Assembly (NCBI GenBank): GCA_016184105.1
Contig: JACPDI010000009.1
Location: 1-64,000 of the forward strand
Direction: 5' to 3'
Source: Acidobacteriota bacterium
GTDB lineage: Bacteria; Acidobacteriota; Vicinamibacteria; Vicinamibacterales; 2-12-FULL-66-21
DNA: 64,000 nt
Position numbers and translations under genes: made by a program
The notes under the pieces: generated by a model
Databases searched by the model: none
Told to the model about the DNA's origin: nothing
What the model saw: only the letters and a program-made list of their open reading frames with translations
In this document: one piece after another, positions 1 through 64,000 of the stretch
Numbering within the stretch: position 1 is the stretch's first letter
Layout of the letters: every line of letters begins with the position of its first letter

Positions 1-1
1 C

Positions 2-550
2 GCGCGAGCGGCCGCCGGGCAGACGGCGGCGGCGCCGGCCCGAAGCGCGCCCCGCGCGGCCGCGACGGCCCGGGCCGAGGCGCCCGCGTGCGGGCGCCTC
101 GTCGTCCGGTCCACGCCGCCTGGCGCGCTGGTGTTCGTCAACGGCCGGCGACGCGGCCGAACGCCGCTCTCGGTGCGCGATCTGGCGCCCGGGACCTATT
201 CGTTGCGCGTCGCGCGAAGCGGGTTCCAGGAGGATTCGCGCCGGGTGACGATTGCCGCCTCGGCCGCCCGGGAGGTCCACGTGCGGCTCGCGCGCGCGCG
301 ATCGAGCGCGGCGCCGGCCCCGGCCGCCGTCAGTTTCACCGGCGCGTTGTACGTGGACTCGCGCCCGCGCGGCGCGCGCGTCGTTCTTGATGGGCGTGCC
401 ATCGGCACCACGCCGATGCAGGTGGGCGACATCCGCGCCGGCGCGCACGTCGTGCGGCTGGAGCTGGCCGACCATCGGCCGTGGACGACGTCGACGACGA
501 TCGCCGCGGGCCGCACGACGCGTGTCACCGGATCGTTGGAAAGGCAGTAA
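2..550 (+). CDS. PEGA-domain protein, C-terminal part (5' end outside window)
   Basis: The reading frame is open from the window edge to the TAA at 548-550, so this is the last 182 residues of a longer protein. After an Ala/Pro/Arg-rich linker there are two PEGA repeats. The first starts near GRLVVRSTPPGALVFVNGRR and the second near GALYVDSRPRGARVVLDGRA; both carry the typical P-x-GA-x-V-x-(V/L)-(N/D)-G and G-x-TP signatures. PEGA units are short beta-sandwich repeats, often found on the extracytoplasmic side of surface proteins or attached to serine/threonine kinases. The catalytic or anchoring part would lie upstream and cannot be judged. The stop overlaps the carA start by one base (TAATG), so the two genes are probably cotranscribed. 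Confidence 0.8.
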   Translation, partial: ARAAAGQTAAAPARSAPRAAATARAEAPACGRLVVRSTPPGALVFVNGRRRGRTPLSVRDLAPGTYSLRVARSGFQEDSRRVTIAASAAREVHVRLARARSSAAPAPAAVSFTGALYVDSRPRGARVVLDGRAIGTTPMQVGDIRAGAHVVRLELADHRPWTTSTTIAAGRTTRVTGSLERQ

Positions 551-1674
551 TGCAGGCAGTACTCGCGCTCGAGAACGGGATGTGTTTTACCGGCGAAGCC
601 GCCGGCGCGTACGGCGAGACGTCCGGCGAGGTCGTGTTCAACACCAGCATGACCGGCTACCAGGAAGTGTTGACCGATCCGTCCTACGCCGGGCAGATCG
701 TCACGATGACCTGTCCCGAGATCGGCAACTACGGCGTGGCGGACGAGGATGTCGAGTCGCGCGCGCCGCAGGTGGCCGGCTTCATCATGCGCGACGAGTC
801 GCCGATCGCGAGCAACTGGCGCTCGGATGGCACGCTGCGCGATTACCTCGTCACGCACGGCATCGTGGCGATCAGCGACATCGACACGCGGGCCCTGACC
901 CGCGTGTTGCGCTCGTCCGGCGTCATGCGCGGCGTGATCGCGACGGGACGTTTCGATCGCGACGAGCTGGTCGACCGGGCGCGCGCCGCGCCCCGGATGG
1001 AAGGATCGGATCACGTCAAGGACGTGACCTGCGCGGCGCCGTTCGACTGGACGGGCGGCAGCGAGCCCGGTGGGTTCACGCCGGAGCCCCAGCGCCGGGC
1101 GAAGCGGCGGCTGAAGGTTGCCGCGTACGATTTCGGGATGAAGTGGAACATCCTGCGCCGGTTTTCCGCGTACGGCTGCGACGTGCGCGTGTTTCCGGCC
1201 GACACGCCCGCATCGACGCTGCTCGGCACGAACCCGGAGGGGGTGTTCCTGAGCAACGGCCCGGGGGACCCGGCGGCGCTCGACTATGCGATCGAGAACG
1301 CGCGCGCGATCGTGAACTCGGATCGTCCGGTGTTCGGCATCTGCCTGGGGCACCAGATTCTCGCGCTGGCGCTCGGCGCCGGCACGTACAAGCTGAAGTT
1401 CGGGCATCGCGGCGCGAACCACCCGGTGAAGGAGCTTCACAGCGGCAAGGTGGAAATCACGTCGCAGAATCATGGGTTTGCCGTCGATCCGAAATCGCTC
1501 CCGGCGGGCGTGGCCGTCACGCACGTCAACCTGTACGACGGCACGATCGAAGGGTTGCGGCACGAAACGAAGCCGGTCTTCTGCGTGCAGTACCACCCGG
1601 AGGCGTCTCCCGGCCCGCACGATGCGGATTACCTGTTCCGGCAGTTCATGGACGAGATTGAGAAGAGAGCGTAA
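550..1674 (+). CDS. carA: Carbamoyl-phosphate synthase small (glutaminase) subunit
   Basis: CarA hydrolyses glutamine and channels ammonia to CarB for carbamoyl phosphate, feeding pyrimidine and arginine synthesis in the cytoplasm. The 374-residue length is typical. The N-terminal CarA domain begins MQAVLALENG and has the NTSMTGYQE motif. The C-terminal class I amidotransferase domain has the oxyanion motif LSNGPGDP, the nucleophile Cys265 in GICLGHQ, and the His349/Glu351 pair in YHPEAS. The ATG at 550 is preferred over an upstream GTG at 481 because family homology begins at MQAVLALE and the gene then overlaps the upstream stop by one base. carB starts directly after the stop. Confidence 0.97.
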   Translation: MQAVLALENGMCFTGEAAGAYGETSGEVVFNTSMTGYQEVLTDPSYAGQIVTMTCPEIGNYGVADEDVESRAPQVAGFIMRDESPIASNWRSDGTLRDYLVTHGIVAISDIDTRALTRVLRSSGVMRGVIATGRFDRDELVDRARAAPRMEGSDHVKDVTCAAPFDWTGGSEPGGFTPEPQRRAKRRLKVAAYDFGMKWNILRRFSAYGCDVRVFPADTPASTLLGTNPEGVFLSNGPGDPAALDYAIENARAIVNSDRPVFGICLGHQILALALGAGTYKLKFGHRGANHPVKELHSGKVEITSQNHGFAVDPKSLPAGVAVTHVNLYDGTIEGLRHETKPVFCVQYHPEASPGPHDADYLFRQFMDEIEKRA

Positions 1675-4600
1675 GTGCCCCGTCGCACCGATCTGAAAAA
1701 AGTTCTTGTCATCGGCTCCGGCCCGATCGTGATTGGCCAGGCGTGCGAGTTCGACTACTCCGGCACCCAGGCCTGCAAGGCGCTGCGTGCCGAAGGGCTG
1801 GAGGTCGTGCTCGTCAACTCGAACCCGGCGACGATCATGACGGACCCCGAGGTGGCCGACCGCACCTACATCGAGCCGCTGACGCCCGGAGTGGTCGCCG
1901 GCGTCATCGAGAAGGAGCGGCCCGACGCGATCCTCCCGACGGTGGGGGGCCAGACCGCCTTGAACCTGGCGGTGGCGCTGTCCGATGACGGCACGCTCGA
2001 CCGCTACGGCGTCACGCTGATCGGCGCGTCGGTGGACGCGATCCGCATCGCCGAGGATCGGTTGCAGTTTCGCGACGCCATGCGCGAGATCGGCATGGAC
2101 GTGCCGCGGAGCGCCTACGTGAAGTCGACGGAGGAGGCGCTCCGCGCGGCGGGCGACCTGGGGTTCCCGATCATCATCCGTCCCTCGTTCACGCTCGGCG
2201 GCGTCGGCGGCGGCATCGCCTACAACATCGAGGAGTTCCGCGAGGCGGCCCAGCGCGGGCTCGAGTTGAGCCCGGTGCACGAGGTGCTCCTCGAGGAATC
2301 GGTCATCGGCTGGAAGGAATTCGAGCTGGAGGTGATGCGCGACGGCGCCGACAACTTCGTCGTCATCTGCTCGATCGAGAACGTGGACCCGATGGGGGTC
2401 CACACCGGCGACAGCATCACCGTGGCGCCGGCCCTGACGCTCACCGACAAGGAATACCAGCGCATGCGCGACGCGGCGCGCCGGATCATCCGCCGCGTCG
2501 GGGTCGAGACCGGCGGGTCCAACATCCAGTTCGCGGTCAACCCCGAGAACGGCCGGATGATCGTCATCGAGATGAACCCGCGCGTGTCGCGGTCGTCCGC
2601 GCTGGCGTCGAAGGCCACCGGGTTCCCGATCGCGAAGATCGCCGCCAAGCTCGCGCTCGGCTACCGCCTCGACGAGATCCCCAACGACATCACGCGGCTG
2701 ACGCCTGCCTCCTTCGAGCCCGCGATCGACTACGTCGTCGTCAAGGTGCCGCGATGGGCGTTCGAGAAGTTCCCGCAGGCGGACCGCACGCTGACGACGC
2801 AGATGAAGTCGGTGGGCGAGGTGATGGCGATCGGCCGGACGTTCAAGGAGGCATTCCTGAAGGCGTTCCGGTCGCTGGAGCTGGGCAAGTCGGGCCGCCT
2901 CTTCTCGCAGGGAGGGTCGCAGGCGCCGAAGCCTGGCAGCGACATGGCGGACGGATCGGCCTACGCCGAACCGTTCGCCGAAGACGACATTCTGCTGCAC
3001 CGCGAGCTGGCGATCGCCAGCGATCGCCGAATGTGGGCGGTGTTCCGCGCGCTCGAGTGCGGATGGAGCGTCGAGCAGGTCCACCAGTCCACGAAGATCG
3101 ATCCGTGGTTCCTCACGCAGTTTCAGCAGCTCGTGGCGCTGAAGAACTCGGCGCAGCTCGTGGGGCTTCGCGGGATGTCGCGCGACCTGCTGCGCGCGCT
3201 GAAGCGCGCGGGCTTCGGCGACGGCGAGCTGGCCTCGATCCTCGGCGCCGGCGAGGACGCGGTCCGCAGCTGCCGGCGCGAGGCGGGGCTGCGGACGGCG
3301 TACAAGCGGATTGATACGTGCGCGGCGGAATTCGAGTCGTTCACGCCCTACATGTACGGCGTGTACGAAGACGAGTGCGAAGCCGCCGCGACTCCTGCCA
3401 AGAAGGTCGTCATCCTCGGCAGCGGCCCCAACCGCATCGGCCAGGGGCTCGAGTTCGATTACTGCTGCTGTCACGCGGCATTCGCGCTGCGCGACGAGGG
3501 CTTCGAGACGGTGATGGTGAACTGCAACCCGGAGACCGTCTCCACAGACTACGACACCGTCGATCGGCTGTACTTCGAGCCGCTGACGCTCGAGGACGTG
3601 CTCTCGATCATCGAGACCGAGCAGGCCGGCGGCGCCCGGGTGTCGTGCGTCGTGCAATACGGCGGGCAGACGCCGCTGAAGCTTGCGCTGGCGCTGCAGG
3701 AAGCCGGCGTCGACATCATCGGGACGTCGCCCGACTCCATCGATCTGGCCGAGGACCGCGAGCGGTTCGCGGACCTGCTGCACGATCTCGCGATTCCGCA
3801 GCCGCCGAGCGGCACGGCCACGTCGGTCGATGAGGCGCGCGAGGTGGCGGCATCGATCGGCTTTCCGCTGGTGGTCAGGCCCTCGTACGTGCTGGGCGGA
3901 CGCGCGATGGCGATCGTCTACGACATGGGGGCGCTCGAGCGCTACATGTCGACGGCGGTGGACGCCGCGCCGGACCACCCGATCCTGATCGACAAGTTCC
4001 TCGAGGACGCGGTCGAGATCGACGTCGATGCGGTGGCGGACCAGGCGGGCGCCGTGTGCGTCGGCGGGAGCATGCAGCACATCGAGCAGGCGGGGATCCA
4101 TTCGGGCGACAGCTCCTGCGTCGTGCCGCCGTACGACATCGCGCCGCGCCACCTCTCCACGATCCGGGAGTACACGAGGCGCATCGCGCGCGCGTTGAAG
4201 GTGGTCGGCCTGATGAACGTGCAGTACGCGATCAAGGACGACACCGTGTACGTCCTCGAGGTCAACCCGCGCGCGTCGCGGACGGTGCCGTACCTCTCGA
4301 AGGCGACCGGTGTGCCGCTGGCGAAGGTGGCGGCGCGCGCGATGATCGGGCGCACGCTGGCGGAGCAGGAGATCGGCGAAGACCTCGAGGTCTCGGGCTC
4401 GTTCGTCAAGACGCCCGTGTTCCCTTTCATGCGCTTCCCCGGCGTGGATACGCTGCTGGGGCCGGAGATGAAGTCGACCGGCGAAGTCATGGGAGGCGCG
4501 CCGACCTTCGGCGCGGCGTTCGCGAAGGCGCAGCTTGGCGCGGGCCAGCAGCTGCCCGAGGCGGGGACCGTGTTCATCTCGGTCAACAACGACGACAAGC

Positions 4601-4974
4601 CGCGCGTCCTCGCGGTCGCCCGGGACCTGGCGGAACTGGGGTTCACGCTGGTGGCGACCCGCGGCACGGCGGCCTTCCTGCGGGCGCACGGGATCGCATC
4701 GGGCGTGATCTTCAAGATCAACGAAGGGCGGCCCCACGTCGCCGACGAGATCCTCAACGGGCGCGTGCAGATGGTGGTCAACACGCCGCTTGGGCGCGAG
4801 TCGTTCTTCGACGACAAGACCGTCCGGCGGATCGCCATGCTCCACGGCGTCCCCTGCATCACGACGCTCACGGCGGCGGCCGCCGCGGTGAGCGCCATCC
4901 GCGCGCTCAAGAGCGAGGGGCTGACGGTCAAGGCTATCCAGGAGTACCACGCCCCGCGCGCGGCGTCGCGCTGA
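1675..4974 (+). CDS. carB: Carbamoyl-phosphate synthase large subunit
   Basis: CarB builds carbamoyl phosphate from bicarbonate, two ATP and the ammonia supplied by CarA. The 1,099 residues show the expected duplicated architecture. The first synthetase half opens with [20 protein letters not shown]; the second opens with [19 protein letters not shown] near residue 577. Each half has an ATP-grasp fold with the [12 protein letters not shown] and [12 protein letters not shown] metal/ATP motifs. The C-terminal 140 residues form an MGS-like allosteric domain. The start is a GTG immediately after the carA TAA, with no intergenic base, indicating translational coupling. I see no frame disruption or missing motif. 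Confidence 0.97.
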
Positions 4975-4996
4975 GGGGCCTTTCACAACGACCGCG

Positions 4997-5191
4997 GTGG
5001 GCGGCGGCACTGTCGGCTGTGGCGATCGTGTGGAGCACCGCGAGCGCCAGGCGCAGCCGGAACGCGCCGCGCAGGTGCCAGAGTCCGGCGTGGGGTACTC
5101 GGGGGCCCCACGCCTGCTGTAGACAAGCCGCCGGAGCACGCGTTCCCGCGTGCGGAACCCGATCGCGGCAGCCGACAGTGCCGCCGCCCGC
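4997..5191. repeat. 195-bp imperfect palindromic element between carB and comEC
   Basis: The convergent gap after carB holds a long inverted repeat. The 32-nt left arm (4997-5028) matches the reverse complement of the right arm (5160-5191) at 29 of 32 positions. A perfect 8-bp stem, GCGTGGGG/CCCCACGC, lies near the middle at 5088-5113. The size, long terminal inverted repeats and nested hairpin resemble a MITE-like or BIME-like dispersed repeat. I found no second copy in the window and no obvious target-site duplication. It is non-coding: the long reverse-strand frame across it is the shadow of carA and carB. Confidence 0.6.
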
Positions 5192-5198
5192 CTGGCTC

Positions 5199-5225
5199 GC
5201 ACCGTGACATTGTCAGTGACGGTGC
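5199..5225. terminator. Hairpin between convergent carB and comEC
   Basis: A 7-bp stem (GCACCGT/ACGGTGC) flanks an inner TGACATTGTCA palindrome just beyond the comEC stop. It lies between two converging genes and could end transcription from either side. No T-tract is present, so an intrinsic terminator is only a suggestion. Confidence 0.35.
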
Positions 5226-5231
5226 AGGACC

Positions 5232-7811
5232 TTATCTGGGCCGCGGCGCCAATTCGAGACTGCGTCCCGTGAAGGTCTCCACGTGCGCTGTCCTGCCGTC
5301 AGTCGTGACCGTGATGGCGCCGTCCTCGTCCGTGCGGAACACCGGCGTGCGGCGCGAGGCGGCGCGGTCGAGCACCGCAGGATGCGGGTGGCCGTAGCGG
5401 TTGCCGCGGCCGCAGCTGAAAACCACCGCGGCGGCGCGCGCGGCGTCGAGCCAGGCGGCCGACGAGGAGGTCGCGCTGCCGTGGTGCGCCGCCTTCAGGA
5501 TCCGCAGCGGCGCGTCTGACAGCCGGGTCGCCAGCGCCTCTTCGGCCGGCGCGCTGATGTCACCCGGCAGGACGATCGACACATCGCCGTAGCGGATTTC
5601 GAGCACGATGGAGTCGTCGTTCCGGACGCGCTGTCGCTCCCAGTCGGGCTCCGGCGGGTGCAACACCCGGACGTCCACGCCGCCAAGGCGCACGATATCG
5701 CCCGGCCGTACGATGCGAAGGGCTCCACCCCCGCGCGAGGTGATCCGGCGCAGATCGTTCAGCGTGCGATGCGGCGGCACAACGATTCCCTCCCACAGCT
5801 CGCGCGGCCCGAAGTCCCGCGCCACGCTTGGCGCCCCCTCGACGTGGTCCGGATCGCCATGAGTGATGGCCAGGTAGTCGAGCCGCTGCACGCCGAGGGC
5901 GAGCAGCGCCGGCGTGATCACGCGCTCGCCCAGGTCGAAGGCGGACGCGGGGAGGCCCGCCGCGTCGACGAGCAGCGACCAGCCCCCCGGAAACTGCACG
6001 ACCGCGGCGTCTCCCTGCCCGACGTCGAGAAACGTCGCGCGCAGCATTCCCGCGGCCGGCGCCGGGCGCGGCCGCGCCAGGCGCGTCAGTGACGGAACGC
6101 AGATCATCAGGGCCGCGGAGGCTGCCACCGCCAACGCTCCGTACCGCAGTCGCGCGATCACACCACCACACAGCGCCAGGACCCACGCGGCGTAATACAC
6201 GCCGACGATCGACCACGCCGGCGACGGCACGCGCCAGGTCAGCCATGGCGCGACATCCAGCAGCCGTGTGGATTCAACGAGCCCCACCGAGGCGAGCCCG
6301 GCCACGGCACCGGCGGCACGGGCGAGGACGTCGAAAAACGGCACGGCGGCGAGGACCGCGAGGCCGGCGACCTGCACCACCGTCATGAGGGGGATCGCCG
6401 CGAAGTTGAGAATCAGTCCGGCCACCGTGACGCGGTGAAAGACCGACGCGCCGATCGGGAAGAGCGCCAGCTCCGCGCAGATCGTCCCGGCGAGCACCGC
6501 CAGGATCGCGTTTCGCTTCCCCAGCCGCACGCGATCCGCCGCCACGAGCAGCGCCAGCGTCGCGCCGTACGACAGCGCGAGGCCGGGATCGAACACCTCC
6601 AGCGGCTCGTATGCCACGGCGACGAGCGCCACCGCTGCGAGCACGTTCATGGCTGGCGATCGGTGGTCCGCCGCAACCGCGAGCAAATACACGACGGCGG
6701 CGATCGTCGCGCGCGCGACCGACGGCCCGCCGCCGGCGATATATCCGTACGCGCACAGCAGCGCGGCCAGCGCGATCGATCCGCCCCTGCGCGGTACCCG
6801 CAGCAGCCGCAGCACCACGAACGCAAGGCCGGCGAGAATGACGATGTTCCCGCCGGAGATGGCGATGACGTGATAGGTGCCCGCCTCCTGGAGGCGGCGG
6901 GTCGTGGTGGGGTCGAGGCCGCCGCGATCGCCGATCAGGATGGCGGTCACGATGCCGGCCCGGAGCGCATCGCCCGGCACCAACCGGCGGACGGTGCGCC
7001 GCACGCGCGCACGAATGGCGGAGGCCGCCTCCTGCATCGCGCTGCCGCGCGCGACCACCTCCACGAGCGATCCGCTCTTGACCGAGCCGACCAGCGCGAT
7101 TCCTCGCCGCGCGAGCGCAAGCGACTCGTCCTGTACCCCGGGATCGCGGTACCTCGTCGGGATCCGGAGCGAGGCAGGCAGCCGGACGCGCCGCCCTTCG
7201 CGCCAGCCTGCGAGCGCGCCGGCCGCGAGCGTTCCGCTGACCGCCAGGCGGGCGCCCCCCTCGGCGGGCAGCCACCCGCACGGCGTGCGCGCGCGCTCGA
7301 CCTCCAGTGTGATCGACGCGCCGTAGTCGGTGGGCGTGGCGTCGCCCCGCAGCCGTCCTTCGATCGTCAGCGGCCAGGCGCCGCCGCCTGGTTGCGCGGT
7401 GTAGTCGGCGAAGAACGCCGCGAGCGGCGTGCGCATGGCGCGCTCGGCTTCCACGGCTCCGAGGAGCGCGCCGGCAGCGCCGAAGCCCGCCAGGATGAGG
7501 GCGGCGAACGTCCGCGCGTGCGAAGCGCGCCACGCCACGAGCGCCGCCGCAAGAGACGCCACAAGAGCCGGCGCCGCGTACGGCCGCAACGACGGGGCGA
7601 GCACGCCGCACGCGATACCGGCAATCACGGCCAGCGCCGGGACGACGGCAGGAGCCTGCACGCCCGTGATGGGTGCAAGCCGCGCGCTCGCAGCGCGGCG
7701 GGCGGATTTCCGAAGAAACAGTGGACTCGACGCTCCGGCCCGGGCAGGAATTGCGATGCGTTCGCGCGCCGGACATCGCAGAACTCGCGACGGGGCGGGG
7801 CGCGATGACAT
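5232..7811 (-). CDS. comEC: ComEC/Rec2-family DNA-uptake channel
   Basis: ComEC forms the inner-membrane channel that takes up single-stranded DNA during natural transformation. The roughly 859-residue protein has an N-terminal membrane region with a DUF4131-like soluble insert (about residues 80-220). A multi-helix Competence domain follows, with the conserved YHVIAISGGN motif near residue 313. A C-terminal metallo-beta-lactamase domain opens at FLDVGQGDA (about residue 592) and has the ITHGDPDHVEG metal motif near 648. The start is uncertain: I chose the ATG at 7809-7811 (MSSRPAPSR), and an in-frame ATG 63 nt upstream would overlap the divergent peptidase gene. It stands alone, convergent with carB. 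Confidence 0.88.
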   Translation of the reverse strand: MSSRPAPSRVLRCPARERIAIPARAGASSPLFLRKSARRAASARLAPITGVQAPAVVPALAVIAGIACGVLAPSLRPYAAPALVASLAAALVAWRASHARTFAALILAGFGAAGALLGAVEAERAMRTPLAAFFADYTAQPGGGAWPLTIEGRLRGDATPTDYGASITLEVERARTPCGWLPAEGGARLAVSGTLAAGALAGWREGRRVRLPASLRIPTRYRDPGVQDESLALARRGIALVGSVKSGSLVEVVARGSAMQEAASAIRARVRRTVRRLVPGDALRAGIVTAILIGDRGGLDPTTTRRLQEAGTYHVIAISGGNIVILAGLAFVVLRLLRVPRRGGSIALAALLCAYGYIAGGGPSVARATIAAVVYLLAVAADHRSPAMNVLAAVALVAVAYEPLEVFDPGLALSYGATLALLVAADRVRLGKRNAILAVLAGTICAELALFPIGASVFHRVTVAGLILNFAAIPLMTVVQVAGLAVLAAVPFFDVLARAAGAVAGLASVGLVESTRLLDVAPWLTWRVPSPAWSIVGVYYAAWVLALCGGVIARLRYGALAVAASAALMICVPSLTRLARPRPAPAAGMLRATFLDVGQGDAAVVQFPGGWSLLVDAAGLPASAFDLGERVITPALLALGVQRLDYLAITHGDPDHVEGAPSVARDFGPRELWEGIVVPPHRTLNDLRRITSRGGGALRIVRPGDIVRLGGVDVRVLHPPEPDWERQRVRNDDSIVLEIRYGDVSIVLPGDISAPAEEALATRLSDAPLRILKAAHHGSATSSSAAWLDAARAAAVVFSCGRGNRYGHPHPAVLDRAASRRTPVFRTDEDGAITVTTDGRTAHVETFTGRSLELAPRPR

Positions 7812-7834
7812 AGAATCGCGCGCCGGAGGGTCTG

Positions 7835-9916
7835 ATGCGGGCTTGGACTGGACGAGGATCCATAAGGGTTTCACTGATGGCCGCGGTGGCGGTCGCCTGC
7901 GCCCTGAGCGCGCGGGCCGCCGACAGGCGGCCGGTGACCTTCGACGACATCATGGCCGTGCGCACCGTGGGATCCGCCGAGATCGCGCCTGATGGGAGCG
8001 CCGTGCTCTACACGGTGCGCCAGTGGGAGCCGGCGGCGAGCCCGCCTGCCGAGAAGCGCATGGAAGCCCGCAGTCACATCTACCGTGTGTCGGCGGCCGG
8101 TGGAGCGGCGCGCCAGCTGACGTTCGGGGATCGCGGCGAGACCAGCCCGCGCTGGTCGCCCAACGGCAGGCTGATCGCCTTCACCGCCGCGCGCGGGAGC
8201 GGTGAGGGTGATGACGCACCGAGGCCGCAGATCTGGGTCATGCCGGCCGACGGCGGCGAGCCGTGGCAGCTCACCTCGGTGAAGGAAGGCGTTTCGTCCT
8301 ACGAATGGGCGCCCGACGGCAAGTCCATCGCCTTCACCTCGCGCGAAGCGCTGTCGAAAGACGACGACGAGAAACGGAAGCGGCGCGATGATGCGAGGGT
8401 GTTCGAGGGAGATTTCCGCCTGACGCAGCTGTGGATCGTGGATGTCGAGCCCAGGAAGGAACGGCGGCTCACCGGAGGGTGCAACTGCACCGTGCGCGGC
8501 ACGCCGTCGTGGTCGCCCGATGCCGCGACGATCGTCTTTGCCGCGGCGCCGACCCCGATGGTCCGCGACGATCGCGAGGACATCTACACGGTCAGCGCAG
8601 ACGGTGGCGGGCTCGAGAAGATCGCCGCGACCGCCGCGCCCGAATCCTCGCCGCGCTGGTCGCCTGACGGCAAGACGATCGCCTACATTGCGGATCCGGC
8701 CGGGCTTTCCATCGGCGACGGCATCACGGTGGGCACCGTCGGCAACAGCCACCTGATGCTCTACGACGTTGCGACGAAGACGTCGAAGGACGCAGCGAGC
8801 CCGGCGTTCGACGCGTCGCCCGGGGCGTTGATCTGGGGGCGTGACGGCAAGAGGATCGGGTTCGCGGCCGGCGTTCGTGTCTGGCGCGACATGTATGCGT
8901 ACGACCTGGAGTCGGGCACGTACGAGCGTGTGACCAACGGCGCCAACATCTCGTCGATCTCGCTCAGCCGCGATGGCCTGCGCGCCGCCTTCATCGCCGA
9001 TTCGGCCGACGCACCGGCGGAAGTGATGATTTCAGACGCGCCGTTCCAGGATTTCAGGCGCATCACCGACACGAATCCGCAGGTGAAGGACCTCGCGCTC
9101 GGCCAGACCGAGGTCCTCACCTGGAAGAGCGCGGACGGCCTCGAGATCGAGGGGCTGCTGCTGAAACCCGTCGGGTTCGATCCCGCGACGAAGTATCCGC
9201 TGATGGTTGTCGTCCACGGCGGTCCCACCGGGGCGTTCACCAACTCGTTCCGCGTGGCGTACGGCGACGGCGGGCAGTTCTGGGCGGGGCAGGGATGGGC
9301 GGTGCTCTATCCCAACCCGCGCGGCAGCACGAACTACGGCGAGAAGTTCATGCGCGGCAATATCCCCGACTGGGGCGGTGGGGACTACCGCGACATCATG
9401 TCGGGCGTGGATGCCGTGATCAAGCGCGGCGTCGCCGACCCGGAGAAGCTCGCCGTGCAGGGCTGGAGCTACGGCGGCTACATGACGTGCTGGATCGTGT
9501 CGCAGACCGGTCGATTCAAGGCGGCGATGATGGGCGCCGGGCTGTCGAACCTGCCGAGCATGTACAACACGACGGACATCCCGGCGTATCTCGGGGGCTT
9601 CTTCAGGGGATATCCCTCAAAGGGGACGCTGGCGCTGTTGAACGAGCGGTCCGGGATCACCTACGTCGATCGCGTGACGACGCCGCTGCTGATCCTGCAC
9701 GGCGCCAACGATGAACGCGTGCCGATCGGACAGCCGATGGAGTTCTATCGCGCCCTGAAGGATCGCGGCAAGACCGTGGAGCTGGTGTTCTATCCGCGCG
9801 AGGGGCACGGGCTGCAGGAGTACTATCACCAGCGGGATCGCCTCCAGCGGCAGTACGAGTGGATCGCGAAGTACACGCTCGGCGACGGGAAGGCCCGAAA
9901 GACTACGACTCCTTGA
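7835..9916 (+). CDS. Exported S9-family prolyl-oligopeptidase-like peptidase
   Basis: This 693-residue serine peptidase is probably periplasmic. A basic N-terminus and hydrophobic segment (MAAVAVACALSARAA) form a likely signal peptide. The middle is a TolB/DPP-like beta-propeller with repeated S-P-x-W-S-P-(D/N)-G units that gates access. The C-terminal alpha/beta-hydrolase domain has the full triad: Ser545 in GWSYGGYM, Asp626 in GANDERVP and His658 in REGHGLQE. The ATG at 7835 has a good ribosome site (GGAGGG, six bases upstream). The 3' end overlaps the convergent mazG by 14 bp. Peptide scavenging is the usual role; the substrate is unknown. Confidence 0.9.
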   Translation: MRAWTGRGSIRVSLMAAVAVACALSARAADRRPVTFDDIMAVRTVGSAEIAPDGSAVLYTVRQWEPAASPPAEKRMEARSHIYRVSAAGGAARQLTFGDRGETSPRWSPNGRLIAFTAARGSGEGDDAPRPQIWVMPADGGEPWQLTSVKEGVSSYEWAPDGKSIAFTSREALSKDDDEKRKRRDDARVFEGDFRLTQLWIVDVEPRKERRLTGGCNCTVRGTPSWSPDAATIVFAAAPTPMVRDDREDIYTVSADGGGLEKIAATAAPESSPRWSPDGKTIAYIADPAGLSIGDGITVGTVGNSHLMLYDVATKTSKDAASPAFDASPGALIWGRDGKRIGFAAGVRVWRDMYAYDLESGTYERVTNGANISSISLSRDGLRAAFIADSADAPAEVMISDAPFQDFRRITDTNPQVKDLALGQTEVLTWKSADGLEIEGLLLKPVGFDPATKYPLMVVVHGGPTGAFTNSFRVAYGDGGQFWAGQGWAVLYPNPRGSTNYGEKFMRGNIPDWGGGDYRDIMSGVDAVIKRGVADPEKLAVQGWSYGGYMTCWIVSQTGRFKAAMMGAGLSNLPSMYNTTDIPAYLGGFFRGYPSKGTLALLNERSGITYVDRVTTPLLILHGANDERVPIGQPMEFYRALKDRGKTVELVFYPREGHGLQEYYHQRDRLQRQYEWIAKYTLGDGKARKTTTP

Positions 9917-10745
9917 CCTCCGCCCAGACAGATTCCATCTGATCGAGCGTCGCCTCGTGCACGGACGTGCCCCGTGCCGCGAGGCGGCGCTCCACGTCCT
10001 CGAACCGCTTCGTGAACTTCTCGTTCGCCTGTCGCAGGGCAGACTCCGGCTCGATGCCCATCTTGCGGGCGAGGTTCGCGATCGCAAAAAGCAGGTCCCC
10101 CATCTCCTCTTCCGCGCGCGCGCGGCTCTCGCGTTCGAGCGCGTGCGCGAGTTCATCCACCTCCTCGCGCACCTTGGCCACGACGTCCTCGGCCCGCTCC
10201 CAGTCGAAGCCGACGGCGGCGACGCGATTGCCGATCTCGTAGGCGCGCAGCAGGGCAGGCAGCGACCGCTTCACGCCGCCGAGGACGGTTGTCTGCTCGC
10301 CGCGCGCCTCCTGTTCCTTCGCCTTGATCTGCTCCCACTGCTGGAGGACGCCGGCGGAAGAAATGGGGTCGGGAGCCTTTTTCCCGCTCGGATCAGGGGA
10401 AAAAGGCTCCCGACCCCTTTTTACGTTTTCCGTAAACACGTGCGGGTGACGGCGGATCAGCTTCTCGACCACGTGGTCGAGCGAGCCGGCGATCGTGAAG
10501 CGTCCCTCTTCGGCCGCGATCTGGGCCAGGAACACCGCCTCGAACACGAAGTCTCCCAGCTCTCCCTCGAGCGCGCGATGGTCCTCGCGGTCGATCGCGT
10601 CGAGCACCTCGTACGTCTCCTCGAGCAGGTACGAGCGCAGCGACCGGTACGTCTGCTCGCGGTCCCACGGACACCCGCCGGGTGCGCGAAGACGAGCCAT
10701 GACGTCGACCAGTTTCTGGAACGCCTCGCCTGCGTGGTCCGCCAT
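9903..10745 (-). CDS. mazG: Nucleoside triphosphate pyrophosphohydrolase MazG
   Basis: MazG hydrolyses (d)NTPs to NMP and pyrophosphate, cleaning the nucleotide pool and affecting the stringent response. The 280-residue protein has two MazG folds. The first starts LRAPGGCPWDREQTYRSL and has the metal-binding EExxE-type helix LLEETYEVLDAI followed by ELGDFVFE. The second has REEVDELAHAL and EEEMGDLLFAI. It is about 18-20 residues longer than usual between HPHVF and WEQIK. That extra peptide (residues 110-127) is encoded by a palindromic repeat inserted in frame (see 10365-10417). The start is 17 bp from the divergent PhnP-like gene. Confidence 0.93.
   Translation of the reverse strand: MADHAGEAFQKLVDVMARLRAPGGCPWDREQTYRSLRSYLLEETYEVLDAIDREDHRALEGELGDFVFEAVFLAQIAAEEGRFTIAGSLDHVVEKLIRRHPHVFTENVKRGREPFSPDPSGKKAPDPISSAGVLQQWEQIKAKEQEARGEQTTVLGGVKRSLPALLRAYEIGNRVAAVGFDWERAEDVVAKVREEVDELAHALERESRARAEEEMGDLLFAIANLARKMGIEPESALRQANEKFTKRFEDVERRLAARGTSVHEATLDQMESVWAEVKES
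10365..10417. repeat. 53-bp perfect palindromic element inserted in frame in mazG
   Basis: Two perfectly complementary 21-nt arms (10365-10385 and 10397-10417, the left beginning GGGGTCGGGAGC) surround an 11-nt loop. The element sits inside the mazG coding frame and adds residues near 110-127 without breaking it. It lies in a surface linker between the two MazG domains, where family members carry only a few residues. This looks like a small non-autonomous palindromic repeat that has landed in a gene, similar in behaviour to Rickettsia palindromic elements. Confidence 0.75.
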
Positions 10746-10762
10746 CCGGGTATGCTACACCT

Positions 10763-11527
10763 GTGCGCGTGACGTTCCTTGGAACCGGCACCTCTCACGG
10801 CGTGCCGATGATCGGGTGCACCTGCGCGGTGTGCACGTCTGCCGATCCACGCGACGCCCGCTGGCGCCCGTCGATTTATGTCGAGGCGGACCACGGCGCC
10901 GCGCTGCTCGTGGACACCGGGCCCGACCTGCGGGCGCAGGCGCTGCGCTTCGGCGTCACGCGCGTGGACGCCATCCTTTACACCCACGGCCACGCCGACC
11001 ACGTCGTCGGGCTCGACGAGGTGCGGCGCTTCAACGCGCTGAGGCACGCGCGGATCCCGTGCTTCGGCGACCGGCAGACCGTCGGTGAGATCCGGAAGAT
11101 GTTCGCGTACGTGTTCGGCGCGGATACGCCCAGGGGAGGCGGCATTCCCGACATCGATCTCACCGCAGTCGACGGGCCGTTTTCGGCCGCCGGCGTGCCC
11201 GTGGTGCCGGTGCCGGTCCTCCACGGGCAGCGGCTCGTGCTCGGGTTTCGGCTCGGCCAGTTTGCGTACCTGACCGACTGCAGCCGCATTCCCGAGGAGT
11301 CGTGGCCGCTGCTCGAGGGGGTCGAGGTGGTGGTCCTGGATGCGTTGCGCGAGCGGCCGCATCCCACGCATTTCTCGCTGGCCGAGGCGGTGGAGGCGGC
11401 CACGCGGCTCGGCGCGCGCGAGACCTGGTTCACGCACATCGCCCACGATCTGGGCCACGCCGCCACCTGCGCGAAGCTGCCGCCGTCCATGCAACTCGCA
11501 TATGATGGGCTGATCCTCGACTGCTGA
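10763..11527 (+). CDS. PhnP-like metallo-beta-lactamase-fold hydrolase
   Basis: The protein has 254 residues and a compact metallo-beta-lactamase fold. The N-terminus has the GTGTSHGVPMIGC signature of the PhnP/cyclic phosphodiesterase-like group. It also has a CTCAVC cysteine cluster, the metal motif THGHADH (about residues 74-80), an aspartate near YLTDCS, and a late THIAHD histidine motif. PhnP members cleave cyclic phosphate diesters, but no phosphonate genes are nearby, so the substrate is open. The GTG at 10763 is used; a second GTG lies six bases downstream. The stop overlaps the ribF start by one base (TGATG), so the two are coupled. Confidence 0.85.
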   Translation: MRVTFLGTGTSHGVPMIGCTCAVCTSADPRDARWRPSIYVEADHGAALLVDTGPDLRAQALRFGVTRVDAILYTHGHADHVVGLDEVRRFNALRHARIPCFGDRQTVGEIRKMFAYVFGADTPRGGGIPDIDLTAVDGPFSAAGVPVVPVPVLHGQRLVLGFRLGQFAYLTDCSRIPEESWPLLEGVEVVVLDALRERPHPTHFSLAEAVEAATRLGARETWFTHIAHDLGHAATCAKLPPSMQLAYDGLILDC

Positions 11528-12468
11528 TGGACCTCATCTACTTTCCCGATGGCCCGAGGCCGCACTGGCCCCAGCCGGTGCTGGCGCTGGGGAACTTCGA
11601 CGGCCTGCATCGCGGCCACATGAAGATCATCGATCGCGTGCGCCGCCGGGCCGGCGAGCGCGGGGGCACGCCGATCGCGATGACCTTCGACCCGCATCCG
11701 CCGAGAGTGGTCCGCCCCGACAAGGCGCCGCGGCTCCTGATGACGACCGCGCAGCGGCTCGAGGCGCTGGATCGCGCGGGCATGCACGGCGTGGTCGTGG
11801 TGCGCTTCACGCCGGAGCTGTCCCGCTGGGAGCCGGACGCGTTCGTGCAGGAGGTGCTCGTGGAGTGGGTGCGCGCCGTCGAAGTCTGGGTGGGCGCGAA
11901 CTTTCTCTTCGGGCGCGATCGCACCGGCAACTTCACGCTGTTGCGCGCGCTCGGCATGCGCTACGGCTTCAAGGCCGAGAAGATCGACCCGGTGCGCTAC
12001 AAGGAATTCGTCGTCTCGAGCACGCGCATCCGCCGTCTGATCGCGGAAGGCCGGATGGACGAAGCGGCAGCGCTCCTCGGCCACCATTATTTCCTCGACG
12101 GAACCGTGGTCCGCGGGCGCTCGCGGGGACGCGAGATTGGGTTTCCCACCGCCAACCTGGAGACCGCCAACGAGCTGCTGCCGCCCAACGGCGTGTACGC
12201 CACGGCGGCGAAGCTGGCCGGCGACGAGCGGCTGCGCGCCGCGGTGACCAACGTGGGCGTGCGGCCCACCTTCGGCAGCTCGGACGCGCCGACCGTGGAG
12301 ACCCACATCTTCGACCTGGATCACGAGTTGTACGGCACCGCGATGCGGCTGTACTTCGTGCAGCGCCTTCGCGACGAGCGCGCGTTTGCCGACCTCGACG
12401 CGCTGCGCGAGCAGATCGACGCCGATGTCCGGCACGCGCGGCGGCTGTTCAGCCGCGTTTCGCTATAG
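11527..12468 (+). CDS. ribF: Bifunctional riboflavin kinase/FAD synthetase
   Basis: RibF converts riboflavin to FMN and then FAD. The 313 residues show the adenylyltransferase domain first, with the nucleotidyltransferase motif GNFDGLHRGH (about residues 23-32) and the STRIRRLI motif. The flavokinase domain follows, with GRSRGREIGFPTAN and NGVYAT. Length and order match the family. Start and stop of the upstream hydrolase overlap at TGATG. A small downstream gene starts 10 bp after the stop, so the three probably share a transcript. Confidence 0.95.
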   Translation: MDLIYFPDGPRPHWPQPVLALGNFDGLHRGHMKIIDRVRRRAGERGGTPIAMTFDPHPPRVVRPDKAPRLLMTTAQRLEALDRAGMHGVVVVRFTPELSRWEPDAFVQEVLVEWVRAVEVWVGANFLFGRDRTGNFTLLRALGMRYGFKAEKIDPVRYKEFVVSSTRIRRLIAEGRMDEAAALLGHHYFLDGTVVRGRSRGREIGFPTANLETANELLPPNGVYATAAKLAGDERLRAAVTNVGVRPTFGSSDAPTVETHIFDLDHELYGTAMRLYFVQRLRDERAFADLDALREQIDADVRHARRLFSRVSL

Positions 12469-12478
12469 AATTGTCGGG

Positions 12479-12781
12479 ATGTCCGCCTCCGGGCTGCCGA
12501 TGCGGCTGCGTGTGCCTTCGGACGCCAGGTTCCGTCCCATTCTCCTGACCATGGCGCGGCGCGTTGCGGAGTCCGTGGGGTTCTCCGCGGCAGACGCCGC
12601 CGCGGTCGGCCAGGAGCTCGCCGCTCGGACCGACGCGGTCACGCGCAAGGCGCCGCTCGCCGAGACGACACCGATCGACGTGACGTTCGACGTCGCCAAT
12701 ACGAACGGCGCCGTGTTTCGCGTGCGCGCGCGGTGTGGCGGGTCGGATCTGGAAGTGACGCGCCCGCTGCCCCTGGCCTGA
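12479..12781 (+). CDS. Small protein resembling the N-terminal half of an RsbW-like anti-sigma factor
   Basis: This is a 100-residue cytoplasmic protein starting MSASGLPMRLRVPSDARF; the ATG at 12479 lies 10 bp after ribF. The pattern LRVPSDARFRPILLTMARRV and VGFSAADAAAVGQEL resembles the first strand and helices of HATPase_c anti-sigma/RsbW-type proteins. However, the asparagine of the ATP-binding N-box is missing, and the G-boxes are absent because the protein ends too early. It may be a degenerate or non-ATP-binding partner. The family assignment is tentative. cysS follows after 23 bp. Confidence 0.55.
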   Translation: MSASGLPMRLRVPSDARFRPILLTMARRVAESVGFSAADAAAVGQELAARTDAVTRKAPLAETTPIDVTFDVANTNGAVFRVRARCGGSDLEVTRPLPLA

Positions 12782-12804
12782 GCCGGCCCCCGAGACGAGC
12801 CACC

Positions 12805-14220
12805 ATGCGCCTGTACAACACCCTCACCCGTCGCGAGGACACCTTCGCCCCGTCGCAGGGGAACACGGTCCGCATGTACACGTGCGGCCTGACGGTGTAC
12901 GCACGCGGCCACATCGGCAACTTCCGGACGTTCGTGTGCGTCGATGTGCTGCGGCGCGCCCTCCGCCACGTTGAAGGCTTCGAGATCCGCCAGGTGATGA
13001 ACTTCACGGACGTGGACGACCGCACGATCATCGAATCCCAGAAGGCCGGCATGCCGCTGCGGGAGTACACGGAGCAGTGGATCGCGGCGTTCCGGGAGGA
13101 CGCCGCCACGCTCGGCCTGGAAGAGGCCGAAGCCACCCCGCGCGCGACCGACGCCGAGAACCTCCAGTGGATGGGGAAGGTGGTCAAGGCGCTCGAGGAA
13201 CGCGGCCACACCTACGAGAGCGACGGGTCGATCTACTTCAAGATTTCCACGCTGCCCGACTACGGCAAGCTCGCGCGGCTGGATCATGCCGGGATCAAGT
13301 CGGGCGCGCGCGTGGACACCGACAAGTACGAGAAGGAAGACGCCCGCGACTTCGTCCTGTGGAAAGCGTCCAAGCCGGGCGAGCCCACGTGGGACGTGGG
13401 GCTGCCGCCCGGGCGTCCCGGCTGGCACCTCGAGTGCTCCGCGATGGCCCTGCGACTGCTGGGCGAGCCGCCCATCGATATCCACACGGGCGGCGTCGAC
13501 CTCATCTTCCCTCATCACGAGAACGAGATCGCGCAGAGCGAAGGGGCGACGGGCAAGCCGTTCGTGCGTTTCTGGGTGCACACCGAACATCTGATCCTCG
13601 ACGAAGGGGAGAAGATGTCGAAGTCGCTCGGGAACGTGTTCACCGTGCGCGACGTCCTCGAGCAGGGGTACCGCGCCTCGGCGCTGCGCTACCTGCTGCT
13701 CTCGGTCCATTACCGCAAGCAGCTGCGGTTCTCGTGGACCAGCCTCCAGCAGGCCGAAGAGGCCGTGCGGCGCCTGACGGATTTCCTGTTGCGGCTCGAC
13801 GCCGTGCCCGGCGGCGGCCCGCATCCGGAAACGGCCGCGCGCGTGGAGGACGCGTCGAGAGCCTTCGCCGAGATGATCCGCGACGATCTGAACACCGCCG
13901 GCGCCCTCGGCGTCGTCTTCGAGCTGGTGCGGACGCTCAACGCCGCCATTGACGGTGGCGAGGTGGGGCGCGCCGACGTTCCGGCGATCCGCGACGCGTT
14001 CGACCGCTTCGATCGCGTCCTCGGCATCGTGGCGGTCAGGCGGCGCGAGGAAGAGCAGCCGCCGGTGCCAGTCCAGGAAATCGAGCGGCTGACCCAGGCC
14101 CGCAGGGAAGCGCGGCGAAACCGCGACTTCGCCGCGGCCGACCGCATTCGCGCCGAGCTCGATGCCAGGGGCATCGTGCTCGAAGACACCGCCGCGGGCA
14201 CGCGGTGGAAAAGAAAATAA
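12805..14220 (+). CDS. cysS: Cysteinyl-tRNA synthetase
   Basis: CysS charges tRNA-Cys. The 471-residue class Ia synthetase has the zinc-site cysteine and HIGH-type signature in MYTCGLTVYARGHIGN, further zinc ligands at WHLECSAM and HHENE, and the KMSKS loop at EKMSKSLGN (about residue 270). A DALR-type anticodon region follows. I chose the ATG at 12805 (MRLYNTL) because homology starts there; the frame also opens upstream inside the preceding gene. A tRNA-Cys gene lies about 3.8 kb downstream. The stop codon is the first part of a degenerate inverted repeat (14219-14302). Confidence 0.95.
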   Translation: MRLYNTLTRREDTFAPSQGNTVRMYTCGLTVYARGHIGNFRTFVCVDVLRRALRHVEGFEIRQVMNFTDVDDRTIIESQKAGMPLREYTEQWIAAFREDAATLGLEEAEATPRATDAENLQWMGKVVKALEERGHTYESDGSIYFKISTLPDYGKLARLDHAGIKSGARVDTDKYEKEDARDFVLWKASKPGEPTWDVGLPPGRPGWHLECSAMALRLLGEPPIDIHTGGVDLIFPHHENEIAQSEGATGKPFVRFWVHTEHLILDEGEKMSKSLGNVFTVRDVLEQGYRASALRYLLLSVHYRKQLRFSWTSLQQAEEAVRRLTDFLLRLDAVPGGGPHPETAARVEDASRAFAEMIRDDLNTAGALGVVFELVRTLNAAIDGGEVGRADVPAIRDAFDRFDRVLGIVAVRRREEEQPPVPVQEIERLTQARREARRNRDFAAADRIRAELDARGIVLEDTAAGTRWKRK

Positions 14221-14302
14221 CCACGAAGACCACCAAGGGCACCAAGAGATCACGAGCGCTTTCTTGGTGGCCTGCCTTGAGTGTTTAGTGCTCTTTGTGG
14301 TT
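14219..14302. repeat. Degenerate inverted repeat between cysS and the aminotransferase
   Basis: The left arm starts AACCACGAAGACCACCAAGG and the right arm ends GCTCTTTGTGGTT. Their outer ends are complementary (AACCAC/GTGGTT) and both contain CCACCAAG-type blocks in opposite orientation. It overlaps the cysS stop and ends 20 bp before the aminotransferase start. AT-richer CACGAAG/CAAAG repeats of this style are often dispersed in intergenic DNA of Acidobacteriota and related phyla. That generalisation is from memory and is not testable here. Confidence 0.45.
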
Positions 14303-14322
14303 CTCATGCCGTGAGAACAATC

Positions 14323-15690
14323 ATGAATGGACCGGAAATAAAAACATCCCTCCCAGGCCCCAAGGCCAAGGCGCTCATCGATCGCGACCAGAAACGCGTG
14401 TCGACGTCCTATACCCGCTCGTATCCGTTCGTCATGGCACGCGGCGAAGGCGCGATCGTCGAGGACGTGGACGGCAACCGGTTCCTGGATTGCGCCGCCG
14501 GGATCGCCGTCAACTCCACCGGCCACTCGCATCCGGAGGTGGTCCGCGCCATCGTCGAGCAGGCGCAGAAGTTCCTGCACATGTCGGGGACGGACTTCTA
14601 CTACGAGCCGCAGGTGCGCCTCGCCGAGCAGATCGCGGAGATCGTACCTATCAAGGGAGAAGTGCGATCGTTCTTCTCGAATTCCGGCACCGAGGCCACC
14701 GAGGCGGCGATCAAGCTCGCGCGCTACGCGACCAAGCGGCAGAACCTCATCGCGTTCTTCGGCTCGTTCCACGGCCGGTCGCTCGGGTCGCTGGCGCTGA
14801 CGGCCAGCAAGGTCGTGCAGCGCAAGGGCATGGGCCCGCTGATGCCCGGCGTGTACCACGCCCCGTACGCCGATTGCTATCGCTGCCCGGTGGGCGCGTC
14901 GCCCGACACCTGCGCGGCCGAATGCGTCAACTGGATCGAAGACCAGCTGTTCCTGCACCTCGTCTCGCCGGACGAGGTCGCGGCGCTCATCGTCGAGCCG
15001 ATCCAGGGAGAGGGAGGCTACGTCGTGCCGCCGAAGCAGTTCCACGAGCGGCTGCGCAGCCTCACGCGGCAGCACGGCATCCTGCTCGTCGCCGACGAGG
15101 TGCAGTCCGGCATGGGGCGCACCGGAAAAATGTTTGCGTGCGAGCACTTCGACCTCGAGCCGGACGTGGTGAACATCGCGAAGGGAATCGCCTCCGGCAT
15201 GCCGCTCGGCATCACCGCGGCGCGCGCGAGCATCATGGACTGGCCGCCCGGCACGCATGCGAGCACGTTCGGGGGGAACCCGGTTTCCTGCGCCGCGGCG
15301 CTCGCCACCGTGAAGCTCCTGCGCGAGCAGGTGGTGAGGAACGCCGAGACGGTTGGCAGCCACCTGATCGAGCGGCTGCGCGGCCTCATGGACAAGCACC
15401 CGCTTGTCGGCGACGTGCGCGGCAAAGGCCTGATGGTCGGCGTCGAATTGGTCCGCGACCGCAAGACGAAGGAGCGCGCCACGACCGAACGCGACGCCGT
15501 CATCGAGGCGATGTTTGCGCGAGGCGTGCTGATCCTGGGCGCGGGCCCGAACGCGGTGCGGTTCGCGCCGCCTCTCGTGCTCTCGAAGGAGCAGGCCGAC
15601 ATCGCCGTGAAGGTCTTCGACGAGGCGCTGGCCGATGTCGAAAAGCGCGGCGGCGTCCGCCGCGTGGAGACCTCGCGCGCCGGCGCGTAA
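14323..15690 (+). CDS. Class III PLP-dependent aminotransferase (acetylornithine/4-aminobutyrate type)
   Basis: This is a 455-residue fold-type I, class III enzyme. The N-terminal GEGAIVEDVDGNRFLDCAAG and NSTGHSHP motifs, SNSGTEATEAA (phosphate-binding), the FFGSFHGRS loop, DEVQSGMGRTG and the Schiff-base lysine Lys287 in IAKGIASGMPLG are all present. The sequence style is closest to archaeal-type acetylornithine/4-aminobutyrate aminotransferases and related broad-specificity enzymes, so I do not assign argD or gabT. An unusual CYRCPVG...CAAEC cysteine pair sits in the middle. The ATG at 14323 is used instead of an upstream GTG inside the repeat. yraN lies 41 bp downstream. Confidence 0.88.
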   Translation: MNGPEIKTSLPGPKAKALIDRDQKRVSTSYTRSYPFVMARGEGAIVEDVDGNRFLDCAAGIAVNSTGHSHPEVVRAIVEQAQKFLHMSGTDFYYEPQVRLAEQIAEIVPIKGEVRSFFSNSGTEATEAAIKLARYATKRQNLIAFFGSFHGRSLGSLALTASKVVQRKGMGPLMPGVYHAPYADCYRCPVGASPDTCAAECVNWIEDQLFLHLVSPDEVAALIVEPIQGEGGYVVPPKQFHERLRSLTRQHGILLVADEVQSGMGRTGKMFACEHFDLEPDVVNIAKGIASGMPLGITAARASIMDWPPGTHASTFGGNPVSCAAALATVKLLREQVVRNAETVGSHLIERLRGLMDKHPLVGDVRGKGLMVGVELVRDRKTKERATTERDAVIEAMFARGVLILGAGPNAVRFAPPLVLSKEQADIAVKVFDEALADVEKRGGVRRVETSRAGA

Positions 15691-15731
15691 CGAATCCTTG
15701 CTGGTCCCTGTTTTGCTCCGGGTCGGGCGCC

Positions 15732-16109
15732 ATGCCCGGCCCGGATTCCCGCCAGACCACCGGCCGGCGGGGAGAAAGCGCCGCCCGCACGGAACTCGAG
15801 CGACGCGGGTACGCAATCCTCGCCACCGGGTTCCGCACGAAATGTGGCGAAATCGATCTCGTCGCCCGTGACGGCGCCACGCTGGTGTTCGTCGAGGTCC
15901 GGACGCGCCGGGGCGGCCGGTGCGGCACGGCGGCCGAGTCGGTCACCCGCCGCAAGCAGCTTCAGGTCGCGCGCATGGCACGCGCGTACCTCGCCACGGA
16001 GGGAGGGGGCGACGGTCCCTGCCGCTTCGACGTGGTCGCGATCGATTACGACGGTGCGTGCAGCGAGCCGCGCATCGTCGTCTACCAGGCGGCCTTCGAC
16101 GCCCCCTGA
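15732..16109 (+). CDS. yraN: YraN/UPF0102-family endonuclease-like protein
   Basis: This 125-residue protein has a restriction-endonuclease-like fold. The family signature is clear: GRRGESAARTELERRGY, then CGEIDLVARDG (the D and E of the PD-(D/E)xK-type core) and LVFVEVRTR with AESVTRRKQLQ. The molecular role is still uncertain; a Holliday-junction-resolvase-like role is often proposed. It starts at the ATG at 15732, downstream of the aminotransferase, and is convergent with the gamma-glutamyltransferase. The 28-bp gap contains tandem TTTTACC-like units. Confidence 0.9.
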   Translation: MPGPDSRQTTGRRGESAARTELERRGYAILATGFRTKCGEIDLVARDGATLVFVEVRTRRGGRCGTAAESVTRRKQLQVARMARAYLATEGGGDGPCRFDVVAIDYDGACSEPRIVVYQAAFDAP

Positions 16110-16137
16110 CGTTTTACCGTTTACCTTTTACCTTCTC

Positions 16138-17571
16138 TTAGAACCCCACCGCCGCCCCGTCCTTCCTCGGATCCGATCCGCCCATCATCAGGCCCGTGCG
16201 CGGGTCGATCATGATCGCCTGGTAACCGCCGAAGCCGCCCGGATTCTCGATCACGCGGTGGCCGCGGGACGTCAGTCCAGCGCGCACGCTCGCGGGGATT
16301 GCCGATTCGAGTGCCAGGCCGCTCGTCATGTGCCGGAAGCGCGGCGCTTCGCCGGCGTCCTGCACGTTCATGCCGAAGTCGATCAGGTTCGCGAGCACCT
16401 GGACGTGCGCCTGCGCCTGCATGTCGCCCCCCATGACGCCGAACGAGAGCCAGGGGCGGCCGTCCTTCATCACCATCGCGGGCACCAGCGTGTGAAACGG
16501 CCGCTTGCCGGGGGCGATGAGGTTCGGATGCCCGTCGCCGAGCGAGAACAGGCTCCCGCGGTTCTGCAGGACGATGCCGGTGTCTCCCGCGACGATGCCG
16601 GAGCCGAAGCTTTCGTAGAGGGATTGGATCAGCGAGACGACGTTGCCGTCGCGATCGGCGGCCGTCAGGTAGACCGTGTCTCCCTTCGCTTCGATCGTGC
16701 GCTCGCCGGCGTCGCGGCGCCGCGCGCTGCCGGCGACCCGGCCCGGCTCGTACGCCTGTGCGGCGTGCAACATGTCGATCTCGCGGCGTCGCCGGGCGGC
16801 GTAGTCCTTTGACAGCATCATCGTGAGGACGTCGGCCGGTACGGCGGCGGCGTCTGCGACGTACGCGTCGCGATCCGCGAACGCGACGCGTTTGGCTTCC
16901 GCCATCACGTGCAGGTATTCGGCCGAGTCGTGACCGAGCGCCTTCAGGTCGAAGCCTTCGACGATGTTGAGCATCTCGAGGGCGGTGATGCCCTGCGTGT
17001 TGGGCGGCAGCTCGAAGACGTCGTGGCCGCGATACGTCGTGGAGACCGGATCGACCCAGTCGGATCGATGCGCCGCGAGATCCGCTTCGGCGACCAGCCC
17101 GCTGCGGCGCTTCATGTCCGCGGCAATCTGTCGCGCGATCGTGCCGCGATAGAAGCTCGCGGCGCCTTCACGGGCGAGCGTGTCGAGCGTGGCCGCGAGC
17201 TTCGGGTTGCGGAAGATCTCGCCGGGGCGGGGCGCGCGGCCGTCGGGCAGGAAAGTGGCCGCCGCGTGCGCGTCGCGCGCGAGGACGGTCGCCTCGTCTG
17301 CCCACTGGCAGGCGACGATCTCGGACACGCCGAAGCCGTCGCGCGCGTAGGCGACTGCCGGCTGCAGCGCGCGGTCGAACGGCAGCGTCCCGAAGCGGCC
17401 GAGGAGCGTCGCCCAGCCGTCCACCACGCCTGGGACCGACACGGACAGCTCGCCGCGATGAGGAACCGTCTTCAGGCCGCGACGTGCGAACTCGTCCGGC
17501 GTGGCGGCGGCCGGCGCGCGGCCGCTCGCGTTCAGGCCGTAGAGCTTCTTGTCCTTCGACGCCGCCGTCAC
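16138..17571 (-). pseudogene. Gamma-glutamyltransferase, 5'-truncated and rearranged
   Basis: From KDKKLYGLNASGRAP onward this 477-residue frame is a good gamma-glutamyltransferase of the YwrD-like type. It has the autocatalytic Thr299 in GDTVYLTA, NVVSLIQS, FGSGIV and the C-terminal MGGDMQAQ motifs. Members normally start with about 75-80 more residues carrying QPLASAAGLRVLQNGGNAVD and a VVEP block. Those pieces are not upstream in the same orientation. They occur just beyond the start on the opposite strand: D-A-A-V-T-A-A-M-V-L-S-V-V-E-P at about 17558-17602 and QPLASAAGLRVLQNGGNA at 17601-17652. No export signal remains. The encoded fragment would lack part of the large-subunit core, so I call it a rearranged pseudogene; misassembly is the alternative. 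Confidence 0.7.
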
Positions 17572-17652
17572 CGCCGCGATGGTCCTCTCCGTCGTCGAGC
17601 CAGCCGCTCGCCTCGGCCGCAGGCCTCCGCGTGCTCCAGAACGGCGGCAACG
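17558..17652 (+). pseudogene. Inverted N-terminal fragments of the gamma-glutamyltransferase
   Basis: Two blocks of the missing gamma-glutamyltransferase N-terminus lie here on the + strand in different frames: DAAVTAAMVLSVVEP, then SSQPLASAAGLRVLQNGGNA. The enzyme body next to them is on the minus strand. Going away from the body, the blocks keep their expected physical order, but each is flipped. The junction between them shares GTCGTCGAGCC, which both blocks can use, suggesting microhomology. Confidence 0.6.
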
Positions 17653-17665
17653 CGGGTCGTCATGC

Positions 17666-17695
17666 TTGCCTGGGGCGTCTAATCTCTAGTATTCT
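17666..17695 (+). promoter_or_regulatory. Candidate promoter of tRNA-Gly
   Basis: TTGCCT (17666-17671), an 18-nt spacer and TATTCT (17690-17695) precede tRNA-Gly by 19 bp. It directly abuts the scrambled gamma-glutamyltransferase fragments. Confidence 0.4.
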
Positions 17696-17714
17696 TGATA
17701 TTCTGGCTGGGCGA

Positions 17715-17789
17715 GCGGGAATAACTCAGTGGTAGAGTGCGACCTTGCCAAGGTCGAAGTCGCGGGTTCGAATCCCGTTTCCCGCTCCA
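17715..17789 (+). tRNA. tRNA-Gly (anticodon GCC)
   Basis: The full cloverleaf reads: acceptor GCGGGAA/TTCCCGC, D-stem ACTC/GAGT, anticodon stem CGACC/GGTCG with loop TTGCCAA (anticodon GCC), and T-arm with TTCGAAT. The 3' CCA is encoded at 17787-17789, followed by a T-run. Confidence 0.96.
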
Positions 17790-17973
17790 TTTTTCTCCTC
17801 GCGGGGCGGGCGGTTGCAGCAGGGTAGCTGGTTCGCTCAGGGACTTCGATCGACCAGTACTTGTGGCGGGGACCAATGGCTCGCGGGGCGGTGGGCTCGT
17901 GGCGAACCAGGTGGCAGAACCAGCCGGCAGAACCAACCGTCAGAACCCCGCGCTAAGCTCCCGCGTTCCGATC
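17790..17973 (+). other. Spacer between the two tRNA genes
   Basis: A T-run (TTTTTCTCCTC) follows tRNA-Gly and may end its transcript. Near 17908-17950 a short motif recurs as GGCAGAACCAGCC, GGCAGAACCAACC and GTCAGAACCCC, three imperfect tandem units. I see no gene and no clear promoter for tRNA-Cys. Confidence 0.5.
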
Positions 17974-18047
<74 letters not shown>

Positions 18048-18157
18048 ATCCTAACCCGCTGATTTTTCAGTCGTTATCGACACACCGCGATAGACACGTC
18101 CGGCAGTCCATTGCGTGATTGGTCCCGTACGTGGTCCCATTGAGTCGGAGCTGCCCG

Positions 18158-18964
18158 ATGATTCGCGTCTCTGAGCCGTCGCCGGATTCGTTCATTGTTG
18201 AAGCAAGCCTCGAACGTCCGCCCAGCATTTACCTCGACCACGACTCGTTCGATGAGCTGGTGCGCCGTGATCCGTTGCGCGACCGGTTCCTGAACGCCTT
18301 TCGCTCGAAGGGGACGTTGCTGTTCTCGTGGACCCACGTGCTCGACTTGAGCAGCGCACAAGGCCGGACGGCGGACCTGCTGCGTTCGTTTCTTGAGTCG
18401 ATCGGCCCGTTCTGGATACCGCTCGAAATGAATCCGTTTCAGATGCTGCGGAAAGAGCACGGGATCGGCGCGGAAAACAGCAGCCCGTGTGTTTCAGAAA
18501 CGCTGCTCCGAGCGTACTATCCCTACATCCACGGCGGTCCGCTTACGCTGGCGAAGATCATCGATCTGAACGCGACAGATCGTGACGCGGTGCAACACGA
18601 ACTGGCGAGGCTGAAGACAGAGATCACTGCGATGATCGAACGGTGGCGGGCGGAGTACGTGGCTGATCCCGCGCGACTGGATCGAATGTTCCCGAGATTG
18701 CCGTTTGACGCGGCCAAGCCGGGAACATTCGTTTTTCGTGAACTCGGGCGAATCGCGACGCGCGAGGCGCGATCGCACGCCTGGCAACCGAATGACGCAG
18801 TCGACTTTGTTCACGCGATCGTGGCGGCGGCGTATGCCCGATTTGTCGCCTTGGACCGCCACTGGAAGCGCCGAGTCCTTGAGACAGGGTTACCACCCGA
18901 TCATGTGAGCGTTTACTACAAACCCGAGTTGGATAGCTTCATCGGCGACTTCGAGCACCTGTGA
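18158..18964 (+). CDS. PIN-like domain protein
   Basis: This 268-residue cytoplasmic protein shows acidic positions that fit a PIN-type nuclease fold: IYLDHDSFDEL near residue 27, a WTHVLDLSSAQ strand-helix near 62, and a C-terminal NDAVDFVHA...FVALDRHWKRR block, where the last aspartates would complete the metal site. It is longer than VapC toxins (about 130), with a helical insert in the middle, and has no VapB-like partner. It is therefore more like stand-alone PIN-like nucleases found in islands. The ATG at 18158 follows a GGAG. It is the first gene after attL. Nuclease activity is inferred. Confidence 0.6.
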   Translation: MIRVSEPSPDSFIVEASLERPPSIYLDHDSFDELVRRDPLRDRFLNAFRSKGTLLFSWTHVLDLSSAQGRTADLLRSFLESIGPFWIPLEMNPFQMLRKEHGIGAENSSPCVSETLLRAYYPYIHGGPLTLAKIIDLNATDRDAVQHELARLKTEITAMIERWRAEYVADPARLDRMFPRLPFDAAKPGTFVFRELGRIATREARSHAWQPNDAVDFVHAIVAAAYARFVALDRHWKRRVLETGLPPDHVSVYYKPELDSFIGDFEHL

Positions 18965-18968
18965 GCGG

Positions 18969-19100
18969 TCATCCGGCCGCCTTGCTGTCGGAAGGTTTCA
19001 TCGGCGTCGTGCTGGTGTTTGTGGCGGCGGTGGTGGTGAGGCGGGCCGGCCCGCCCGTGGCCTCGATCGTCGCGCCCTTCGTGTCGCCGGGCGCGGCCAC
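18969..19100 (-). CDS. Small ORF directly behind the excisionase gene, possible integrase remnant
   Basis: A GTG follows the excisionase stop with no gap (TAAGTG) and opens a 43-residue frame ending four bases from the convergent PIN-like gene. It is Thr/Ala-rich (ARLTTTAATNTSTTP) with no fold I recognise. Island integrase genes normally follow xis in this position. A fusion of integrase ends after an internal deletion would fit the decay seen elsewhere here. It may equally be non-functional. Confidence 0.3.
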   Translation of the reverse strand: MAAPGDTKGATIEATGGPARLTTTAATNTSTTPMKPSDSKAAG

Positions 19101-19307
19101 TTACCGGCTCTCCTCTCGCCAGCGTGCAATCACGGCGTCCAAGTCTTCCCGCGCGATGCGGCGCCGGCCGGACGGCATCCGGACAACCGGCATCTGCCCG
19201 CGCCGGATCAGCCGGTCGAGGGTGTCGAGGGAGCAGCCCAATTCGGCGGCAACAGCCGGCAGCCGAAGCAGGCGTGGTGACGGGGTTTGTACGGTGTGTG
19301 CAGCCAT
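19101..19307 (-). CDS. Excisionase/MerR-like helix-turn-helix protein
   Basis: A 68-residue DNA-binding protein of the HTH_17/excisionase type. LLRLPAVAAELGCSLDTLDR is the helix-turn-helix, followed by the wing IRRGQMPVVRMPSGRRRI and the typical AREDLDAVIARW ending. The ATG at 19307 (MAAHTVQTPS) is preferred; an in-frame start lies 33 bp upstream. Such proteins act as recombination directionality factors or control island promoters. It faces the island's left boundary, where an integrase would be expected. Confidence 0.75.
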   Translation of the reverse strand: MAAHTVQTPSPRLLRLPAVAAELGCSLDTLDRLIRRGQMPVVRMPSGRRRIAREDLDAVIARWREESR

Positions 19308-19352
19308 GAGCGGAATGCTCACAGCCCACCCGGCAGACAAATTACGCGGACT

Positions 19353-20054
19353 TCAGCGGTAGCGGAGGACTTCCACGTCGGGACGCTTCCCAGCGGCGCG
19401 GGCCTTCTTGTAGGTCGTCATGTCCCGCTCGCCGATGCCGCCCTTCCACATGACCAGTTCCAGCGTGATGGCGCTCGCCTTGGCCTGACGGCGGTCGCCG
19501 TCATCCTGTCGCCGTCGAGACCCACCACCTCGGAACAGCGTCCGAAGCCGTTCGCGTTCGGCAGGCGACAGCTCCCGTTCAAGGAACCGCTCCGCGAGAG
19601 CCGTGAGCTGGTCGAAGATCTTTCCGTCGTCTGTCACGCGGCGGTTGGTGTCGTGGCGTTCGTCGTCACGATCACGAACGATGTTCCAGACCTGCGGCCT
19701 CAATGTCGATGCAGCATCGTCGGACCACTCGAATCCGCGTCCGGGAGGAGGAGGCGTTGGCTCGGTCCCGCGGCGCCCGCTGGCGTCCGTGCGCGGTCGC
19801 CCCCGACGCCGGGGCGGATCGACAGGCTGCCACGGGAGCCCCGCATGTTCGCGGACATGAACGTGCAAGCCCGCCGGCACCACGACGGGTGTGCTCGTCC
19901 CGCAGCGGCGCGCAGCGAGCACCTTTTCAGCGGCCGGCTTCCGCTGATCCTTCGGGAAGTCGTCGTCGAAGGTAAACAACACCTGCTGCCCATCGGTCAG
20001 CGGCGGCAAGACCAGCCGGCGGCGAGGTCGTGGCTTGGCGGGCGGGGCGGGCAC
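19353..20054 (-). CDS. Uncharacterised island protein
   Basis: A 233-residue protein without recognisable family. It has a basic N-terminus, a central proline/arginine-rich stretch, and a helical C-terminal half with FDQLTALAERFLERELSPAE, ending LVMWKGGIGERDMTTYKKAR. No signal peptide or membrane segment. It starts at a GTG, 46 bp upstream of and on the same strand as the excisionase gene, so the two may be cotranscribed. A replication or mobilisation accessory role would be a guess. Confidence 0.5.
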   Translation of the reverse strand: MPAPPAKPRPRRRLVLPPLTDGQQVLFTFDDDFPKDQRKPAAEKVLAARRCGTSTPVVVPAGLHVHVREHAGLPWQPVDPPRRRGRPRTDASGRRGTEPTPPPPGRGFEWSDDAASTLRPQVWNIVRDRDDERHDTNRRVTDDGKIFDQLTALAERFLERELSPAERERLRTLFRGGGSRRRQDDGDRRQAKASAITLELVMWKGGIGERDMTTYKKARAAGKRPDVEVLRYR

Positions 20055-20135
20055 CGCCGTAGCTTACGGCGGAATCCCCGTTTGTTGCAGTGAATTGCGG
20101 TCGGTCTGCCAATCTCCGAGTAAAATGCCATCGTC

Positions 20136-21006
20136 ATGAGGGCCGTCGCGCGCGCACGAACCCGGGACCGTTCCAGCCAAGTGCTGCCGTTCGCTGAGCA
20201 GCCCGTCGATCTGATTCAGTCGCCGGACGCGGATTCCTTGCACCGGCTGTTCGACAAGGGGGCTACGCGATCCGCGCTGCTCCTGGGCGACTCACAGGCG
20301 CTGCTGGCGCAGATGCCCGGCGGCGTGTTTCAGGCCGTCGTCACGTCCCCGCCGTACTGGTCGCTGCGCGACTACAAGATCGGCGGGCAGATCGGACTCG
20401 AAAGCTCGCTGGACGACTACATCGCGGCGCTCGTGTCGATCTTCACGGAAGTCAAGCGCGTGTTGCGGGACGATGGCACGTTCTGGCTGAACATCGGGGA
20501 CTCGTACACGTCCGGCGGGCGGACGTGGCGGGCCACCGAAGGATCTGATCGGCGTGCCGTGGCGGCTCGCGTTCGCGCTGCAACAGGCCGGGTGGTACCT
20601 GCGGGCGGATCTGGTCTGGAACAAGCCGAATTGCCAGCCCGAGAGCGTGAAGGACCGGCCGACGCGCTGTCACGAGTACGTGTTCCTGTTCAGCAAGAGC
20701 GAACGCTACCACTACGACCCCAAGGCGAAGCGCGGCCCGAACAACCGGAACCTGCGGACGGTGTGGGACATCAACACCAAACCGTACCCGGAGGCCCACT
20801 TCGCGACGTACCCGCCCGCGCTGGTGGAACCGTGCATCGCGCTGGCCACGCGGCCGGGCGATCTGGTGCTCGATCCGTTCATCGGCTCAGGGACCACTGG
20901 CCTCGTGGCCGTGTCGATGAAACGGCGATTCATCGGCGTCGAACTGAACCCCCGGTACCTCGAAATCGCGGAACGTCGGCTGAACGGACTAATTGCGCGT
21001 GGCTAA
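20136..21006 (+). pseudogene. Site-specific DNA methyltransferase (N4-cytosine/beta-class), frameshifted by internal deletion
   Basis: Two frames together make one methyltransferase. The first (20136 to about 20545) carries catalytic motif IV in VVTSPPYWSLRDY and DDGTFWLNIGDSYTSGG. The second (about 20546-21006) carries PKDLIGVPWRLAFALQQ, VWNKPN and the AdoMet motif DPFIGSGTTGL. Motif order IV then I and the TSPPYW form suggest an N4-cytosine or beta-class enzyme, fitting a SmaI/XcyI-type system. At the junction (GGRTWRA then PKDLIG) homologues have about 20-25 more residues, so a short deletion not divisible by three seems to have removed them. The endonuclease gene overlaps its 3' end and is intact. 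Confidence 0.75.
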
Positions 21007-21982
21007 GGCGAGCGGCCCCACTATCACCGCCCCGTCGGCGGCGCGGCAGGTGCGCTTCCACCAGTTGCTGGTCGGCGCGCGGAAGACGTGGCTCATGGAC
21101 GCGCTGTCGGATGCCCTCGCGACCGTCGATCCCGAACGGCTGAAGACGGAAATCCTCCGCTTCGTGCCGAAGGACGCGCAGCAGATTCTGGCCGCGTCCG
21201 GCATCCGCGATGAACACGTGTTCCCGCTGCCGGCGGTGCTGGAAGCAAAGCCCACGCTGGTGGGGTACTACCGGCTTCTGTTGGGCTCCCCGCAGAAGAC
21301 CTTCTACGGGTCTGGTACCGGCATGGGGCCGTTCAAGCGGATGGAAACCGCCGGCATCATCACGAAGGCGGACCTGATCCCGGCATTCTGCGAAGCGATG
21401 GCCGTCAGCTTGGCGGAGTTGGTGCGGCAGGTGTCGCCACGGATCGAAGGCCGAGATGTAGCCGAACTCCCGCTGTTGACGTTCGGCTCGTACTTGCAGG
21501 GACAGAACAACACGGCGATCGGCAAGCAGGCCACCCAGGACGTATTCCTCGTGATCGCGGACCTCGTGAAGCCGTTCATCATCGAGCGGACCGAAACGCG
21601 CCTGAAGGTGAAGAACGCATCGAAGCGGATCGTGACGATCGCGCTGAGCAGCGATCCCGATGTGGCCATCACCGAAGCCTTCGGCACGAAGACGAGCAAC
21701 AAGGTCGCGATTGAGATTAAGGGCGGGACCGACAAGAGCAACGCGCACAACCGCGCCGGTGAAGCGGAGAAGTCACACCAGAAGGCGGCCGGCAAGGGCT
21801 TCAAGGACTTCTGGACGATCATCGCGCTGAAGGGGCTGAAGGAAGAAACGCTGGCCACCGAATCCCCAACGACGAACAACTGGTTCGATGCCTCGCACGT
21901 GCTCGCACGGAAGGGCGCGGGCTGGGAAGACTTCAAGCACCGCATCGCTGAGGCCGTGGGCATCCCGCTCGGCAAAGCCTGA
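20999..21982 (+). CDS. Type II restriction endonuclease, XcyI-like
   Basis: A 327-residue cytoplasmic protein resembling the XcyI/Cfr9I endonuclease family, which cuts CCCGGG. Recognisable stretches include RFVPKDAQQILAASGIRDEH, LEAKPTLVGYYRLLLGSPQK, FYGSGTGMGPFKRME and a PD-(D/E)xK-like core around VAIEIKGGTDKSNAHNRAGE. The GTG at 20999 overlaps the methyltransferase stop by eight bases; a TTG at 20993 is possible. The frame is complete, which is odd given that the partner methyltransferase is disrupted. The family assignment is from memory and the cutting site is inferred. Confidence 0.7.
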   Translation: MAKASGPTITAPSAARQVRFHQLLVGARKTWLMDALSDALATVDPERLKTEILRFVPKDAQQILAASGIRDEHVFPLPAVLEAKPTLVGYYRLLLGSPQKTFYGSGTGMGPFKRMETAGIITKADLIPAFCEAMAVSLAELVRQVSPRIEGRDVAELPLLTFGSYLQGQNNTAIGKQATQDVFLVIADLVKPFIIERTETRLKVKNASKRIVTIALSSDPDVAITEAFGTKTSNKVAIEIKGGTDKSNAHNRAGEAEKSHQKAAGKGFKDFWTIIALKGLKEETLATESPTTNNWFDASHVLARKGAGWEDFKHRIAEAVGIPLGKA

Positions 21983-21996
21983 AGATCAGGAGGCGC

Positions 21997-22215
21997 ATGA
22001 CTGACGAGCTTCTTCCCTCCGGGAAACTGGCGCTCCACAACAGGTTCGGCCACGAGGTGATCCGTTCGGCTGTGGAAGCGATTGACGATGTGGTGGCCAA
22101 CCAGATCGGCGAACACTGCGACGAGGAACTACGAGCGGAGATCGAAGAACGCATCGTTGCGGCTCCGGACAACGATTACTGGCACCGGTTGTCGTCCTTC
22201 TTTCCTTTGCACTGA
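21997..22215 (+). CDS. Small protein behind the restriction endonuclease
   Basis: A 72-residue acidic protein (MTDELLPSGKLALHNRFGHE) of unknown function. It is likely real because a near-perfect ribosome site (AGGAGG) precedes its ATG and it follows the endonuclease by 14 bp. No HTH is obvious, so a controller-protein role is not supported. Confidence 0.55.
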   Translation: MTDELLPSGKLALHNRFGHEVIRSAVEAIDDVVANQIGEHCDEELRAEIEERIVAAPDNDYWHRLSSFFPLH

Positions 22216-22311
22216 TTGCAGAATCACGCGCGTGCTGCAGCTCTATGTGAAAGCAATCGCGTGAGCAAACGGACGCTGACCAACGTCGTCTCCGGCTCTG
22301 TTCGTCAACGG

Positions 22312-22527
22312 CTATGCTGCGCGCAGCGGGCGGTGGTGAAGGATCAGGAGTTGGTCGGACTGAAGTGCCAGCTCCGCGTACGTCTTGCCCTCGTCATCGG
22401 AGAACTCGACTTCATAGGCGCCGTCCAGGAGTTCGACGACGGTGCCGACCTGGCCGCGCAGAAGGCCGTGCTCGGGGACGTCTGTGAGGAGCGCGACGAC
22501 ATCTAGCAAGTGTGGTGTGGTGTGCAT
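22312..22527 (-). CDS. DUF4926 domain protein
   Basis: A 71-residue beta-rich protein. LLDVVALLTDVPEHGLLRGQ, VGTVVELLDGAYEVEFSDDE and GKTYAELALQSDQLLIL match the DUF4926 pattern, a small SH3-like barrel. Genes of this family often follow a DUF6883 gene. Here only an internally deleted DUF6883 minigene remains 12 bp upstream, on the same strand. A toxin-antitoxin-like relationship has been suspected from such pairing but is not shown by the sequence. Confidence 0.75.
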   Translation of the reverse strand: MHTTPHLLDVVALLTDVPEHGLLRGQVGTVVELLDGAYEVEFSDDEGKTYAELALQSDQLLILHHRPLRAA

Positions 22528-22539
22528 CGCTCGTCGCCT

Positions 22540-22641
22540 CTACTTCACGAAGCAGCTCGTTAAACGGGGAACACGCTCGCCGCGGCGCAGAATCCAAGGG
22601 CTCCGGTCGACGATGGCGGCATCGCCGCCCGGCATCTTCAT
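22540..22641 (-). pseudogene. DUF6883 remnant: N-terminus fused to C-terminus
   Basis: A 33-codon frame begins MKMPGGDAAIVDR, like the first residues of DUF6883 proteins. It continues directly as SPWILRRGERVPRLTSCFVK, like their last residues (typically a W-I-V-x-x-G-E-D-x-P-R-L tail). About 75 central residues are missing, with the frame preserved. It sits 12 bp before the DUF4926 gene, where an intact DUF6883 gene is expected. The homology is from memory of the family and needs a profile search. Confidence 0.5.
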
Positions 22642-22697
22642 CGGCACATCCTACCGAACCCAGGCCGCGTCCGCTGGCGCATCCATTGCGGATCCGA

Positions 22698-22946
22698 CTA
22701 GTCGTCGCTCAACAGGGAGTCAATCGCTTCCTCGGTCAACCCGGCCTCGCTCGCTTCGCGGGCGATGTCGTTCCGGAGTGCGAGAAATGCTCGGATTGGG
22801 CCTGCTCGAAGACGTTCGTACGCTCGCATCGACAGCACGATCGCACAGTCGGCGCCCTCTCGGCGAACCACGATGCGCTGACGCTGCGCCTCTTCGAGGA
22901 CTTCGTCTAAACGTGCTTCGGCTTCGGTCACGTCGATGGACTTCAT
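22698..22946 (-). CDS. Phd/YefM-family antitoxin
   Basis: An 82-residue protein with the Phd/YefM pattern: MKSIDVTEAEARLDEVLEEA at the N-terminus (DNA-binding and dimer), then RIVVRREGADCAIVLSMRAYERL and an acidic C-terminal tail that would cover a toxin. A RelE/Doc/PIN partner normally follows, but downstream there is only the DUF6883 remnant, so it looks orphaned. It lies 8 bp after the HigA-like gene on the same strand. Confidence 0.8.
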   Translation of the reverse strand: MKSIDVTEAEARLDEVLEEAQRQRIVVRREGADCAIVLSMRAYERLRAGPIRAFLALRNDIAREASEAGLTEEAIDSLLSDD

Positions 22947-22954
22947 GCTTTGAT

Positions 22955-23269
22955 CTACGCCGCGCGCCGGCGCTTCGGTCGTTCCGAGATCGGCGCGAGG
23001 CTTAGCTTGAGCCGAAACGGCTTCAGAAGCCGATTCAGAGTGTCCTGAGTAGGATTGTGGCGGGGATGCAGTGTCCGCAGAAGATTCGGGCTCGCCATTC
23101 CAACCTTCGCCGCGAACTCTTTCACGCCCATCGCTCGAATGACTTTGGCAAGCGCCACCTGAAGCGGAACGCCTTCGTCGATCGCTCCGAGCAGGAATTC
23201 TCGAGCGAACTCCGGATCGCGAAGACTCTCCGCCAACCCGATATTCCAGTCTTCATGTCTCCTTGCCAT
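22955..23269 (-). CDS. HigA-like antitoxin (HI1420-type helix-turn-helix)
   Basis: A 104-residue protein with the layout of addiction-module antidotes: LAESLRDPEFAREFLLGAID, then the helix-turn-helix KEFAAKVGMASPNLLRTLHP with N-P-T-Q-D-T-L-N-R-L-L-K. The ATG at 23269 is chosen because the ribosome site GGAGG precedes it and the remnant toxin frame overlaps it by 17 bp, the usual higBA arrangement. The upstream toxin is deleted, leaving the antitoxin free. Confidence 0.75.
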   Translation of the reverse strand: MARRHEDWNIGLAESLRDPEFAREFLLGAIDEGVPLQVALAKVIRAMGVKEFAAKVGMASPNLLRTLHPRHNPTQDTLNRLLKPFRLKLSLAPISERPKRRRAA

Positions 23270-23438
23270 GCCTTTTTGCCTCCAGATAGTCGCGCCAGAA
23301 GCCCCGTGCCCGCGCGATGTCCTTCGCTTGCGATCCTTTGTCGCCTCCGGCGAGCAGTGGTTGTCGAAGGGACCGGCCCTTAAAGGTGTTACACCGCTAC
23401 ACCCAACCCTCGAACTTCGTGCGCTGGTGGACGGCGAC
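23253..23438 (-). pseudogene. HigB/RelE-like toxin remnant with the middle deleted
   Basis: The end of a HigB-type toxin reads PLLAGGDKGSQAKDIARARG, followed by FWRDYLEAKRHGKET and a stop that overlaps the antitoxin start. Only about 14 nearly unrelated codons upstream, after an in-frame stop, lies VHQRTKFEGWV, which looks like the first residues of the same family. Roughly 60-70 central residues are gone. The remnant ends within 15 bp of the right island boundary. Confidence 0.55.
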
Positions 23439-23451
23439 CGCCAGGAGCGGA

Positions 23452-23463
23452 CGGCGCCTCCAA
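23452..23463 (+). repeat. Right attachment-like repeat (attR)
   Basis: An exact direct copy of the tRNA-Cys 3' end CGGCGCCTCCAA. It lies 59 bp beyond the stop of the chromosomal permease gene and just outside the toxin remnant. Confidence 0.7.
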
Positions 23464-23522
23464 CATTGTCCTCCGTGGATCCCAAGACACACGCTCCATG
23501 GCCAACGCGTGCGTGCGAGTCG

Positions 23523-26036
23523 CTACTCCGCGCGCAGCGCGATCATCGGGTCGACGCGCGTCGCCCGACGCCCCGGCACGAACAGCGCTCCGAGCGAGAC
23601 GAGGGTGACGAGGAGGAACACCGCGCCGTAGGTCAGCGGGTCGCGCGCGCTGACGTCGAAGAGCGTTCGCGAGATCGCGTCCTGGGCCACGGTCGCGAGC
23701 GCGAACGCCAGCGCGAGGCCGAGCGCGAGCCCGAGCGCCACCTGCCGCCCTCCCTGCCTCAGCACCATCCCCAGAATCTGGCCGTGGCCCGCGCCGAGCG
23801 CCATGCGCACGCCAAACTCCTGCGTGCGGCGATTGACCGCAAACGACATCACGCCGTAAATCCCGGCGGCCGCGAGCACAACGGCGATGAGGCCGAAGAT
23901 GGAGAACATGACGGCGATGATTCGCGGCCCCGCGATGGTGCTGTCGAGGTTCTGTTTCGGCGTGGCCACGAAGTACAGCGGCAGGTTCGGATCCACCTTG
24001 CGGACCTCGCGGCGAAGCGCGTTCGCCAGCGACTCGGCGCGCTGCCCCGCGTGCGGCTTCACCAGGACCGTGCCGAACTGGTTGCCGACCAGCGTGTCGC
24101 CGAGCGGCCCGGACGGCGGCGAGTAGAACGGCGTGTAGTACCCGGATTCATCCACGTTGGGGTTGTTGAACGGACCGAGCATCCGGACGGTCGTCACCAC
24201 GCCGACGACCGTCCGCCACGGCCCGAACTGCGCGGTGCCGTCGCCCGTCCGGAACCGCCGGCCCACGGCGGTCTCGTTCCCGAAGTGCTTCTTCGCGAAC
24301 GCGGCGTTGACGAGCGCCACGGGGCGCGCGGACTGGAGGTCGTCGTCGGTGAAGTCGCGCCCCTCGACGACCTTCTGGCCCGTCACGCCCAGGAAACCGG
24401 GTGCGATCTGCTCGAAGTTCGCGCGCGGGCGGTCGCGCCGATCCTTGTACACCTGGCCTTCGATTTCGATCGGCGAGTTGCCGGAGAACACCATCCGCAG
24501 ACGGGAGGTGAGCGCCACCGCCTCGAATTCCGGCGCGCGCCGCAGCTCGCGGAGCAGGCGGTCGTAGAACAGCCTGCGGGAGTCCGGCGTCGGATACTCC
24601 GCGTCCATCAGCCCCATGCGCGCGGACAGCATCCCCTGGGTGTCGTAGCCGTAGTCGATCGTCTGCTGCTTGAGCAGCGACTTGAGCTGGAGGAGCGATC
24701 CGATCAGGAGCACGCAGGTGACAACGATCTGGAAGACCACGAGCCCGCGCGTGATCAGGCCGATGCGGCTCCCCGTCTGGCCGCGTCCCCCTTCGCGCAG
24801 CACCGCGGCGGCGTTCATGCGCGAGGCCATCCACGCCGGGACGAGCCCGGAGACGAGCGCCGACAGGACCATTGCGGCGACCGTCACTGCGAGCACCGGC
24901 CTGTCGATTTCGAACCTCATCCAGGCCGGAGGCGGGTTCTCCATGCCGCGAAGCGTCGCGGTGAACCACCCGAGCGACAGGTACGCGAGCCCGATGCCGG
25001 CCACGGTCCCGATCGCACCCACGAGCGCGCTCTCGGTGAGCATCTGCCGCACGAGCCGCAGCCGCGACGCGCCGAGCGACGACCGGACGGCGAGCTCTCG
25101 TGCGCGGAGCATGGCGCGCGCGAACTGCATGTTCATCACGTTCACGCAGGCGATGAGCAGCACGCCCACGCAGAAGGCCAGCATGGTGAACAGCGTTCCG
25201 CGCAGCGGGCCGTTGGTGAACGCCTGGATCAACGGCTCGACCAGGCCGGTGTTGAACGCCTTGCTCGTGTCGGGGTACGCCTTCGCGAAGCGGGCCGCGA
25301 AACCGGAGATCTCCGCCTCGGCCTGCTGGATCGGGACCTCGGGGCGGATCAGCCCGATCACCGCCGGCGCGTTCTCGCGCGGGTCGTTCCGGCCCCGCAC
25401 CGGGAACTCGGTGTAGAGCGGAATCCACAGCTCCTCGTTGCCGGGGAACGCGAACCCCTGCGGCATGACGCCGACGATGGTCGCGGGAGCGCCGTTGATG
25501 CGGGTCGACGTTCCGACGATGTCCGCAGTCCCGCCGAAGTCCCGCTGCCACACGCCGTAGCCGATGAGCGCCACCTTGGGCGCGCCGGGCGAGTTGTCGG
25601 CCGCGACGAAGCCACGCCCCATGACGGGCGCCACGCCGAGGATCCGGAGGAAATCTTCCGTGACGTACGAGCCGGTGTACCGCCGCGGCGAGCCGTTCAC
25701 GGTGACGTTCACCGTCGACCCGCTCAGGTACGAGGCCATCCGCTCGAACGACTTCTGCTCGAACCGGAACTCCCGGAAGTCGCTCGACAGGATCCGGCCG
25801 TTCACGCCGAAGGCGGTCCGGCTGGTCGGGTCGATGAAGTTCACGTTCATCAGCCGGTCGGCGTTGGGAAACGAGAAGCCGCGCAGCAGCACCCCGTTGA
25901 CGATGCTGAACTGGGTGGTGACGGCGGCGATCCCGATGGCGAGCACCAGCACGGCGAGCGCGCAGAACGACCACTCGCGGCCGAGCACACGCAAGCCGAT
26001 GCGGAGATCCTGGGCGTAGCTTTCGGCAGTCGTCAT
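23523..26036 (-). CDS. ADOP-type (MacB/FtsX-like) ABC transporter permease
   Basis: An 837-residue inner-membrane protein with two MacB periplasmic core plus FtsX units in one chain, as in acidobacterial duplicated orphan permeases. The N-terminus (QDLRIGLRVLGREWSFCALA) leads into TM1 and a large periplasmic domain. A four-TM FtsX region holds RARELAVRSSLGASRLRLVR. A second periplasmic domain contains AEYPTPDSRRLFYDRLL, and a final FtsX module has RRTQEFGVRMALGAGHGQIL. The ATG at 26036 (MTTAESYAQ) fits the family start. No ATPase gene is adjacent, as is usual for this family. Its substrate is unknown. Confidence 0.9.
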   Translation of the reverse strand: MTTAESYAQDLRIGLRVLGREWSFCALAVLVLAIGIAAVTTQFSIVNGVLLRGFSFPNADRLMNVNFIDPTSRTAFGVNGRILSSDFREFRFEQKSFERMASYLSGSTVNVTVNGSPRRYTGSYVTEDFLRILGVAPVMGRGFVAADNSPGAPKVALIGYGVWQRDFGGTADIVGTSTRINGAPATIVGVMPQGFAFPGNEELWIPLYTEFPVRGRNDPRENAPAVIGLIRPEVPIQQAEAEISGFAARFAKAYPDTSKAFNTGLVEPLIQAFTNGPLRGTLFTMLAFCVGVLLIACVNVMNMQFARAMLRARELAVRSSLGASRLRLVRQMLTESALVGAIGTVAGIGLAYLSLGWFTATLRGMENPPPAWMRFEIDRPVLAVTVAAMVLSALVSGLVPAWMASRMNAAAVLREGGRGQTGSRIGLITRGLVVFQIVVTCVLLIGSLLQLKSLLKQQTIDYGYDTQGMLSARMGLMDAEYPTPDSRRLFYDRLLRELRRAPEFEAVALTSRLRMVFSGNSPIEIEGQVYKDRRDRPRANFEQIAPGFLGVTGQKVVEGRDFTDDDLQSARPVALVNAAFAKKHFGNETAVGRRFRTGDGTAQFGPWRTVVGVVTTVRMLGPFNNPNVDESGYYTPFYSPPSGPLGDTLVGNQFGTVLVKPHAGQRAESLANALRREVRKVDPNLPLYFVATPKQNLDSTIAGPRIIAVMFSIFGLIAVVLAAAGIYGVMSFAVNRRTQEFGVRMALGAGHGQILGMVLRQGGRQVALGLALGLALAFALATVAQDAISRTLFDVSARDPLTYGAVFLLVTLVSLGALFVPGRRATRVDPMIALRAE

Positions 26037-26217
26037 GCGTATCTCGCAGCCGCCGGGCCGGTGCGGAAAACCGGTCGTCCCCCGAAGCGACCAATTTAGA
26101 CGGATTCGGACGGCAGAACGTTTCCGGAAAGGCGGTGGCGGCACCGAGTTGCCGCCAGCTCATCGGGACAGGCTTCACGGACCGCGGCCCGATTCCTGAC
26201 GCTCCCGCCGTTTGTCC

Positions 26218-26246
26218 TTGACAGTGGTTGCCGGCGGTCCTAGGCT
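26218..26246 (+). promoter_or_regulatory. Sigma70-type promoter for the 26337 gene
   Basis: TTGACA (26218-26223), a 17-nt spacer and TAGGCT (26241-26246) form a near-consensus promoter 90 bp before the start. The rest of the 300-bp divergent gap (26037-26336) shows no gene. Confidence 0.65.
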
Positions 26247-26336
26247 CCACTGTTCTTTCCGCACGCCTCCTCGATCCCGGCGTCCGCCATCGTCCGTTCC
26301 CACGCGTTTCACGGACTCATGGAGGAGGAGTCAGCG

Positions 26337-27134
26337 ATGCCACAGCGTGTTATCGGCCGCATCGTCGTATGTGGGGTCGTCGCCGCGGCGGCGAGCCTGC
26401 TCGGCGCCACCGGGGGAGCGCAGCAGTCCGCTCCCGCGGACAAGGGCCACTGGGTGATGGCGACGCTGGTCACCGTCCAGCCCGGCACGGGCGCCGACTA
26501 CGTCGAGTTCCAGAAGAACGAGGTCATACCGGCCCAGAAGAAAGGAGGCCTGCCGGGGCGCACGGCCTACAGCAGCGGCGTGTTCGGCGAGACCGGGACG
26601 TTCGCGTTCTTCACGCCCGTCACGAGCCTCGCCGCGTTCGATGGCGAGTCTCCCGTCCGCAAGGCACTCGGGGCGGAGGGCGCGGCGGCGCTCGGCGCGC
26701 GAGGCGCGAAGTTGACCGCCGCGCGGCGCGTGCTGCTGGCGCGAACGCGGCCTGACCTGTCGTACAACCCCGATCCGAACGCCGCGCCGTCGCCGCTTGC
26801 GCTCGTGACCAGAGTGGAGATCGCGCCGGGCAAGCGCGGGGAGTTCGAGACGTTGGTCAAGAAACACGTCGTGCCCGTGATGCAGCAGGCGAAAGTGAAG
26901 TCGTACCAGATGCTCGAAGTCGTGTACGGCGATGCGGGCGGGACGTACTTTTCCGCGGTCGGCTACGACACCTACGAGGCGATCGGCAAGGGACACCCGT
27001 TCCAGATCGTGCTGGGAGAGGAAGGCGCCAAACGGCTCGAGGCGAACTTCACCGGCGTCGTCACGCGGCTCGAGCGCTTCGTCGTGCGGTACCGCGCGGA
27101 CCTGAGCTTCGCGTCCACGCCACCCACCAACTGA
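26337..27134 (+). CDS. Secreted protein with two ABM/NIPSNAP-like domains
   Basis: A 265-residue exported protein. The signal peptide runs MPQRVIGRIVVCGVVAAAAS to about GGAQQ. Two repeated alpha+beta units follow. The first starts HWVMATLVTVQPGTGADYVE and the second LALVTRVEIAPGKRGEFETL; each has the 'x-(V/E)-I-x-P-G-(T/K)-x-x-(D/E)-(Y/F)' pattern of ferredoxin-like dimeric alpha-beta barrels. Function is unknown. Ribosome site GGAGGAGG precedes the ATG at 26337, and a strong promoter lies upstream. The gene ends at a perfect bidirectional hairpin. Confidence 0.7.
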   Translation: MPQRVIGRIVVCGVVAAAASLLGATGGAQQSAPADKGHWVMATLVTVQPGTGADYVEFQKNEVIPAQKKGGLPGRTAYSSGVFGETGTFAFFTPVTSLAAFDGESPVRKALGAEGAAALGARGAKLTAARRVLLARTRPDLSYNPDPNAAPSPLALVTRVEIAPGKRGEFETLVKKHVVPVMQQAKVKSYQMLEVVYGDAGGTYFSAVGYDTYEAIGKGHPFQIVLGEEGAKRLEANFTGVVTRLERFVVRYRADLSFASTPPTN

Positions 27135-27153
27135 CCACCATCAATTGCATCAT

Positions 27154-27181
27154 GCGCCGCCCGGCCATGGCCGGGCGGCGC
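27154..27181. terminator. Bidirectional terminator-like palindrome
   Basis: A perfect 28-nt palindrome (13-bp arms starting GCGCCGCCCGGCC around AT) lies 19 bp after the + strand gene and 8 bp from the end of the converging amidohydrolase. No clear T-tract. Confidence 0.65.
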
Positions 27182-27189
27182 AGTCCAAC

Positions 27190-28554
27190 CTACCGGTACC
27201 GCACCCCGCGCTTGACGACGACGTCCACGCGCTGCAGGAGCGTGACGTCCCGCAGCACGTCGCCGCGCACGGCGATGATGTCCGCGTACTTGCCGGGCGT
27301 GACGGTGCCCACCTCGGAGGCCTTCCTCATCGCCACCGACGGCCAGTACGTGGCCGCGCGGATCGCTTCGATCGGCGGCACGCCCATCGCGTTCACCCAC
27401 GCGTCGATCTCGCGCCACGTGCTCTGCGTGTGGAACTGCATCGGGATGCCGCTGTCGGTGCCCACGAGCTGCACGACGCCCGCTTCGCGCAGCTGCTGGA
27501 ACTTGCGCTTCAGCGTCGGCCGGCGCGCGGGCGTGAGCTGATAATAAGGAAGCCGATCGGGGTGCTCGAGCGACTTCCGCACGTCCTCGACGATCGCGGG
27601 GGGCAGCCCCTCGTGCCACGCCGGATCGTCCATGAACTCCGGGTTGTCGCGCAGGTACTCGTAGTTGAGGAGCCCCTCGACGGTCGGCGTCCACCACAAC
27701 GGCCCCAGGCTCATCTGCGCCGTGCGCTCGCGCACCATCGCCATCACGTCGTCCGGATACTCGGGCGCGCTCGAGAGACCGGTGTGCTCGAAGTTATCCA
27801 CGCCCGCCTGGAGGCCGCGCCGGATCTCCTCCGGCCGGTGCGAGTGCGCGACGACCGGCAGCCGGTGGCTGTGCGCCTGCTCGACCACGGTCCGCACCTC
27901 CTCCATCGTCATCTGGTCCTGATCGATCAGCTTGATCACGTCCACGCCCGCCCGGGCGAGCCGCTCCACCTTCTCGCGCGCGTCGGCGGCGCCGGACACG
28001 CCCCAGCGGAACGCTTCCGTCCCGGGATACGGCTCGTGCTGGATGAACGGTCCGGACACGTACAGCGTGGCGCCGGCAATCTCGCCCCGGTTGATGCGGT
28101 CGCGGACGTTGATGCTGGCCTCGAGCGGCGCGCCGAGATCGCGCGCGCTCGTCACGCCCGCCATCAGGAGCTGTCTTGCCGCCGCCGGCATGATCACCGA
28201 CTCGAACTGCGCGGGATACGTCTTGTCCCAGTGCGCGTAGTCGGAGTGCCCGGCGAGCATGGTGTGCACGTGCATGTCCCAGAGCCCGGGCAGCACGGTC
28301 ATCCCCTCGGTGGAGACGAGGTCAGCCCCGTGCGGAACGGCGAGAGAGCCGACCTGCCCGACGCGCGCGATGCGCTCGCCTTCGATGACGATGACGCTGT
28401 TGCGAAGCGGGTGGCTGCCGAAGCCGTCGATCAGCGTTCCGCCGACCAGTGCCTTGACGCGCGCGTTGCGGGCGGACGGCTGGGGCGCCGGGGCGGCGAG
28501 GAGGCCAGCCGCCACGCACACGAACAGAAGGAATGGGAGAGAACGTTTGGGCAT
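27190..28554 (-). CDS. Exported metal-dependent amidohydrolase
   Basis: A 454-residue TIM-barrel amidohydrolase with a signal peptide (MPKRSLPFLLFVCVAAGLLA). Metal ligands are HVH in LWDMHVHTML, a probable carboxylated lysine in VDVIKLIDQDQ, histidines in PVVAHSH and NFEHTG, and the aspartate of VGTDSG. The C-terminus returns to the composite beta-sandwich: GTVTPGKYADIIAV. This subtype acts on peptides or lactone/amide substrates, often as imidazolonepropionase-like proteins. The ATG at 28554 is preferred over an in-frame start 117 bp upstream that lacks a signal. It shares a strand with the two genes upstream of it, but a 132-bp gap separates them. Confidence 0.85.
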   Translation of the reverse strand: MPKRSLPFLLFVCVAAGLLAAPAPQPSARNARVKALVGGTLIDGFGSHPLRNSVIVIEGERIARVGQVGSLAVPHGADLVSTEGMTVLPGLWDMHVHTMLAGHSDYAHWDKTYPAQFESVIMPAAARQLLMAGVTSARDLGAPLEASINVRDRINRGEIAGATLYVSGPFIQHEPYPGTEAFRWGVSGAADAREKVERLARAGVDVIKLIDQDQMTMEEVRTVVEQAHSHRLPVVAHSHRPEEIRRGLQAGVDNFEHTGLSSAPEYPDDVMAMVRERTAQMSLGPLWWTPTVEGLLNYEYLRDNPEFMDDPAWHEGLPPAIVEDVRKSLEHPDRLPYYQLTPARRPTLKRKFQQLREAGVVQLVGTDSGIPMQFHTQSTWREIDAWVNAMGVPPIEAIRAATYWPSVAMRKASEVGTVTPGKYADIIAVRGDVLRDVTLLQRVDVVVKRGVRYR

Positions 28555-28686
28555 CGGGAGAGTATATGCGGGGTTCAGGATAGACGTTTCCGCCAACGTC
28601 CTCTTGTACCGCCGTTCGGGCGATGTCGCGCGCGCCGCCGGTGCCGTCGAGCGGGAGTTCGGGCGCCGCACGCCTCGACCCGCCGC

Positions 28687-30111
28687 TCATTGGCGCCGAT
28701 ACCAGACGATCCGATCCCCTCTCTCGCTCCCGTCAGGCAGGCGCATGTAGATCACGTCCGTGTAGGCAATCGACTCGAGCGGAACGGCGGGCAGCTCGAA
28801 GACAATCGTGTTCGAGAGGAACAGCCCGCCAGGCCGCAGCATCCGCGCGATGTTGGCGAGCGCCAGCGACTGTTCGAACACGTCGTAGTACACGAGCACG
28901 TCGGTTGCGATGATGAGATCGAAGCGTTCGTCAACCGCCAGGGGCTCCAGCCGCTGCAAGACGATGTTCAGATCGTGTGGGTCGAGGGACCGCACGATCT
29001 CGGGGCGAACACTGACGGCGCGGACCTGTACGTGTCCCACCCCCGGCGGCGCGGCGAGAGGCTTCGCCGGCTCGCCAACCCGATCGCCGAAACGTTCCCA
29101 GTAGTTCACCAGGGTCGTGCTCCAGGGCAGGTCCATGTCGCGCGGCACATGCAGCACGTAGCGCCGGCCCGCCGGCGCGCGTTGGCGGGCGGCGGCCAGG
29201 TGCCGGTTGATCCGCCGGCTCACGTCGAAGGTCGTCACGCGCAGTCCGGGCGCCGCCAGGCCGAGGCGCAGCAGGGAATCGGCGACCGCGAAGGGCTGGA
29301 TGCTCTGTTCCGGGTAGAAGTCGTAGCCGTCGTGCTTGTCGGTGAAATCCAGGCCCGGTCCGACGATGCCGACGCGCCGGACGCCGCCGGGGGCCAACAG
29401 GCTCTTTGACGTGATGGCTGCAAGCGCCTGGTCGAGGCCGAGGTTGACGTATATCGACGTGTCCGACGACAGGCCGCGATCGCGAAACATCGTGGAGCGC
29501 TCGCGCAATGCCGCGCCCGCACGAGCCGCGGTGGACAGCGACGGCTGGGCCCGGGTGAAGCCGGCAACCTCGCCGGCCACGCGCGTGAGGCTGTCGTACA
29601 GGAAGCGGCGTATCTGTTCCCTCCCCGCGGCGCTGTCCGGGTTCATCCCTCTCGCTTCGACGACTTCCCGCGCGAACTGCACTCGCTCGTTCGTCCCGGG
29701 GGCGCGCAGGGCGGCCACGAAGTCTTCCACGCGCGAGGACACCACCGGTCGCACGTCGCCGCGCGCGAGGGCGATCGCCGACAGGTCGCGTTCGGTCGCG
29801 CGCGGCCGGGTCGTGAAGCTCGTGCCGTAGAGCAGCAGGTTGACGATCGAGTCTTCGTCGCCGCGCGCGAGCCTGGCGCGGATCGCCGAGTCGCGCCGCG
29901 AGACCCACGCCGCCCACGTCGATTCGCGCGCGGCCGCCGGCGTCGCGCCGAGATCGGCGGGCAGCACGTCCCTGCGCAACGCCTCGAGGATCGGTTTGGC
30001 GTCGGTGTATGGAATCTCGCGGACGCCGCTGGCGGCGCCGGTCAGCGCGGCCCCGAGCAGAATCGCGATCAGGATCGACGGCGCCCGGCGCGCGGCCATC
30101 GGTCTTTCCAT
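28687..30111 (-). CDS. Protein with export signal and class I methyltransferase-like C-terminal domain
   Basis: A 474-residue protein starting MERPMAARRAPSILIAILLG, a convincing signal peptide or anchor. The N-terminal half is helical and unrecognised. The C-terminal half resembles an AdoMet-dependent methyltransferase: RRVGIVGPGLDFTDKHDGYD (glycine loop), VTTFDVS (acidic end of strand 2), and RFDLIIATDVLVYYDVFEQS with LRPGGLFLSNT. A methyltransferase fold outside the cytoplasm would lack AdoMet, so either the segment is a cytoplasm-facing anchor or the fold has another use. It begins 2 bp after the DUF5916 gene and is probably cotranscribed. Confidence 0.65.
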   Translation of the reverse strand: MERPMAARRAPSILIAILLGAALTGAASGVREIPYTDAKPILEALRRDVLPADLGATPAAARESTWAAWVSRRDSAIRARLARGDEDSIVNLLLYGTSFTTRPRATERDLSAIALARGDVRPVVSSRVEDFVAALRAPGTNERVQFAREVVEARGMNPDSAAGREQIRRFLYDSLTRVAGEVAGFTRAQPSLSTAARAGAALRERSTMFRDRGLSSDTSIYVNLGLDQALAAITSKSLLAPGGVRRVGIVGPGLDFTDKHDGYDFYPEQSIQPFAVADSLLRLGLAAPGLRVTTFDVSRRINRHLAAARQRAPAGRRYVLHVPRDMDLPWSTTLVNYWERFGDRVGEPAKPLAAPPGVGHVQVRAVSVRPEIVRSLDPHDLNIVLQRLEPLAVDERFDLIIATDVLVYYDVFEQSLALANIARMLRPGGLFLSNTIVFELPAVPLESIAYTDVIYMRLPDGSERGDRIVWYRRQ

Positions 30112-30113
30112 AT

Positions 30114-32324
30114 CTAGAAGGCGAGCAGCCTCGTGAGCTTGACCGTGAAGGCCCGCTCCAGCACACCGCCGCCCGAAGAGTCACGCCGCTCGGTATAGAC
30201 GACAAACAGGTCGCTGAGCGGCGAGTGGATGTAATCGAGCCGGAAGTTGAGGACGCGGTGATCGGCCGCCGAGTTGTACTGGAAGAACCCGCTGGCGAAG
30301 AACACCGTGGAGAGGCTGGCCCGGGCCCGCAGGCCGATCAGATCGGTACTGAACGATCGTCCGTCCAGCGTGATGTCGCTCCGATCGAGCGAGAGGTCGA
30401 AGGCGAGCTGCGGCCGCGCGCGCCACGCCAGGGAGGCGTTGAGGGTGGTCTTCTCGCCGCCGAAGTAGCCGCCCGTGCTCAGCCCCGCGCGCCCGGAGAA
30501 CCGCCTGCCCGCGCTGGAGCGATACGCCACGCCAAGCTGACCGAAATCGTAGTCGCCGGCCCGGACGGTGGCGTTTCCCGACACGCGGAACGGCTGGAAG
30601 ACGCGCTCGAACGCGTCACGGTACTCCACCTCCAGCGAACCGCCATCGAGGAACTGCGTATCGAGGCCGTAGTTCACCGTCCGGGTTTCGAGCACGGAGT
30701 TCAGGTCCGTGATGTAGTCCATCTCCACGTACGGATTCACCTCCTGTACGAAGCGGATGGAGGGCTGTGGATGGATGCCGACGGTGGCGTAGTGCTGCCG
30801 CATCGATCCGCGGCGGACGAAGCCCATCGCCGGCCGGAATCCATCGCCGACCTGCTTGACGAAGGCCGCCGCGTTCCACAGCCGATCGCGCCAGCCGACG
30901 GTGACTCGCCCGGCCCCCTTATCACCGGTGAGCCCCGGCTGCGCCGTCGCCGCGGCGTACGTGTTGACGATCAGGTTGTTCAGAAAGCGCACGTTGGCGT
31001 CCACGCCGAAGCTGCGGTTGTACGCGACACCGGGCCCCTCGCTGGTCTTCTGCCGGTTGGTCAGCAGGAATCCGACGTCGGCCCGCCCGCGCACGTTCCG
31101 GCGCAGGCGCAGCACCGTGAAGTTCTCGGCCGGCCAGCTGCCGCGCGCCTCGGTCTGCATGTTCAGGAGGCCGACCTGGAACCCCGCGGCCTTTCCGGTC
31201 AGCCGCGCGCCGCCGAGAATCGGGAGCGGCTGCCCCGAGGGCGTCAGGCCGATGCGCCTCGAGTGGAACAACGAGAAATCCTGGAGCGTCGCCCCCAGGC
31301 GGTAGTTGCGCTCCGTGAGGTCGCCGAAGGAAAAGGTGCCCGAGTTCTCGACGAAGAAGTCCCGCTTCTCCGGAAAGAACAGGCTGAACCGCGTGAGGTT
31401 CACCTGCTCCTGGTCCACTTCGACCTGCGAGAAGTCGGTCCGCAGCGTGAGGTCCAGCGTCAACTGGGGCGTCACGCCGTACTTGAGATCCAGGCCGCCG
31501 TCAAAGTCGCCGCCCCTGTCGATGCCCGGCGGCAGGGCGGCGCCGGTGGTACTGCCCCCCAGCACGTACGGCTTCAGCCAGAAATTCCTGCCCGCCCTGA
31601 GGTCCGTGAGGCCGTCGAGCAGACCGGCCCTGGACATGCGGTGGATCTGGTGCCGGCGATCCAGCGGCGCCCAGAACGAATCCTCGTTCTTCCGCCGGAT
31701 GCGGCGCAGCAGATTCATGCCCCAGACGTGCTCGCGCACCGAGGGGTCGAACCGCAGCGTCGTAAACGGGATCGCCAATTCGACGCTCCAGCCGCGGGCG
31801 TCGCGATGCGTGCGCACGTGCAGGGCGCCTTCCCACGCCTGGTTCTCGGACCGGCTGTCGTCGAAGATCTGCACGTCCTTCATCGCCCCGCCCGGGTTGA
31901 CGAGGAACATGAAGCCGTTGCGTCGATCGAGGAACGTGTCCAGCGTGATGCCGAAGATGTCGCTGTTCACGCTGTCGAAGTCCTGCTCGAGGCTGGGCAC
32001 CACCAGCTTTTCCGGCTCCGAATCGAAACAGAAGGCGCCGATGTACAGGTTCTGGTCGTCGTAGACGATCCGGACCTCCGTGGACTCGCTGGCCGGCCGC
32101 CCCGTCTGGGGTTTGGACTGGATGAATCCTGACAGCGGCTCGACGGCGCGCCACGCCTCGTCTTCGAGTACACCGTCCACGACGATTGGGGTGTGGATGC
32201 GGACCGCCGTGGCCCGCGGGCGAGGCGCGGCCTGCGGGTTGATGGCAGGGGTCTGCGCCGCGGCGAGGACCGGCCACAGGGCGGCAGCGGCGATGCCCGG
32301 GATTGCCGAGCGAGACACGATCAT
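30114..32324 (-). CDS. CBM9/DUF5916 outer-membrane barrel protein (copy 1)
   Basis: A 736-residue exported protein. After a signal peptide (GIAAAALWPVLAAAQ), residues 40-210 form a carbohydrate-binding family 9-like domain (IVVDGVLEDEAWRAVEPLSG; DDQNLYIGAFCFD; GWSVELAIPFTTLRF). The rest is a beta-barrel with the DUF5916 core DFSQVEVDQEQVNLTRFSLF and FPEKRDFFVENSG. It ends in an aromatic residue (RLLAF), as outer-membrane barrels do. Ligand unknown; glycan or polymer handling at the cell surface is an inference. It is divergent from copy 2 across a 123-bp gap. Confidence 0.85.
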   Translation of the reverse strand: MIVSRSAIPGIAAAALWPVLAAAQTPAINPQAAPRPRATAVRIHTPIVVDGVLEDEAWRAVEPLSGFIQSKPQTGRPASESTEVRIVYDDQNLYIGAFCFDSEPEKLVVPSLEQDFDSVNSDIFGITLDTFLDRRNGFMFLVNPGGAMKDVQIFDDSRSENQAWEGALHVRTHRDARGWSVELAIPFTTLRFDPSVREHVWGMNLLRRIRRKNEDSFWAPLDRRHQIHRMSRAGLLDGLTDLRAGRNFWLKPYVLGGSTTGAALPPGIDRGGDFDGGLDLKYGVTPQLTLDLTLRTDFSQVEVDQEQVNLTRFSLFFPEKRDFFVENSGTFSFGDLTERNYRLGATLQDFSLFHSRRIGLTPSGQPLPILGGARLTGKAAGFQVGLLNMQTEARGSWPAENFTVLRLRRNVRGRADVGFLLTNRQKTSEGPGVAYNRSFGVDANVRFLNNLIVNTYAAATAQPGLTGDKGAGRVTVGWRDRLWNAAAFVKQVGDGFRPAMGFVRRGSMRQHYATVGIHPQPSIRFVQEVNPYVEMDYITDLNSVLETRTVNYGLDTQFLDGGSLEVEYRDAFERVFQPFRVSGNATVRAGDYDFGQLGVAYRSSAGRRFSGRAGLSTGGYFGGEKTTLNASLAWRARPQLAFDLSLDRSDITLDGRSFSTDLIGLRARASLSTVFFASGFFQYNSAADHRVLNFRLDYIHSPLSDLFVVYTERRDSSGGGVLERAFTVKLTRLLAF

Positions 32325-32410
32325 GGCTTGGCGAGCGTAGCCGAAAACGCGCGACTTCCCGCGTCTGTGAATTGTAAAGAGTTGTCTAGGAAACGTCTCC
32401 GTAAATTGCT

Positions 32411-32439
32411 TTGACAACGCTCGATCCCGCGACTAGCAT
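32411..32439 (+). promoter_or_regulatory. Near-consensus promoter with start codon at the transcription start
   Basis: TTGACA (32411-32416), a 17-nt spacer and TAGCAT (32434-32439). Transcription would begin around 32446, next to the TTG start at 32448, so the mRNA could be leaderless. Confidence 0.6.
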
Positions 32440-32447
32440 GCGCCACC

Positions 32448-34700
32448 TTGCGGAACTCGTCCCTGTGCTCGCCGCGCCGCAGGCAGCATGGCGCTCTGCC
32501 GGCCTCGTCTGCGATCGCGCTGGCGAGCGCCCGCGTCGCGTTGCTGCTTTCCCTGCCCGGCCTTGTCTCCGCCGCGCCGGCTGCGGAAGCGTCGATCACG
32601 ATGCGCGCCGTGCGGCTGGCCGCGCCGCTCGCCCTCGACGGCCGCCTGGACGAGACCGTCTATGGGGAGGTCCCCTCCACGACAGACTTCGTCCAGCAGT
32701 ATCCCCGCGGCGGCGAGCCGGCGACCGAGCAGACCGAGGCGTGGGTGTTCTTTGACGCGACGCATGTCTACGTGGCGCTTCGCTGCTGGGACAGCCAGCC
32801 CGATCGGATGGTGGCGGACGAGATGCGCCGGGACAACACCAACATCTGGCTCAACGACAACGTCATTGTCGTGCTCGACACGTTCCACGATCGCCGGAGC
32901 GCCTTCTTCTTCCAGACCAATCCGCTGGGCGGCGTGCGCGACGCGCTCGTCATCAACGAGAGCAGCGTGAACTACGACTGGAACACCGTCTGGGATGTGA
33001 GGAGCCAGCGGACCGAACACGGCTGGACGACCGAGATGGCGATTCCGTTCAAGTCACTGCGCTACCCGGCAACCTCCCCGCAACGCTGGGGCTTCAACGT
33101 CATGCGCGTCGTGCGGTCGAAGAACGAGCAGACGCTGCTGTCGGGCGTGCCGCCGACCTACGGCGCACAGGGATTCTCCAACCTCGCCTTTGCGGCGGCG
33201 CTGGAGGGCATCGAGCCGCCCGACGGCACGTTCAACCTCCAGGTGGAACCGTACGCGATCGCGAACGCCACGACCAACACGGTGGCGCGGCGCGACGATC
33301 TCGACGCGGCGATCGGTTTCGATGCGCGGTACGCGGTCACGAGCAGCCTCACGCTGGACTTCACGTACAACACCGACTTCGCGCAGGTCGAGATCGACGA
33401 ACAGCAGGTGAACCTCACGCGGTTCAGCCTGTTCTTTCCCGAGAAACGGGACTTCTTCCTCGAGGGGCAGGGGGTCTTCGATTTCGCGGGCTCGGGCGCC
33501 AGGCGGGCGACGGCGGTCGATGACACGCCGACGCTCTTCTTCAGCCGGCGGATCGGGCTGAGCGAAGGGCAGCCGATTGCCATCCAGGCCGGCGCACGGC
33601 TGATGGGGCGCGTCGGGCCGACGTCGATCGGCGTGCTGAACATCCAGACGGAGGAGGCGCCGGAGGCGGGCGCCGCGGCGACCAACTTCTCGGTCGTCCG
33701 GATCAAGCACGACGTGCTGCGGCGCAGCAGCGTGGGACTGATCGCGACACGCCGCAGCCCCACGATCGCCGGTCGGGGCTCGAATCAGGTGTACGGCGCG
33801 GACGCCAACCTCGTGTTCTTCGAGAATCTCCAGATCAACGGGTACTACGCGACCTCGGAGACGACCGGCCTCTCCGGTGACGCCTCCAGCCACAGGGCGC
33901 AGGCACGCTATGCCGCCGATCGCTACGGCCTCGAGGTGGAGCACCTCAAGGTTGGCCCGGCGTTCAACCCCGAGATCGGATTCATGCGCCGGGAAAACTT
34001 CCGCCGGAGCTACGCGCTCGCCAGGTTCAGCCCACGCCCGCGCTCGCTCCCCGGCGTCCGAAAGCTGGCCTGGGAGGCGAGCATCAGCCGGTACACCGGC
34101 GCGGACGGCGCGCTCGAGACCCAGCAGGAAGTGGGCACGTTTCGCACGGACCTCCACAACAGCGACTGGTTCAGCGTGAGTTACATCCACAGCCACGAGG
34201 TCCTGCCACGCGCGTTTCGCGTGGCCGGCGGCGCCGTGGTTCCACGAGGCGAGTACAGGTTCCAGGAGGTCGAAGCGACGTACCAGCTCGGGCCGCAGCG
34301 GCGAGTCAACGGCACGTTCACGCTGAGGAGCGGCGGCTTCTTCGCGGGGGAGCGCACCGAGTTCGGGTATACAGGGCGCGCGCGGATCACACGGAGGTTC
34401 GCGGTGGAGCCGCGCGCAGCCGTCAACTGGATCGACGTGCCCGAGCGCGCCTATCGCGTCACGTTGCTCGGCGCACGTCCCACGTTCGCGCTGACGCCAA
34501 GGATGTTCGTCAGCGCCCTCGTCCAGTACAACTCGGCGCTCCGCTCGCTGGAAATGAATGCGCGGCTCCGCTGGGAGTACCAGCCGGGCAGCGACCTGTT
34601 CCTCGTCTACGCCGATGGACGCGACACCGCAGCCAGGGGCTATCCGGACTTGCAGAACCGCGCCATCGCCGTGAAGCTGTCGCGCTTCCTTCAGTTCTGA
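32448..34700 (+). CDS. CBM9/DUF5916 outer-membrane barrel protein (copy 2)
   Basis: A 750-residue paralogue of the gene on the other side of the divergent promoter region. Signal-like segment ASARVALLLSLPGLVSA, then the CBM9-like domain (LALDGRLDETVYGEVPSTTD; THVYVALRCWD; GWTTEMAIPFKSLRY), then the DUF5916 barrel with DFAQVEIDEQQVNLTRFSLF and a C-terminal aromatic residue (RFLQF). The only start codon that keeps the signal is a TTG at 32448. It lies almost at the predicted transcription start, suggesting a leaderless message; a nearby ATG (32438) is out of frame. The 3' end overlaps the converging amidohydrolase by 10 bp. Confidence 0.83.
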   Translation: MRNSSLCSPRRRQHGALPASSAIALASARVALLLSLPGLVSAAPAAEASITMRAVRLAAPLALDGRLDETVYGEVPSTTDFVQQYPRGGEPATEQTEAWVFFDATHVYVALRCWDSQPDRMVADEMRRDNTNIWLNDNVIVVLDTFHDRRSAFFFQTNPLGGVRDALVINESSVNYDWNTVWDVRSQRTEHGWTTEMAIPFKSLRYPATSPQRWGFNVMRVVRSKNEQTLLSGVPPTYGAQGFSNLAFAAALEGIEPPDGTFNLQVEPYAIANATTNTVARRDDLDAAIGFDARYAVTSSLTLDFTYNTDFAQVEIDEQQVNLTRFSLFFPEKRDFFLEGQGVFDFAGSGARRATAVDDTPTLFFSRRIGLSEGQPIAIQAGARLMGRVGPTSIGVLNIQTEEAPEAGAAATNFSVVRIKHDVLRRSSVGLIATRRSPTIAGRGSNQVYGADANLVFFENLQINGYYATSETTGLSGDASSHRAQARYAADRYGLEVEHLKVGPAFNPEIGFMRRENFRRSYALARFSPRPRSLPGVRKLAWEASISRYTGADGALETQQEVGTFRTDLHNSDWFSVSYIHSHEVLPRAFRVAGGAVVPRGEYRFQEVEATYQLGPQRRVNGTFTLRSGGFFAGERTEFGYTGRARITRRFAVEPRAAVNWIDVPERAYRVTLLGARPTFALTPRMFVSALVQYNSALRSLEMNARLRWEYQPGSDLFLVYADGRDTAARGYPDLQNRAIAVKLSRFLQF

Positions 34701-36310
34701 GCCGTTTTCGACGCCGGGCCGCGCTTGACGTCCCGGACCATCCGCTTGATCTGCTCGCGCATCTGCACCGCGTCGAATACCACGCCACCCCGGATCGTGT
34801 ACTTGACGCCGCCCACGCGCTCGGTCCGCCCCTTCTCCGCGCTGTAGCGGAGGTGCCCCGTCCCATAGAGGACCTTCAGGTTGACGAGCGGGTTCTGATC
34901 GACCAGGAACAGGTCCGCGATCTTGCCAACCTCCACGCTGCCGAGGTCGTTGTCGACGCCGAGGAACTCGGCGCCATAGAGCGTGGCCGAGCGAATGACC
35001 TCCGTGGTGTTCAGCCCCGCCTGCTGGAGCAGCTCCAGTTCCCGGATCAGGCCGAAGCCGTAGAGGCCGTAGCCGCTTCCCGAGTCGGACCCCGCGACAA
35101 TCCGGCCGCCACGGCGGTTGTATTCCTTCAGGAACCGTTGCCACTTGTAGAAGAAGTGATACCAGTTCGCCTCGTCCTCCGTCTTCCAGTCGAGGATCCC
35201 GGGATGGTTGCCGATCTGCAGCTCCCAGCCCGCCAGGAGGCCGGGAGAGGAGAACTCATCGTGCCAGTCCGCCCGCCGCCGCGCCGCGGTGTCCCGCAAG
35301 TAGTCGTAAAAGAACTGTGTGGGGGCGAGCGTGAAGTCCAGCCCGAGGAGTTCATCCATCACCTTGTTCCATTCCGGTGAACCCGGCTCGACGGCCTGCT
35401 GCCACGTGCGGCCCGCATCACGCCAGCGGTCCTGCTCGTTGTTGTACACGTAGTCCGGCTCCCAATGGGGGATGCTCCGTTCGGCGAGCATCGATTCCGC
35501 CAGCCCGTACCAGTGGTCCTGGCGCCCCAGGCCCATGCGCGCAGCCTCCACGATGTTGAGGCGCCCGGCGCCCCGCTGCTCGAGGTGCATGGTGGTCTTC
35601 AGCCCGAGCTGGCGCGCCTCCTCGAGGATCGCCGCCGTCACCTTCGGTGGATTGCCTCTCAGCTTCAGCCCCACGGCGCCGGCCTTCGTGACCGCCCGGA
35701 CCCACTCGCGGCCTCGCTCCGGCGTCGTGATCGGACCCGCGAAATCGAAACCTACCGGGTAGCCGTCCGTTGACAGCCGCGCGTAGGGAAACACCCGCGG
35801 AGCGATGACTTCGTTGTTGCGTACCTTGCCACTGAGATCGACGGTCCATTTCAGCCCGTCGCTGCTCACGACGTCCACGACCGCCGTAATCCCGTGAGCG
35901 AGGTTCAGGTAGTAGTAGTACTCGGGGCCGAGGCCGGTCCGCTTCGAGGCCGGTCCGGGAATGTGGACGTGCGAGTCGATCAGACCCGGGAGCAGATACA
36001 TGCCGCGCGCGTCGATCTCGTGATCGCCTCGCGCCGGGCGGCCCGCTTCGTCGATCCTGCCCAGGGGATGTCCCGCGATCCTGATCTGCGTGATGCGATC
36101 GCCTTCCACGACGACGTCCGCCGGACCATAGGGAGGACCGCCGGTGCCGTCGACGATCATCGCGCCGCGGATCGCCAGTCGTTTGAACGGACCCTGTTGC
36201 AGCGTCTGTCCGTCGGATTGCGCGGGCACTCCGCTCAGAAAGACCAGCGTGAGCGCAGCGAACAGCAGGGCGCGGCGTCTATCGATCATCGCAACGCGGT
36301 TGTATGACAT
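34691..36310 (-). CDS. Exported amidohydrolase, long form
   Basis: A 539-residue exported amidohydrolase. Signal peptide RRRALLFAALTLVFLSGVPA, then the composite sandwich (AIRGAMIVDGTGGPPYGPAD), metal motif LIDSHVHIPG, VGLKLRGN (probable lysine ligand), TTMHLEQRG, and the catalytic aspartate in VAGSDSGSGYG, followed by SVEVGKIADLFLVD. An insert of about 100 aromatic-rich residues (YVYNNEQDRW...FFYDYLRD) between the barrel histidines sets it apart from ordinary family members. The ATG at 36310 has a GAGAGGG ribosome site and a strong promoter upstream. Substrate unknown. Confidence 0.83.
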   Translation of the reverse strand: MSYNRVAMIDRRRALLFAALTLVFLSGVPAQSDGQTLQQGPFKRLAIRGAMIVDGTGGPPYGPADVVVEGDRITQIRIAGHPLGRIDEAGRPARGDHEIDARGMYLLPGLIDSHVHIPGPASKRTGLGPEYYYYLNLAHGITAVVDVVSSDGLKWTVDLSGKVRNNEVIAPRVFPYARLSTDGYPVGFDFAGPITTPERGREWVRAVTKAGAVGLKLRGNPPKVTAAILEEARQLGLKTTMHLEQRGAGRLNIVEAARMGLGRQDHWYGLAESMLAERSIPHWEPDYVYNNEQDRWRDAGRTWQQAVEPGSPEWNKVMDELLGLDFTLAPTQFFYDYLRDTAARRRADWHDEFSSPGLLAGWELQIGNHPGILDWKTEDEANWYHFFYKWQRFLKEYNRRGGRIVAGSDSGSGYGLYGFGLIRELELLQQAGLNTTEVIRSATLYGAEFLGVDNDLGSVEVGKIADLFLVDQNPLVNLKVLYGTGHLRYSAEKGRTERVGGVKYTIRGGVVFDAVQMREQIKRMVRDVKRGPASKTAQN

Positions 36311-36352
36311 GGTTCCCTCTCAAGACAGAGGCGCGGTGGCGAAAGTCGGCCA

Positions 36353-36381
36353 AGTCTAGAAGCGGGATGGCGGGCTGTCAA
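36353..36381 (-). promoter_or_regulatory. Sigma70-type promoter for the 36310 amidohydrolase
   Basis: Read on the minus strand: TTGACA, a 17-nt spacer and TAGACT, about 43 bp before the start. The remaining divergent gap to 36612 shows no gene and no clear promoter for the receptor. Confidence 0.65.
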
Positions 36382-36612
36382 CGGCGCCGGGCGTCGATGA
36401 CAGCAAATTCGGGAACGCCGCTCGCGCACGACGCGCAGCGGGGCTGCGTACGCGTCGGCCTCTCCGGATCTCTGTTTGTCACCGCCATGTAATTAGATGT
36501 CTCCGCGCGGTTTGTGCCTTGCCTGACCCTCCGGATTGGGGCACACTCCGCTCGCCGTTTGTGGAGGCGGGTGTCGGCAGTCGTGTTCATGCGCAATGGG
36601 GAGGGGATTGTG

Positions 36613-39600
36613 ATGGAGATGAGACCGCGGATGCTGATCGCCCTGCTCGCCGCGCTCGCCCTGATGAGCGGGCTGGCGTCGGCGCAGGGGCGCGCAGAAG
36701 GATCAATCGCAGGACAGGTACAGGACGGCACGGGAGCGATCCTGCCGGGCGTGACTGTCGTCGCGACGAATGAAGCCACGGGCTTCACGCGCGAAGCCGT
36801 CGCGGATGCCGAAGGAAACTTCCGACTGCCCGCCCTGCCCCCAGGCTCGTACGTGGTCACCGCGACGCTGACCGGTTTCTCGACGTTCAAGAGAAGCGTG
36901 GTGGTCTCCGTCGGATCCGAGAACCGGCTGACCATTCCGCTCGCGGTCGGCAGCATCCAGGAGAGCGTGACGATCACCGGAGAAGCGCCGCTCGTGGACA
37001 CCTCGCGGACGGAGCAGGCGTCGACGATCGCCGAGAGCGAGGTCCGCGCGCTGCCCACCAACAGCCGTGACTTCCTCGAGTTCGCTCTGTTGAGCCCCGG
37101 CGTCGTCCGCGGCCGGACGAGCGGAGCGGGGTGGGGCGGCGACGCCGGCTTCTCGGCCTCCGGCAACCGCGGGGACCAGAACGGCATCAACATCGACGGC
37201 CTGGTCAACAAGACCATGGACACCGGTGAAGAGATCGGGAACTTCAGCCAGGAGGCGGTGCAGGAATTCCAGGTCGTGACGCAGAGCGCGCCGGCCGAGT
37301 ACGGCGGCGCGGCGGGCGGCACGATCAACGCCGTCACCAAATCGGGCACGAACCAGCTGTCCGGTTACGGGTTCATGTTCCTGCGGCACAACGCGTTCGA
37401 CAAGCCCGCGTTCAACTGCTGCGAGACGGGGACCGACGGCGTCAGGACCGCTGTTCCCGAGGACGAGGCGGACGAGTTCCAGCGCCTGATCACGGGGATC
37501 GCGATCGGCGGGCCGATCAGGAAGGACAAGGCGTTCTTCTACGCCGTGTTCGACCGCACCAGCAACAACGAGCCGCGCATCCGGACGATCCGCCAGACGA
37601 CGATCGACACCGTGCGGCGCATCGCGCTGCCGAACATCGCCGACGACGAATCGAACCGGGTGACGCAGTTCAAGCCGAAGTCGACGAAGGGGTCGATCAA
37701 GGTCGACTACACGCTGTCGCGCAAGCACAACGCGTCCGTGCGGTACTCGTTCGCCGACAACTTCTCGCCGGCGGGAACCGCGAACGGCCAGACGTCGATC
37801 GACGTGTCGTCGGAGAGCAAGAACCGCTTCAACCTCGCGAGCGCGTCGCTGACGTCGTTCCTCTCGGAGAAGACGCTGAACACGCTGCGGTTCCAGTACA
37901 ACGACGACAACAACGAGGTGAGCTGGCCGCACCGCGGCGGCCTCGAGAACATCACGAACTGGGACGCCGGGCTCCTCATCAGCGGCGGGACCGGCGGGAC
38001 CTTCGGCGGCGGCAGCTCGGGCAGCTTGAACAAGCACACCTGGGAGACGAAGTGGGAACTCCAGGACACGGTGACCGTGTACCGCGACAACCACCAGATG
38101 AAGTTCGGCGGCCAGCTGATGACCGTGCAGTTCTTCCAGAACTACATGTTCTACACGCTCGGTGAATGGCGTTTCAGCGATCTGAACGCGTTCGTCGCGG
38201 GGCGGCCGAACTCCTTCATCCAGGGGTTCGGACCCGCCGCCGCCTATATCACGCCGAAGGTCATGAGCGGTTTCGTCCAGGACGAGTGGCAGCCGAGCAA
38301 CAGCCTGACGATCAACTACGGGATCCGGTACGAGTACCACAAGTTCCCGGCCGACGTGACGAACTTCGATCTGCGGGAGGCGGTCATCGACCCGCAGACC
38401 GGCAAGTACGACGTGTCGAGCAACGGGTCCTCGCTGATGGGCGGGTTCAAGAACGACACGAACAACGTCGCGCCGCGCGTGGGGCTCTCGTGGGCCATCA
38501 ATGACAAGACGGTCCTCCGCGCCGGCGGCGGGATGTACTACGGCAGCACCTACTACGGCGAGATGACGCAGGGCATGTCCTGGAGCTCCGACCGCTACCG
38601 GCGGTACGATTTCACGTCGGTGGACGCGGCGGCGCTGTGGGCGCAGCTGCGCGATCCCAAGAGCGCGATCTACAACAACGGCGAGCTTCGCCTCGCGACG
38701 CCGCCTTCGGGCAAGCTGTACTCGAACATCGCGCACAACACCGATCTGAAGACGCCGCAGTCCACCCAGCTGTCGGTGGGCCTCGAGCGGCAGCTGACCG
38801 GCAACATCGCCGCGCAGGTCACCGGCCTCTGGTCGCGCGGGCGGAACAACATCCGGGCGATGCACGTCAACCCGCAGGCGGCGGTCTTCTACCCGGCCGG
38901 CTCGCGGCTCCCGTCGAACGTCACCACGCCGTTCGACGTGGACTATCGCGGCGGCACGCGGCCGGATACGACGCGCGAGAACCTGATCCAGTACGAGATG
39001 AACGGCCGCATGAGCTACAAGGGGCTGTCCGCGTCGTTGACGGGGCGCTTCTCCGGCCTGAACGTCCGGCTGATGTACAGCTACAACGATACGTGGGACG
39101 ACGCCACGGCGATCACGTCGCGCAACACGCCATCGGAGACGGACTATCCCAACGGCGAGTGGTCCAAGTCGGTCCTGAGCACGACCCACAGCTTCAGGGG
39201 CTCGGCCGTCTACGAGACGCCAAAGACCTGGGGGGCCTTCGCGCGTGACTGGCAGCTCTCCACGATCGTGAACATCGAAGGGGGGCACCCGTTCCAGGTC
39301 CAGGCCGGCTTCGACTTCAACAACGACACCGTGACGACGGACCGCCCGATAGGCGTCCCGCGCAACGCGCTGTGGACCGACGGCTACAGGAACGTCGACA
39401 TGCGCGTCGCCCGGTTCATTCCGCTGGGCGGCCGCATGAAGGCGGAAGTGATCTTCGAGATCTTCAACCTGCTGAACGCGAAGCACTACAGCAACTACAT
39501 CGATACGCTGTATGTCTCCGCGGGGGGCGGGCGCTACAACCCACGGCCGGACTTCGCCGGGTTCGCGGCGAGCGCCGACCTGAACCAGCGCGACTTCGAC

Positions 39601-39696
39601 CGCGTTCCGGGCGACATCGGCCTGAGCGCGGCGCAGCGGAGGAACGGCGTGGCCGACCCGTTCCAGGGCCAGCTCGCGATTCGTCTGCGCTTCTAG
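36613..39696 (+). CDS. Oar-like TonB-dependent receptor with carboxypeptidase-regulatory domain
   Basis: A 1,027-residue outer-membrane receptor. Signal peptide MLIALLAALALMSGLASAQ; residues about 25-110 are a carboxypeptidase-regulatory-like beta-sandwich (GSIAGQVQDGTGAILPGVTV). The plug follows (LVDTSRTEQASTIAESEVRA; NINIDG-type loop; QEFQVVTQSAPAEYGGAAGG), then a large barrel ending GQLAIRLRF with the terminal aromatic residue. No classical TonB box is obvious. The ATG at 36613 follows GGGGAGGGG. It is the first gene of a same-strand run with a CocE hydrolase and LVIVD proteins, pointing to uptake of the substrate they act on. Confidence 0.9.
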   Translation: MEMRPRMLIALLAALALMSGLASAQGRAEGSIAGQVQDGTGAILPGVTVVATNEATGFTREAVADAEGNFRLPALPPGSYVVTATLTGFSTFKRSVVVSVGSENRLTIPLAVGSIQESVTITGEAPLVDTSRTEQASTIAESEVRALPTNSRDFLEFALLSPGVVRGRTSGAGWGGDAGFSASGNRGDQNGINIDGLVNKTMDTGEEIGNFSQEAVQEFQVVTQSAPAEYGGAAGGTINAVTKSGTNQLSGYGFMFLRHNAFDKPAFNCCETGTDGVRTAVPEDEADEFQRLITGIAIGGPIRKDKAFFYAVFDRTSNNEPRIRTIRQTTIDTVRRIALPNIADDESNRVTQFKPKSTKGSIKVDYTLSRKHNASVRYSFADNFSPAGTANGQTSIDVSSESKNRFNLASASLTSFLSEKTLNTLRFQYNDDNNEVSWPHRGGLENITNWDAGLLISGGTGGTFGGGSSGSLNKHTWETKWELQDTVTVYRDNHQMKFGGQLMTVQFFQNYMFYTLGEWRFSDLNAFVAGRPNSFIQGFGPAAAYITPKVMSGFVQDEWQPSNSLTINYGIRYEYHKFPADVTNFDLREAVIDPQTGKYDVSSNGSSLMGGFKNDTNNVAPRVGLSWAINDKTVLRAGGGMYYGSTYYGEMTQGMSWSSDRYRRYDFTSVDAAALWAQLRDPKSAIYNNGELRLATPPSGKLYSNIAHNTDLKTPQSTQLSVGLERQLTGNIAAQVTGLWSRGRNNIRAMHVNPQAAVFYPAGSRLPSNVTTPFDVDYRGGTRPDTTRENLIQYEMNGRMSYKGLSASLTGRFSGLNVRLMYSYNDTWDDATAITSRNTPSETDYPNGEWSKSVLSTTHSFRGSAVYETPKTWGAFARDWQLSTIVNIEGGHPFQVQAGFDFNNDTVTTDRPIGVPRNALWTDGYRNVDMRVARFIPLGGRMKAEVIFEIFNLLNAKHYSNYIDTLYVSAGGGRYNPRPDFAGFAASADLNQRDFDRVPGDIGLSAAQRRNGVADPFQGQLAIRLRF

Positions 39697-39708
39697 TCCA
39701 TCGCACGA

Positions 39709-39748
39709 GCGCGTCCGCGGGGCGACCCTCCACGCCCCGCGGACGCGC
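39709..39748 (+). terminator. Strong hairpin after the TonB receptor
   Basis: A perfect 16-bp stem (GCGCGTCCGCGGGGCG and its complement) with an 8-nt loop starts 12 bp after the receptor stop. No T-tract follows. It could terminate, or act as a processing or stability hairpin that sets receptor level above the downstream genes. Confidence 0.6.
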
Positions 39749-39799
39749 GGCCGCTCGTCGCCGACACCGCACGACTTGAGAAACAGCCGCGGAGGCTTC

Positions 39800-41830
39800 A
39801 TGTCCACGCCGTCTTCTGCTCGCGCGGGTCATCGCCGCGCCCTTCTGTACTTCCCTCCCGCACTCATCCTCGCACTCGCGTTCGTCCCGCCGGCGTCGTC
39901 GCCGGTCGCGGCGCGCGGAGAAGAGGAGCGGCGCAACCCCGCCGTGTTCTCGGATTACCGGCGTCCCGCCGAGTACGGCGTCGTGGTCGTCGAGAACGTG
40001 ATGGTGCCGATGCGGGACGGCGCGCGGCTCGCCACCGACCTGTACTTCCCCGCGAAGAACGGCCAGATCGCCGCCGGCAGGTTCCCGGCGATTCTCGACC
40101 GCACGCCGTACGACAAGGTGCCGCGGGCCTCCGCGGTGAACAACCCGAAGTACTTCGCCGAGCGCGGCTACGTGTTCGTGTTCCAGGATTCACGCGGCCA
40201 CGGGAAATCGGAAGGGGAGTTCTCGATCTACACGAACGAGGGACGCGACGGCTACGACACGGTCGAGTGGATCGCGAAGCAGCCGTGGTCGGACGGCAAG
40301 GTCGGGACCTCAGGCTACTCGTACGACGCGGCGACCCAGAACTCGCTCGCGCGCGAGACCCCGCCGCACCTGACGTCGATGTTCATCGGCCACGGCACCG
40401 CGAACTACCGCAACGACGGGGCGGGCGACAACGGCGCGTTCGCGCTCTCGCACAACCTGATCTACACGATCGGCCACGCGCAACGCGATCGGATCGCCCG
40501 CGAGAACCCGGCGGTCATGGCGCGCCTCGAGGACGCGGAGGCGCACCAGCTCGAATGGATGCGCCAGCCGCTCTTCAAGCACCTGCAGCTGCTTGAAGAC
40601 GTGCCGCTGGCGAAGCAGTGGTACAAGGCCTGGATCGATCATCCCGACTACGACGACTACTGGAAGCAGAACGGCTACAACTTCGAGGGGTTCTACGATC
40701 GGTACCCGGACGTCCCGGTGTACTTCCTCGGAAGCTGGTACGACTTCTTCATCAAGGGCACGATCCGCAATTATCTCGGGCTGTCCGCGATCCACAAGAC
40801 GCCGAAGCTCCTGACCGTCGCCGGCTCCGCGCACGGGCCCGGGCGCGGCGCCCAGCGCGTGCAGAACGACGTCGACATGGGGCCGGACGGCGCCTACAAC
40901 TGGGACCGCATCCGCCTGCGCTGGTTCGACGAAACGCTGATGGGGCGCAGGACGGGCGTCTTCGATGAGCCGCGCGTGAAGCTCTTCGTGATGGGCGGGG
41001 CCGAGGGATCGCAGCGGACGCCGGCGGGCCGGTTGAACCACGGCGGCCGCTGGCATTCGTTCGACCGCTGGCCCGTGCCGCAGGCCAAGCCGACCAGCTA
41101 CTACCTGCATGCCGGCGGCGGCCTGTCGACCGAGCCTCCGGCGGCCGGCGCGGGGCCGAGCGGCTTCACGTTCGACCCGGCCAACCCGGTTCCGCAGCTC
41201 GGGGGGAACTACTCGACGCCGTCAGTCTGGGGCCCGCGCGACCAGCGGTGCTCCACGGCGATCTGGCCGTGCACCAACGACCTGCCGCTGTCCTCGCGCG
41301 CCGACGTGCTGGTCTTCCAGACGCCCGTCCTGGACCGTGACATCAGCATCGCCGGTCCGCTGACGGTCAAGTTGTGGGCCGCCTCCTCCGCCGTGGACAC
41401 CGATTTCACGGTGAAGCTGGTCGATGAGTACCCGCCGAGCGTGGAGTATCCGCACGGCTACGCGATGATCCTGCAGGACTCGATCGTCCGCGCGCGCTAC
41501 CGGAACTCGCTCGAGAAGGCGGAGTTGATGGAGCCCGGACGCGTGTACGAGTTCACGATCGACATGTGGGCCACCGCCAACCTGTTCAAGAAAGGGCACC
41601 GCATCCGCCTGGATGTGTCGAGCAGCAACTTCCCGAAGTACGACGTCAACCCGAACACCGGGGGCCCCATCGGATACGACACGCGCCGGATCGTCGCGAA
41701 CAACATCGTGTATCACGATCGGGACCACCCGTCGCACATCATCCTGCCGGTGCTGCAGTCGCCGGCAACCACCTCGTCGGCGCCGGCGCCGGCGGCAGAC
41801 CGTTCGTCTCGTCACAAGGAGGACCGTTGA
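39800..41830 (+). CDS. CocE/NonD-family hydrolase (exported)
   Basis: A 676-residue exported hydrolase of the CocE/NonD, X-Pro dipeptidyl-peptidase-like class. Signal segment LLYFPPALILALAFVPPASS; N-terminal alpha/beta-hydrolase fold with VPMRDGARLATDLYFP, RTPYDK, FQDSRGHGKSEG, and a nucleophile-elbow candidate GTSGYSYDAATQ (less canonical than G-x-S-x-G-G). A C-terminal jelly roll follows (ISIAGPLTVKLWAASSAVDT; FKKGHRIRLDVSSSNFPKYD). Such enzymes cleave acyl-ester or amide bonds, including acylase-type substrates that release dicarboxylates. The ATG at 39800 has GGAGG upstream. The stop overlaps the next start (TGATG). Confidence 0.87.
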   Translation: MSTPSSARAGHRRALLYFPPALILALAFVPPASSPVAARGEEERRNPAVFSDYRRPAEYGVVVVENVMVPMRDGARLATDLYFPAKNGQIAAGRFPAILDRTPYDKVPRASAVNNPKYFAERGYVFVFQDSRGHGKSEGEFSIYTNEGRDGYDTVEWIAKQPWSDGKVGTSGYSYDAATQNSLARETPPHLTSMFIGHGTANYRNDGAGDNGAFALSHNLIYTIGHAQRDRIARENPAVMARLEDAEAHQLEWMRQPLFKHLQLLEDVPLAKQWYKAWIDHPDYDDYWKQNGYNFEGFYDRYPDVPVYFLGSWYDFFIKGTIRNYLGLSAIHKTPKLLTVAGSAHGPGRGAQRVQNDVDMGPDGAYNWDRIRLRWFDETLMGRRTGVFDEPRVKLFVMGGAEGSQRTPAGRLNHGGRWHSFDRWPVPQAKPTSYYLHAGGGLSTEPPAAGAGPSGFTFDPANPVPQLGGNYSTPSVWGPRDQRCSTAIWPCTNDLPLSSRADVLVFQTPVLDRDISIAGPLTVKLWAASSAVDTDFTVKLVDEYPPSVEYPHGYAMILQDSIVRARYRNSLEKAELMEPGRVYEFTIDMWATANLFKKGHRIRLDVSSSNFPKYDVNPNTGGPIGYDTRRIVANNIVYHDRDHPSHIILPVLQSPATTSSAPAPAADRSSRHKEDR

Positions 41831-43341
41831 TGTCACGCCGGTGGAAGACCGCAGCAGGGGGCGCGCTCGTGGCGGCGGCGGTGATGACGGGCCTCATCGT
41901 CATCGCCGAGGCGCAGCAGGCCGGCCAGGGCACCCATCCGAGGAAAAACGAGGAGGGCTTCCAGTTCGGCGGCTACAAGCCGCCGATCAAATGGGACGGG
42001 CCGCGGCGCATGCAGCCCGAGTCGAAGAACATGCGCCTGGTCGGCTGGACCGACATGAACGGCCGGCCGGACGGCGAGCAGGTCACCGGGCAGGTGATCA
42101 ACGGGCGCGACTACATCTTCTACGGCCACTACTGGAGCCAGGGGGTCTCGATCGTGGACGTGACCGATCCCGGCAGGCCGGAGACCGTCGCGTTCATTCC
42201 CGTGCAGGTGCCGTACGGCAAGACGACGAAGGTGCAGGTGTCGGGCAACGTCCTGATGGTGCCCTCGCGCACGTTGTACGAGCTTGACCACAAGGGCCCC
42301 GTGCTGCCGCGGCACGGCGTCACCTTCTACGACGTGTCCGATCCGAAGAAGCCGAAGGAGCTTTCGTTCTTCCAGACGGCCACGCGCGACGAGAAGCTGC
42401 CGGACGGCGTGCACTACAGCTGGTTCGCGTCGAAGTACGCGTACCTCTCGGCGCCGGTGAACGGCTACAACCGGCTGATCTACGTGATTGTGGACGTGAG
42501 CGATCCGAAGAACCCGAAGGAGGCCGGGCGCTGGTGGTATCCGGGCCAGCACACGGCGGGCGGCGAGAAGCCGCAGCCGGGGTTCGAGGATTACTGGGTG
42601 CACGGCGCGCAGGCGAACCGCGATGAGACGCTGGGATTCGCCGGCACGCTGAGCGATCCTCCCGGCGGCCTCGTGATCCTCGACATCAAGGACAAGTCGA
42701 AGCCCACCGTCCTCAGCCGCCTCGATCTGAGCCCGCCGATGGTCGACGGGTACTTCGGCGTCCACAACGTCGTCACGATGGACTCGCGCAAGATCCTCGT
42801 GATGATGCACGAGGCGACCGCCGCGCCGAGATCGCAGACGCAGATGACCGGCTGGGTCGTCGACTACTCGGACCCGCGCAATCCGGTGATTCTCTCCGTT
42901 CTGCCGATCCCGGAGGGGCACGACTACAGCAAGCCGGCCCGCTTCGGTCCGCACAACGCGCACGAGAACCATCCCAACGGCCTCGTCGACGACTACATGG
43001 CCTATATGAGCTGGTTCAACGGCGGCGTCCGCGTGTTCGACCTGTCCGATCCGAAGCACCCGTTCGAGGCCGGCCACTTCAGGCCCGCCGATCCCAAGCG
43101 GCGGGTCGACGCGCGCACGTGGAACGGCAAGCCGGGGGACCCCAACGGCTCCGAGCTGTCGTCGATGAACCACGTGTACGTGGACAAGCGCGGCTACATC
43201 TACGCGAGCGGGTACAACGACGGGCTGTACATCCTCGAGTACACGGGGCCGCGGCCGCAGGGCTCGCGGACCGCGCTCGAGGAGGCGAAGCGCGCGCGAG
43301 GCGGGCAGGTCGGCCTCGCAGCGGATGGCCGGCAGGACTGA
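41830..43341 (+). CDS. LVIVD-repeat propeller protein A (subtype II)
   Basis: A 503-residue exported beta-propeller-like protein. Signal peptide GGALVAAAVMTGLIVIAEA, then PPIKWDGPRR, LVGWTDMNGRPDGEQ and GHYWSQGVSIVDVTDPGRPE, the last being the LVIVD repeat signature. Further blades: IYVIVDVSDPKNPKEAGRWW, LVILDIKDKSKPTVLSRLDL, WVVDYSDPRNPVILSVLPIP and VRVFDLSDPKHPFEAGHF. Histidine motifs GPHNAHENHPNGL and VHNVVTMDS are kept in all five copies and could be functional. Subtype II shows VAFIPVQVPYGK and GVHYSWFASKYAYLSAP. It overlaps the CocE hydrolase stop, with AGGAGG upstream. Function unknown. Confidence 0.85.
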   Translation: MSRRWKTAAGGALVAAAVMTGLIVIAEAQQAGQGTHPRKNEEGFQFGGYKPPIKWDGPRRMQPESKNMRLVGWTDMNGRPDGEQVTGQVINGRDYIFYGHYWSQGVSIVDVTDPGRPETVAFIPVQVPYGKTTKVQVSGNVLMVPSRTLYELDHKGPVLPRHGVTFYDVSDPKKPKELSFFQTATRDEKLPDGVHYSWFASKYAYLSAPVNGYNRLIYVIVDVSDPKNPKEAGRWWYPGQHTAGGEKPQPGFEDYWVHGAQANRDETLGFAGTLSDPPGGLVILDIKDKSKPTVLSRLDLSPPMVDGYFGVHNVVTMDSRKILVMMHEATAAPRSQTQMTGWVVDYSDPRNPVILSVLPIPEGHDYSKPARFGPHNAHENHPNGLVDDYMAYMSWFNGGVRVFDLSDPKHPFEAGHFRPADPKRRVDARTWNGKPGDPNGSELSSMNHVYVDKRGYIYASGYNDGLYILEYTGPRPQGSRTALEEAKRARGGQVGLAADGRQD

Positions 43342-43357
43342 CCGACGAGGAGGGCAC

Positions 43358-44884
43358 ATGGCGCGTTCGCACAGCAACCCGTGGATCGTTCCGGCGATCG
43401 GGGCCGTCGCGGCCGGCACCGTCTGGCTCGGCGGCGCGCAGCTGGCCTCGCAGCAGTCCAGCCCGGTGAGCCACCAGGAGATCTATGGGCAGGAGGGATT
43501 CCCGTACGCCCAGCACAAGCCGCCGATCAAATGGGACGGCCCGCGGCGGCTCCAGCCGCAGGCGCAGAACGTCCGTCTGGTCGGGTGGAGCGATCTGAAC
43601 GGCCGCGCGGACGGCGAGCAGATCGATGGCGCCGTCATCAACGGGCGCGATTACATCTTCTACGGGCATTACTGGAGCCAGGGCGTCAGCATCGTGGACG
43701 TGACCGATCCGAAGAAGCCCGAGGTGGTCTCGTTCATCAAGAACCGCGACCCGATGGGGCACTACACGAAGGTGCTCGTCAACCACAAGAACATCATGAT
43801 GTTGCCGCTCGGCACGCTGACCGAGCTCGATGACGCCAAGCAGAAGCCGATCAAGGAGCACGGGGTCAGCTTCTACGACGTCAACGACCCCAAGAATCCG
43901 AAGTTCCTGTCGTTCTACCGGACGGCCCCCGGCAGCATCATCAACAAGGGGGTGCACTCCTGCTGGTTCGTGGACGACTACGCGTACCTGTCGACGCCGG
44001 CCGAGGGGTACTCGGGCCGGATCTTCCTGATTCTCGACGTGCGCGACCCGAGAAATCCGAAGGAGGTGGGGCGCTGGTGGATGCCGGGGCAGCACACGGC
44101 CGGCGGCGAGAAGTTCGAGCCGGGGTTCGAGCACGCGAGCCTCCACGGCGCCCAGGCGAACCGCGACGGCACGCTCGGGTTCTACTGCGCGCGGCCCGAT
44201 CCGCCGGGCGGCATGGTGATCCTCGACATCCGCGACAAGGCCAAGCCGGCGTTCCTGAGCCGGCTGGATCTCAGCCCGCCGATGATCGACGACTACTTCG
44301 CGATTCACAACGTGGTGACGTTCGACAGCCGCGGGCTGCTGGCGATGCTCGACGAGGGATCCGGGAACAACCTGTTGAAGCCGGAGAAGACCGGCTGGAT
44401 CGTGGACGTGAAGGACCCGAAGAATCCGGTGATCCTCTCCGTCCTGCAGACGCCGCAGGACGTCGACCGGCGCCACCCCGTTCGATTCGGCATCCACAAC
44501 GCGCACGAGAACCAGCCGGGGTCGCTCATCGACGACTACATGCTGTATGTCAGCTGGTTCCGCGCCGGGATGCGCATCTTCGATCTCTCGGACCCGAAGC
44601 ACCCGGTCGAGGCGGGGTACTTCAGGCCGCCCGATCCGAAGTACCGCATCGATGACACCACCTGGAACGGCACAGAAGGCGATCCGGACGGCTCGGAACT
44701 GTCGTCGCTGAACCACGTGTACGTCGATCAGCGCGGGTTGATCTACACGAGCGGGTACAACGACGGGCTGTACATCCTCGAGTACACGGGCCCCCGCCCC
44801 CAGGGATCGCGGGCGGCACTCGAGACGGCAAGGCGCCAGCGCGAGCAGCAGATCGCTGCCTCCGCGCAGGCACAGCGCCAGTGA
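43358..44884 (+). CDS. LVIVD-repeat propeller protein B (subtype I)
   Basis: A 508-residue paralogue, 16 bp after copy A. The N-terminal hydrophobic segment IVPAIGAVAAGTVWLGGAQL should export or anchor it. Blades include SIVDVTDPKKPEVVSFIKNR, IFLILDVRDPRNPKEVGRWW, MVILDIRDKAKPAFLSRLDL and MRIFDLSDPKHPVEAGYFRP. Subtype I features: SPVSHQEIYGQEGFPYAQ near the N-terminus and DPMGHYTKVLVNHKNIMMLP. Histidine-rich IHNAHENQPGSLIDDY and FAIHNVVTFDS are present. The full PPIKWDGPRR...LVGWSDLNGRADGEQ block is kept, unlike copies C and D. Confidence 0.85.
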   Translation: MARSHSNPWIVPAIGAVAAGTVWLGGAQLASQQSSPVSHQEIYGQEGFPYAQHKPPIKWDGPRRLQPQAQNVRLVGWSDLNGRADGEQIDGAVINGRDYIFYGHYWSQGVSIVDVTDPKKPEVVSFIKNRDPMGHYTKVLVNHKNIMMLPLGTLTELDDAKQKPIKEHGVSFYDVNDPKNPKFLSFYRTAPGSIINKGVHSCWFVDDYAYLSTPAEGYSGRIFLILDVRDPRNPKEVGRWWMPGQHTAGGEKFEPGFEHASLHGAQANRDGTLGFYCARPDPPGGMVILDIRDKAKPAFLSRLDLSPPMIDDYFAIHNVVTFDSRGLLAMLDEGSGNNLLKPEKTGWIVDVKDPKNPVILSVLQTPQDVDRRHPVRFGIHNAHENQPGSLIDDYMLYVSWFRAGMRIFDLSDPKHPVEAGYFRPPDPKYRIDDTTWNGTEGDPDGSELSSLNHVYVDQRGLIYTSGYNDGLYILEYTGPRPQGSRAALETARRQREQQIAASAQAQRQ

Positions 44885-44924
44885 GCGCGCGGCGGTGGCG
44901 ACGTGTGAACAGGAAGGAGATAAC

Positions 44925-46397
44925 ATGACTCGGCTTCGCAGCAACGTCCGGGTACTGGCGGCGACGGCGGTCGTCGCCTGCGCCGGGTGGCTGGGCACCG
45001 AACGACTGGCCTCGCAGCAGCAGTCCCCGGTGAGCCACGAGGAGGTGTACGGCCAGCAGGAGTTCCCGTACGCACAGAAGAAACCGCCGATCAAGTGGGA
45101 CGGCCCGCGCCGGATGCAGCCCCAGGGCGAGCAGATCGACGGCGCAGTCATCAACGGCCGCGACTACATCTTCTACGGCCACTACTGGAGCCAGGGCGTC
45201 AGCATCGTGGACGTGACCGATCCGGCCAAGCCGGAAGTCGTCTCGTTCATCAAGAACCGGGATCCGATGGGGCACTACACGAAGGTGCTCGTCAACCACA
45301 AGAACATCATGATGCTGCCGATCGGCACGCTGACCGAGCTGGACCAGGCCAAGCGGAAGCCGATCAAGGAGCACGGCGTCAGCTTCTACGACATCAACGA
45401 TCCGAAGAACCCGAAGTTCCTGTCCTTCTACAAGACCGCGCCGGGCACCCTCATCAACAAGGGAGTGCACTACAGCTGGTTCGTGGACGATTACGCCTAC
45501 CTGTCGGCCCCCGTCGAAGGGTACGGCGGCCGGATCTTCCTGATTCTCGACGCCCGCGATCCGAGAAACCCGAAGGAAGTGGGGCGCTGGCACTACCCGG
45601 GCCAGCACACCGCGGCCGGCGAGAAGCTCGAGGCGAGCGTCGAGCGGATGGACGCGCACGGCTCGATGACGAACCGCGACGGGACGGTCGGCTTCTACTG
45701 CGTGCTCGGCGATCCCCCGGGAGGGGTTAACATTCTCGACATCCGCGACAAGGCGAACCCGAAGCTCCTCAGCCGGATCGACCTGAGCCCGCCGATGACC
45801 CCCGGATATTTCGGCGTCCACAACGTCGTGACCATGGACTCTCGGAAGATCATGGCCATGATGCACGAGGGGGCCGGGAACTCACTCCTGCGGCCGCAGA
45901 TGACCGGGTGGGTGGTGGACATGAAGGATCCCGCCAAGCCGGTGATCCTCTCGATCCTGCCGATTCCCCAGGGCTTTGACCGCACGGTGCCTGCGCGCTT
46001 CGGGCCGCATAACGCGCACGAGAACCAGCCCGGCTCCCTGATCGACGACTACATGTTCTACATCAGCTGGTTCCGCGGCGGCCTGCGGATCTTCGATCTG
46101 TCGGATCCCAAGCACCCGGTCGAAGCCGGCTTCTTCCTCCCGCCGGATCCGAAGTACCGGACCGACGACATCACGTGGAACGGGAAGCCGGGGGACCCGA
46201 ACGGATCGGAGTTGTCGTCGCTGAACCACGTGTACGTGGATCAGCGCGGCCTGATCTACACGAGCGGCTACAACGACGGCCTGTACATTCTCGAGTACAC
46301 CGGTCCGCGGCCGCAGGGATCGGTGACGGCGCTCGAGGAAGCGAAGCGCAGCCGCGAGCGGCAGATCGCCGCCGCGGCGGCCGCGCAGCGACGGTAG
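44925..46397 (+). CDS. LVIVD-repeat propeller protein C (subtype I, probable lipoprotein)
   Basis: A 490-residue paralogue closest to B and E. The N-terminus RVLAATAVVACAGWLG contains a lipobox-like VVAC, suggesting lipid anchoring. Blades as in B: SIVDVTDPAKPEVVSFIKNR, IFLILDARDPRNPKEVGRWH, VNILDIRDKANPKLLSRIDL and LRIFDLSDPKHPVEAGFFLP. It lacks 17 residues present in B: GPRRMQPQ is followed directly by GEQIDGAVINGRD, an in-frame deletion of the LVGWSDLNGRAD stretch. The first blade strand is probably affected. GGAAGGAG-type ribosome site before the ATG at 44925; a strong hairpin follows the stop. Confidence 0.85.
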   Translation: MTRLRSNVRVLAATAVVACAGWLGTERLASQQQSPVSHEEVYGQQEFPYAQKKPPIKWDGPRRMQPQGEQIDGAVINGRDYIFYGHYWSQGVSIVDVTDPAKPEVVSFIKNRDPMGHYTKVLVNHKNIMMLPIGTLTELDQAKRKPIKEHGVSFYDINDPKNPKFLSFYKTAPGTLINKGVHYSWFVDDYAYLSAPVEGYGGRIFLILDARDPRNPKEVGRWHYPGQHTAAGEKLEASVERMDAHGSMTNRDGTVGFYCVLGDPPGGVNILDIRDKANPKLLSRIDLSPPMTPGYFGVHNVVTMDSRKIMAMMHEGAGNSLLRPQMTGWVVDMKDPAKPVILSILPIPQGFDRTVPARFGPHNAHENQPGSLIDDYMFYISWFRGGLRIFDLSDPKHPVEAGFFLPPDPKYRTDDITWNGKPGDPNGSELSSLNHVYVDQRGLIYTSGYNDGLYILEYTGPRPQGSVTALEEAKRSRERQIAAAAAAQRR

Positions 46398-46411
46398 CGG
46401 CACGGGCTCAT

Positions 46412-46442
46412 CGTGGCACGTGCCCCGGCGGCACGTGCCGCG
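46412..46442 (+). terminator. Hairpin after LVIVD copy C
   Basis: Two copies of the palindrome GGCACGTGCC (46415-46424 and 46430-46439) pair around CCGGC, and the stem extends three pairs outward. No T-tract. Either a terminator or an RNA-stabilising hairpin. Confidence 0.5.
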
Positions 46443-46496
46443 ATGCCGGCCCAGGTGTACTGACGCCGGAGAGTGGGACACAGACGAGGAGCCGAT

Positions 46497-47966
46497 ATGC
46501 CGAACAAGGATCAGCGCGCGCGCGTCCGGTTCGCCCCCGCGCTGGCGGTGGCGGTGGTCGCCGGGGCGCTCGCGATCGGAGCGCAGTTGGGGGCGCAGCA
46601 GCAGTCGCAGCAGCCGAAGACGGGCGAGGGCTTCAATTTCGGCGGGAAGAAGCCGCCGATCGCGAAAAACATGAAGCTGGTCGGCTGGACGGACATGAAC
46701 GGCCGCCCGGACGGCGAGCAGGTGACCGGGCAGGTGATCAACGGCCGCGACTACATCTTCTACGGGCACTACTGGAGCCAGGGCGTCAGCATCGTCGACG
46801 TGACGGATCCCGCCAAGCCGCAGACGGTCGCGTTCATCCCCGTGCAGGATCCCTACGGCAAGTTCACGAAGGTGCAGGTGTCCGGCACGGTGCTGATGGT
46901 GCCGATCAGAAGCCTCTATGAGATCGACGGAGAGCGGCCGGTGCTTCCCAGGCACGGCGTGCTCTTCTTCGACGTGTCGGACCCGCGCAACCCGAAACAG
47001 CTCTCGTACTTCAAGACCGCCGATCGGGACGAGAACCTGCGCGACGGCGTGCATTTCAGCTGGTTCGCGTCGAAATACGCGTATCTCTCGGCGCCGGCGA
47101 GCGGCTACCGCGGGCACGTCTACATGATCGTGGATGTCAGCGATCCGAAGAACCCGAAGGAAGCGGGGCGCTTCTGGTCGAAGGGGCAGCACGTCGCCGG
47201 AGGTGAGACCTACGTGCAGGACGAGGTGCCGACCACGCACGGCGCGCAGGCCAACAGGGACGAGACGCTGGGCTTTTCGGCGACGCTGGGGGACCCGCCG
47301 GGCGGGCTGATCATCCTGGACATCAGGGACAAGGCGAATCCGAAGCCGCTGAGCCGCCTGGACATGAGCCCGCCCATGCCGGCCACCTATTTCGGCGTGC
47401 ATAACGTCGTCACGATGGATTCGCGCAAGCTGCTGGTCTGCATGAACGAGGGAACCGGCGCGCCGCGCTCGAAAGCGCAGCAGACCGGCTGGGTGGTCGA
47501 CTACTCGGATCCAACCAAGCCGATCATCCAGTCCATCCTGCCGATTCCGCCGAACCACGACATGGACCGGCCGGCACGCTTCGGCCCGCACAACGCCCAC
47601 GAGAACCATCCGAACGGATTGATCGACGACTGGATGCTCTACATCAGCTGGTTCAGCCGCGGCGTCCGCGTCTTCGACCTGTCCGACCCGAGGCATCCCG
47701 CCGAGACCGGGTTCTTCGAGCCGCCTGATCCCAAGGCCCGCATCGACGCGCGCACGTGGAAGGGCAAGCCCGGCGATCCGAACGGATCCGAGCTGTCCTC
47801 GCTCAATCATGTGTACGTCGACAAGCGCGGGTACATCTACGCGAGCGGGTACAACGACGGGCTGTACATCCTCGAGTACACCGGCCCGCGGCCGCAGGGG
47901 TCGCAGACCGCGCTCCAGGAAGGCAGGCGCGAGCGCCAGCGCCTCGGCGCCGCGGCGCAGGACTGA
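46497..47966 (+). CDS. LVIVD-repeat propeller protein D (subtype II)
   Basis: A 489-residue paralogue closest to A. Signal ALAVAVVAGALAIGAQLGAQ. Blades: SIVDVTDPAKPQTVAFIPVQ, VYMIVDVSDPKNPKEAGRFW, LIILDIRDKANPKPLSRLDM, WVVDYSDPTKPIIQSILPIP and VRVFDLSDPRHPAETGFFEP. Conserved GPHNAHENHPNGLIDDW. Compared with A it lacks about 11 residues: KKPPI runs straight into AKNMKLVGWTDMNGRPDGEQ, losing KWDGPRRMQPES. This is the neighbouring half of the block lost in copy C. ATG at 46497 with GAGGAG upstream. Confidence 0.85.
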   Translation: MPNKDQRARVRFAPALAVAVVAGALAIGAQLGAQQQSQQPKTGEGFNFGGKKPPIAKNMKLVGWTDMNGRPDGEQVTGQVINGRDYIFYGHYWSQGVSIVDVTDPAKPQTVAFIPVQDPYGKFTKVQVSGTVLMVPIRSLYEIDGERPVLPRHGVLFFDVSDPRNPKQLSYFKTADRDENLRDGVHFSWFASKYAYLSAPASGYRGHVYMIVDVSDPKNPKEAGRFWSKGQHVAGGETYVQDEVPTTHGAQANRDETLGFSATLGDPPGGLIILDIRDKANPKPLSRLDMSPPMPATYFGVHNVVTMDSRKLLVCMNEGTGAPRSKAQQTGWVVDYSDPTKPIIQSILPIPPNHDMDRPARFGPHNAHENHPNGLIDDWMLYISWFSRGVRVFDLSDPRHPAETGFFEPPDPKARIDARTWKGKPGDPNGSELSSLNHVYVDKRGYIYASGYNDGLYILEYTGPRPQGSQTALQEGRRERQRLGAAAQD

Positions 47967-47976
47967 CCGATGAGGG

Positions 47977-48007
47977 AGCGCCGGCGGGCCGCGTGCGGCC
48001 GCCGGCG
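47977..48007 (+). terminator. Hairpin between LVIVD copy D and the SLC13 transporter
   Basis: GCGCCGGCGGGCCGC pairs with GCGGCCGCCGGCGC through one bulged G and a GT loop. It ends 11 bp before the transporter start, so it could also mask that ribosome-binding region. Confidence 0.5.
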
Positions 48008-48018
48008 CAAGACACCAT

Positions 48019-49572
48019 ATGGATTCGACCGCTCCGATCCTGAACGATCCGGTTGACGTGCAGGACGACTCGTCGCTCGGCCTGGTCTCGCTGGCCGAAG
48101 CACGATTCGAGCACTGGCGCCGGACCATCGGCTTGTTCGCCGGTCCCATCGCGTTGGCCCTCGTCTGGCTGCTGCCGATTGCCGGTTTGTCCTCCGAGGC
48201 GCACCGCCTGGCGGCGGTCGTCGCGCTCGTGGTCTGCTGGTGGGTCACCGAGCCGATCCCGCTGCCCGCCACGGCGCTGGTGGGGGTCGTGCTCACGGTG
48301 CTCGCCGGCATTTCGACGGCGGCCGACGCCTTCGCGCCGTTCGCGAACCCGATCATCTTCCTGTTCATCGGCAGCTTCATGATCGGGCGGGCGATGTCCG
48401 CGCATGCCCTCGATCGCCACCTCGCGTTCGGACTGCTGGCGCTGCCCATCGTCCGCGGCAATGTCGGGCGGACCCGGTTCGCGGTCGCGGGCCTGTGCGT
48501 GGCGCTCTCCGCATGGATGAGCAACACGGCCACGGCGGCCATGATGGTGCCGGTCGCCATTGGCGTCCTCGAGGCCACCCGGCGGGACCGTTCGTCTCCG
48601 CTGCGATCGCCGGTTGCCGTCGGATTCCTGCTGACCATCGCGTACGGCGCCGCCATCGGCGGGATGATGACGCCGATCGGCACACCGCCGAACCTGATTG
48701 CGATCGGCCTGCTCGATCGGCTGGCCGGTGTCCGCATCGACTTCGTGAGCTGGATGCTGATCGGCGTGCCGATCGCGCTCGCCATGGGCGTGGCCATGTA
48801 CGCGCTCAGCTCGATCATGTTCGCGGACCGCACCACGATGGCGCAATCAGCCGCCGCGTACATCCAGCGCGAGCAATCAACCGCGCGCCAATGGACGCCT
48901 GGCAAACGCAACTGCATCATTGCGTTCGGCACGGCCGTCGTGCTCTGGGTGACCCCGGGCATTATCGCGGCGGCGGGGGTCACCTCACCGCTGGCCAGGA
49001 GCATTGCCGGGCGGCTTGACGAAGGGGTGGTCGCCATCGCCGCAGCGTCCCTCCTCTTCCTCCTGCCCATCAACTGGCGGCGGCGGCAGTTCACCCTGGA
49101 CTGGAAAGCCGCGTCCGGGATCGACTGGGGGACCATCCTCCTGTTTGGCGGCGGCCTCTCGCTCGGCCGCCTGATGTTCGAGACGGGACTCGCGTCCGTG
49201 CTCGGAAGCGGGCTCGTGTCTCTGACGGGTGCGGAATCCCTGTGGGCGGTCACGGCCGTTGGGATCGTCGCGGCCATTGCGCTCACGGAAGTCACTTCGA
49301 ACACGGCGGCGGCGAACATGCTCGTGCCCGTCATCCTGACGATCTGCGCCGCGGGCGGCCTGAACCCGGTGCCGCCCGTCCTGGGCGTGGCGCTCGGGAC
49401 GAGCATGGCCTTCATGCTGCCGATTTCGACGCCCCCGAACGCGATCATCTATGGCACGGGGCTGGTCCGCATCACCGAGATGATGCGATTCGGTCTGATC
49501 GTGGACGCGATCGGGGCCGTCATCCTGTTTGGCGGGCTCCGGTTGCTGTGCCCGCTCCTGGGGTTCTCGTGA
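48019..49572 (+). CDS. SLC13/DASS-family dicarboxylate or sulfate transporter
   Basis: A 517-residue inner-membrane transporter with about 11-12 hydrophobic segments. The two SNT signature loops of the divalent-anion:sodium symporter family are present: WMSNTATAAMM and TSNTAAANMLVPV, each followed by a TPP loop (TPIGTPPNLIAIG; MLPISTPPNAIIYG). The WWVTEPIPLPATAL and FLFIGSFMIGRAM stretches also match. DASS proteins import succinate-like di/tricarboxylates, or sulfate in some branches. Its position inside the receptor/hydrolase/LVIVD run suggests it imports a carboxylate released there. Its stop overlaps the next small gene by one base. Confidence 0.92.
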   Translation: MDSTAPILNDPVDVQDDSSLGLVSLAEARFEHWRRTIGLFAGPIALALVWLLPIAGLSSEAHRLAAVVALVVCWWVTEPIPLPATALVGVVLTVLAGISTAADAFAPFANPIIFLFIGSFMIGRAMSAHALDRHLAFGLLALPIVRGNVGRTRFAVAGLCVALSAWMSNTATAAMMVPVAIGVLEATRRDRSSPLRSPVAVGFLLTIAYGAAIGGMMTPIGTPPNLIAIGLLDRLAGVRIDFVSWMLIGVPIALAMGVAMYALSSIMFADRTTMAQSAAAYIQREQSTARQWTPGKRNCIIAFGTAVVLWVTPGIIAAAGVTSPLARSIAGRLDEGVVAIAAASLLFLLPINWRRRQFTLDWKAASGIDWGTILLFGGGLSLGRLMFETGLASVLGSGLVSLTGAESLWAVTAVGIVAAIALTEVTSNTAAANMLVPVILTICAAGGLNPVPPVLGVALGTSMAFMLPISTPPNAIIYGTGLVRITEMMRFGLIVDAIGAVILFGGLRLLCPLLGFS

Positions 49573-49889
49573 TGCCTCGCCGAGCGCGCCGCCTGAGTGT
49601 GCGCCGCCGGCGCCTTGCTGCCGCCCTGACCGGCGCGCTCGTGGGCGCGCTGCTCGTACCTCGAGCCACGTCCGTGCTCTTCCCGGAGACAGACGCGCCC
49701 CTGCGCCGCGGAGCGTCGACCGAGCGCCTCGCCAGGCTCTTCGAGGAACACGGCTTCATGGTGGAGCGCGGCCCCGCCGGTACCGCGACGGTGTTCCTGG
49801 GCGCCGGCACGTCGGGGCGCCCGGTGATCGTGTTCATGACCGAGGATGACATCATCCGCGCGAACTCGCCGCTGACCTCAGTTGAGTGA
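49572..49889 (+). CDS. Small membrane-anchored protein coupled to the SLC13 transporter
   Basis: A 105-residue protein starting MPRRARRLSVRRRRLAAALT: a very basic N-terminus, one hydrophobic helix (ALTGALVGALLVP) and a soluble C-terminal domain with RLARLFEEHGFMVERGPAGT and PVIVFMTEDDIIRANSPL. No known family. Its start overlaps the transporter stop (TGATG), a sign of translational coupling, and LVIVD copy E follows after 15 bp. An accessory subunit of the transporter is possible but unproven. Confidence 0.65.
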   Translation: MPRRARRLSVRRRRLAAALTGALVGALLVPRATSVLFPETDAPLRRGASTERLARLFEEHGFMVERGPAGTATVFLGAGTSGRPVIVFMTEDDIIRANSPLTSVE

Positions 49890-49904
49890 CAGGAGATATC
49901 CGCG

Positions 49905-51416
49905 ATGAGGAGCCGCAGTCTGAGAACGGGCGTCCTGGCAGCAGCCGTCACCGGCTGCGCGATCTGGCTCACGGTCGAACCGGTGACCACCCAGCAGTCG
50001 CCGGTCAGCCAAGAGGAGATCTACGGCCAGCAGGCGTTTCCCCACGCGCAGAAGAAGCCGAACATCAAGTGGGACGGCCCCCGGCGGATGCAGCCGGAGG
50101 GGAAGAACATCAGGCTCGTCGGCTGGACCGATCTGAACGGTCACCCCGACGGTGAGCAGATCGCCACGAAGGTGATCAACGGGCGCGACTACGCCTTCTA
50201 CGGCCATTACTGGAGCCAGGGCGTCAGCATCGTCGATGTCACGGATCCCACCAGACCGGAAGTCGTGTCGTTTATCAAGAATCGCGATCCGCTGGGGCAC
50301 TACACGAAGGTGCTCGTCAACCACAAGAACATCCTGATGATGCCGATCGGCATCCTCAACGAGCTGGACCAGCCGCTGCGGAAGCCGCTGAAGGACCACG
50401 GGGTCGTCTTTTATGACGTCAACGATCCCAGGAACCCCAGGTTCCTGTCGTTCTATCGCACCGGGCCCGGTGCGATCACGGAGAAGAACCACGGCGTTCA
50501 CTACAGCTGGTTCGTCGACGACCATGCGTACATCTCGGCGGTCGTGGAGGGCTACAGCGGGACGATCTTCATGATCCTCGATGCCTCGGACCCGAGGAAC
50601 CCGAAAGAGGTCGGGCGCTGGCACTACCCGGGTCAGCACACGGCGGCAGGCGAGAAGCTCGAGCCCGGCTTCGAGGGCATCTGGGCGCACGGCGCGATGA
50701 CCAATCGCGACGCGACCCTTGGCTTCTACTGCGTGTTGAGCGACCCGCCCGGCGGCGTCAACATTCTCGACATCCGCGACAAGTCGAAGCCGACGCTGCT
50801 CAGCCGCCTCGACATGAGCCCGCCGATGATCGACGACTACTTCGGCGTCCACAACGTCGTGACCATGGATACGCGCGGCATCATGGCGATGATGCATGAG
50901 GCCGGCGGCCCGCCGCGCGCGCGAGCGCAGCGTACCGGGTGGGTCGTGGACATCAAGGATCCGAAGAACCCGGTGATTCTCTCGGTGCTGCCGATCCCAC
51001 AGGGCTTCGATCTGAGCGTACCCGCGCGGTTCGGCGCGCACAACGCTCACGAGAACCAGCCGGGGTCCCTCATGGACGACTACATGTTCTACGTCAGCTG
51101 GTTCCGCGGGGGGCTGCGTATCTTCGATCTGTCCGACCCGAAGCACCCGGTCGAAGCCGGGTACTTCCTGCCGCCCGACCCGAAGTACCGGATTGACGCG
51201 CGCACCTGGAGTGGCAAGCCTGGAGACCCGGACGGCTCCGAGTTGTCGTCGCTGAACCACGTGCACGTCGATCAGCGCGGGCTGATCTACCTCAGCGGCT
51301 ACAACGACGGCCTCTACATCGTCGAGTACACCGGGCCGAGACCGGAGGGATCGCGCAAGGCGCTCGAGGAAGCCAGGAGGCAGCGCGAGCAGGCCATCGC
51401 CGCCGCGCGGCGGTAG
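49905..51416 (+). CDS. LVIVD-repeat propeller protein E (subtype I, probable lipoprotein)
   Basis: A 503-residue full-length paralogue. The N-terminus RTGVLAAAVTGCAIWL has the lipobox-like VTGC. It keeps SPVSQEEIYGQQAFPHAQ, NIKWDGPRRMQPEGKN and LVGWTDLNGHPDGEQ. Blades: SIVDVTDPTRPEVVSFIKNR, IFMILDASDPRNPKEVGRWH, VNILDIRDKSKPTLLSRLDM, VVDIKDPKNPVILSVLPIPQ and LRIFDLSDPKHPVEAGYFLP. AHNAHENQPGSLMDDY and FGVHNVVTMDT are present. Ribosome site GGAG before the ATG at 49905. Separation from copies A-D by the transporter suggests the cluster grew by duplication around it. Confidence 0.85.
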   Translation: MRSRSLRTGVLAAAVTGCAIWLTVEPVTTQQSPVSQEEIYGQQAFPHAQKKPNIKWDGPRRMQPEGKNIRLVGWTDLNGHPDGEQIATKVINGRDYAFYGHYWSQGVSIVDVTDPTRPEVVSFIKNRDPLGHYTKVLVNHKNILMMPIGILNELDQPLRKPLKDHGVVFYDVNDPRNPRFLSFYRTGPGAITEKNHGVHYSWFVDDHAYISAVVEGYSGTIFMILDASDPRNPKEVGRWHYPGQHTAAGEKLEPGFEGIWAHGAMTNRDATLGFYCVLSDPPGGVNILDIRDKSKPTLLSRLDMSPPMIDDYFGVHNVVTMDTRGIMAMMHEAGGPPRARAQRTGWVVDIKDPKNPVILSVLPIPQGFDLSVPARFGAHNAHENQPGSLMDDYMFYVSWFRGGLRIFDLSDPKHPVEAGYFLPPDPKYRIDARTWSGKPGDPDGSELSSLNHVHVDQRGLIYLSGYNDGLYIVEYTGPRPEGSRKALEEARRQREQAIAAARR

Positions 51417-51438
51417 GACGGCGCACGAGGAGGCGGCT

Positions 51439-52074
51439 GTGGACCGTCGGCGATTGTCGAGAAGGCGGCGGCGGGCGCCGCGCCAGGACGGTGGACTTCC
51501 ACGCCCACTGCGTGGTGCCCGGTATCAGGGAGATGCTCGGTGAGACGACGCCGCCGGACAGCCCGCTGCTGATGGGTCCACGGCGGCTCGAAGCGATGGA
51601 TAGGCAGGGGATCGACCTCGAGATCCTCAGCATCAATCCGTTCTGGTACCGCGCCGATCGCGATCTCGCGCGCAAGCTGATCACGACACAGAACGAAAAG
51701 CTCGCGCAGCTCTGCGCGGCGCATCCCGGCCGGTTCGCCGCGCTCGCCGCCGTGGCGCTGCAGCATCCCGACCTTGCGGCCGAGCAGCTTCAGCAGGCCA
51801 TGAAGGCATTCGGTCTCGGCGGCGCCTCGGTCCCGGCTGAAGGGCAACGGCGTTCTGGGCAACGTGATCGGCAACCCCCTGGAGACCACCATCGCGCTCT
51901 CTCACCTGATCTTCGAAGGGACGCTGGACCGGTTTCCGGGCCTGAAGATTTGCGCGGCGCACGGCGGGGGGTACCTCCCAGGAACACGTCCTCGGCACGC
52001 CGGGCCTCAGCGCCGACGACCGCCGCGCGATTCTCGGCGGCAACGCCGCGCGCCTGCTGAACCTGGCGCCGTAA
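51439..52074 (+). pseudogene. ACMSD-type amidohydrolase, decayed by several internal deletions
   Basis: Pieces of one amidohydrolase (2-amino-3-carboxymuconate semialdehyde decarboxylase-like, normally about 340-380 residues) lie in three frames. They are a Tat-like start MDRRR with KAAAGAA in another frame; VDFHAHCVVPGIREMLGETT to MKAFGLGGASV (51491-51832); LKGNGVLGNVIGNPLETTIA to CAAHGGGYLP (about 51837-51981); and VLGTPGLSADDRRAILGGNA with ARLLNLAP and the stop at 52072-52074. About 40 and 90 residues are missing at the two main gaps, including metal-site histidine and aspartate regions. It follows LVIVD copy E by 22 bp and may once have belonged to that pathway. Confidence 0.75.
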
Positions 52075-52086
52075 GCCGGCGCTCGT

Positions 52087-53127
52087 CTACGTGAAGTCGG
52101 CGAAGTACGGAATCGCGCGGAGCGCCAGGGCGAGGACGATCAGCAGGAGGGCCGGGATCGCGAACCACGCGAACGCCGGGGCGTTGCGGATCGCTATCGT
52201 GTTGGTCAGCTTTCCGCGTTCCAGCTTGTCGATGGCTGCCGAGGCCGCCTGCAGCTGGTCGGCGGTGGCCGCGTCGTAATACTGCCCCCCGTAGCTTCGA
52301 ACCGTGCTGACGAGCCGACGGACGGTGTCGGTCCCGCGCAGGTTCGCCTCGAGGTCGATCCCGATGACGTGCGTGCGGATTTCCGTCGCAGCGGCATCCG
52401 CCAGCGCGGAGATCGGATCGCGCCCGTAGTTGTGCACGCCGTCGGTGAACACCAGCGTCACCTTGCCTACCCGCCGGTCGGTGGACTGCCGCCACAGCAG
52501 GTAGTTCGCCAGCCCGATGCCGTCCCCGATCGCCGTCAGCCCTTCACCCTGCAGGATCTGATCGTCAATCATGTTCACGTAATGCATCAAGGAGTTGTGA
52601 TCGAACGTGAGCGGGCTGACGATGTAGGCGTTCTCGGAAAAGACGACCAGGCCGATGCGATCGTCGTGTCGTGCGGCGATGAAGGTGCGCAGCGCGCGCC
52701 TGGTGACCTCCAGGCGCGTGCGTCCGGTCCTCGCGGCGGCGGCGGCGACGCCGGCGGCGGCAGGCGTGCCTCCGACCGGCCCCCACGCGGGGGCGCCCGC
52801 GGCGCGCTCGGCGCGCATGACCTCGTGGATGCTGTTCGAGAGGTCCAGGACCAGCACGATGTCGAGTCCCTGCGACTTGACCTGCGCGTGCGACAGCGGC
52901 ACGACGGGGTCGGCGAGCCCCGCGAGGACGAGCGCGAAGGCCAGGGCGAGAAGCACGGAAGGAAGCCGGCGGACGGGTGACGCCCATGCGTCCGCTTCAC
53001 GCAGCCAGGCGGTGGCGGTGAAGGCGACGAACCGCCGGCGCCGAACGAGGCGGCAGGCGAGCGCCAGCAACGCCGCTGCCGGGAGCAGCCAGAGCACTTC
53101 CGGCTGGAGGACGCTGATGCCGCTCAT
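52087..53127 (-). CDS. BatA/BatB-like von Willebrand A membrane protein (last gene of operon)
   Basis: A 346-residue inner-membrane protein. Two N-terminal hydrophobic segments (VLWLLPAAALLALACRLV; PSVLLALAFALVLAGLADPV) lead into a VWA domain with the metal site DIVLVLDLSNSIHE (DxSxS) and LVFTDGVHNYG. A C-terminal helix (FAWFAIPALLLIVLALALRA) ends it. Compared with usual BatA proteins, an Ala/Gly-rich insert (GPVGGTPAAAGVAAAAARTG) separates the first strand from its helix. The ATG at 53127 overlaps the upstream stop by four bases (ATGA). Bat proteins form periplasm-facing complexes with a MoxR ATPase. Confidence 0.85.
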   Translation of the reverse strand: MSGISVLQPEVLWLLPAAALLALACRLVRRRRFVAFTATAWLREADAWASPVRRLPSVLLALAFALVLAGLADPVVPLSHAQVKSQGLDIVLVLDLSNSIHEVMRAERAAGAPAWGPVGGTPAAAGVAAAAARTGRTRLEVTRRALRTFIAARHDDRIGLVVFSENAYIVSPLTFDHNSLMHYVNMIDDQILQGEGLTAIGDGIGLANYLLWRQSTDRRVGKVTLVFTDGVHNYGRDPISALADAAATEIRTHVIGIDLEANLRGTDTVRRLVSTVRSYGGQYYDAATADQLQAASAAIDKLERGKLTNTIAIRNAPAFAWFAIPALLLIVLALALRAIPYFADFT

Positions 53128-54224
53128 CGGCGGAAGGAGATCGACGGCATGAACCGCTTCAGCCCGCGCGAGGGGAGCAACTGCGCGGTGCTGGCGAGCG
53201 CCTCCTCGAGCTGATCGCTGGTCGGCACGCCGGCGGGCGGCGCGTAGCGGGCACGCTCGCAGTCGCCGAGCAGCGCGGCCAGCGCGTCCACCGGGACGCC
53301 GCGGGCGTGGCCGTTCAGCCGGGGAATGAGTTCGGCAGCCGTCAGCGATTCCACGGGCATTCCCGTGAGACCGGCGAGGTGCCGCCGCAGCGCCGCGTCG
53401 AGCCGGCCGTACGCCTCGCGGCGCTGGGCGGCCTGGGAGAAGTCGAGAGTCCGCAGGTCGTCGAGCGTGCGCTGCGTCAGCGGCGTCGCGTGGCGCGGCC
53501 TGCGCGCACGGCGCGGCCGGTAACGCCAGGCCAGCGAGAGCACCAGGAGCGCGACGGGCGCGGCGGAGACCAGCGCCAGGCCGGCGCCCGCCGGGCGCGC
53601 CCACCCCAGGGCCCGCGGCAGATCGGCTGGCGTGCGCTCGTCGCGAATGCCAAAGCGGGGCAACGAATCAGGAATCGTGCTGCGGCGGGCGATCTGCGCG
53701 CCACGCGCGCTCGTTTCCCCTGCTGGCGCCGCGTCCTGCAGGCGCAGCCCCGGCCGGCGCATGTAATAGCGCACGGGCAGGTGATCGATCTGCACGCTCT
53801 CCGATTCCACTTCGTAGGTCGCCAGCTCGTAATCGAAGCGGTAGGCCACGCCGCCCGAGTCGAGCGCGGTTCGGCGGCTCGTCGCGGAGACCAGCTCGAG
53901 CCCCGTGAGTTTCAGCCGCTCCTTCGCGAGGTCGTCGGTCAGGATATCGACGCCTGGCGCACACGTGACGTCGACGGTGAACGTCACGCGATCGCCGACC
54001 CAGACGGCCGTGCGGCTGGCCCGCGTGCGTATCTCCACGGGAGGCGGCGCCTCGCGCGGTGCCGGCCGAGCCGACCTGACTTCCCCGACGGCGCCGACCG
54101 AGCGATTCGGCGCCTGCGCGCGCGCGTCTGCACCGGCGCCGGCCAGCAGGCCGGCCACCAGCGCCAGCGCGCGCCAGCCGAGTGGAGCGAACACGAAGGG
54201 GGCGGTGTTCTTCATCTGCGACAT
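53124..54224 (-). CDS. BatD-like exported membrane protein
   Basis: A 366-residue protein with signal segment GWRALALVAGLLAGAGADAR. A beta-rich periplasmic domain follows (VGDRVTFTVDVTCAPGVDIL; the VEIRTRASRTAVWVGDRVTF start is typical of BatD/oxygen-tolerance modules). Then a helix (GLALVSAAPVALLVLSLAWR) and a cytoplasmic tail with helical repeats (YGRLDAALRRHLAGLTGMPV). It stands between DUF58 and VWA genes, overlapping the latter by four bases. BatD homology is weak at sequence level and rests partly on position. Confidence 0.7.
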   Translation of the reverse strand: MSQMKNTAPFVFAPLGWRALALVAGLLAGAGADARAQAPNRSVGAVGEVRSARPAPREAPPPVEIRTRASRTAVWVGDRVTFTVDVTCAPGVDILTDDLAKERLKLTGLELVSATSRRTALDSGGVAYRFDYELATYEVESESVQIDHLPVRYYMRRPGLRLQDAAPAGETSARGAQIARRSTIPDSLPRFGIRDERTPADLPRALGWARPAGAGLALVSAAPVALLVLSLAWRYRPRRARRPRHATPLTQRTLDDLRTLDFSQAAQRREAYGRLDAALRRHLAGLTGMPVESLTAAELIPRLNGHARGVPVDALAALLGDCERARYAPPAGVPTSDQLEEALASTAQLLPSRGLKRFMPSISFRR

Positions 54225-54228
54225 CCGG

Positions 54229-55110
54229 TCACGCGCGCTTCCGCGCCGCGAACAGCTCCATCAGCGGCCCGATGGCCGTGCGATCCGAGCGCACGAAGGT
54301 GTGCTCGACGGGGATCCGGTAAAACGTCCTGACGAGCGCATCGCGGCGTGACTGCACGACGGCCGCATACCGGCGCCGCAGCCCGTCGTCCAGGCCGACG
54401 CGCAGCTCCGCGCCGGACTCGACGTCCCGCAGCCGCACCGTCCCGCTTCCGGCTGGCAGCGCCGTCTCCACCGGATCTTCGACGACCACGGCGACGACAT
54501 CGTGTTTCGCCGTCATGACTTTCAGATCGGACGATGCGGCCAGGTCGTCGTCGAGCATGAAATCCGAGACGAGGAAAACGACGCTCATCCGCTTCAGGTG
54601 CCGCACCAGGTGCCGAATCGCGGGCACCGCGGAGGTGCGCCCCACGGGGGACTCGATCGCCCACAGCTCTTCCAGGATCTGCCAGGCGCGATGGCGGGCG
54701 CGGCTCGGCGGGCTGTACCGCAGCACCCGGTCCGAGAACGCCAGGAAGCCCACGTTGATCTGATCGGCGAGCGCCGAGAAGACCAGGCAGGCGGCGATGA
54801 AGATCATCTGCTCCTTCTTCGAGCGGTCGGCGCCGCCGTAGGCCATGCTGCGCGAGAGGTCGACCCCGATGATGGTGTTCAGCTCCCGCTCGGCGTGGGT
54901 CTCCCTGACGAAGGGCATGTTGAGCCGCGCCGTCACGTTCCAGTCGATCCGCCGCACGTCATCGCCCGCGCGGTACGGCCGGTGCTCGTCGAAGTCGAAG
55001 CCGCTGCCGCGCAGCCGGCTGGTGTACGCCCCCGCGCGCACGTTGCGCATCTTCCTGGCGGTCGCGATCTCGACGTACCGCAGCTCGCGGACGAGGTGTT
55101 CGGGCAGCAT
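54229..55110 (-). CDS. DUF58 domain protein
   Basis: A 293-residue DUF58 protein with the hallmark GSGFDFDEHRPYRAGDDVRR followed by IDWNVTARLNMPFVRE. A VWA-like domain follows, with GVDLSRSMAYGGADRSKKEQ as metal-site region and FLVSDFMLDDD. DUF58 genes nearly always accompany a MoxR ATPase; together they are thought to act in assembly or metal insertion of envelope proteins. The start overlaps the MoxR stop by one base (TGATG). BatD follows after four bases. Confidence 0.92.
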   Translation of the reverse strand: MLPEHLVRELRYVEIATARKMRNVRAGAYTSRLRGSGFDFDEHRPYRAGDDVRRIDWNVTARLNMPFVRETHAERELNTIIGVDLSRSMAYGGADRSKKEQMIFIAACLVFSALADQINVGFLAFSDRVLRYSPPSRARHRAWQILEELWAIESPVGRTSAVPAIRHLVRHLKRMSVVFLVSDFMLDDDLAASSDLKVMTAKHDVVAVVVEDPVETALPAGSGTVRLRDVESGAELRVGLDDGLRRRYAAVVQSRRDALVRTFYRIPVEHTFVRSDRTAIGPLMELFAARKRA

Positions 55111-56165
55111 CAGGGAATCGGCACCGCGTCCAGGATCTCGCGCAGGATCGCGTCCGCGTCGATCGCTTCCGCCTCCGCGCGCACGCTCCGCGTCACGCGG
55201 TGGCGCGCGGCGTCCGGGAAGATGTCCTTCACGTCGTCGGGCAGCACGAAGTCCCGGCCGTGCAGGAACGCGGTCACCCGGGCGAGCGCGAGCACGTGCT
55301 GGTAGGAGCGGGGCGAGATGCCCAGCAGCAGCAGCTCGCGCAGATGCGCGAGACCGACGGTCTCCGGCGCCCTCGTCGCCCGGCCGATCCGGACGATGTA
55401 CTCCATGAGTCGATCGTCGATGTACACGCTCTCGCGGATGAGGGCGCGGATGTGGCTGACGTCGGCGGGCGTGAGCCGGCGGGGGAAGTCGAGATGCTGG
55501 AAGTTCTGGTGCAGCATCCGGATCTCGTCGGCCTCCCTCGGGTAGCCCACGCGCAACATCATGGAGAAGCGATCGAGCTGCGCCTCCGGCAGCGTGTAGA
55601 CCCCCTCCTGCTCGACCGGATTCTGCGTGGCGAGCACCCAGAACGGGTCGGCGAGGTGATAGGTCGTGTCCGCCAGCGTGACCTGCCGCTCCTGCATCGC
55701 TTCGAGCAGCGCGCTCTGCGTCTTCGGCGTGGCGCGGTTGATCTCGTCCGCGAGGAGGATGTTGGTGAAGATCGGCCCCTTCTCGACGCGGAAGCTGCCG
55801 GTGGACACTTCCCAGATGCGCGTGCCCAGGATGTCGGCGGGCAGCATGTCCGGCGTGAGCTGGATGCGCTGGAACTGGGCGGACACGGCGTGCGCGAGCG
55901 TGGTGACGGTCAGGGTCTTCGCCACGCCCGGGACCCCTTCGAGCAGCACGTGGCCGCAGCCCGTCCGCACGGCGCCGCCCGAGAAGGAATACGGAATCGC
56001 GGCGAACAGCGCCGTGAGCAGGCGGCGGACCAGCACCTCCTGCCCGACGACGATCCGATCGATCTCCCGCTCGATCTCCGCGATGAGATCGAGCACGCCG
56101 TCCGGCGTGTGGACGTGCGCGGCGGCGGCGCTGGCGGCGGTCACAGGTGTCGGGAATTGGCTCAC
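55110..56165 (-). CDS. MoxR-family AAA+ ATPase
   Basis: A 351-residue cytoplasmic AAA+ ATPase. Walker A GVPGVAKT (about residue 75), Walker B LLADEINRATPKTQSALLEA (about 137), sensor motif VLATQNPVEQEGVYTLPEAQ and the ISPRSYQHVLALARV C-terminal helical region all match MoxR. The start is a GTG at 56165 that overlaps the upstream VWA stop by four bases (GTGA); homology does not extend further upstream. MoxR is the motor of the Bat/DUF58 system. Confidence 0.94.
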   Translation of the reverse strand: MSQFPTPVTAASAAAAHVHTPDGVLDLIAEIEREIDRIVVGQEVLVRRLLTALFAAIPYSFSGGAVRTGCGHVLLEGVPGVAKTLTVTTLAHAVSAQFQRIQLTPDMLPADILGTRIWEVSTGSFRVEKGPIFTNILLADEINRATPKTQSALLEAMQERQVTLADTTYHLADPFWVLATQNPVEQEGVYTLPEAQLDRFSMMLRVGYPREADEIRMLHQNFQHLDFPRRLTPADVSHIRALIRESVYIDDRLMEYIVRIGRATRAPETVGLAHLRELLLLGISPRSYQHVLALARVTAFLHGRDFVLPDDVKDIFPDAARHRVTRSVRAEAEAIDADAILREILDAVPIP

Positions 56166-57151
56166 AGGATCAGCAGCAGCACCAGGGTGCAGAAAGCGCC
56201 GGCCGCAAGCGCCAGTCGGTACGCGCTGCGGTACTCGGCCGTGGTTGTCCATCCGACTTGCCGGCGTTCCTGGTCGACGGCGTCGCGCATCGCGCCGGCC
56301 AGCTCCGCCCCGGTCACGGATCGGTAATAGCGTCCGCCGGTGCGGGCCGCGATATCCGCCAGCGTGGACTCGCTGAAGCGCGTCGTCACGGTCTTGCCGC
56401 TCTCGTCGGTCAGGAACGCGCGCTGCGCGCCCGGCGCGCCAATCGGGATCGGCACGTCGGCCGGCGATCCGATGCCGATCGTGTGCACCCGCGTGCGCTC
56501 CGCCTGCAGGCGCATCAGGCTGGTCTGCAGCCGCTGGCCGTGGTCTTCGCCATCCGACAGCACGATGAAGACCTTCGTGCTCGGGAGCGTGTCCTTGCGG
56601 GCCAGGTCGCGCGCGGCGGCCAGCGCGGCCCCGATATCGGTGTCGAACTGCGGCTGGTAGTCGTCCTGGCTCCAGTCCAGGTAAAACGAGATTGCGCTGG
56701 CGTCACGCGTGAACTGCGACAGCACCACCGATGTGCCGGCGAAGCCGACGAGCGCGACGCGGTCGACCCCTTCCGGCCGTTCGTCGATGAACGTCTTGAT
56801 CTCGTGGACCGCGCGGGCGAATCTGGACGGCCGCACGTCTTCCGCGCGCATGGAGGCGGAGCGATCGAGGATCAGGATCAGGTCCTGCCTCGAGAACTCC
56901 GGCATCCTGACCTCCAGCAGAACCTGCGGCTGCATCAGGGCCAGCACGAGGAAGCCGATGGCGCCGAGCGACGCGAGCAGCACCAGCACGTCCCGCCGCC
57001 ACCCGGTCAGCCGGGACAGCGCGGCGGTGCGCGCGCCCATCTCGAACTGCCGGCGAAACCGCCGGCGGGCCGCCATGAACAGAAACCAGAACGCGAAGGC
57101 GAGCGGCGCAACCAGGAGCCACTGCGCCATGTCCGGAGCCAGGAAGCGCAT
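56162..57151 (-). CDS. BatA-like von Willebrand A membrane protein
   Basis: A 329-residue protein with two N-terminal helices (WLLVAPLAFAFWFLFMAARR; VLVLLASLGAIGFLVLALMQ), a periplasm-facing VWA domain with ILILDRSASMRAEDV (DxSxS), GFAGTSVVLSQFT and VLSDGEDHGQRL, and a C-terminal helix. It is 17 bp after the TPR gene and overlaps moxR, so it is the second gene of the operon. Here the MoxR gene comes after a VWA gene rather than first, as is common elsewhere. Confidence 0.9.
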   Translation of the reverse strand: MRFLAPDMAQWLLVAPLAFAFWFLFMAARRRFRRQFEMGARTAALSRLTGWRRDVLVLLASLGAIGFLVLALMQPQVLLEVRMPEFSRQDLILILDRSASMRAEDVRPSRFARAVHEIKTFIDERPEGVDRVALVGFAGTSVVLSQFTRDASAISFYLDWSQDDYQPQFDTDIGAALAAARDLARKDTLPSTKVFIVLSDGEDHGQRLQTSLMRLQAERTRVHTIGIGSPADVPIPIGAPGAQRAFLTDESGKTVTTRFSESTLADIAARTGGRYYRSVTGAELAGAMRDAVDQERRQVGWTTTAEYRSAYRLALAAGAFCTLVLLLIL

Positions 57152-57168
57152 GAGCGGCGGTGCCTCGA

Positions 57169-57762
57169 CTAGCCGGTACGTCGCGTCGGCCGCTCCTGCG
57201 CATCGCGTTCGGGGCGCAGGAACTTGCGGAGTTCAGGGGGAGCGAGCCTGGGCTCCTTGCGCATCTGCGTGAGCAGGCGGCGCGTCAGCTCGTAATTGAA
57301 TTTGGAATCCCAGTCCTCGGGGTTGGCCTCGAGCGCCTGGCGGAACTCCTCTTCGGCGCGGCGGAACCAGCCCAGGCGCGTGTCGGGGTTCTTGTGTTCG
57401 GCGAGCGCCTTCTGGAAGAACGCGCACCCGGTCCAGAAGTGCGACTCGAAGGTGGGTGCACCGGCTTCGGCCTTCTCGATCAGCTCGTCGTGCTCGCTGC
57501 GCTGGTACAGCAGCCGCAACTGGTTCGCCTGGATGGTCTCGCCAACGGCGCGGAACACCTGCGCGCTCATCGGCGTCCGGCCGACGCGCGCCTCGCCGGC
57601 GCGATAGTACGTCAGCGCCGCGTCGGCGTCTCCCCGATCGCGGGCGCTCTGCGCGTCAAGCGCCGGCTGCAGCCACGCGGCTGCGCCCAGCAGGATGACG
57701 CCGGCGAGCAGTGCCAGCACCATCACGAACCACAGCGTCGCGCTTCGGAGCAATCTGGTCAT
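57169..57762 (-). CDS. TPR-like membrane protein, first gene of the MoxR/Bat operon
   Basis: A 197-residue protein with one N-terminal helix (LWFVMVLALLAGVILLGAAA) and a soluble helical domain resembling tetratricopeptide repeats (ARDRGDADAALTYYRAGEAR; AEEEFRQALEANPEDWDSKF). It resembles BatC, the TPR partner of Bat proteins. The ATG at 57762 (MTRLLRSATLW) was chosen for its anchor; a good minus-strand promoter lies 29 bp upstream. Confidence 0.75.
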   Translation of the reverse strand: MTRLLRSATLWFVMVLALLAGVILLGAAAWLQPALDAQSARDRGDADAALTYYRAGEARVGRTPMSAQVFRAVGETIQANQLRLLYQRSEHDELIEKAEAGAPTFESHFWTGCAFFQKALAEHKNPDTRLGWFRRAEEEFRQALEANPEDWDSKFNYELTRRLLTQMRKEPRLAPPELRKFLRPERDAQERPTRRTG

Positions 57763-57790
57763 CACAGTGACGCGGCACGGGCCACGGCGC

Positions 57791-57819
57791 ATCCTCGCAG
57801 TGCACGAACACGTTGTCAA
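57791..57819 (-). promoter_or_regulatory. Promoter of the MoxR/Bat operon
   Basis: On the minus strand: TTGACA, 17-nt spacer, GAGGAT. The -35 is perfect; the -10 keeps the conserved A and T. It sits in the 164-bp divergent gap with the DUF5916 gene. Confidence 0.5.
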
Positions 57820-57926
57820 GGTGCCAAAGTGGCGAGCACAAAGACGATACGATTCGGAGACATCCGTTTACAAGAAATGACAGCGCCGGCCGATGGCGCC
57901 CGCTAACATCGGACGACAGTCCGCTC

Positions 57927-60140
57927 ATGGCGCCGGCTCACTGGACACTGCGTGGAACGCGTTCGTTGCCTCGTCGGCTCGCCTGCGCCGTCTGCGCGCT
58001 GGCCGCGCTCGCCGTTCCTGCGCACGGCGCCGCCGACGACATCGACTACGCGGCGATCCGGGCCACGAAGCGCGTCACCGCGCTTCGGATCGAACAACCG
58101 ATCGTCATTGACGGCGTGCTCGGCGAGGCGGAGTGGGAACGCGCCGACGTGGCGCGCGACTTCATCCAGCAGCAGCCGAGCGAGGGGGAGCCGACGACCG
58201 AACCCAGCGAGGTCCGGTTCCTGTACGACGCGGACATGCTGTACGTCGGCGGCACGTTCCACGACACGCATCCTGACGGCGGCATCACCAACGAGCTGAC
58301 GCGCGACTTTTCCGGTCGCGACGGCGACCTGATCACGCTGGTGCTCGACACGTTTCGCGACCAGCGCAACTCTTTCAACTTCATGATCAATCCGGCGGGC
58401 GCCCTGCGCGACAGCCAGTCCTACGACGACGGCCGGCAGAACAACGCGGATTGGGACGGCATCTGGTACGTGAAGACCGCGCGCTTCGCCGGCGGATGGA
58501 CCATGGAGATGGCCATTCCGTTCAAGACCCTGCGGTTCTCCGACGGCGAGGAGCAGACCTGGGGCCTCAACATCTTCCGGCTGATCCGGCGGAAGAACGA
58601 GATTACGCTGTGGGCGCCGGTGCCGCGCCAGTTCACGCAGTTCAAGGTCTCCTACGCGGGCGTGCTCACCGGCATCCAGCACGTGCAGCCCGGCCGGAAC
58701 CTCAGGATCAAGCCGTTCGTGACGGCCCAGGCGTCACGCCGTCGGTCGGGCGCGCGGCTCTGGGACGGCGACGCCGGCCTCGATCTCAAATACGGGCTGG
58801 GTACCGCGCTGACGCTCGATCTGACCTCCCGTACCGATTTCTCCCAGGTGGAAGCCGACGACCAGCAGATCAACCTGACGCGCTTCAGCCTCTTTCTCCC
58901 GGAGAAGCGTGAGTTCTTCCTCGAGAACCAGGGGAGCTTCCGGATCGGGGACATCGACACCGCCGCCGGCGCTCGCGGCGCGCCGCTCCTGCCGTTCTTC
59001 AGCCGGCGCATCGGCGTCGGCGACAACGGCTCGCTCGTGCCGATCGTGGGGGGCGCGCGGTTGAGCGGCAAGCAGGGGCGCTACAACCTCGGATTCCTGA
59101 ACCTTCAGACCGACGCCGAGGGCGAGCGCCCGGGCGACAACTTCACCGCGGCCCGTGTCAGCCGCGACCTCGGTCTCAACTCGTCGGTGTCCGCGTTCTA
59201 CTTCGGGCGTCAATCGGACGGCACCGATCCGTTCAACCGCATCGCCGGCGCCGATGTGCACCTCAACTTCCGCCGGACCGTCGACGTGGACGGGTTCCTG
59301 CTCCGCAGCGCATCGCCCGGCGAGGGGCCCGGCCTCGCTGGACGGGGGGCGCTGAACATCAAGGAGGACAAGTACACCGGGCATCTCTCGTACACCTCGG
59401 TGGCTCCCAGCTTCCGCAACGACCTCGGGTTCACCCCGCGGCGCGACATCGGGCTCACCAGCTGGGAGTTCGAGTGGAACTTCCGGCGCCGCACGGCACG
59501 CGCCCCGGTGCGGGTGTTCACGCTCGGCACCGAGGGAGACGCGGTCAGCAATCACGGGCAGGACGACCTCCTGAGCCGCGTGTCGCGCATCGACACGTCG
59601 GCGGAGTTCGCCGACGGCGGGCGCCTCGGCGTCGACTTCGACTGGAACTACGAGCTCCTGACCGAGCCGTTCGAGATCAATCGCGGCGTGAGCATTCCTC
59701 CCGGCATCTATTACTTCCGTCAGGTCATCCCGAGCTACTCCTCCGACAAGAGCCGATGGCTGTCGGGGAACGTGAAGTACACAGGCGGGCAGTTCTGGTC
59801 AGGGACGATTCGGGGGCTCGATACGGGAATCCGCCTGCGCGCCAGCGAGAAGTTCGCCGCCACGGCGAGCTACGCGCGGAACGCCGTCACGCTGCGCGAG
59901 GGCACCTTCACGACGGAGCTTCTGCGACTCCGGTTGAACTACTCGTTCTCCACGTCGATGTTCCTCAACGGCTTCATCCAGTACAACAGCATCGCGCGCA
60001 CCTGGACGACCAACATCCGCTACCGTTACACGTACCGGCCGCTCAGCGACGTCTTCATCGTGTGGAACGAGACGCGCGGTCCGGACGGCAGCCCCCAACG
60101 GGCGCTGATCGTCAAGTACACGCTGACGCTGGCGTTCTGA
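57927..60140 (+). CDS. CBM9/DUF5916 outer-membrane barrel protein (copy 3)
   Basis: A 737-residue paralogue of the proteins at 30114 and 32448. Signal peptide LACAVCALAALAVPAHGA. CBM9-like domain: PIVIDGVLGEAEWERADVAR, DADMLYVGGTFHD, GGWTMEMAIPFKTLRFSD. DUF5916 barrel: DFSQVEADDQQINLTRFSLF, LPEKREFFLENQGSFRIGD, FFSRRIGVGDNGSLVPIVGG. It ends IVKYTLTLAF with the barrel-type terminal aromatic residue. The ATG at 57927 (MAPAHWTLRG) begins the signal. Divergent from the MoxR/Bat operon. Confidence 0.85.
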   Translation: MAPAHWTLRGTRSLPRRLACAVCALAALAVPAHGAADDIDYAAIRATKRVTALRIEQPIVIDGVLGEAEWERADVARDFIQQQPSEGEPTTEPSEVRFLYDADMLYVGGTFHDTHPDGGITNELTRDFSGRDGDLITLVLDTFRDQRNSFNFMINPAGALRDSQSYDDGRQNNADWDGIWYVKTARFAGGWTMEMAIPFKTLRFSDGEEQTWGLNIFRLIRRKNEITLWAPVPRQFTQFKVSYAGVLTGIQHVQPGRNLRIKPFVTAQASRRRSGARLWDGDAGLDLKYGLGTALTLDLTSRTDFSQVEADDQQINLTRFSLFLPEKREFFLENQGSFRIGDIDTAAGARGAPLLPFFSRRIGVGDNGSLVPIVGGARLSGKQGRYNLGFLNLQTDAEGERPGDNFTAARVSRDLGLNSSVSAFYFGRQSDGTDPFNRIAGADVHLNFRRTVDVDGFLLRSASPGEGPGLAGRGALNIKEDKYTGHLSYTSVAPSFRNDLGFTPRRDIGLTSWEFEWNFRRRTARAPVRVFTLGTEGDAVSNHGQDDLLSRVSRIDTSAEFADGGRLGVDFDWNYELLTEPFEINRGVSIPPGIYYFRQVIPSYSSDKSRWLSGNVKYTGGQFWSGTIRGLDTGIRLRASEKFAATASYARNAVTLREGTFTTELLRLRLNYSFSTSMFLNGFIQYNSIARTWTTNIRYRYTYRPLSDVFIVWNETRGPDGSPQRALIVKYTLTLAF

Positions 60141-60373
60141 CCTCGCCGCCGCCCGCCCGCGCCGCTCGCGCGCAAGTGTGATCCACCGACCAAACTGTAA
60201 GCGGCCGCGGACCTCAACCATTCTCAACACCCGCTGATTCGCGCGCAAAATACCACGCCTCGTGCCCGCGGCGACCGAACGCGCACGGGTACTTCGCTTG
60301 CCCTTCGGAAGGGCGACGCGCCGCTCTGCTTCTCGAGCGCGTCACTCAACTCATTTTTCGCTCTGGAGAACCC
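60141..60373 (+). other. 233-bp leader region before the beta-helix gene
   Basis: No ORF. A compact hairpin GCCCTT-CGG-AAGGGC lies at 60300-60314 in a GC-rich stretch. I compared it with c-di-GMP riboswitch patterns and found no convincing match. Confidence 0.4.
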
Positions 60374-62398
60374 ATGAATCCCAGAACCGCCGCGGGCGTG
60401 CGCAGCCGCGCGTTTGTCCTTCTTCTCTGTCTTGTTCTGCCGCTGAAAGCCCGGGCGGCGCAGTTGTACGTTCCCGCGGGCGCCTCGATCCAGGCGGCTG
60501 CCGACATCGCCCTGCCGGGCGATGAAATCGTCCTCGAAGCGGGTGCGACCTACTCCGAGTCGATCACGCTGAGAGACAAGGGAGACGGCGCGCCAATCAC
60601 CATCCGATCCAGCGCGCCGCTGCCAGACCGCCGCATTGCTCCGGGCGACCGCGCGCTGCTGCCCAGCGTGGGCTCGACCTCGAGCCTCCCGGCAGTGTCA
60701 ATCACAGGGCGGAACTGGCGGCTCGTCGGCATCGCCTTCCGCGCGAACACCAACGGCGACGGCGACGTGATCAGCGTCACCGGCTCGGCCGCGAACACCG
60801 TGCTCGACCGGCTGCTCATCGAAGGCGGCGCGTCGGGACAGAAACGCGGCGTCGCGATGAACGCGGGCGCGATCACCGTCATGCGGTGCTACATCGCCAA
60901 CATCTGGCGGAGCGGGCAGGACTCGCAGGCGCTTGCGGCCTGGAACGGGCCCGGCCCTTTCACCATCACGGACAACTTCCTCGAGGCCGCGAGCGAGAAC
61001 GTCCTGTTTGGCGGTGCGGACTCGTCCAGCCCGGACCGGATGCCGGCCGACATCCTCGTCGAGGGGAACCACCTCACAAAGAACCTGGCCTGGAAGGGCA
61101 CGACGGGGAAGGGAGTCAAGAACCTGTTCGAGCTGAAGGCCGCGCGGCGGGTCACGGTTCGCAACAACCGCATGGAGCACAACTGGGTCGACGGGCAGTC
61201 CGGATGGGCCATCGTCGTCACGCCCCGCAACCAGGATGGGCGCGCCTCCTGGAGCGCCGTCGAGGATGTGCTCTTCGAACGTAACGTCGTGAGCGACACG
61301 CCGCACGGGATCAATATCAGCGGCTATGACAACGAGCGGTACTCGTCTCAGGCGCGGCGGCTGACGTTCCGCAACAATCTGTTCACCCGGCTTGCGGGCA
61401 CCTTCCTCCAGGCAGGCGCGGAAGTCGGCGAGCTGGCGCTCGACCACAACACGGTGGCGAATGGCGGGACGCTGATGAAGTTCTACCGCGGGACGATCCG
61501 GAACGCCGACGGCACGTCACGGTCCGGCGCGTACGCGATCGGAAACCTCGTGCTGCTCAATTCGCTCATGCAACACGGCGCGTACGGGATCTGGGGAGAG
61601 TCGTCCGGAATCGGAACCCCGGCGCTCACGTACCACACCCTGACGTACGACGTGCGACGCAACGTGATCGCCGGCGAGCAGGGTTGGGAGTACAGCTATC
61701 CGCCCGACACGGCGCAGCCCGCGCTGGCCGTCCACCAGGCCCAGTTCAACCCGGACTACACCCTCGTCGACGGCAGCTCGTATCGCGGCGCCGCGCTCGA
61801 CGGTCTTGACCTGGGACGCGTGTTCGCCACGAGCGTGCTGCCATCGCCGCCGCCCCCGCCGCCCGCGAACGTGCCTCCGGTCGCGTCGTTCACCGTCAGC
61901 TGCGCCGACCTGACCTGCGCCTTCAAGGATGCCAGCACCGACGCGGATGGCGGAATGACGGGCCTGGCATGGAGCTTCGGCGACGGGAGCACGTCGAGCG
62001 CGCAGAACCCGCAACACGTTTACGCGCAGGGCGGGACGTACTCCGTCACCCTGACGGTGACCGATACAGCCGGCGCAACGGCATCGACGAGCCAGGTCGT
62101 CACCGTCACGCCGCCCAACACGCCGCCGGCCGCCTCGTTTACCGCCAGCTGCAGGTTCCAGGCGTGCACGTTCAGCGACACGAGTACAGATGATGCCGGC
62201 GTAACCGGATGGCAGTGGACGTTCGGCGACGGTGCAACAGCCGCGACGAAGGACGCGAGCCATACGTACGCCCAGGCAGGTGAGTACCTGATCACGCTCG
62301 TGGTGCAGGATGTGGGAGGTCTCACCAGCACATCCAGCATGGTCTTGCGCGTGAAGGCACGGAAGGCCGGGTCTGCCACGCGGCAGACGAAGCCGTAG
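60374..62398 (+). CDS. Secreted parallel-beta-helix protein with two PKD domains
   Basis: A 674-residue exported protein. Signal FVLLLCLVLPLKARAAQLYV; then a right-handed parallel beta-helix (YVPAGASIQAAADIALPGDE is the usual first coil; several N-N-x-(F/M) turns such as TVRNNRMEHNW and LTFRNNLFTRL). A PPPPPPANVPP linker follows, then two PKD domains (PVASFTVSCADLTCAFKDAS with WSFGDGSTSS, and PAASFTASCRFQACTFSDTS with WTFGDGATAA), each with a cysteine pair likely to form a disulfide. The architecture suggests a polysaccharide lyase or glycan-binding surface protein; catalytic residues cannot be assigned. GGAG precedes the ATG at 60374. Confidence 0.85.
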   Translation: MNPRTAAGVRSRAFVLLLCLVLPLKARAAQLYVPAGASIQAAADIALPGDEIVLEAGATYSESITLRDKGDGAPITIRSSAPLPDRRIAPGDRALLPSVGSTSSLPAVSITGRNWRLVGIAFRANTNGDGDVISVTGSAANTVLDRLLIEGGASGQKRGVAMNAGAITVMRCYIANIWRSGQDSQALAAWNGPGPFTITDNFLEAASENVLFGGADSSSPDRMPADILVEGNHLTKNLAWKGTTGKGVKNLFELKAARRVTVRNNRMEHNWVDGQSGWAIVVTPRNQDGRASWSAVEDVLFERNVVSDTPHGINISGYDNERYSSQARRLTFRNNLFTRLAGTFLQAGAEVGELALDHNTVANGGTLMKFYRGTIRNADGTSRSGAYAIGNLVLLNSLMQHGAYGIWGESSGIGTPALTYHTLTYDVRRNVIAGEQGWEYSYPPDTAQPALAVHQAQFNPDYTLVDGSSYRGAALDGLDLGRVFATSVLPSPPPPPPANVPPVASFTVSCADLTCAFKDASTDADGGMTGLAWSFGDGSTSSAQNPQHVYAQGGTYSVTLTVTDTAGATASTSQVVTVTPPNTPPAASFTASCRFQACTFSDTSTDDAGVTGWQWTFGDGATAATKDASHTYAQAGEYLITLVVQDVGGLTSTSSMVLRVKARKAGSATRQTKP

Positions 62399-62537
62399 CG
62401 CTCGTCCACGACACGGCGGAGGGACGGTCGTCGATGCGCCAGCTCGATGCCCTCCGCCGTGTTAACGGACGCACCAGCATTTCGCCCGGCCACTCGATGG
62501 CTCCGTTCTTGCTACGTCCGGCGACATCGGGTTCACG

Positions 62538-64000
62538 ATGGACGCCTACTCTCCCATTGGCGACTACGCCATCATCGGAGACTGCCGCTCTGCGGCGCTG
62601 ATTTCAAGAAGCGGTTCGATAGACTGGCTGTGCTGGCCGCGGTTCGACAGCGCGTCGGTGTTCGCCGCGCTGCTCGATCGCCGGCGCGGCGGCCGCTTCC
62701 AGGTGGCGCCCGTCGACGCCGCGTCCGTTTCGCGCCGCTACCTCGATCGGACCAACGTGCTCGAAACGACGTTCAGGACGGCGGGCGGCCGCGTTCGTCT
62801 GACCGACCTGATGCCGGTCGCCGGCGAGCACGTCAAGTCGCGCGAGCTGTGGCCCGATCACGAGATTCTGCGCCGGCTCGAGGTCGTCGAAGGCGAGGTG
62901 GACGTGGCCGTCCACTACGAGCCGCGATTCGATTTCGGGCGCGCGCGCGGACGCCTCGTCGAGCGGCCGCACCACACCCTGCAGATCGAACGGGGCCCGG
63001 CCGTGATGATGCTGCGCAGCGACATTCCGTTGCGCGTGTCGGCGGACGGCGGCGCCGCAACGGGACGGGCGGTGATGCGCGCCGGCGCGGTGGCCGTCCT
63101 CGCGCTGTCATTCACGCACGGCGCGCCGGCGGTCCTCCCGTGCGAAACCGGGGAAGGGGCGCGGTTGATCGACGGCTCGATCGAGTGGTGGCGGCAATGG
63201 GCGTCGCAGTGCACGTACGCGGGGGATCACCACGATGCCGTGCTCCGCAGCGCGCTCACGCTGAAGCTGTTGACGTATGCGCCCTCCGGTGCGATCGTCG
63301 CCGCCCCCACGACCTCGCTGCCCGAGCACGTCGGCGGCGGACGGAACTGCGACTATCGTTTCTGCTGGTTGCGCGACGCGGCACTGACGCTGCGCGCGCT
63401 CGTCGACCTCGGGTTCAGCGTGGAGGCGGAGTCCTTCCTGTCCTGGATGATGCACGCCACCAGGCTCACGCACCCGCGGCTGCAGGTCCTGTACGATGTC
63501 TATGGTGAAAGCCATCACCCGGAGCGGACGCTCGATCACTTGGAAGGGTATGCCGCGTCTACTCCGGTGCGCGTCGGAAACGCCGCTGAAAGCCAGTTGC
63601 AGCTCGACGTCTACGGCGAGGTCGTGGGAGCGGCGCACCAGTTCGTGCAGCGCGGCGGCGGGCTCGATCGCGCGACGGCCGCCACCATCGTGGATCTCGG
63701 GCGGACCGTGTGCCGGCTATGGACGCTTCCAGACGAGGGACTGTGGGAGCCGCGCAGCGGCCGGCGGCACCACACGCATTCGAAGGTCATGTGCTGGGTG
63801 GCGCTCGATCGGCTCGTCAAGCTCGCGGAGGCCGGGCACGTCCGGTTGCAGGACGCCGGGTTCGCGCGCGTGCGCGATCAGATTCGTGAGGTCGTCGAGC
63901 GCGACGGCTGGAGCGACGCGACGGCGAGCTACGTCGCAGCGTTCGGAACCGCGGAGCTTGACGCCAGCCTGCTGCGCCTCGCGATATCGGGCTACGCCGC
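62538..64000 (+). CDS. GH15 glucoamylase/trehalase-like glycoside hydrolase (3' end outside window)
   Basis: An open frame of 487 codons runs from the ATG at 62538 (MDAYSPIGDYAIIGDCRSAA) past the window end. Family GH15 features are clear: the N-terminal SIDWLCWPRFDSASVFAALL domain, then a helical barrel beginning NCDYRFCWLRDAALTLRALV, GNAAESQLQLDVYGEVV, and the catalytic-acid region LPDEGLWEPR followed by HHTHSKVMCWVALDRL. The second catalytic glutamate would lie beyond the window. No signal peptide, so it is probably cytoplasmic, acting on trehalose or maltooligosaccharides. Confidence 0.92.
   Translation, partial: MDAYSPIGDYAIIGDCRSAALISRSGSIDWLCWPRFDSASVFAALLDRRRGGRFQVAPVDAASVSRRYLDRTNVLETTFRTAGGRVRLTDLMPVAGEHVKSRELWPDHEILRRLEVVEGEVDVAVHYEPRFDFGRARGRLVERPHHTLQIERGPAVMMLRSDIPLRVSADGGAATGRAVMRAGAVAVLALSFTHGAPAVLPCETGEGARLIDGSIEWWRQWASQCTYAGDHHDAVLRSALTLKLLTYAPSGAIVAAPTTSLPEHVGGGRNCDYRFCWLRDAALTLRALVDLGFSVEAESFLSWMMHATRLTHPRLQVLYDVYGESHHPERTLDHLEGYAASTPVRVGNAAESQLQLDVYGEVVGAAHQFVQRGGGLDRATAATIVDLGRTVCRLWTLPDEGLWEPRSGRRHHTHSKVMCWVALDRLVKLAEAGHVRLQDAGFARVRDQIREVVERDGWSDATASYVAAFGTAELDASLLRLAISGYA

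Follow-up and report, generated by a model that had tools for sequence, protein, structure and literature searches.

The palindrome in mazG

How does a near-perfect palindrome come to be part of the reading frame of a housekeeping enzyme? The inverted repeat at positions 10365–10417 of the 64,000-nucleotide stretch of DNA analysed here (the window) consists of two perfectly complementary 21-nt arms and an 11-nt loop, and extends to 25-nt arms with one mismatch. It ranks first, as the longest near-perfect one, among the inverted repeats of the window. The mazG reading frame runs through it uninterrupted on the minus strand, the 53 bp encoding residues 110–127 (RGREPFSPDPSGKKAPDP), and the score of the protein is far above the NCBIfam cut-off. 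No occurrence of the arm is expected by chance at up to three mismatches, and the palindrome folds as a single strand with −48.6 kcal/mol, compared with a mean of −22.1 for shuffled sequences (z = −7.9). The initial annotation had described flawless 21-nt arms in a 53-bp element that adds about 18 residues in frame between the MazG domains, and all of these points are borne out. The features of the locus are as follows.

9903–10745, minus strand: mazG, nucleoside triphosphate pyrophosphohydrolase of 280 amino acids, with the element as residues 110–127 in the interdomain linker (translation, family score and orthologues)
10361–10421: extended inverted repeat, with A-rich and T-rich outer ends (inverted-repeat search)
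10365–10385, plus strand: left arm of the very likely REPIN, GGGGTCGGGAGCCTTTTTCCC, with the half-site core GGGGTCGGGAGCCTTTTT (inverted-repeat and genome search)
10386–10396: loop GCTCGGATCAG, private to the mazG copy (comparison of copies)
10397–10417, minus strand: right arm, exact reverse complement of the left arm (inverted-repeat search)
10421–10435, plus strand: small side hairpin TTACG-TTTTC-CGTAA, which adjoins the mazG copy and several others of the family

MazG with and without the insert

An alignment of full-length MazG proteins of the same family, which are about 60–68% identical, places 10–12 residues between the HPHVF motif and the conserved valine that follows, compared with 28 in the window's protein; the linker of its relatives is thus 16–18 residues shorter. 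The initial annotation had proposed to look for a repeat-free allele in close relatives. No genome of the same genus was among the relatives, and the insert-free linkers come from a comparison of proteins. The alignment with Escherichia coli MazG (PDB code 3CRA) shows a gap at the position of the insert. Nor is the sequence unique, the arm being multicopy. In the AlphaFold model, the insert is a coil with pLDDT values of 65–72 that connects two folded halves with values above 90. The length of the MazG linker also varies otherwise, in other families of the order. Comparison at the protein level with relatives about 67% identical suggests that the element was inserted into mazG, where it is presumably translated and probably near-neutral.

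A family of doublets

At up to two mismatches, the arm core is found at 51 sites of the 4.24-Mb genome to which the window belongs (G000), and at none in the reversed control. Both cores are exact in 18 doublets. Copies were counted by searching the genome, and a covariance model trained on 18 doublets retrieved 26 doublets, one of which (C23:24879) represents a different repeat family, leaving 25. These and three single half-sites (C7:32593, C22:202262 and C40:196826) make up about 28 copies of the element, and the transposase locus described below brings the number of loci to 29. The count of copies inside and outside genes that had been suggested initially gives eight intragenic loci among the 29.

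The family unit can be written as AAAAAGGGGTCGGGAGCCTTTTT-loop-AAAAAGGCTCCCGACCCCTTTTT, and its half-site sequence also as GGGGTCGGGAGCC. A side hairpin, TTACG-N5-CGTAA, is located at one or both ends of several copies, that of mazG included, and the same motif or a near match serves as the loop in three copies. The bases just outside the arms of copies without this side hairpin are often complementary too (gtgagaaaaag/ctttttctcac and cgccggaaaaag/ctttttccggcg), so that the palindrome exceeds the family consensus in such copies.

Of 396 genomes sampled from the phylum, only G000 and a relative, G048, contain the exact arm pair. Within the named genome collection, nine stretches contain the exact 20-mer half-site, and most of these are from Planctomycetes. 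Matches to this 20-mer in Planctomycetes and in a Syntrophobacter record include some doublets with long private inner stems; its occurrence in other phyla may reflect shared descent, horizontal transfer or a constraint on the core.

The co-resident transposase

A search for Y1_Tnp (PF01797) in G000 revealed only two matches, on C21 and C18, of which the former exceeds the Pfam cut-off. The C21 gene (G000:C21:4616–5308) encodes an IS200-like tyrosine transposase and is positioned between purN and purM, both named from a reading of their translations. It is bracketed by the family half-site in inverted orientation, with an identical arm of 24 nt, and the downstream half-site encodes the C-terminus of the protein, KKAPDPFFQFS. 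The score against NCBIfam NF047646 is 62 bits, below the cut-off of 80 bits. A search of 100 genomes yielded relatives of the C21 protein in 39, many of them with inverted repeats at their ends. The nearest is the RAYT of G048, with 53% identity and the same core. In both G048 and a third genome, G030, the sequences on either side of the resident RAYT correspond to the arms of that genome's own doublets, as a RAYT/REPIN system would predict. The C21 transposase very probably spread the element.

The C18 gene (L054:6226–7045) carries a different terminal repeat, of the AAGTGTGACTGTC type. A doublet at G000:C23:24879–24942, GGGGGACAGTCACACTT...AAGTGTGACTGTCCCCC, matches this repeat, and the C18 gene and the C23 doublet constitute a second, smaller RAYT/TIR family in this genome.

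We are confident that the mazG element is a REPIN/TIR-type miniature element of the co-resident RAYT/TIRYT transposase, inserted in a tolerant linker. A REPIN, a non-autonomous doublet of inverted REP/TIR half-sites, would be mobilised by the C21 RAYT/TIRYT as single-stranded hairpin DNA, a route known from other TnpA-REP proteins. One copy would then have entered the interdomain linker of mazG in frame, and would have survived because its length keeps the frame, its arms are stop-free in six frames, and the added residues fall in a flexible linker. The initial suggestion that a protein-tolerated selfish palindrome has spread is supported by the multicopy family, the repeat-flanked transposase gene, the insert-free orthologues and the further in-frame copies in unrelated genes.

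Copies inside genes

Seven copies besides that of mazG lie in frame within genes of G000. The genes were assigned using a simple codon-usage gene caller and translations, and names without a family score are readings of the sequence. The miaB product scores 454 bits against TIGR01574 with the insert in place, and that of ybeY 115 bits against TIGR00043; relatives of both proteins lack the inserts, which are located in length-variable linkers. The other hosts are a VWA-domain-like protein, a membrane protein, a zinc-ribbon protein, a RecB/UvrD-like helicase and the 3' end of a nuoM-like gene. Some copies supply the N-terminal or C-terminal end of adjacent genes, nrnA and truB being examples. 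The copy at C59:12572 (L051:2972–3023) lies where an nrnA-like gene and a truB-like gene overlap, and provides a new C-terminus for one and a new N-terminus for the other. No gene with a frame broken by an insertion was noticed in the family. Given that a fraction of 0.85 of the window is coding, the copies are strongly depleted in genes; this calculation used 7 of 28 and preceded the inclusion of the helicase copy.

The frames of the inserts differ between genes, with KRGREPF, KKGSGAFF and KGVGSLF frames all in use, implying that no particular peptide is kept and that the inserts are tolerated rather than selected as peptides. The mazG gene is not special among the hosts, and the insert is ordinary as a finding on mazG itself. 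Arm length modulo 3 does not predict the intragenic copies.

The intragenic share differs between genomes. In G048, 5 of the 11 copies lie in genes, including a GyrA-like and a uracil-DNA-glycosylase-like gene, whereas none of the 19 copies in G030 does, despite a cognate RAYT. The difference between G000 and G048, taken together, and G030 gives a Fisher p of 0.005, for a contrast that was seen first and tested afterwards. All six frames are free of stop codons in the G000 and G048 arms, whereas a single stop, in one frame, is present in the G030 arms. Openness in six frames was rejected as the whole reason for residence in genes, because the G030 arms are closed in only one frame of six and yet none of their copies is intragenic, so that openness by itself accounts for little; stop codons in the arms account only in part for the contrast between G048 and G030.

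Pairing, loops and alternative explanations

Nearly every copy has a loop of its own, a pattern that simple copying of whole doublets does not account for. Two copies, C13:47893 and C28:118140, have the same loop, and some doublets may thus move whole. An alternative origin of the doublets, which is compatible with insertion by the C21 transposase as it concerns only doublet formation, is that a half-site inserts and the second arm is made in place, templated on the first by hairpin copying or arm-to-arm conversion. The private loops are in line with this origin, as are the single half-sites and the inner stems, whose pairing within a copy is 0.86 in G000 compared with 0.58 for shuffled partners (p = 0.0002); changes on both sides were counted in 24 cells, compared with 8.7 in shuffles. 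The inner stems of G048 and G030 display the same self-pairing pattern. Selection for pairing of a single-stranded transposition substrate, however, would produce the same pattern, and the self-paired inner stems thus reflect either selected pairing or an arm templated on the other arm. We regard formation in place as possible, if tentative. Less probable still, in our judgement, is a RAYT lineage with an RPE-like life, whose stop-free arms would be a recurrent source of protein linkers and whose doublets would form anew at every site through hairpin-templated copying of an arm, explaining the private self-paired loops.

The flawless arms in mazG had been read initially as a sign of recent insertion or of selection on structure. 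Selected pairing is retained as one of the two readings above, but recency does not follow from perfect arms alone, because the arms of the family stay paired despite sequence change.

We further considered a selected regulatory hairpin in the mazG mRNA, tuning translation or attenuating transcription, and find it most unlikely. The mazG-sense strand folds very stably (−48.6 kcal/mol), and other copies are often hosted by gene ends, where hairpins can act. The mazG hairpin, however, lies about 330 nt inside the reading frame and is missing from all aligned orthologues, and related copies occur in many unrelated genes and several frames; the control of mazG translation by a hairpin, put forward in the initial annotation, thus finds no support. 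A terminator or attenuator in the mRNA was likewise rejected, since a scan limited to loops of 3–8 nt scored no terminator-like site, and on the mazG strand the T-tract that follows the stem is interrupted (ATTTC). Finally, an ordinary lineage-specific MazG linker with a chance palindrome, to which the variable linkers of other families in the order would lend some plausibility, is refuted by the multicopy family, with the arm at about 28 other genome sites and none in the reversed control.

Comparison with known repeat systems

REPINs are dispersed inverted REP doublets that form a hairpin and share the genome with a RAYT whose flanks carry the same sequence (PMC3116915), and TnpA-REP recognises and cleaves single-stranded REPs (PMC8266576). 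The family described here corresponds to this system in its inverted half-sites around a spacer, forming one hairpin, in its dispersal as 25 doublets and single half-sites, and in the co-resident Y1 transposase flanked by the same sequence (C21; PF01797, with NF047646 below its cut-off). It differs in number, about 25 doublets compared with hundreds (PMC3116915). Most loci are extragenic, but 8 of 29 are inside genes, whereas nearly all REPINs of Pseudomonas fluorescens SBW25 are extragenic (PMC3116915). Nominally extragenic REPINs can thus be common in genes, given 8 of 29 loci in G000 and 5 of 11 in its relative G048.

The portions of the TIRYT paper drawn on here (PMC3733652) describe IS200-like tyrosine transposases with terminal inverted repeats, present in Acidobacteria, whose repeats also occur elsewhere as single and dimeric copies, and whose genes may end, at the 3' side, within a terminal repeat. 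The long terminal inverted repeats of the C21 gene, the downstream one encoding its C-terminus, and the single and dimeric copies elsewhere match this TIRYT/TIRtron arrangement. The TIRYT motif GGGGWSAS is matched by GGGGTCGG in the half-site at seven of eight positions only, whereas GGGGACAG of the second family of G000 fits it. The same portions describe intragenic repeats of the GTAG and CGTC types, not intragenic TIR repeats, and argue that intragenic REPs may fall in linkers and loops. The GTAG REPs, for example those of Opitutus terrae, resemble the present inserts as in-frame dimers of 20–30 residues with DNA-repair genes among their hosts (PMC3733652), but carry GTAG 5' of the palindrome, where the copies described here have GTAA or no tag.

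Rickettsia palindromes also reside in protein genes (PMC10969869), in frame, in unrelated genes and with tolerated residues. As reviewed (PMC10969869, PMC3733652), however, these elements are about 150 bp long and encode a conserved peptide, in contrast to the approximately 53 bp, several frames and linked transposase of the present family; the related CGTC repeats are described there as having no transposase association (PMC3733652). The mazG family represents a small case in which mobile DNA makes protein linkers longer, housekeeping and DNA-metabolism genes included, and in which in-frame palindromes in proteins are linked to a specific co-resident transposase gene. Intragenic REPs and the TIRYTs of Acidobacteria have already been published; what is new is this family with its transposase, the large fraction of its copies inside genes in two genomes, and the covariation between the two sides of individual copies.

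Follow-up and report, generated by a model that had tools for sequence, protein, structure and literature searches.

A TonB receptor block with five LVIVD-repeat propellers distantly related to the Sphingobium phosphotriesterase in an Acidobacteriota genome

Five LVIVD-repeat proteins encoded in one block of an Acidobacteriota genome are, based on profile and structure comparisons, distant relatives of the haloalkylphosphorus hydrolase/phosphotriesterase of Sphingobium sp. TCM1 (Sb-PTE). The reading preferred here, with a probability of roughly 0.58, is that they are secreted seven-bladed propeller metalloenzymes which arose by tandem expansion and are fed by a TonB-dependent receptor, with a CocE-type hydrolase probably acting on that substrate or one related to it. 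The substrate of the propellers need not be an organophosphate.

The window analysed is the whole stretch of 64,000 nucleotides. Gene calls were based on open reading frames together with Pfam and NCBIfam matches, and the block of around 15 kb has all its genes on the + strand:

36613-39696, +: TonB-dependent receptor with ATG start, consisting of CarboxypepD_reg, plug and OMP_b-brl_4 barrel (PF25183 318 bits, PF13620 74 bits)
39709-39748, +: hairpin with perfect 16-bp arms in the receptor/CocE gap (z -4.2)
39800-41830, +: exported CocE/NonD hydrolase, S15 + PepX_C (TIGR00976, 404 bits)
41830-43341, +: LVIVD propeller 1 with a signal-like N-terminal segment, its start inside the CocE stop (TGATG) (PF08309)
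43358-44884, +: LVIVD propeller 2 (PF08309)
44925-46397, +: LVIVD propeller 3, about 17 residues short around the first strand (PF08309)
46409-46445, +: hairpin with 16-bp arms in the propeller 3/4 gap (z -4.3)
46497-47966, +: LVIVD propeller 4 (PF08309)
47978-48008, +: shorter, GC-rich hairpin in the propeller 4/SLC13 gap (z -2.9)
48019-49572, +: DASS/SLC13 symporter with two Ser-Asn-Thr motifs (TIGR00785)
49572-49889, +: 105-aa protein with one hydrophobic segment (from the translation)
49905-51416, +: LVIVD propeller 5, the copy used for the structure model (PF08309)
51488-52074, +: decayed PF04909 amidohydrolase in three pieces and three frames, with two internal stretches gone (Pfam, comparison with the intact gene of locus L075)

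Every gene named in an earlier, sequence-only reading of this DNA is present where that reading placed it, and so are both TGATG stop/start overlaps it pointed out (41828-41832 and 49570-49574); its gene list lacked the amidohydrolase remains at 51488-52074. A search across the block for a shift in GC content, as a sign of foreign origin by base composition, found none. On the 5' side, a PF01979-type amidohydrolase gene (34691-36310, - strand) is divergent from the receptor, while an ordinary MoxR/DUF58/VWA gene set (52087-57151, - strand) follows 3' of the block.

All five copies score above the gathering cut-off of PF08309 (25.2-37.8 bits for the whole protein, cut-off 20.2). As a six-frame query against the genome the same model gave no match at an E-value of 0.001, a plausible outcome given how short the repeat is. 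The copies share 58-77% pairwise identity over their full length with a dN/dS of around 0.2-0.5 and are therefore considered genuine paralogous genes rather than chance ORFs, and are under purifying selection. In the tree they are monophyletic (support 1.0) on a long stem and represent one lineage-specific tandem expansion. Searches of 149 genomes from the order, 396 from the phylum and 12 from the family, and of the collection of named genomes, found no close kin, and the best identity to any relative found outside the five is about 40% or less. The five copies alone as query retrieved no relative from the named genomes; the broader alignment as query retrieved 80 loci. The N terminus is basic and hydrophobic, of signal type, in all five copies, so that as judged from their sequence the proteins are probably secreted or periplasmic. 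Copy 3 (44925-46397), which lacks around 17 residues at the first strand of blade 1, may be decaying. Elsewhere in the same genome two further, more distant LVIVD pairs are present, on contigs 11 and 14, the latter (locus L114, 7178-10613) encoding two LVIVD-type proteins in tandem. Such tandem arrangements of LVIVD genes are frequent across the order.

A profile of 57 diverse relatives matches Sb-PTE (5hrm, 5ioj) with an E-value of 2.8e-21 over profile positions 4-397 of 400. The predicted model of copy 5 (pLDDT 83.7, pTM 0.85) was compared to the PDB using Foldseek, with 5hrm as the top match (E 4e-19), followed by an unrelated propeller at 1e-9; unrelated propellers trail 5hrm by some nine to ten orders of magnitude. 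Identity to the solved enzyme is only around 18%, with a TM-score of 0.59. The shape score of VIA-align favours ordinary WD40 propellers (Z 30-31), with 5hrm not among the 50 matches listed, and the fold alone is therefore not diagnostic. Sequence and fold homology taken together are significant. The profile search, and the structure prediction that the sequence-only reading had proposed, identified a solved and characterised homologue for proteins which that reading had described as having no known function, a description now outdated.

Like Sb-PTE, an enzyme of an organophosphate pathway (PMC4945803, PMC11656708), the LVIVD copies form a seven-bladed propeller, match the profile over the full length and align with several of its conserved histidines. 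Unlike Sb-PTE, with which not every invariant residue aligns, they occur as five copies together with a TonB receptor, and any shared activity is putative. The first description of LVIVD repeats, from archaeal and bacterial surface proteins, assigned them no enzyme role (PMC2447325); unlike those repeats, the proteins compared here are full-length relatives with an invariant His/Glu set. In this way a large family labelled only 'LVIVD repeat' or 'hypothetical' in the databases becomes tied to one solved hydrolase, with defined residues to mutate.

Using the residue numbering of copy 5, His262, His316, Glu332 and His379 are invariant in all 57 relatives, His199 is kept in 55 and His101 in 51. 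These five histidines and one glutamate, invariant or nearly so, are retained in all five copies. At position 452 most relatives carry Asp, and all five copies His. According to the strand order of the copy 5 model, the conserved residues all occupy the corresponding edge of blades 1, 3, 4, 5, 6 and 7, and such a shared edge would be the place expected for the metal site of a propeller enzyme. In the profile alignment, His199 and His316 match histidines in 5hrm and His262 and His452 probably do as well, while His379 falls on Val and Glu332 is offset. With signal-type N termini and invariant His/Glu residues, the earlier description of exported propellers with shared, enzyme-like histidine sites is supported.

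A His-rich conserved site would also suit copper oxidases of the selenium-binding/methanethiol oxidase type (SBP56), to which the propellers show weak matches (PF05694 18-21 bits, NCBIfam MtoX 14 bits) and of which 2ece appears in the Foldseek list. However, the curated cut-offs are 34 and 650 bits, respectively, so that all matches fall below them, and the Foldseek E-value is 1e-7 versus 4e-19 for the phosphotriesterase. Membership of SBP56 was accordingly rejected, and the copper oxidase explanation is regarded as very improbable. The choice-of-anchor B family (TIGR04312) was likewise discarded, at 34 bits with 100 needed.

The neighbourhoods of LVIVD genes were surveyed in 70 regions of the order (978 kb), containing 82 LVIVD genes, with 20 regions (360 kb) from three genomes as controls. 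Of the 82 LVIVD genes, 9 have an OMP_b-brl_4 receptor gene immediately upstream in the same orientation, compared to around one expected from the receptor density in the controls (estimated roughly; some of the nine come from related genomes). The receptor-LVIVD linkage in the order is real. One of the nine pairs is found on contig 11 of the same genome (locus L113, 8251-14237, - strand), where an OMP_b-brl_4 receptor gene precedes two LVIVD genes, after which come membrane-fusion and ABC efflux genes.

TonB uptake loci of the SusC/SusD type, i.e. polysaccharide utilisation loci, combine a TonB receptor, exported hydrolases and a paired soluble protein, and the block is alike in these components. 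Unlike such loci, no SusD-like gene was seen in the block, the partner here being a propeller. The propellers might then be non-catalytic periplasmic or surface proteins that pass a ligand to the receptor in a SusD-like manner, five copies widening the ligand range. A propeller makes a good scaffold for binding, copies in tandem point to a difference in ligands, and both the CarboxypepD_reg/OMP_b-brl_4 layout of the receptor and its recurrence directly upstream of LVIVD genes agree with this role. Yet several His and Glu that stay invariant across 57 diverse relatives, many of which have no signal peptide and no nearby receptor, fit catalysis better, and the closest solved relative is an enzyme; a purely binding role is considered unlikely.

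For propeller metalloenzymes, the preferred reading, we infer the following steps. The TonB receptor would carry the substrate across the outer membrane. Seven side chains of the propellers (His101, His199, His262, His316, Glu332, His379 and His452) would probably hold one or two metal ions, and a metal-activated water could break an ester bond, a lactone or a comparable linkage. The co-translated CocE hydrolase probably trims this compound or a related one, and a carboxylate product could be taken up by the SLC13 carrier. The case for CocE acting on the same compound as the propellers is weak, and SLC13 as the last step of the pathway is unsupported. A broader and more tentative proposal is that this LVIVD clade comprises widespread, undescribed metal-dependent catabolic hydrolases, which in this order would be dedicated exported partners of OMP_b-brl_4 receptors, forming a new uptake system expanded fivefold here.

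The CocE hydrolase scores 404 bits to TIGR00976 (cut-off 66.3) and has both S15 and PepX_C; its translation contains all three residues of a candidate triad, with Ser in GYSYD, Asp in GSWYD and His in GSAHG. As a direct partner of an LVIVD gene elsewhere, a CocE gene was found in one case, locus L174, where the LVIVD and S15 genes overlap by 4 bp and the LVIVD protein groups in the clade of the five copies. At that locus (2-4162, - strand), cytochrome P460, LVIVD and CocE-type hydrolase genes stand in a row.

Compared with the intact gene of locus L075, the amidohydrolase pieces directly downstream of propeller 5 show 52-78% identity and lack residues at about 174-205 and 266-328. No intact copy of this PF04909 amidohydrolase was found elsewhere in the genome. 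A PF04909 gene directly adjoins an LVIVD gene in two of the surveyed regions (L160 and L214), and the same adjacency occurs in other phyla among the named genomes (L040, L085 and L092); the LVIVD proteins of L085, L092 and L214 group in the clade of the five copies. Since the gene is decayed in this block while it accompanies this clade elsewhere, the PF04909 gene type has been lost here. The recurrent pairing of LVIVD genes with outer-membrane receptors and PF04909 amidohydrolases provides testable leads to the substrate, and may help to trace the origin of the flame-retardant-degrading phosphotriesterase of sphingomonads.

The SLC13 carrier reaches 263.8 bits to TIGR00785 (cut-off 198.6) and contains SNT twice in its translation. 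In the dicarboxylate transporter VcINDY, two Ser-Asn-Thr motifs bind carboxylates (PMC7553777), and the carrier of the block resembles these DASS/SLC13 transporters in having both. Unlike the receptor, an SLC13 gene was seen beside LVIVD genes in none of the 70 regions of the order, and no LVIVD or CocE gene was found near the closest SLC13 relatives (58-60% identity). SLC13 was therefore dropped as part of a conserved set. In genus g49, SLC13 and CocE genes lie near each other without LVIVD, most likely as simple synteny. The 105-aa protein has no Pfam or NCBIfam match and no relative in the LVIVD loci compared; its gene overlaps that of SLC13 by TGATG and stops 15 bp short of propeller 5.

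The row is broken by three strong intergenic hairpins, at 39709, 46409 and 47978, none of them with a T run. They may or may not terminate transcription, and a scan for consensus terminators and promoters gave no more matches than shuffled sequences. Because of these hairpins a single transcript is doubtful; the tightest groups they leave are CocE with propellers 1, 2 and 3, and SLC13 with the small protein and propeller 5. A single coherent uptake operon is thus not supported. Of the outer-membrane-to-cytoplasm route and conserved neighbourhood that the sequence-only reading had put forward, the receptor-LVIVD link stands and CocE-LVIVD recurs once, while the SLC13 link is not supported.

The block could accordingly be a loose neighbourhood, in which the receptor, CocE with propellers 1-3, propeller 4, and SLC13 with the small protein and propeller 5 form units of their own, whose roles are unrelated or only partly related. 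The strong hairpins that occupy three of the longer gaps, the dead amidohydrolase, the missing SLC13 linkage and the full gene set, found in no other genome searched, are in line with this. On the other hand, every gene over 15 kb lies on one strand, the hairpins without a T run may not terminate, and the TGATG overlaps of CocE/propeller 1 and SLC13/small protein, together with the short distance to propeller 5, join neighbouring genes. Receptor-LVIVD, CocE-LVIVD and PF04909-LVIVD pairs also recur elsewhere. A loose neighbourhood is possible, though not favoured over propeller enzymes served by a receptor.

In other genomes, LVIVD relatives are found in catabolic clusters with PF04909 amidohydrolases, enolase-superfamily enzymes, RidA, TctABC or sugar ABC transporters. 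The TctABC, enolase-superfamily, RidA and sugar ABC neighbours fit enzymes of carboxylate or sugar-acid catabolism. As for TctABC, in a Synergistales MAG (L037, 5077-9414) genes of this tripartite tricarboxylate transporter immediately precede an LVIVD gene, and to this extent the earlier idea of a carboxylate-type transporter has a counterpart in another phylum, though not in SLC13. RidA-type genes (PF01042) adjoin LVIVD genes in several phyla (L010, L011, L036 and L105, with L011 assigned by similarity to L010). In some genomes of the order, large Vps10/BNR propellers directly adjoin LVIVD genes (L117, 5651-8944; L018, 2841-4190).
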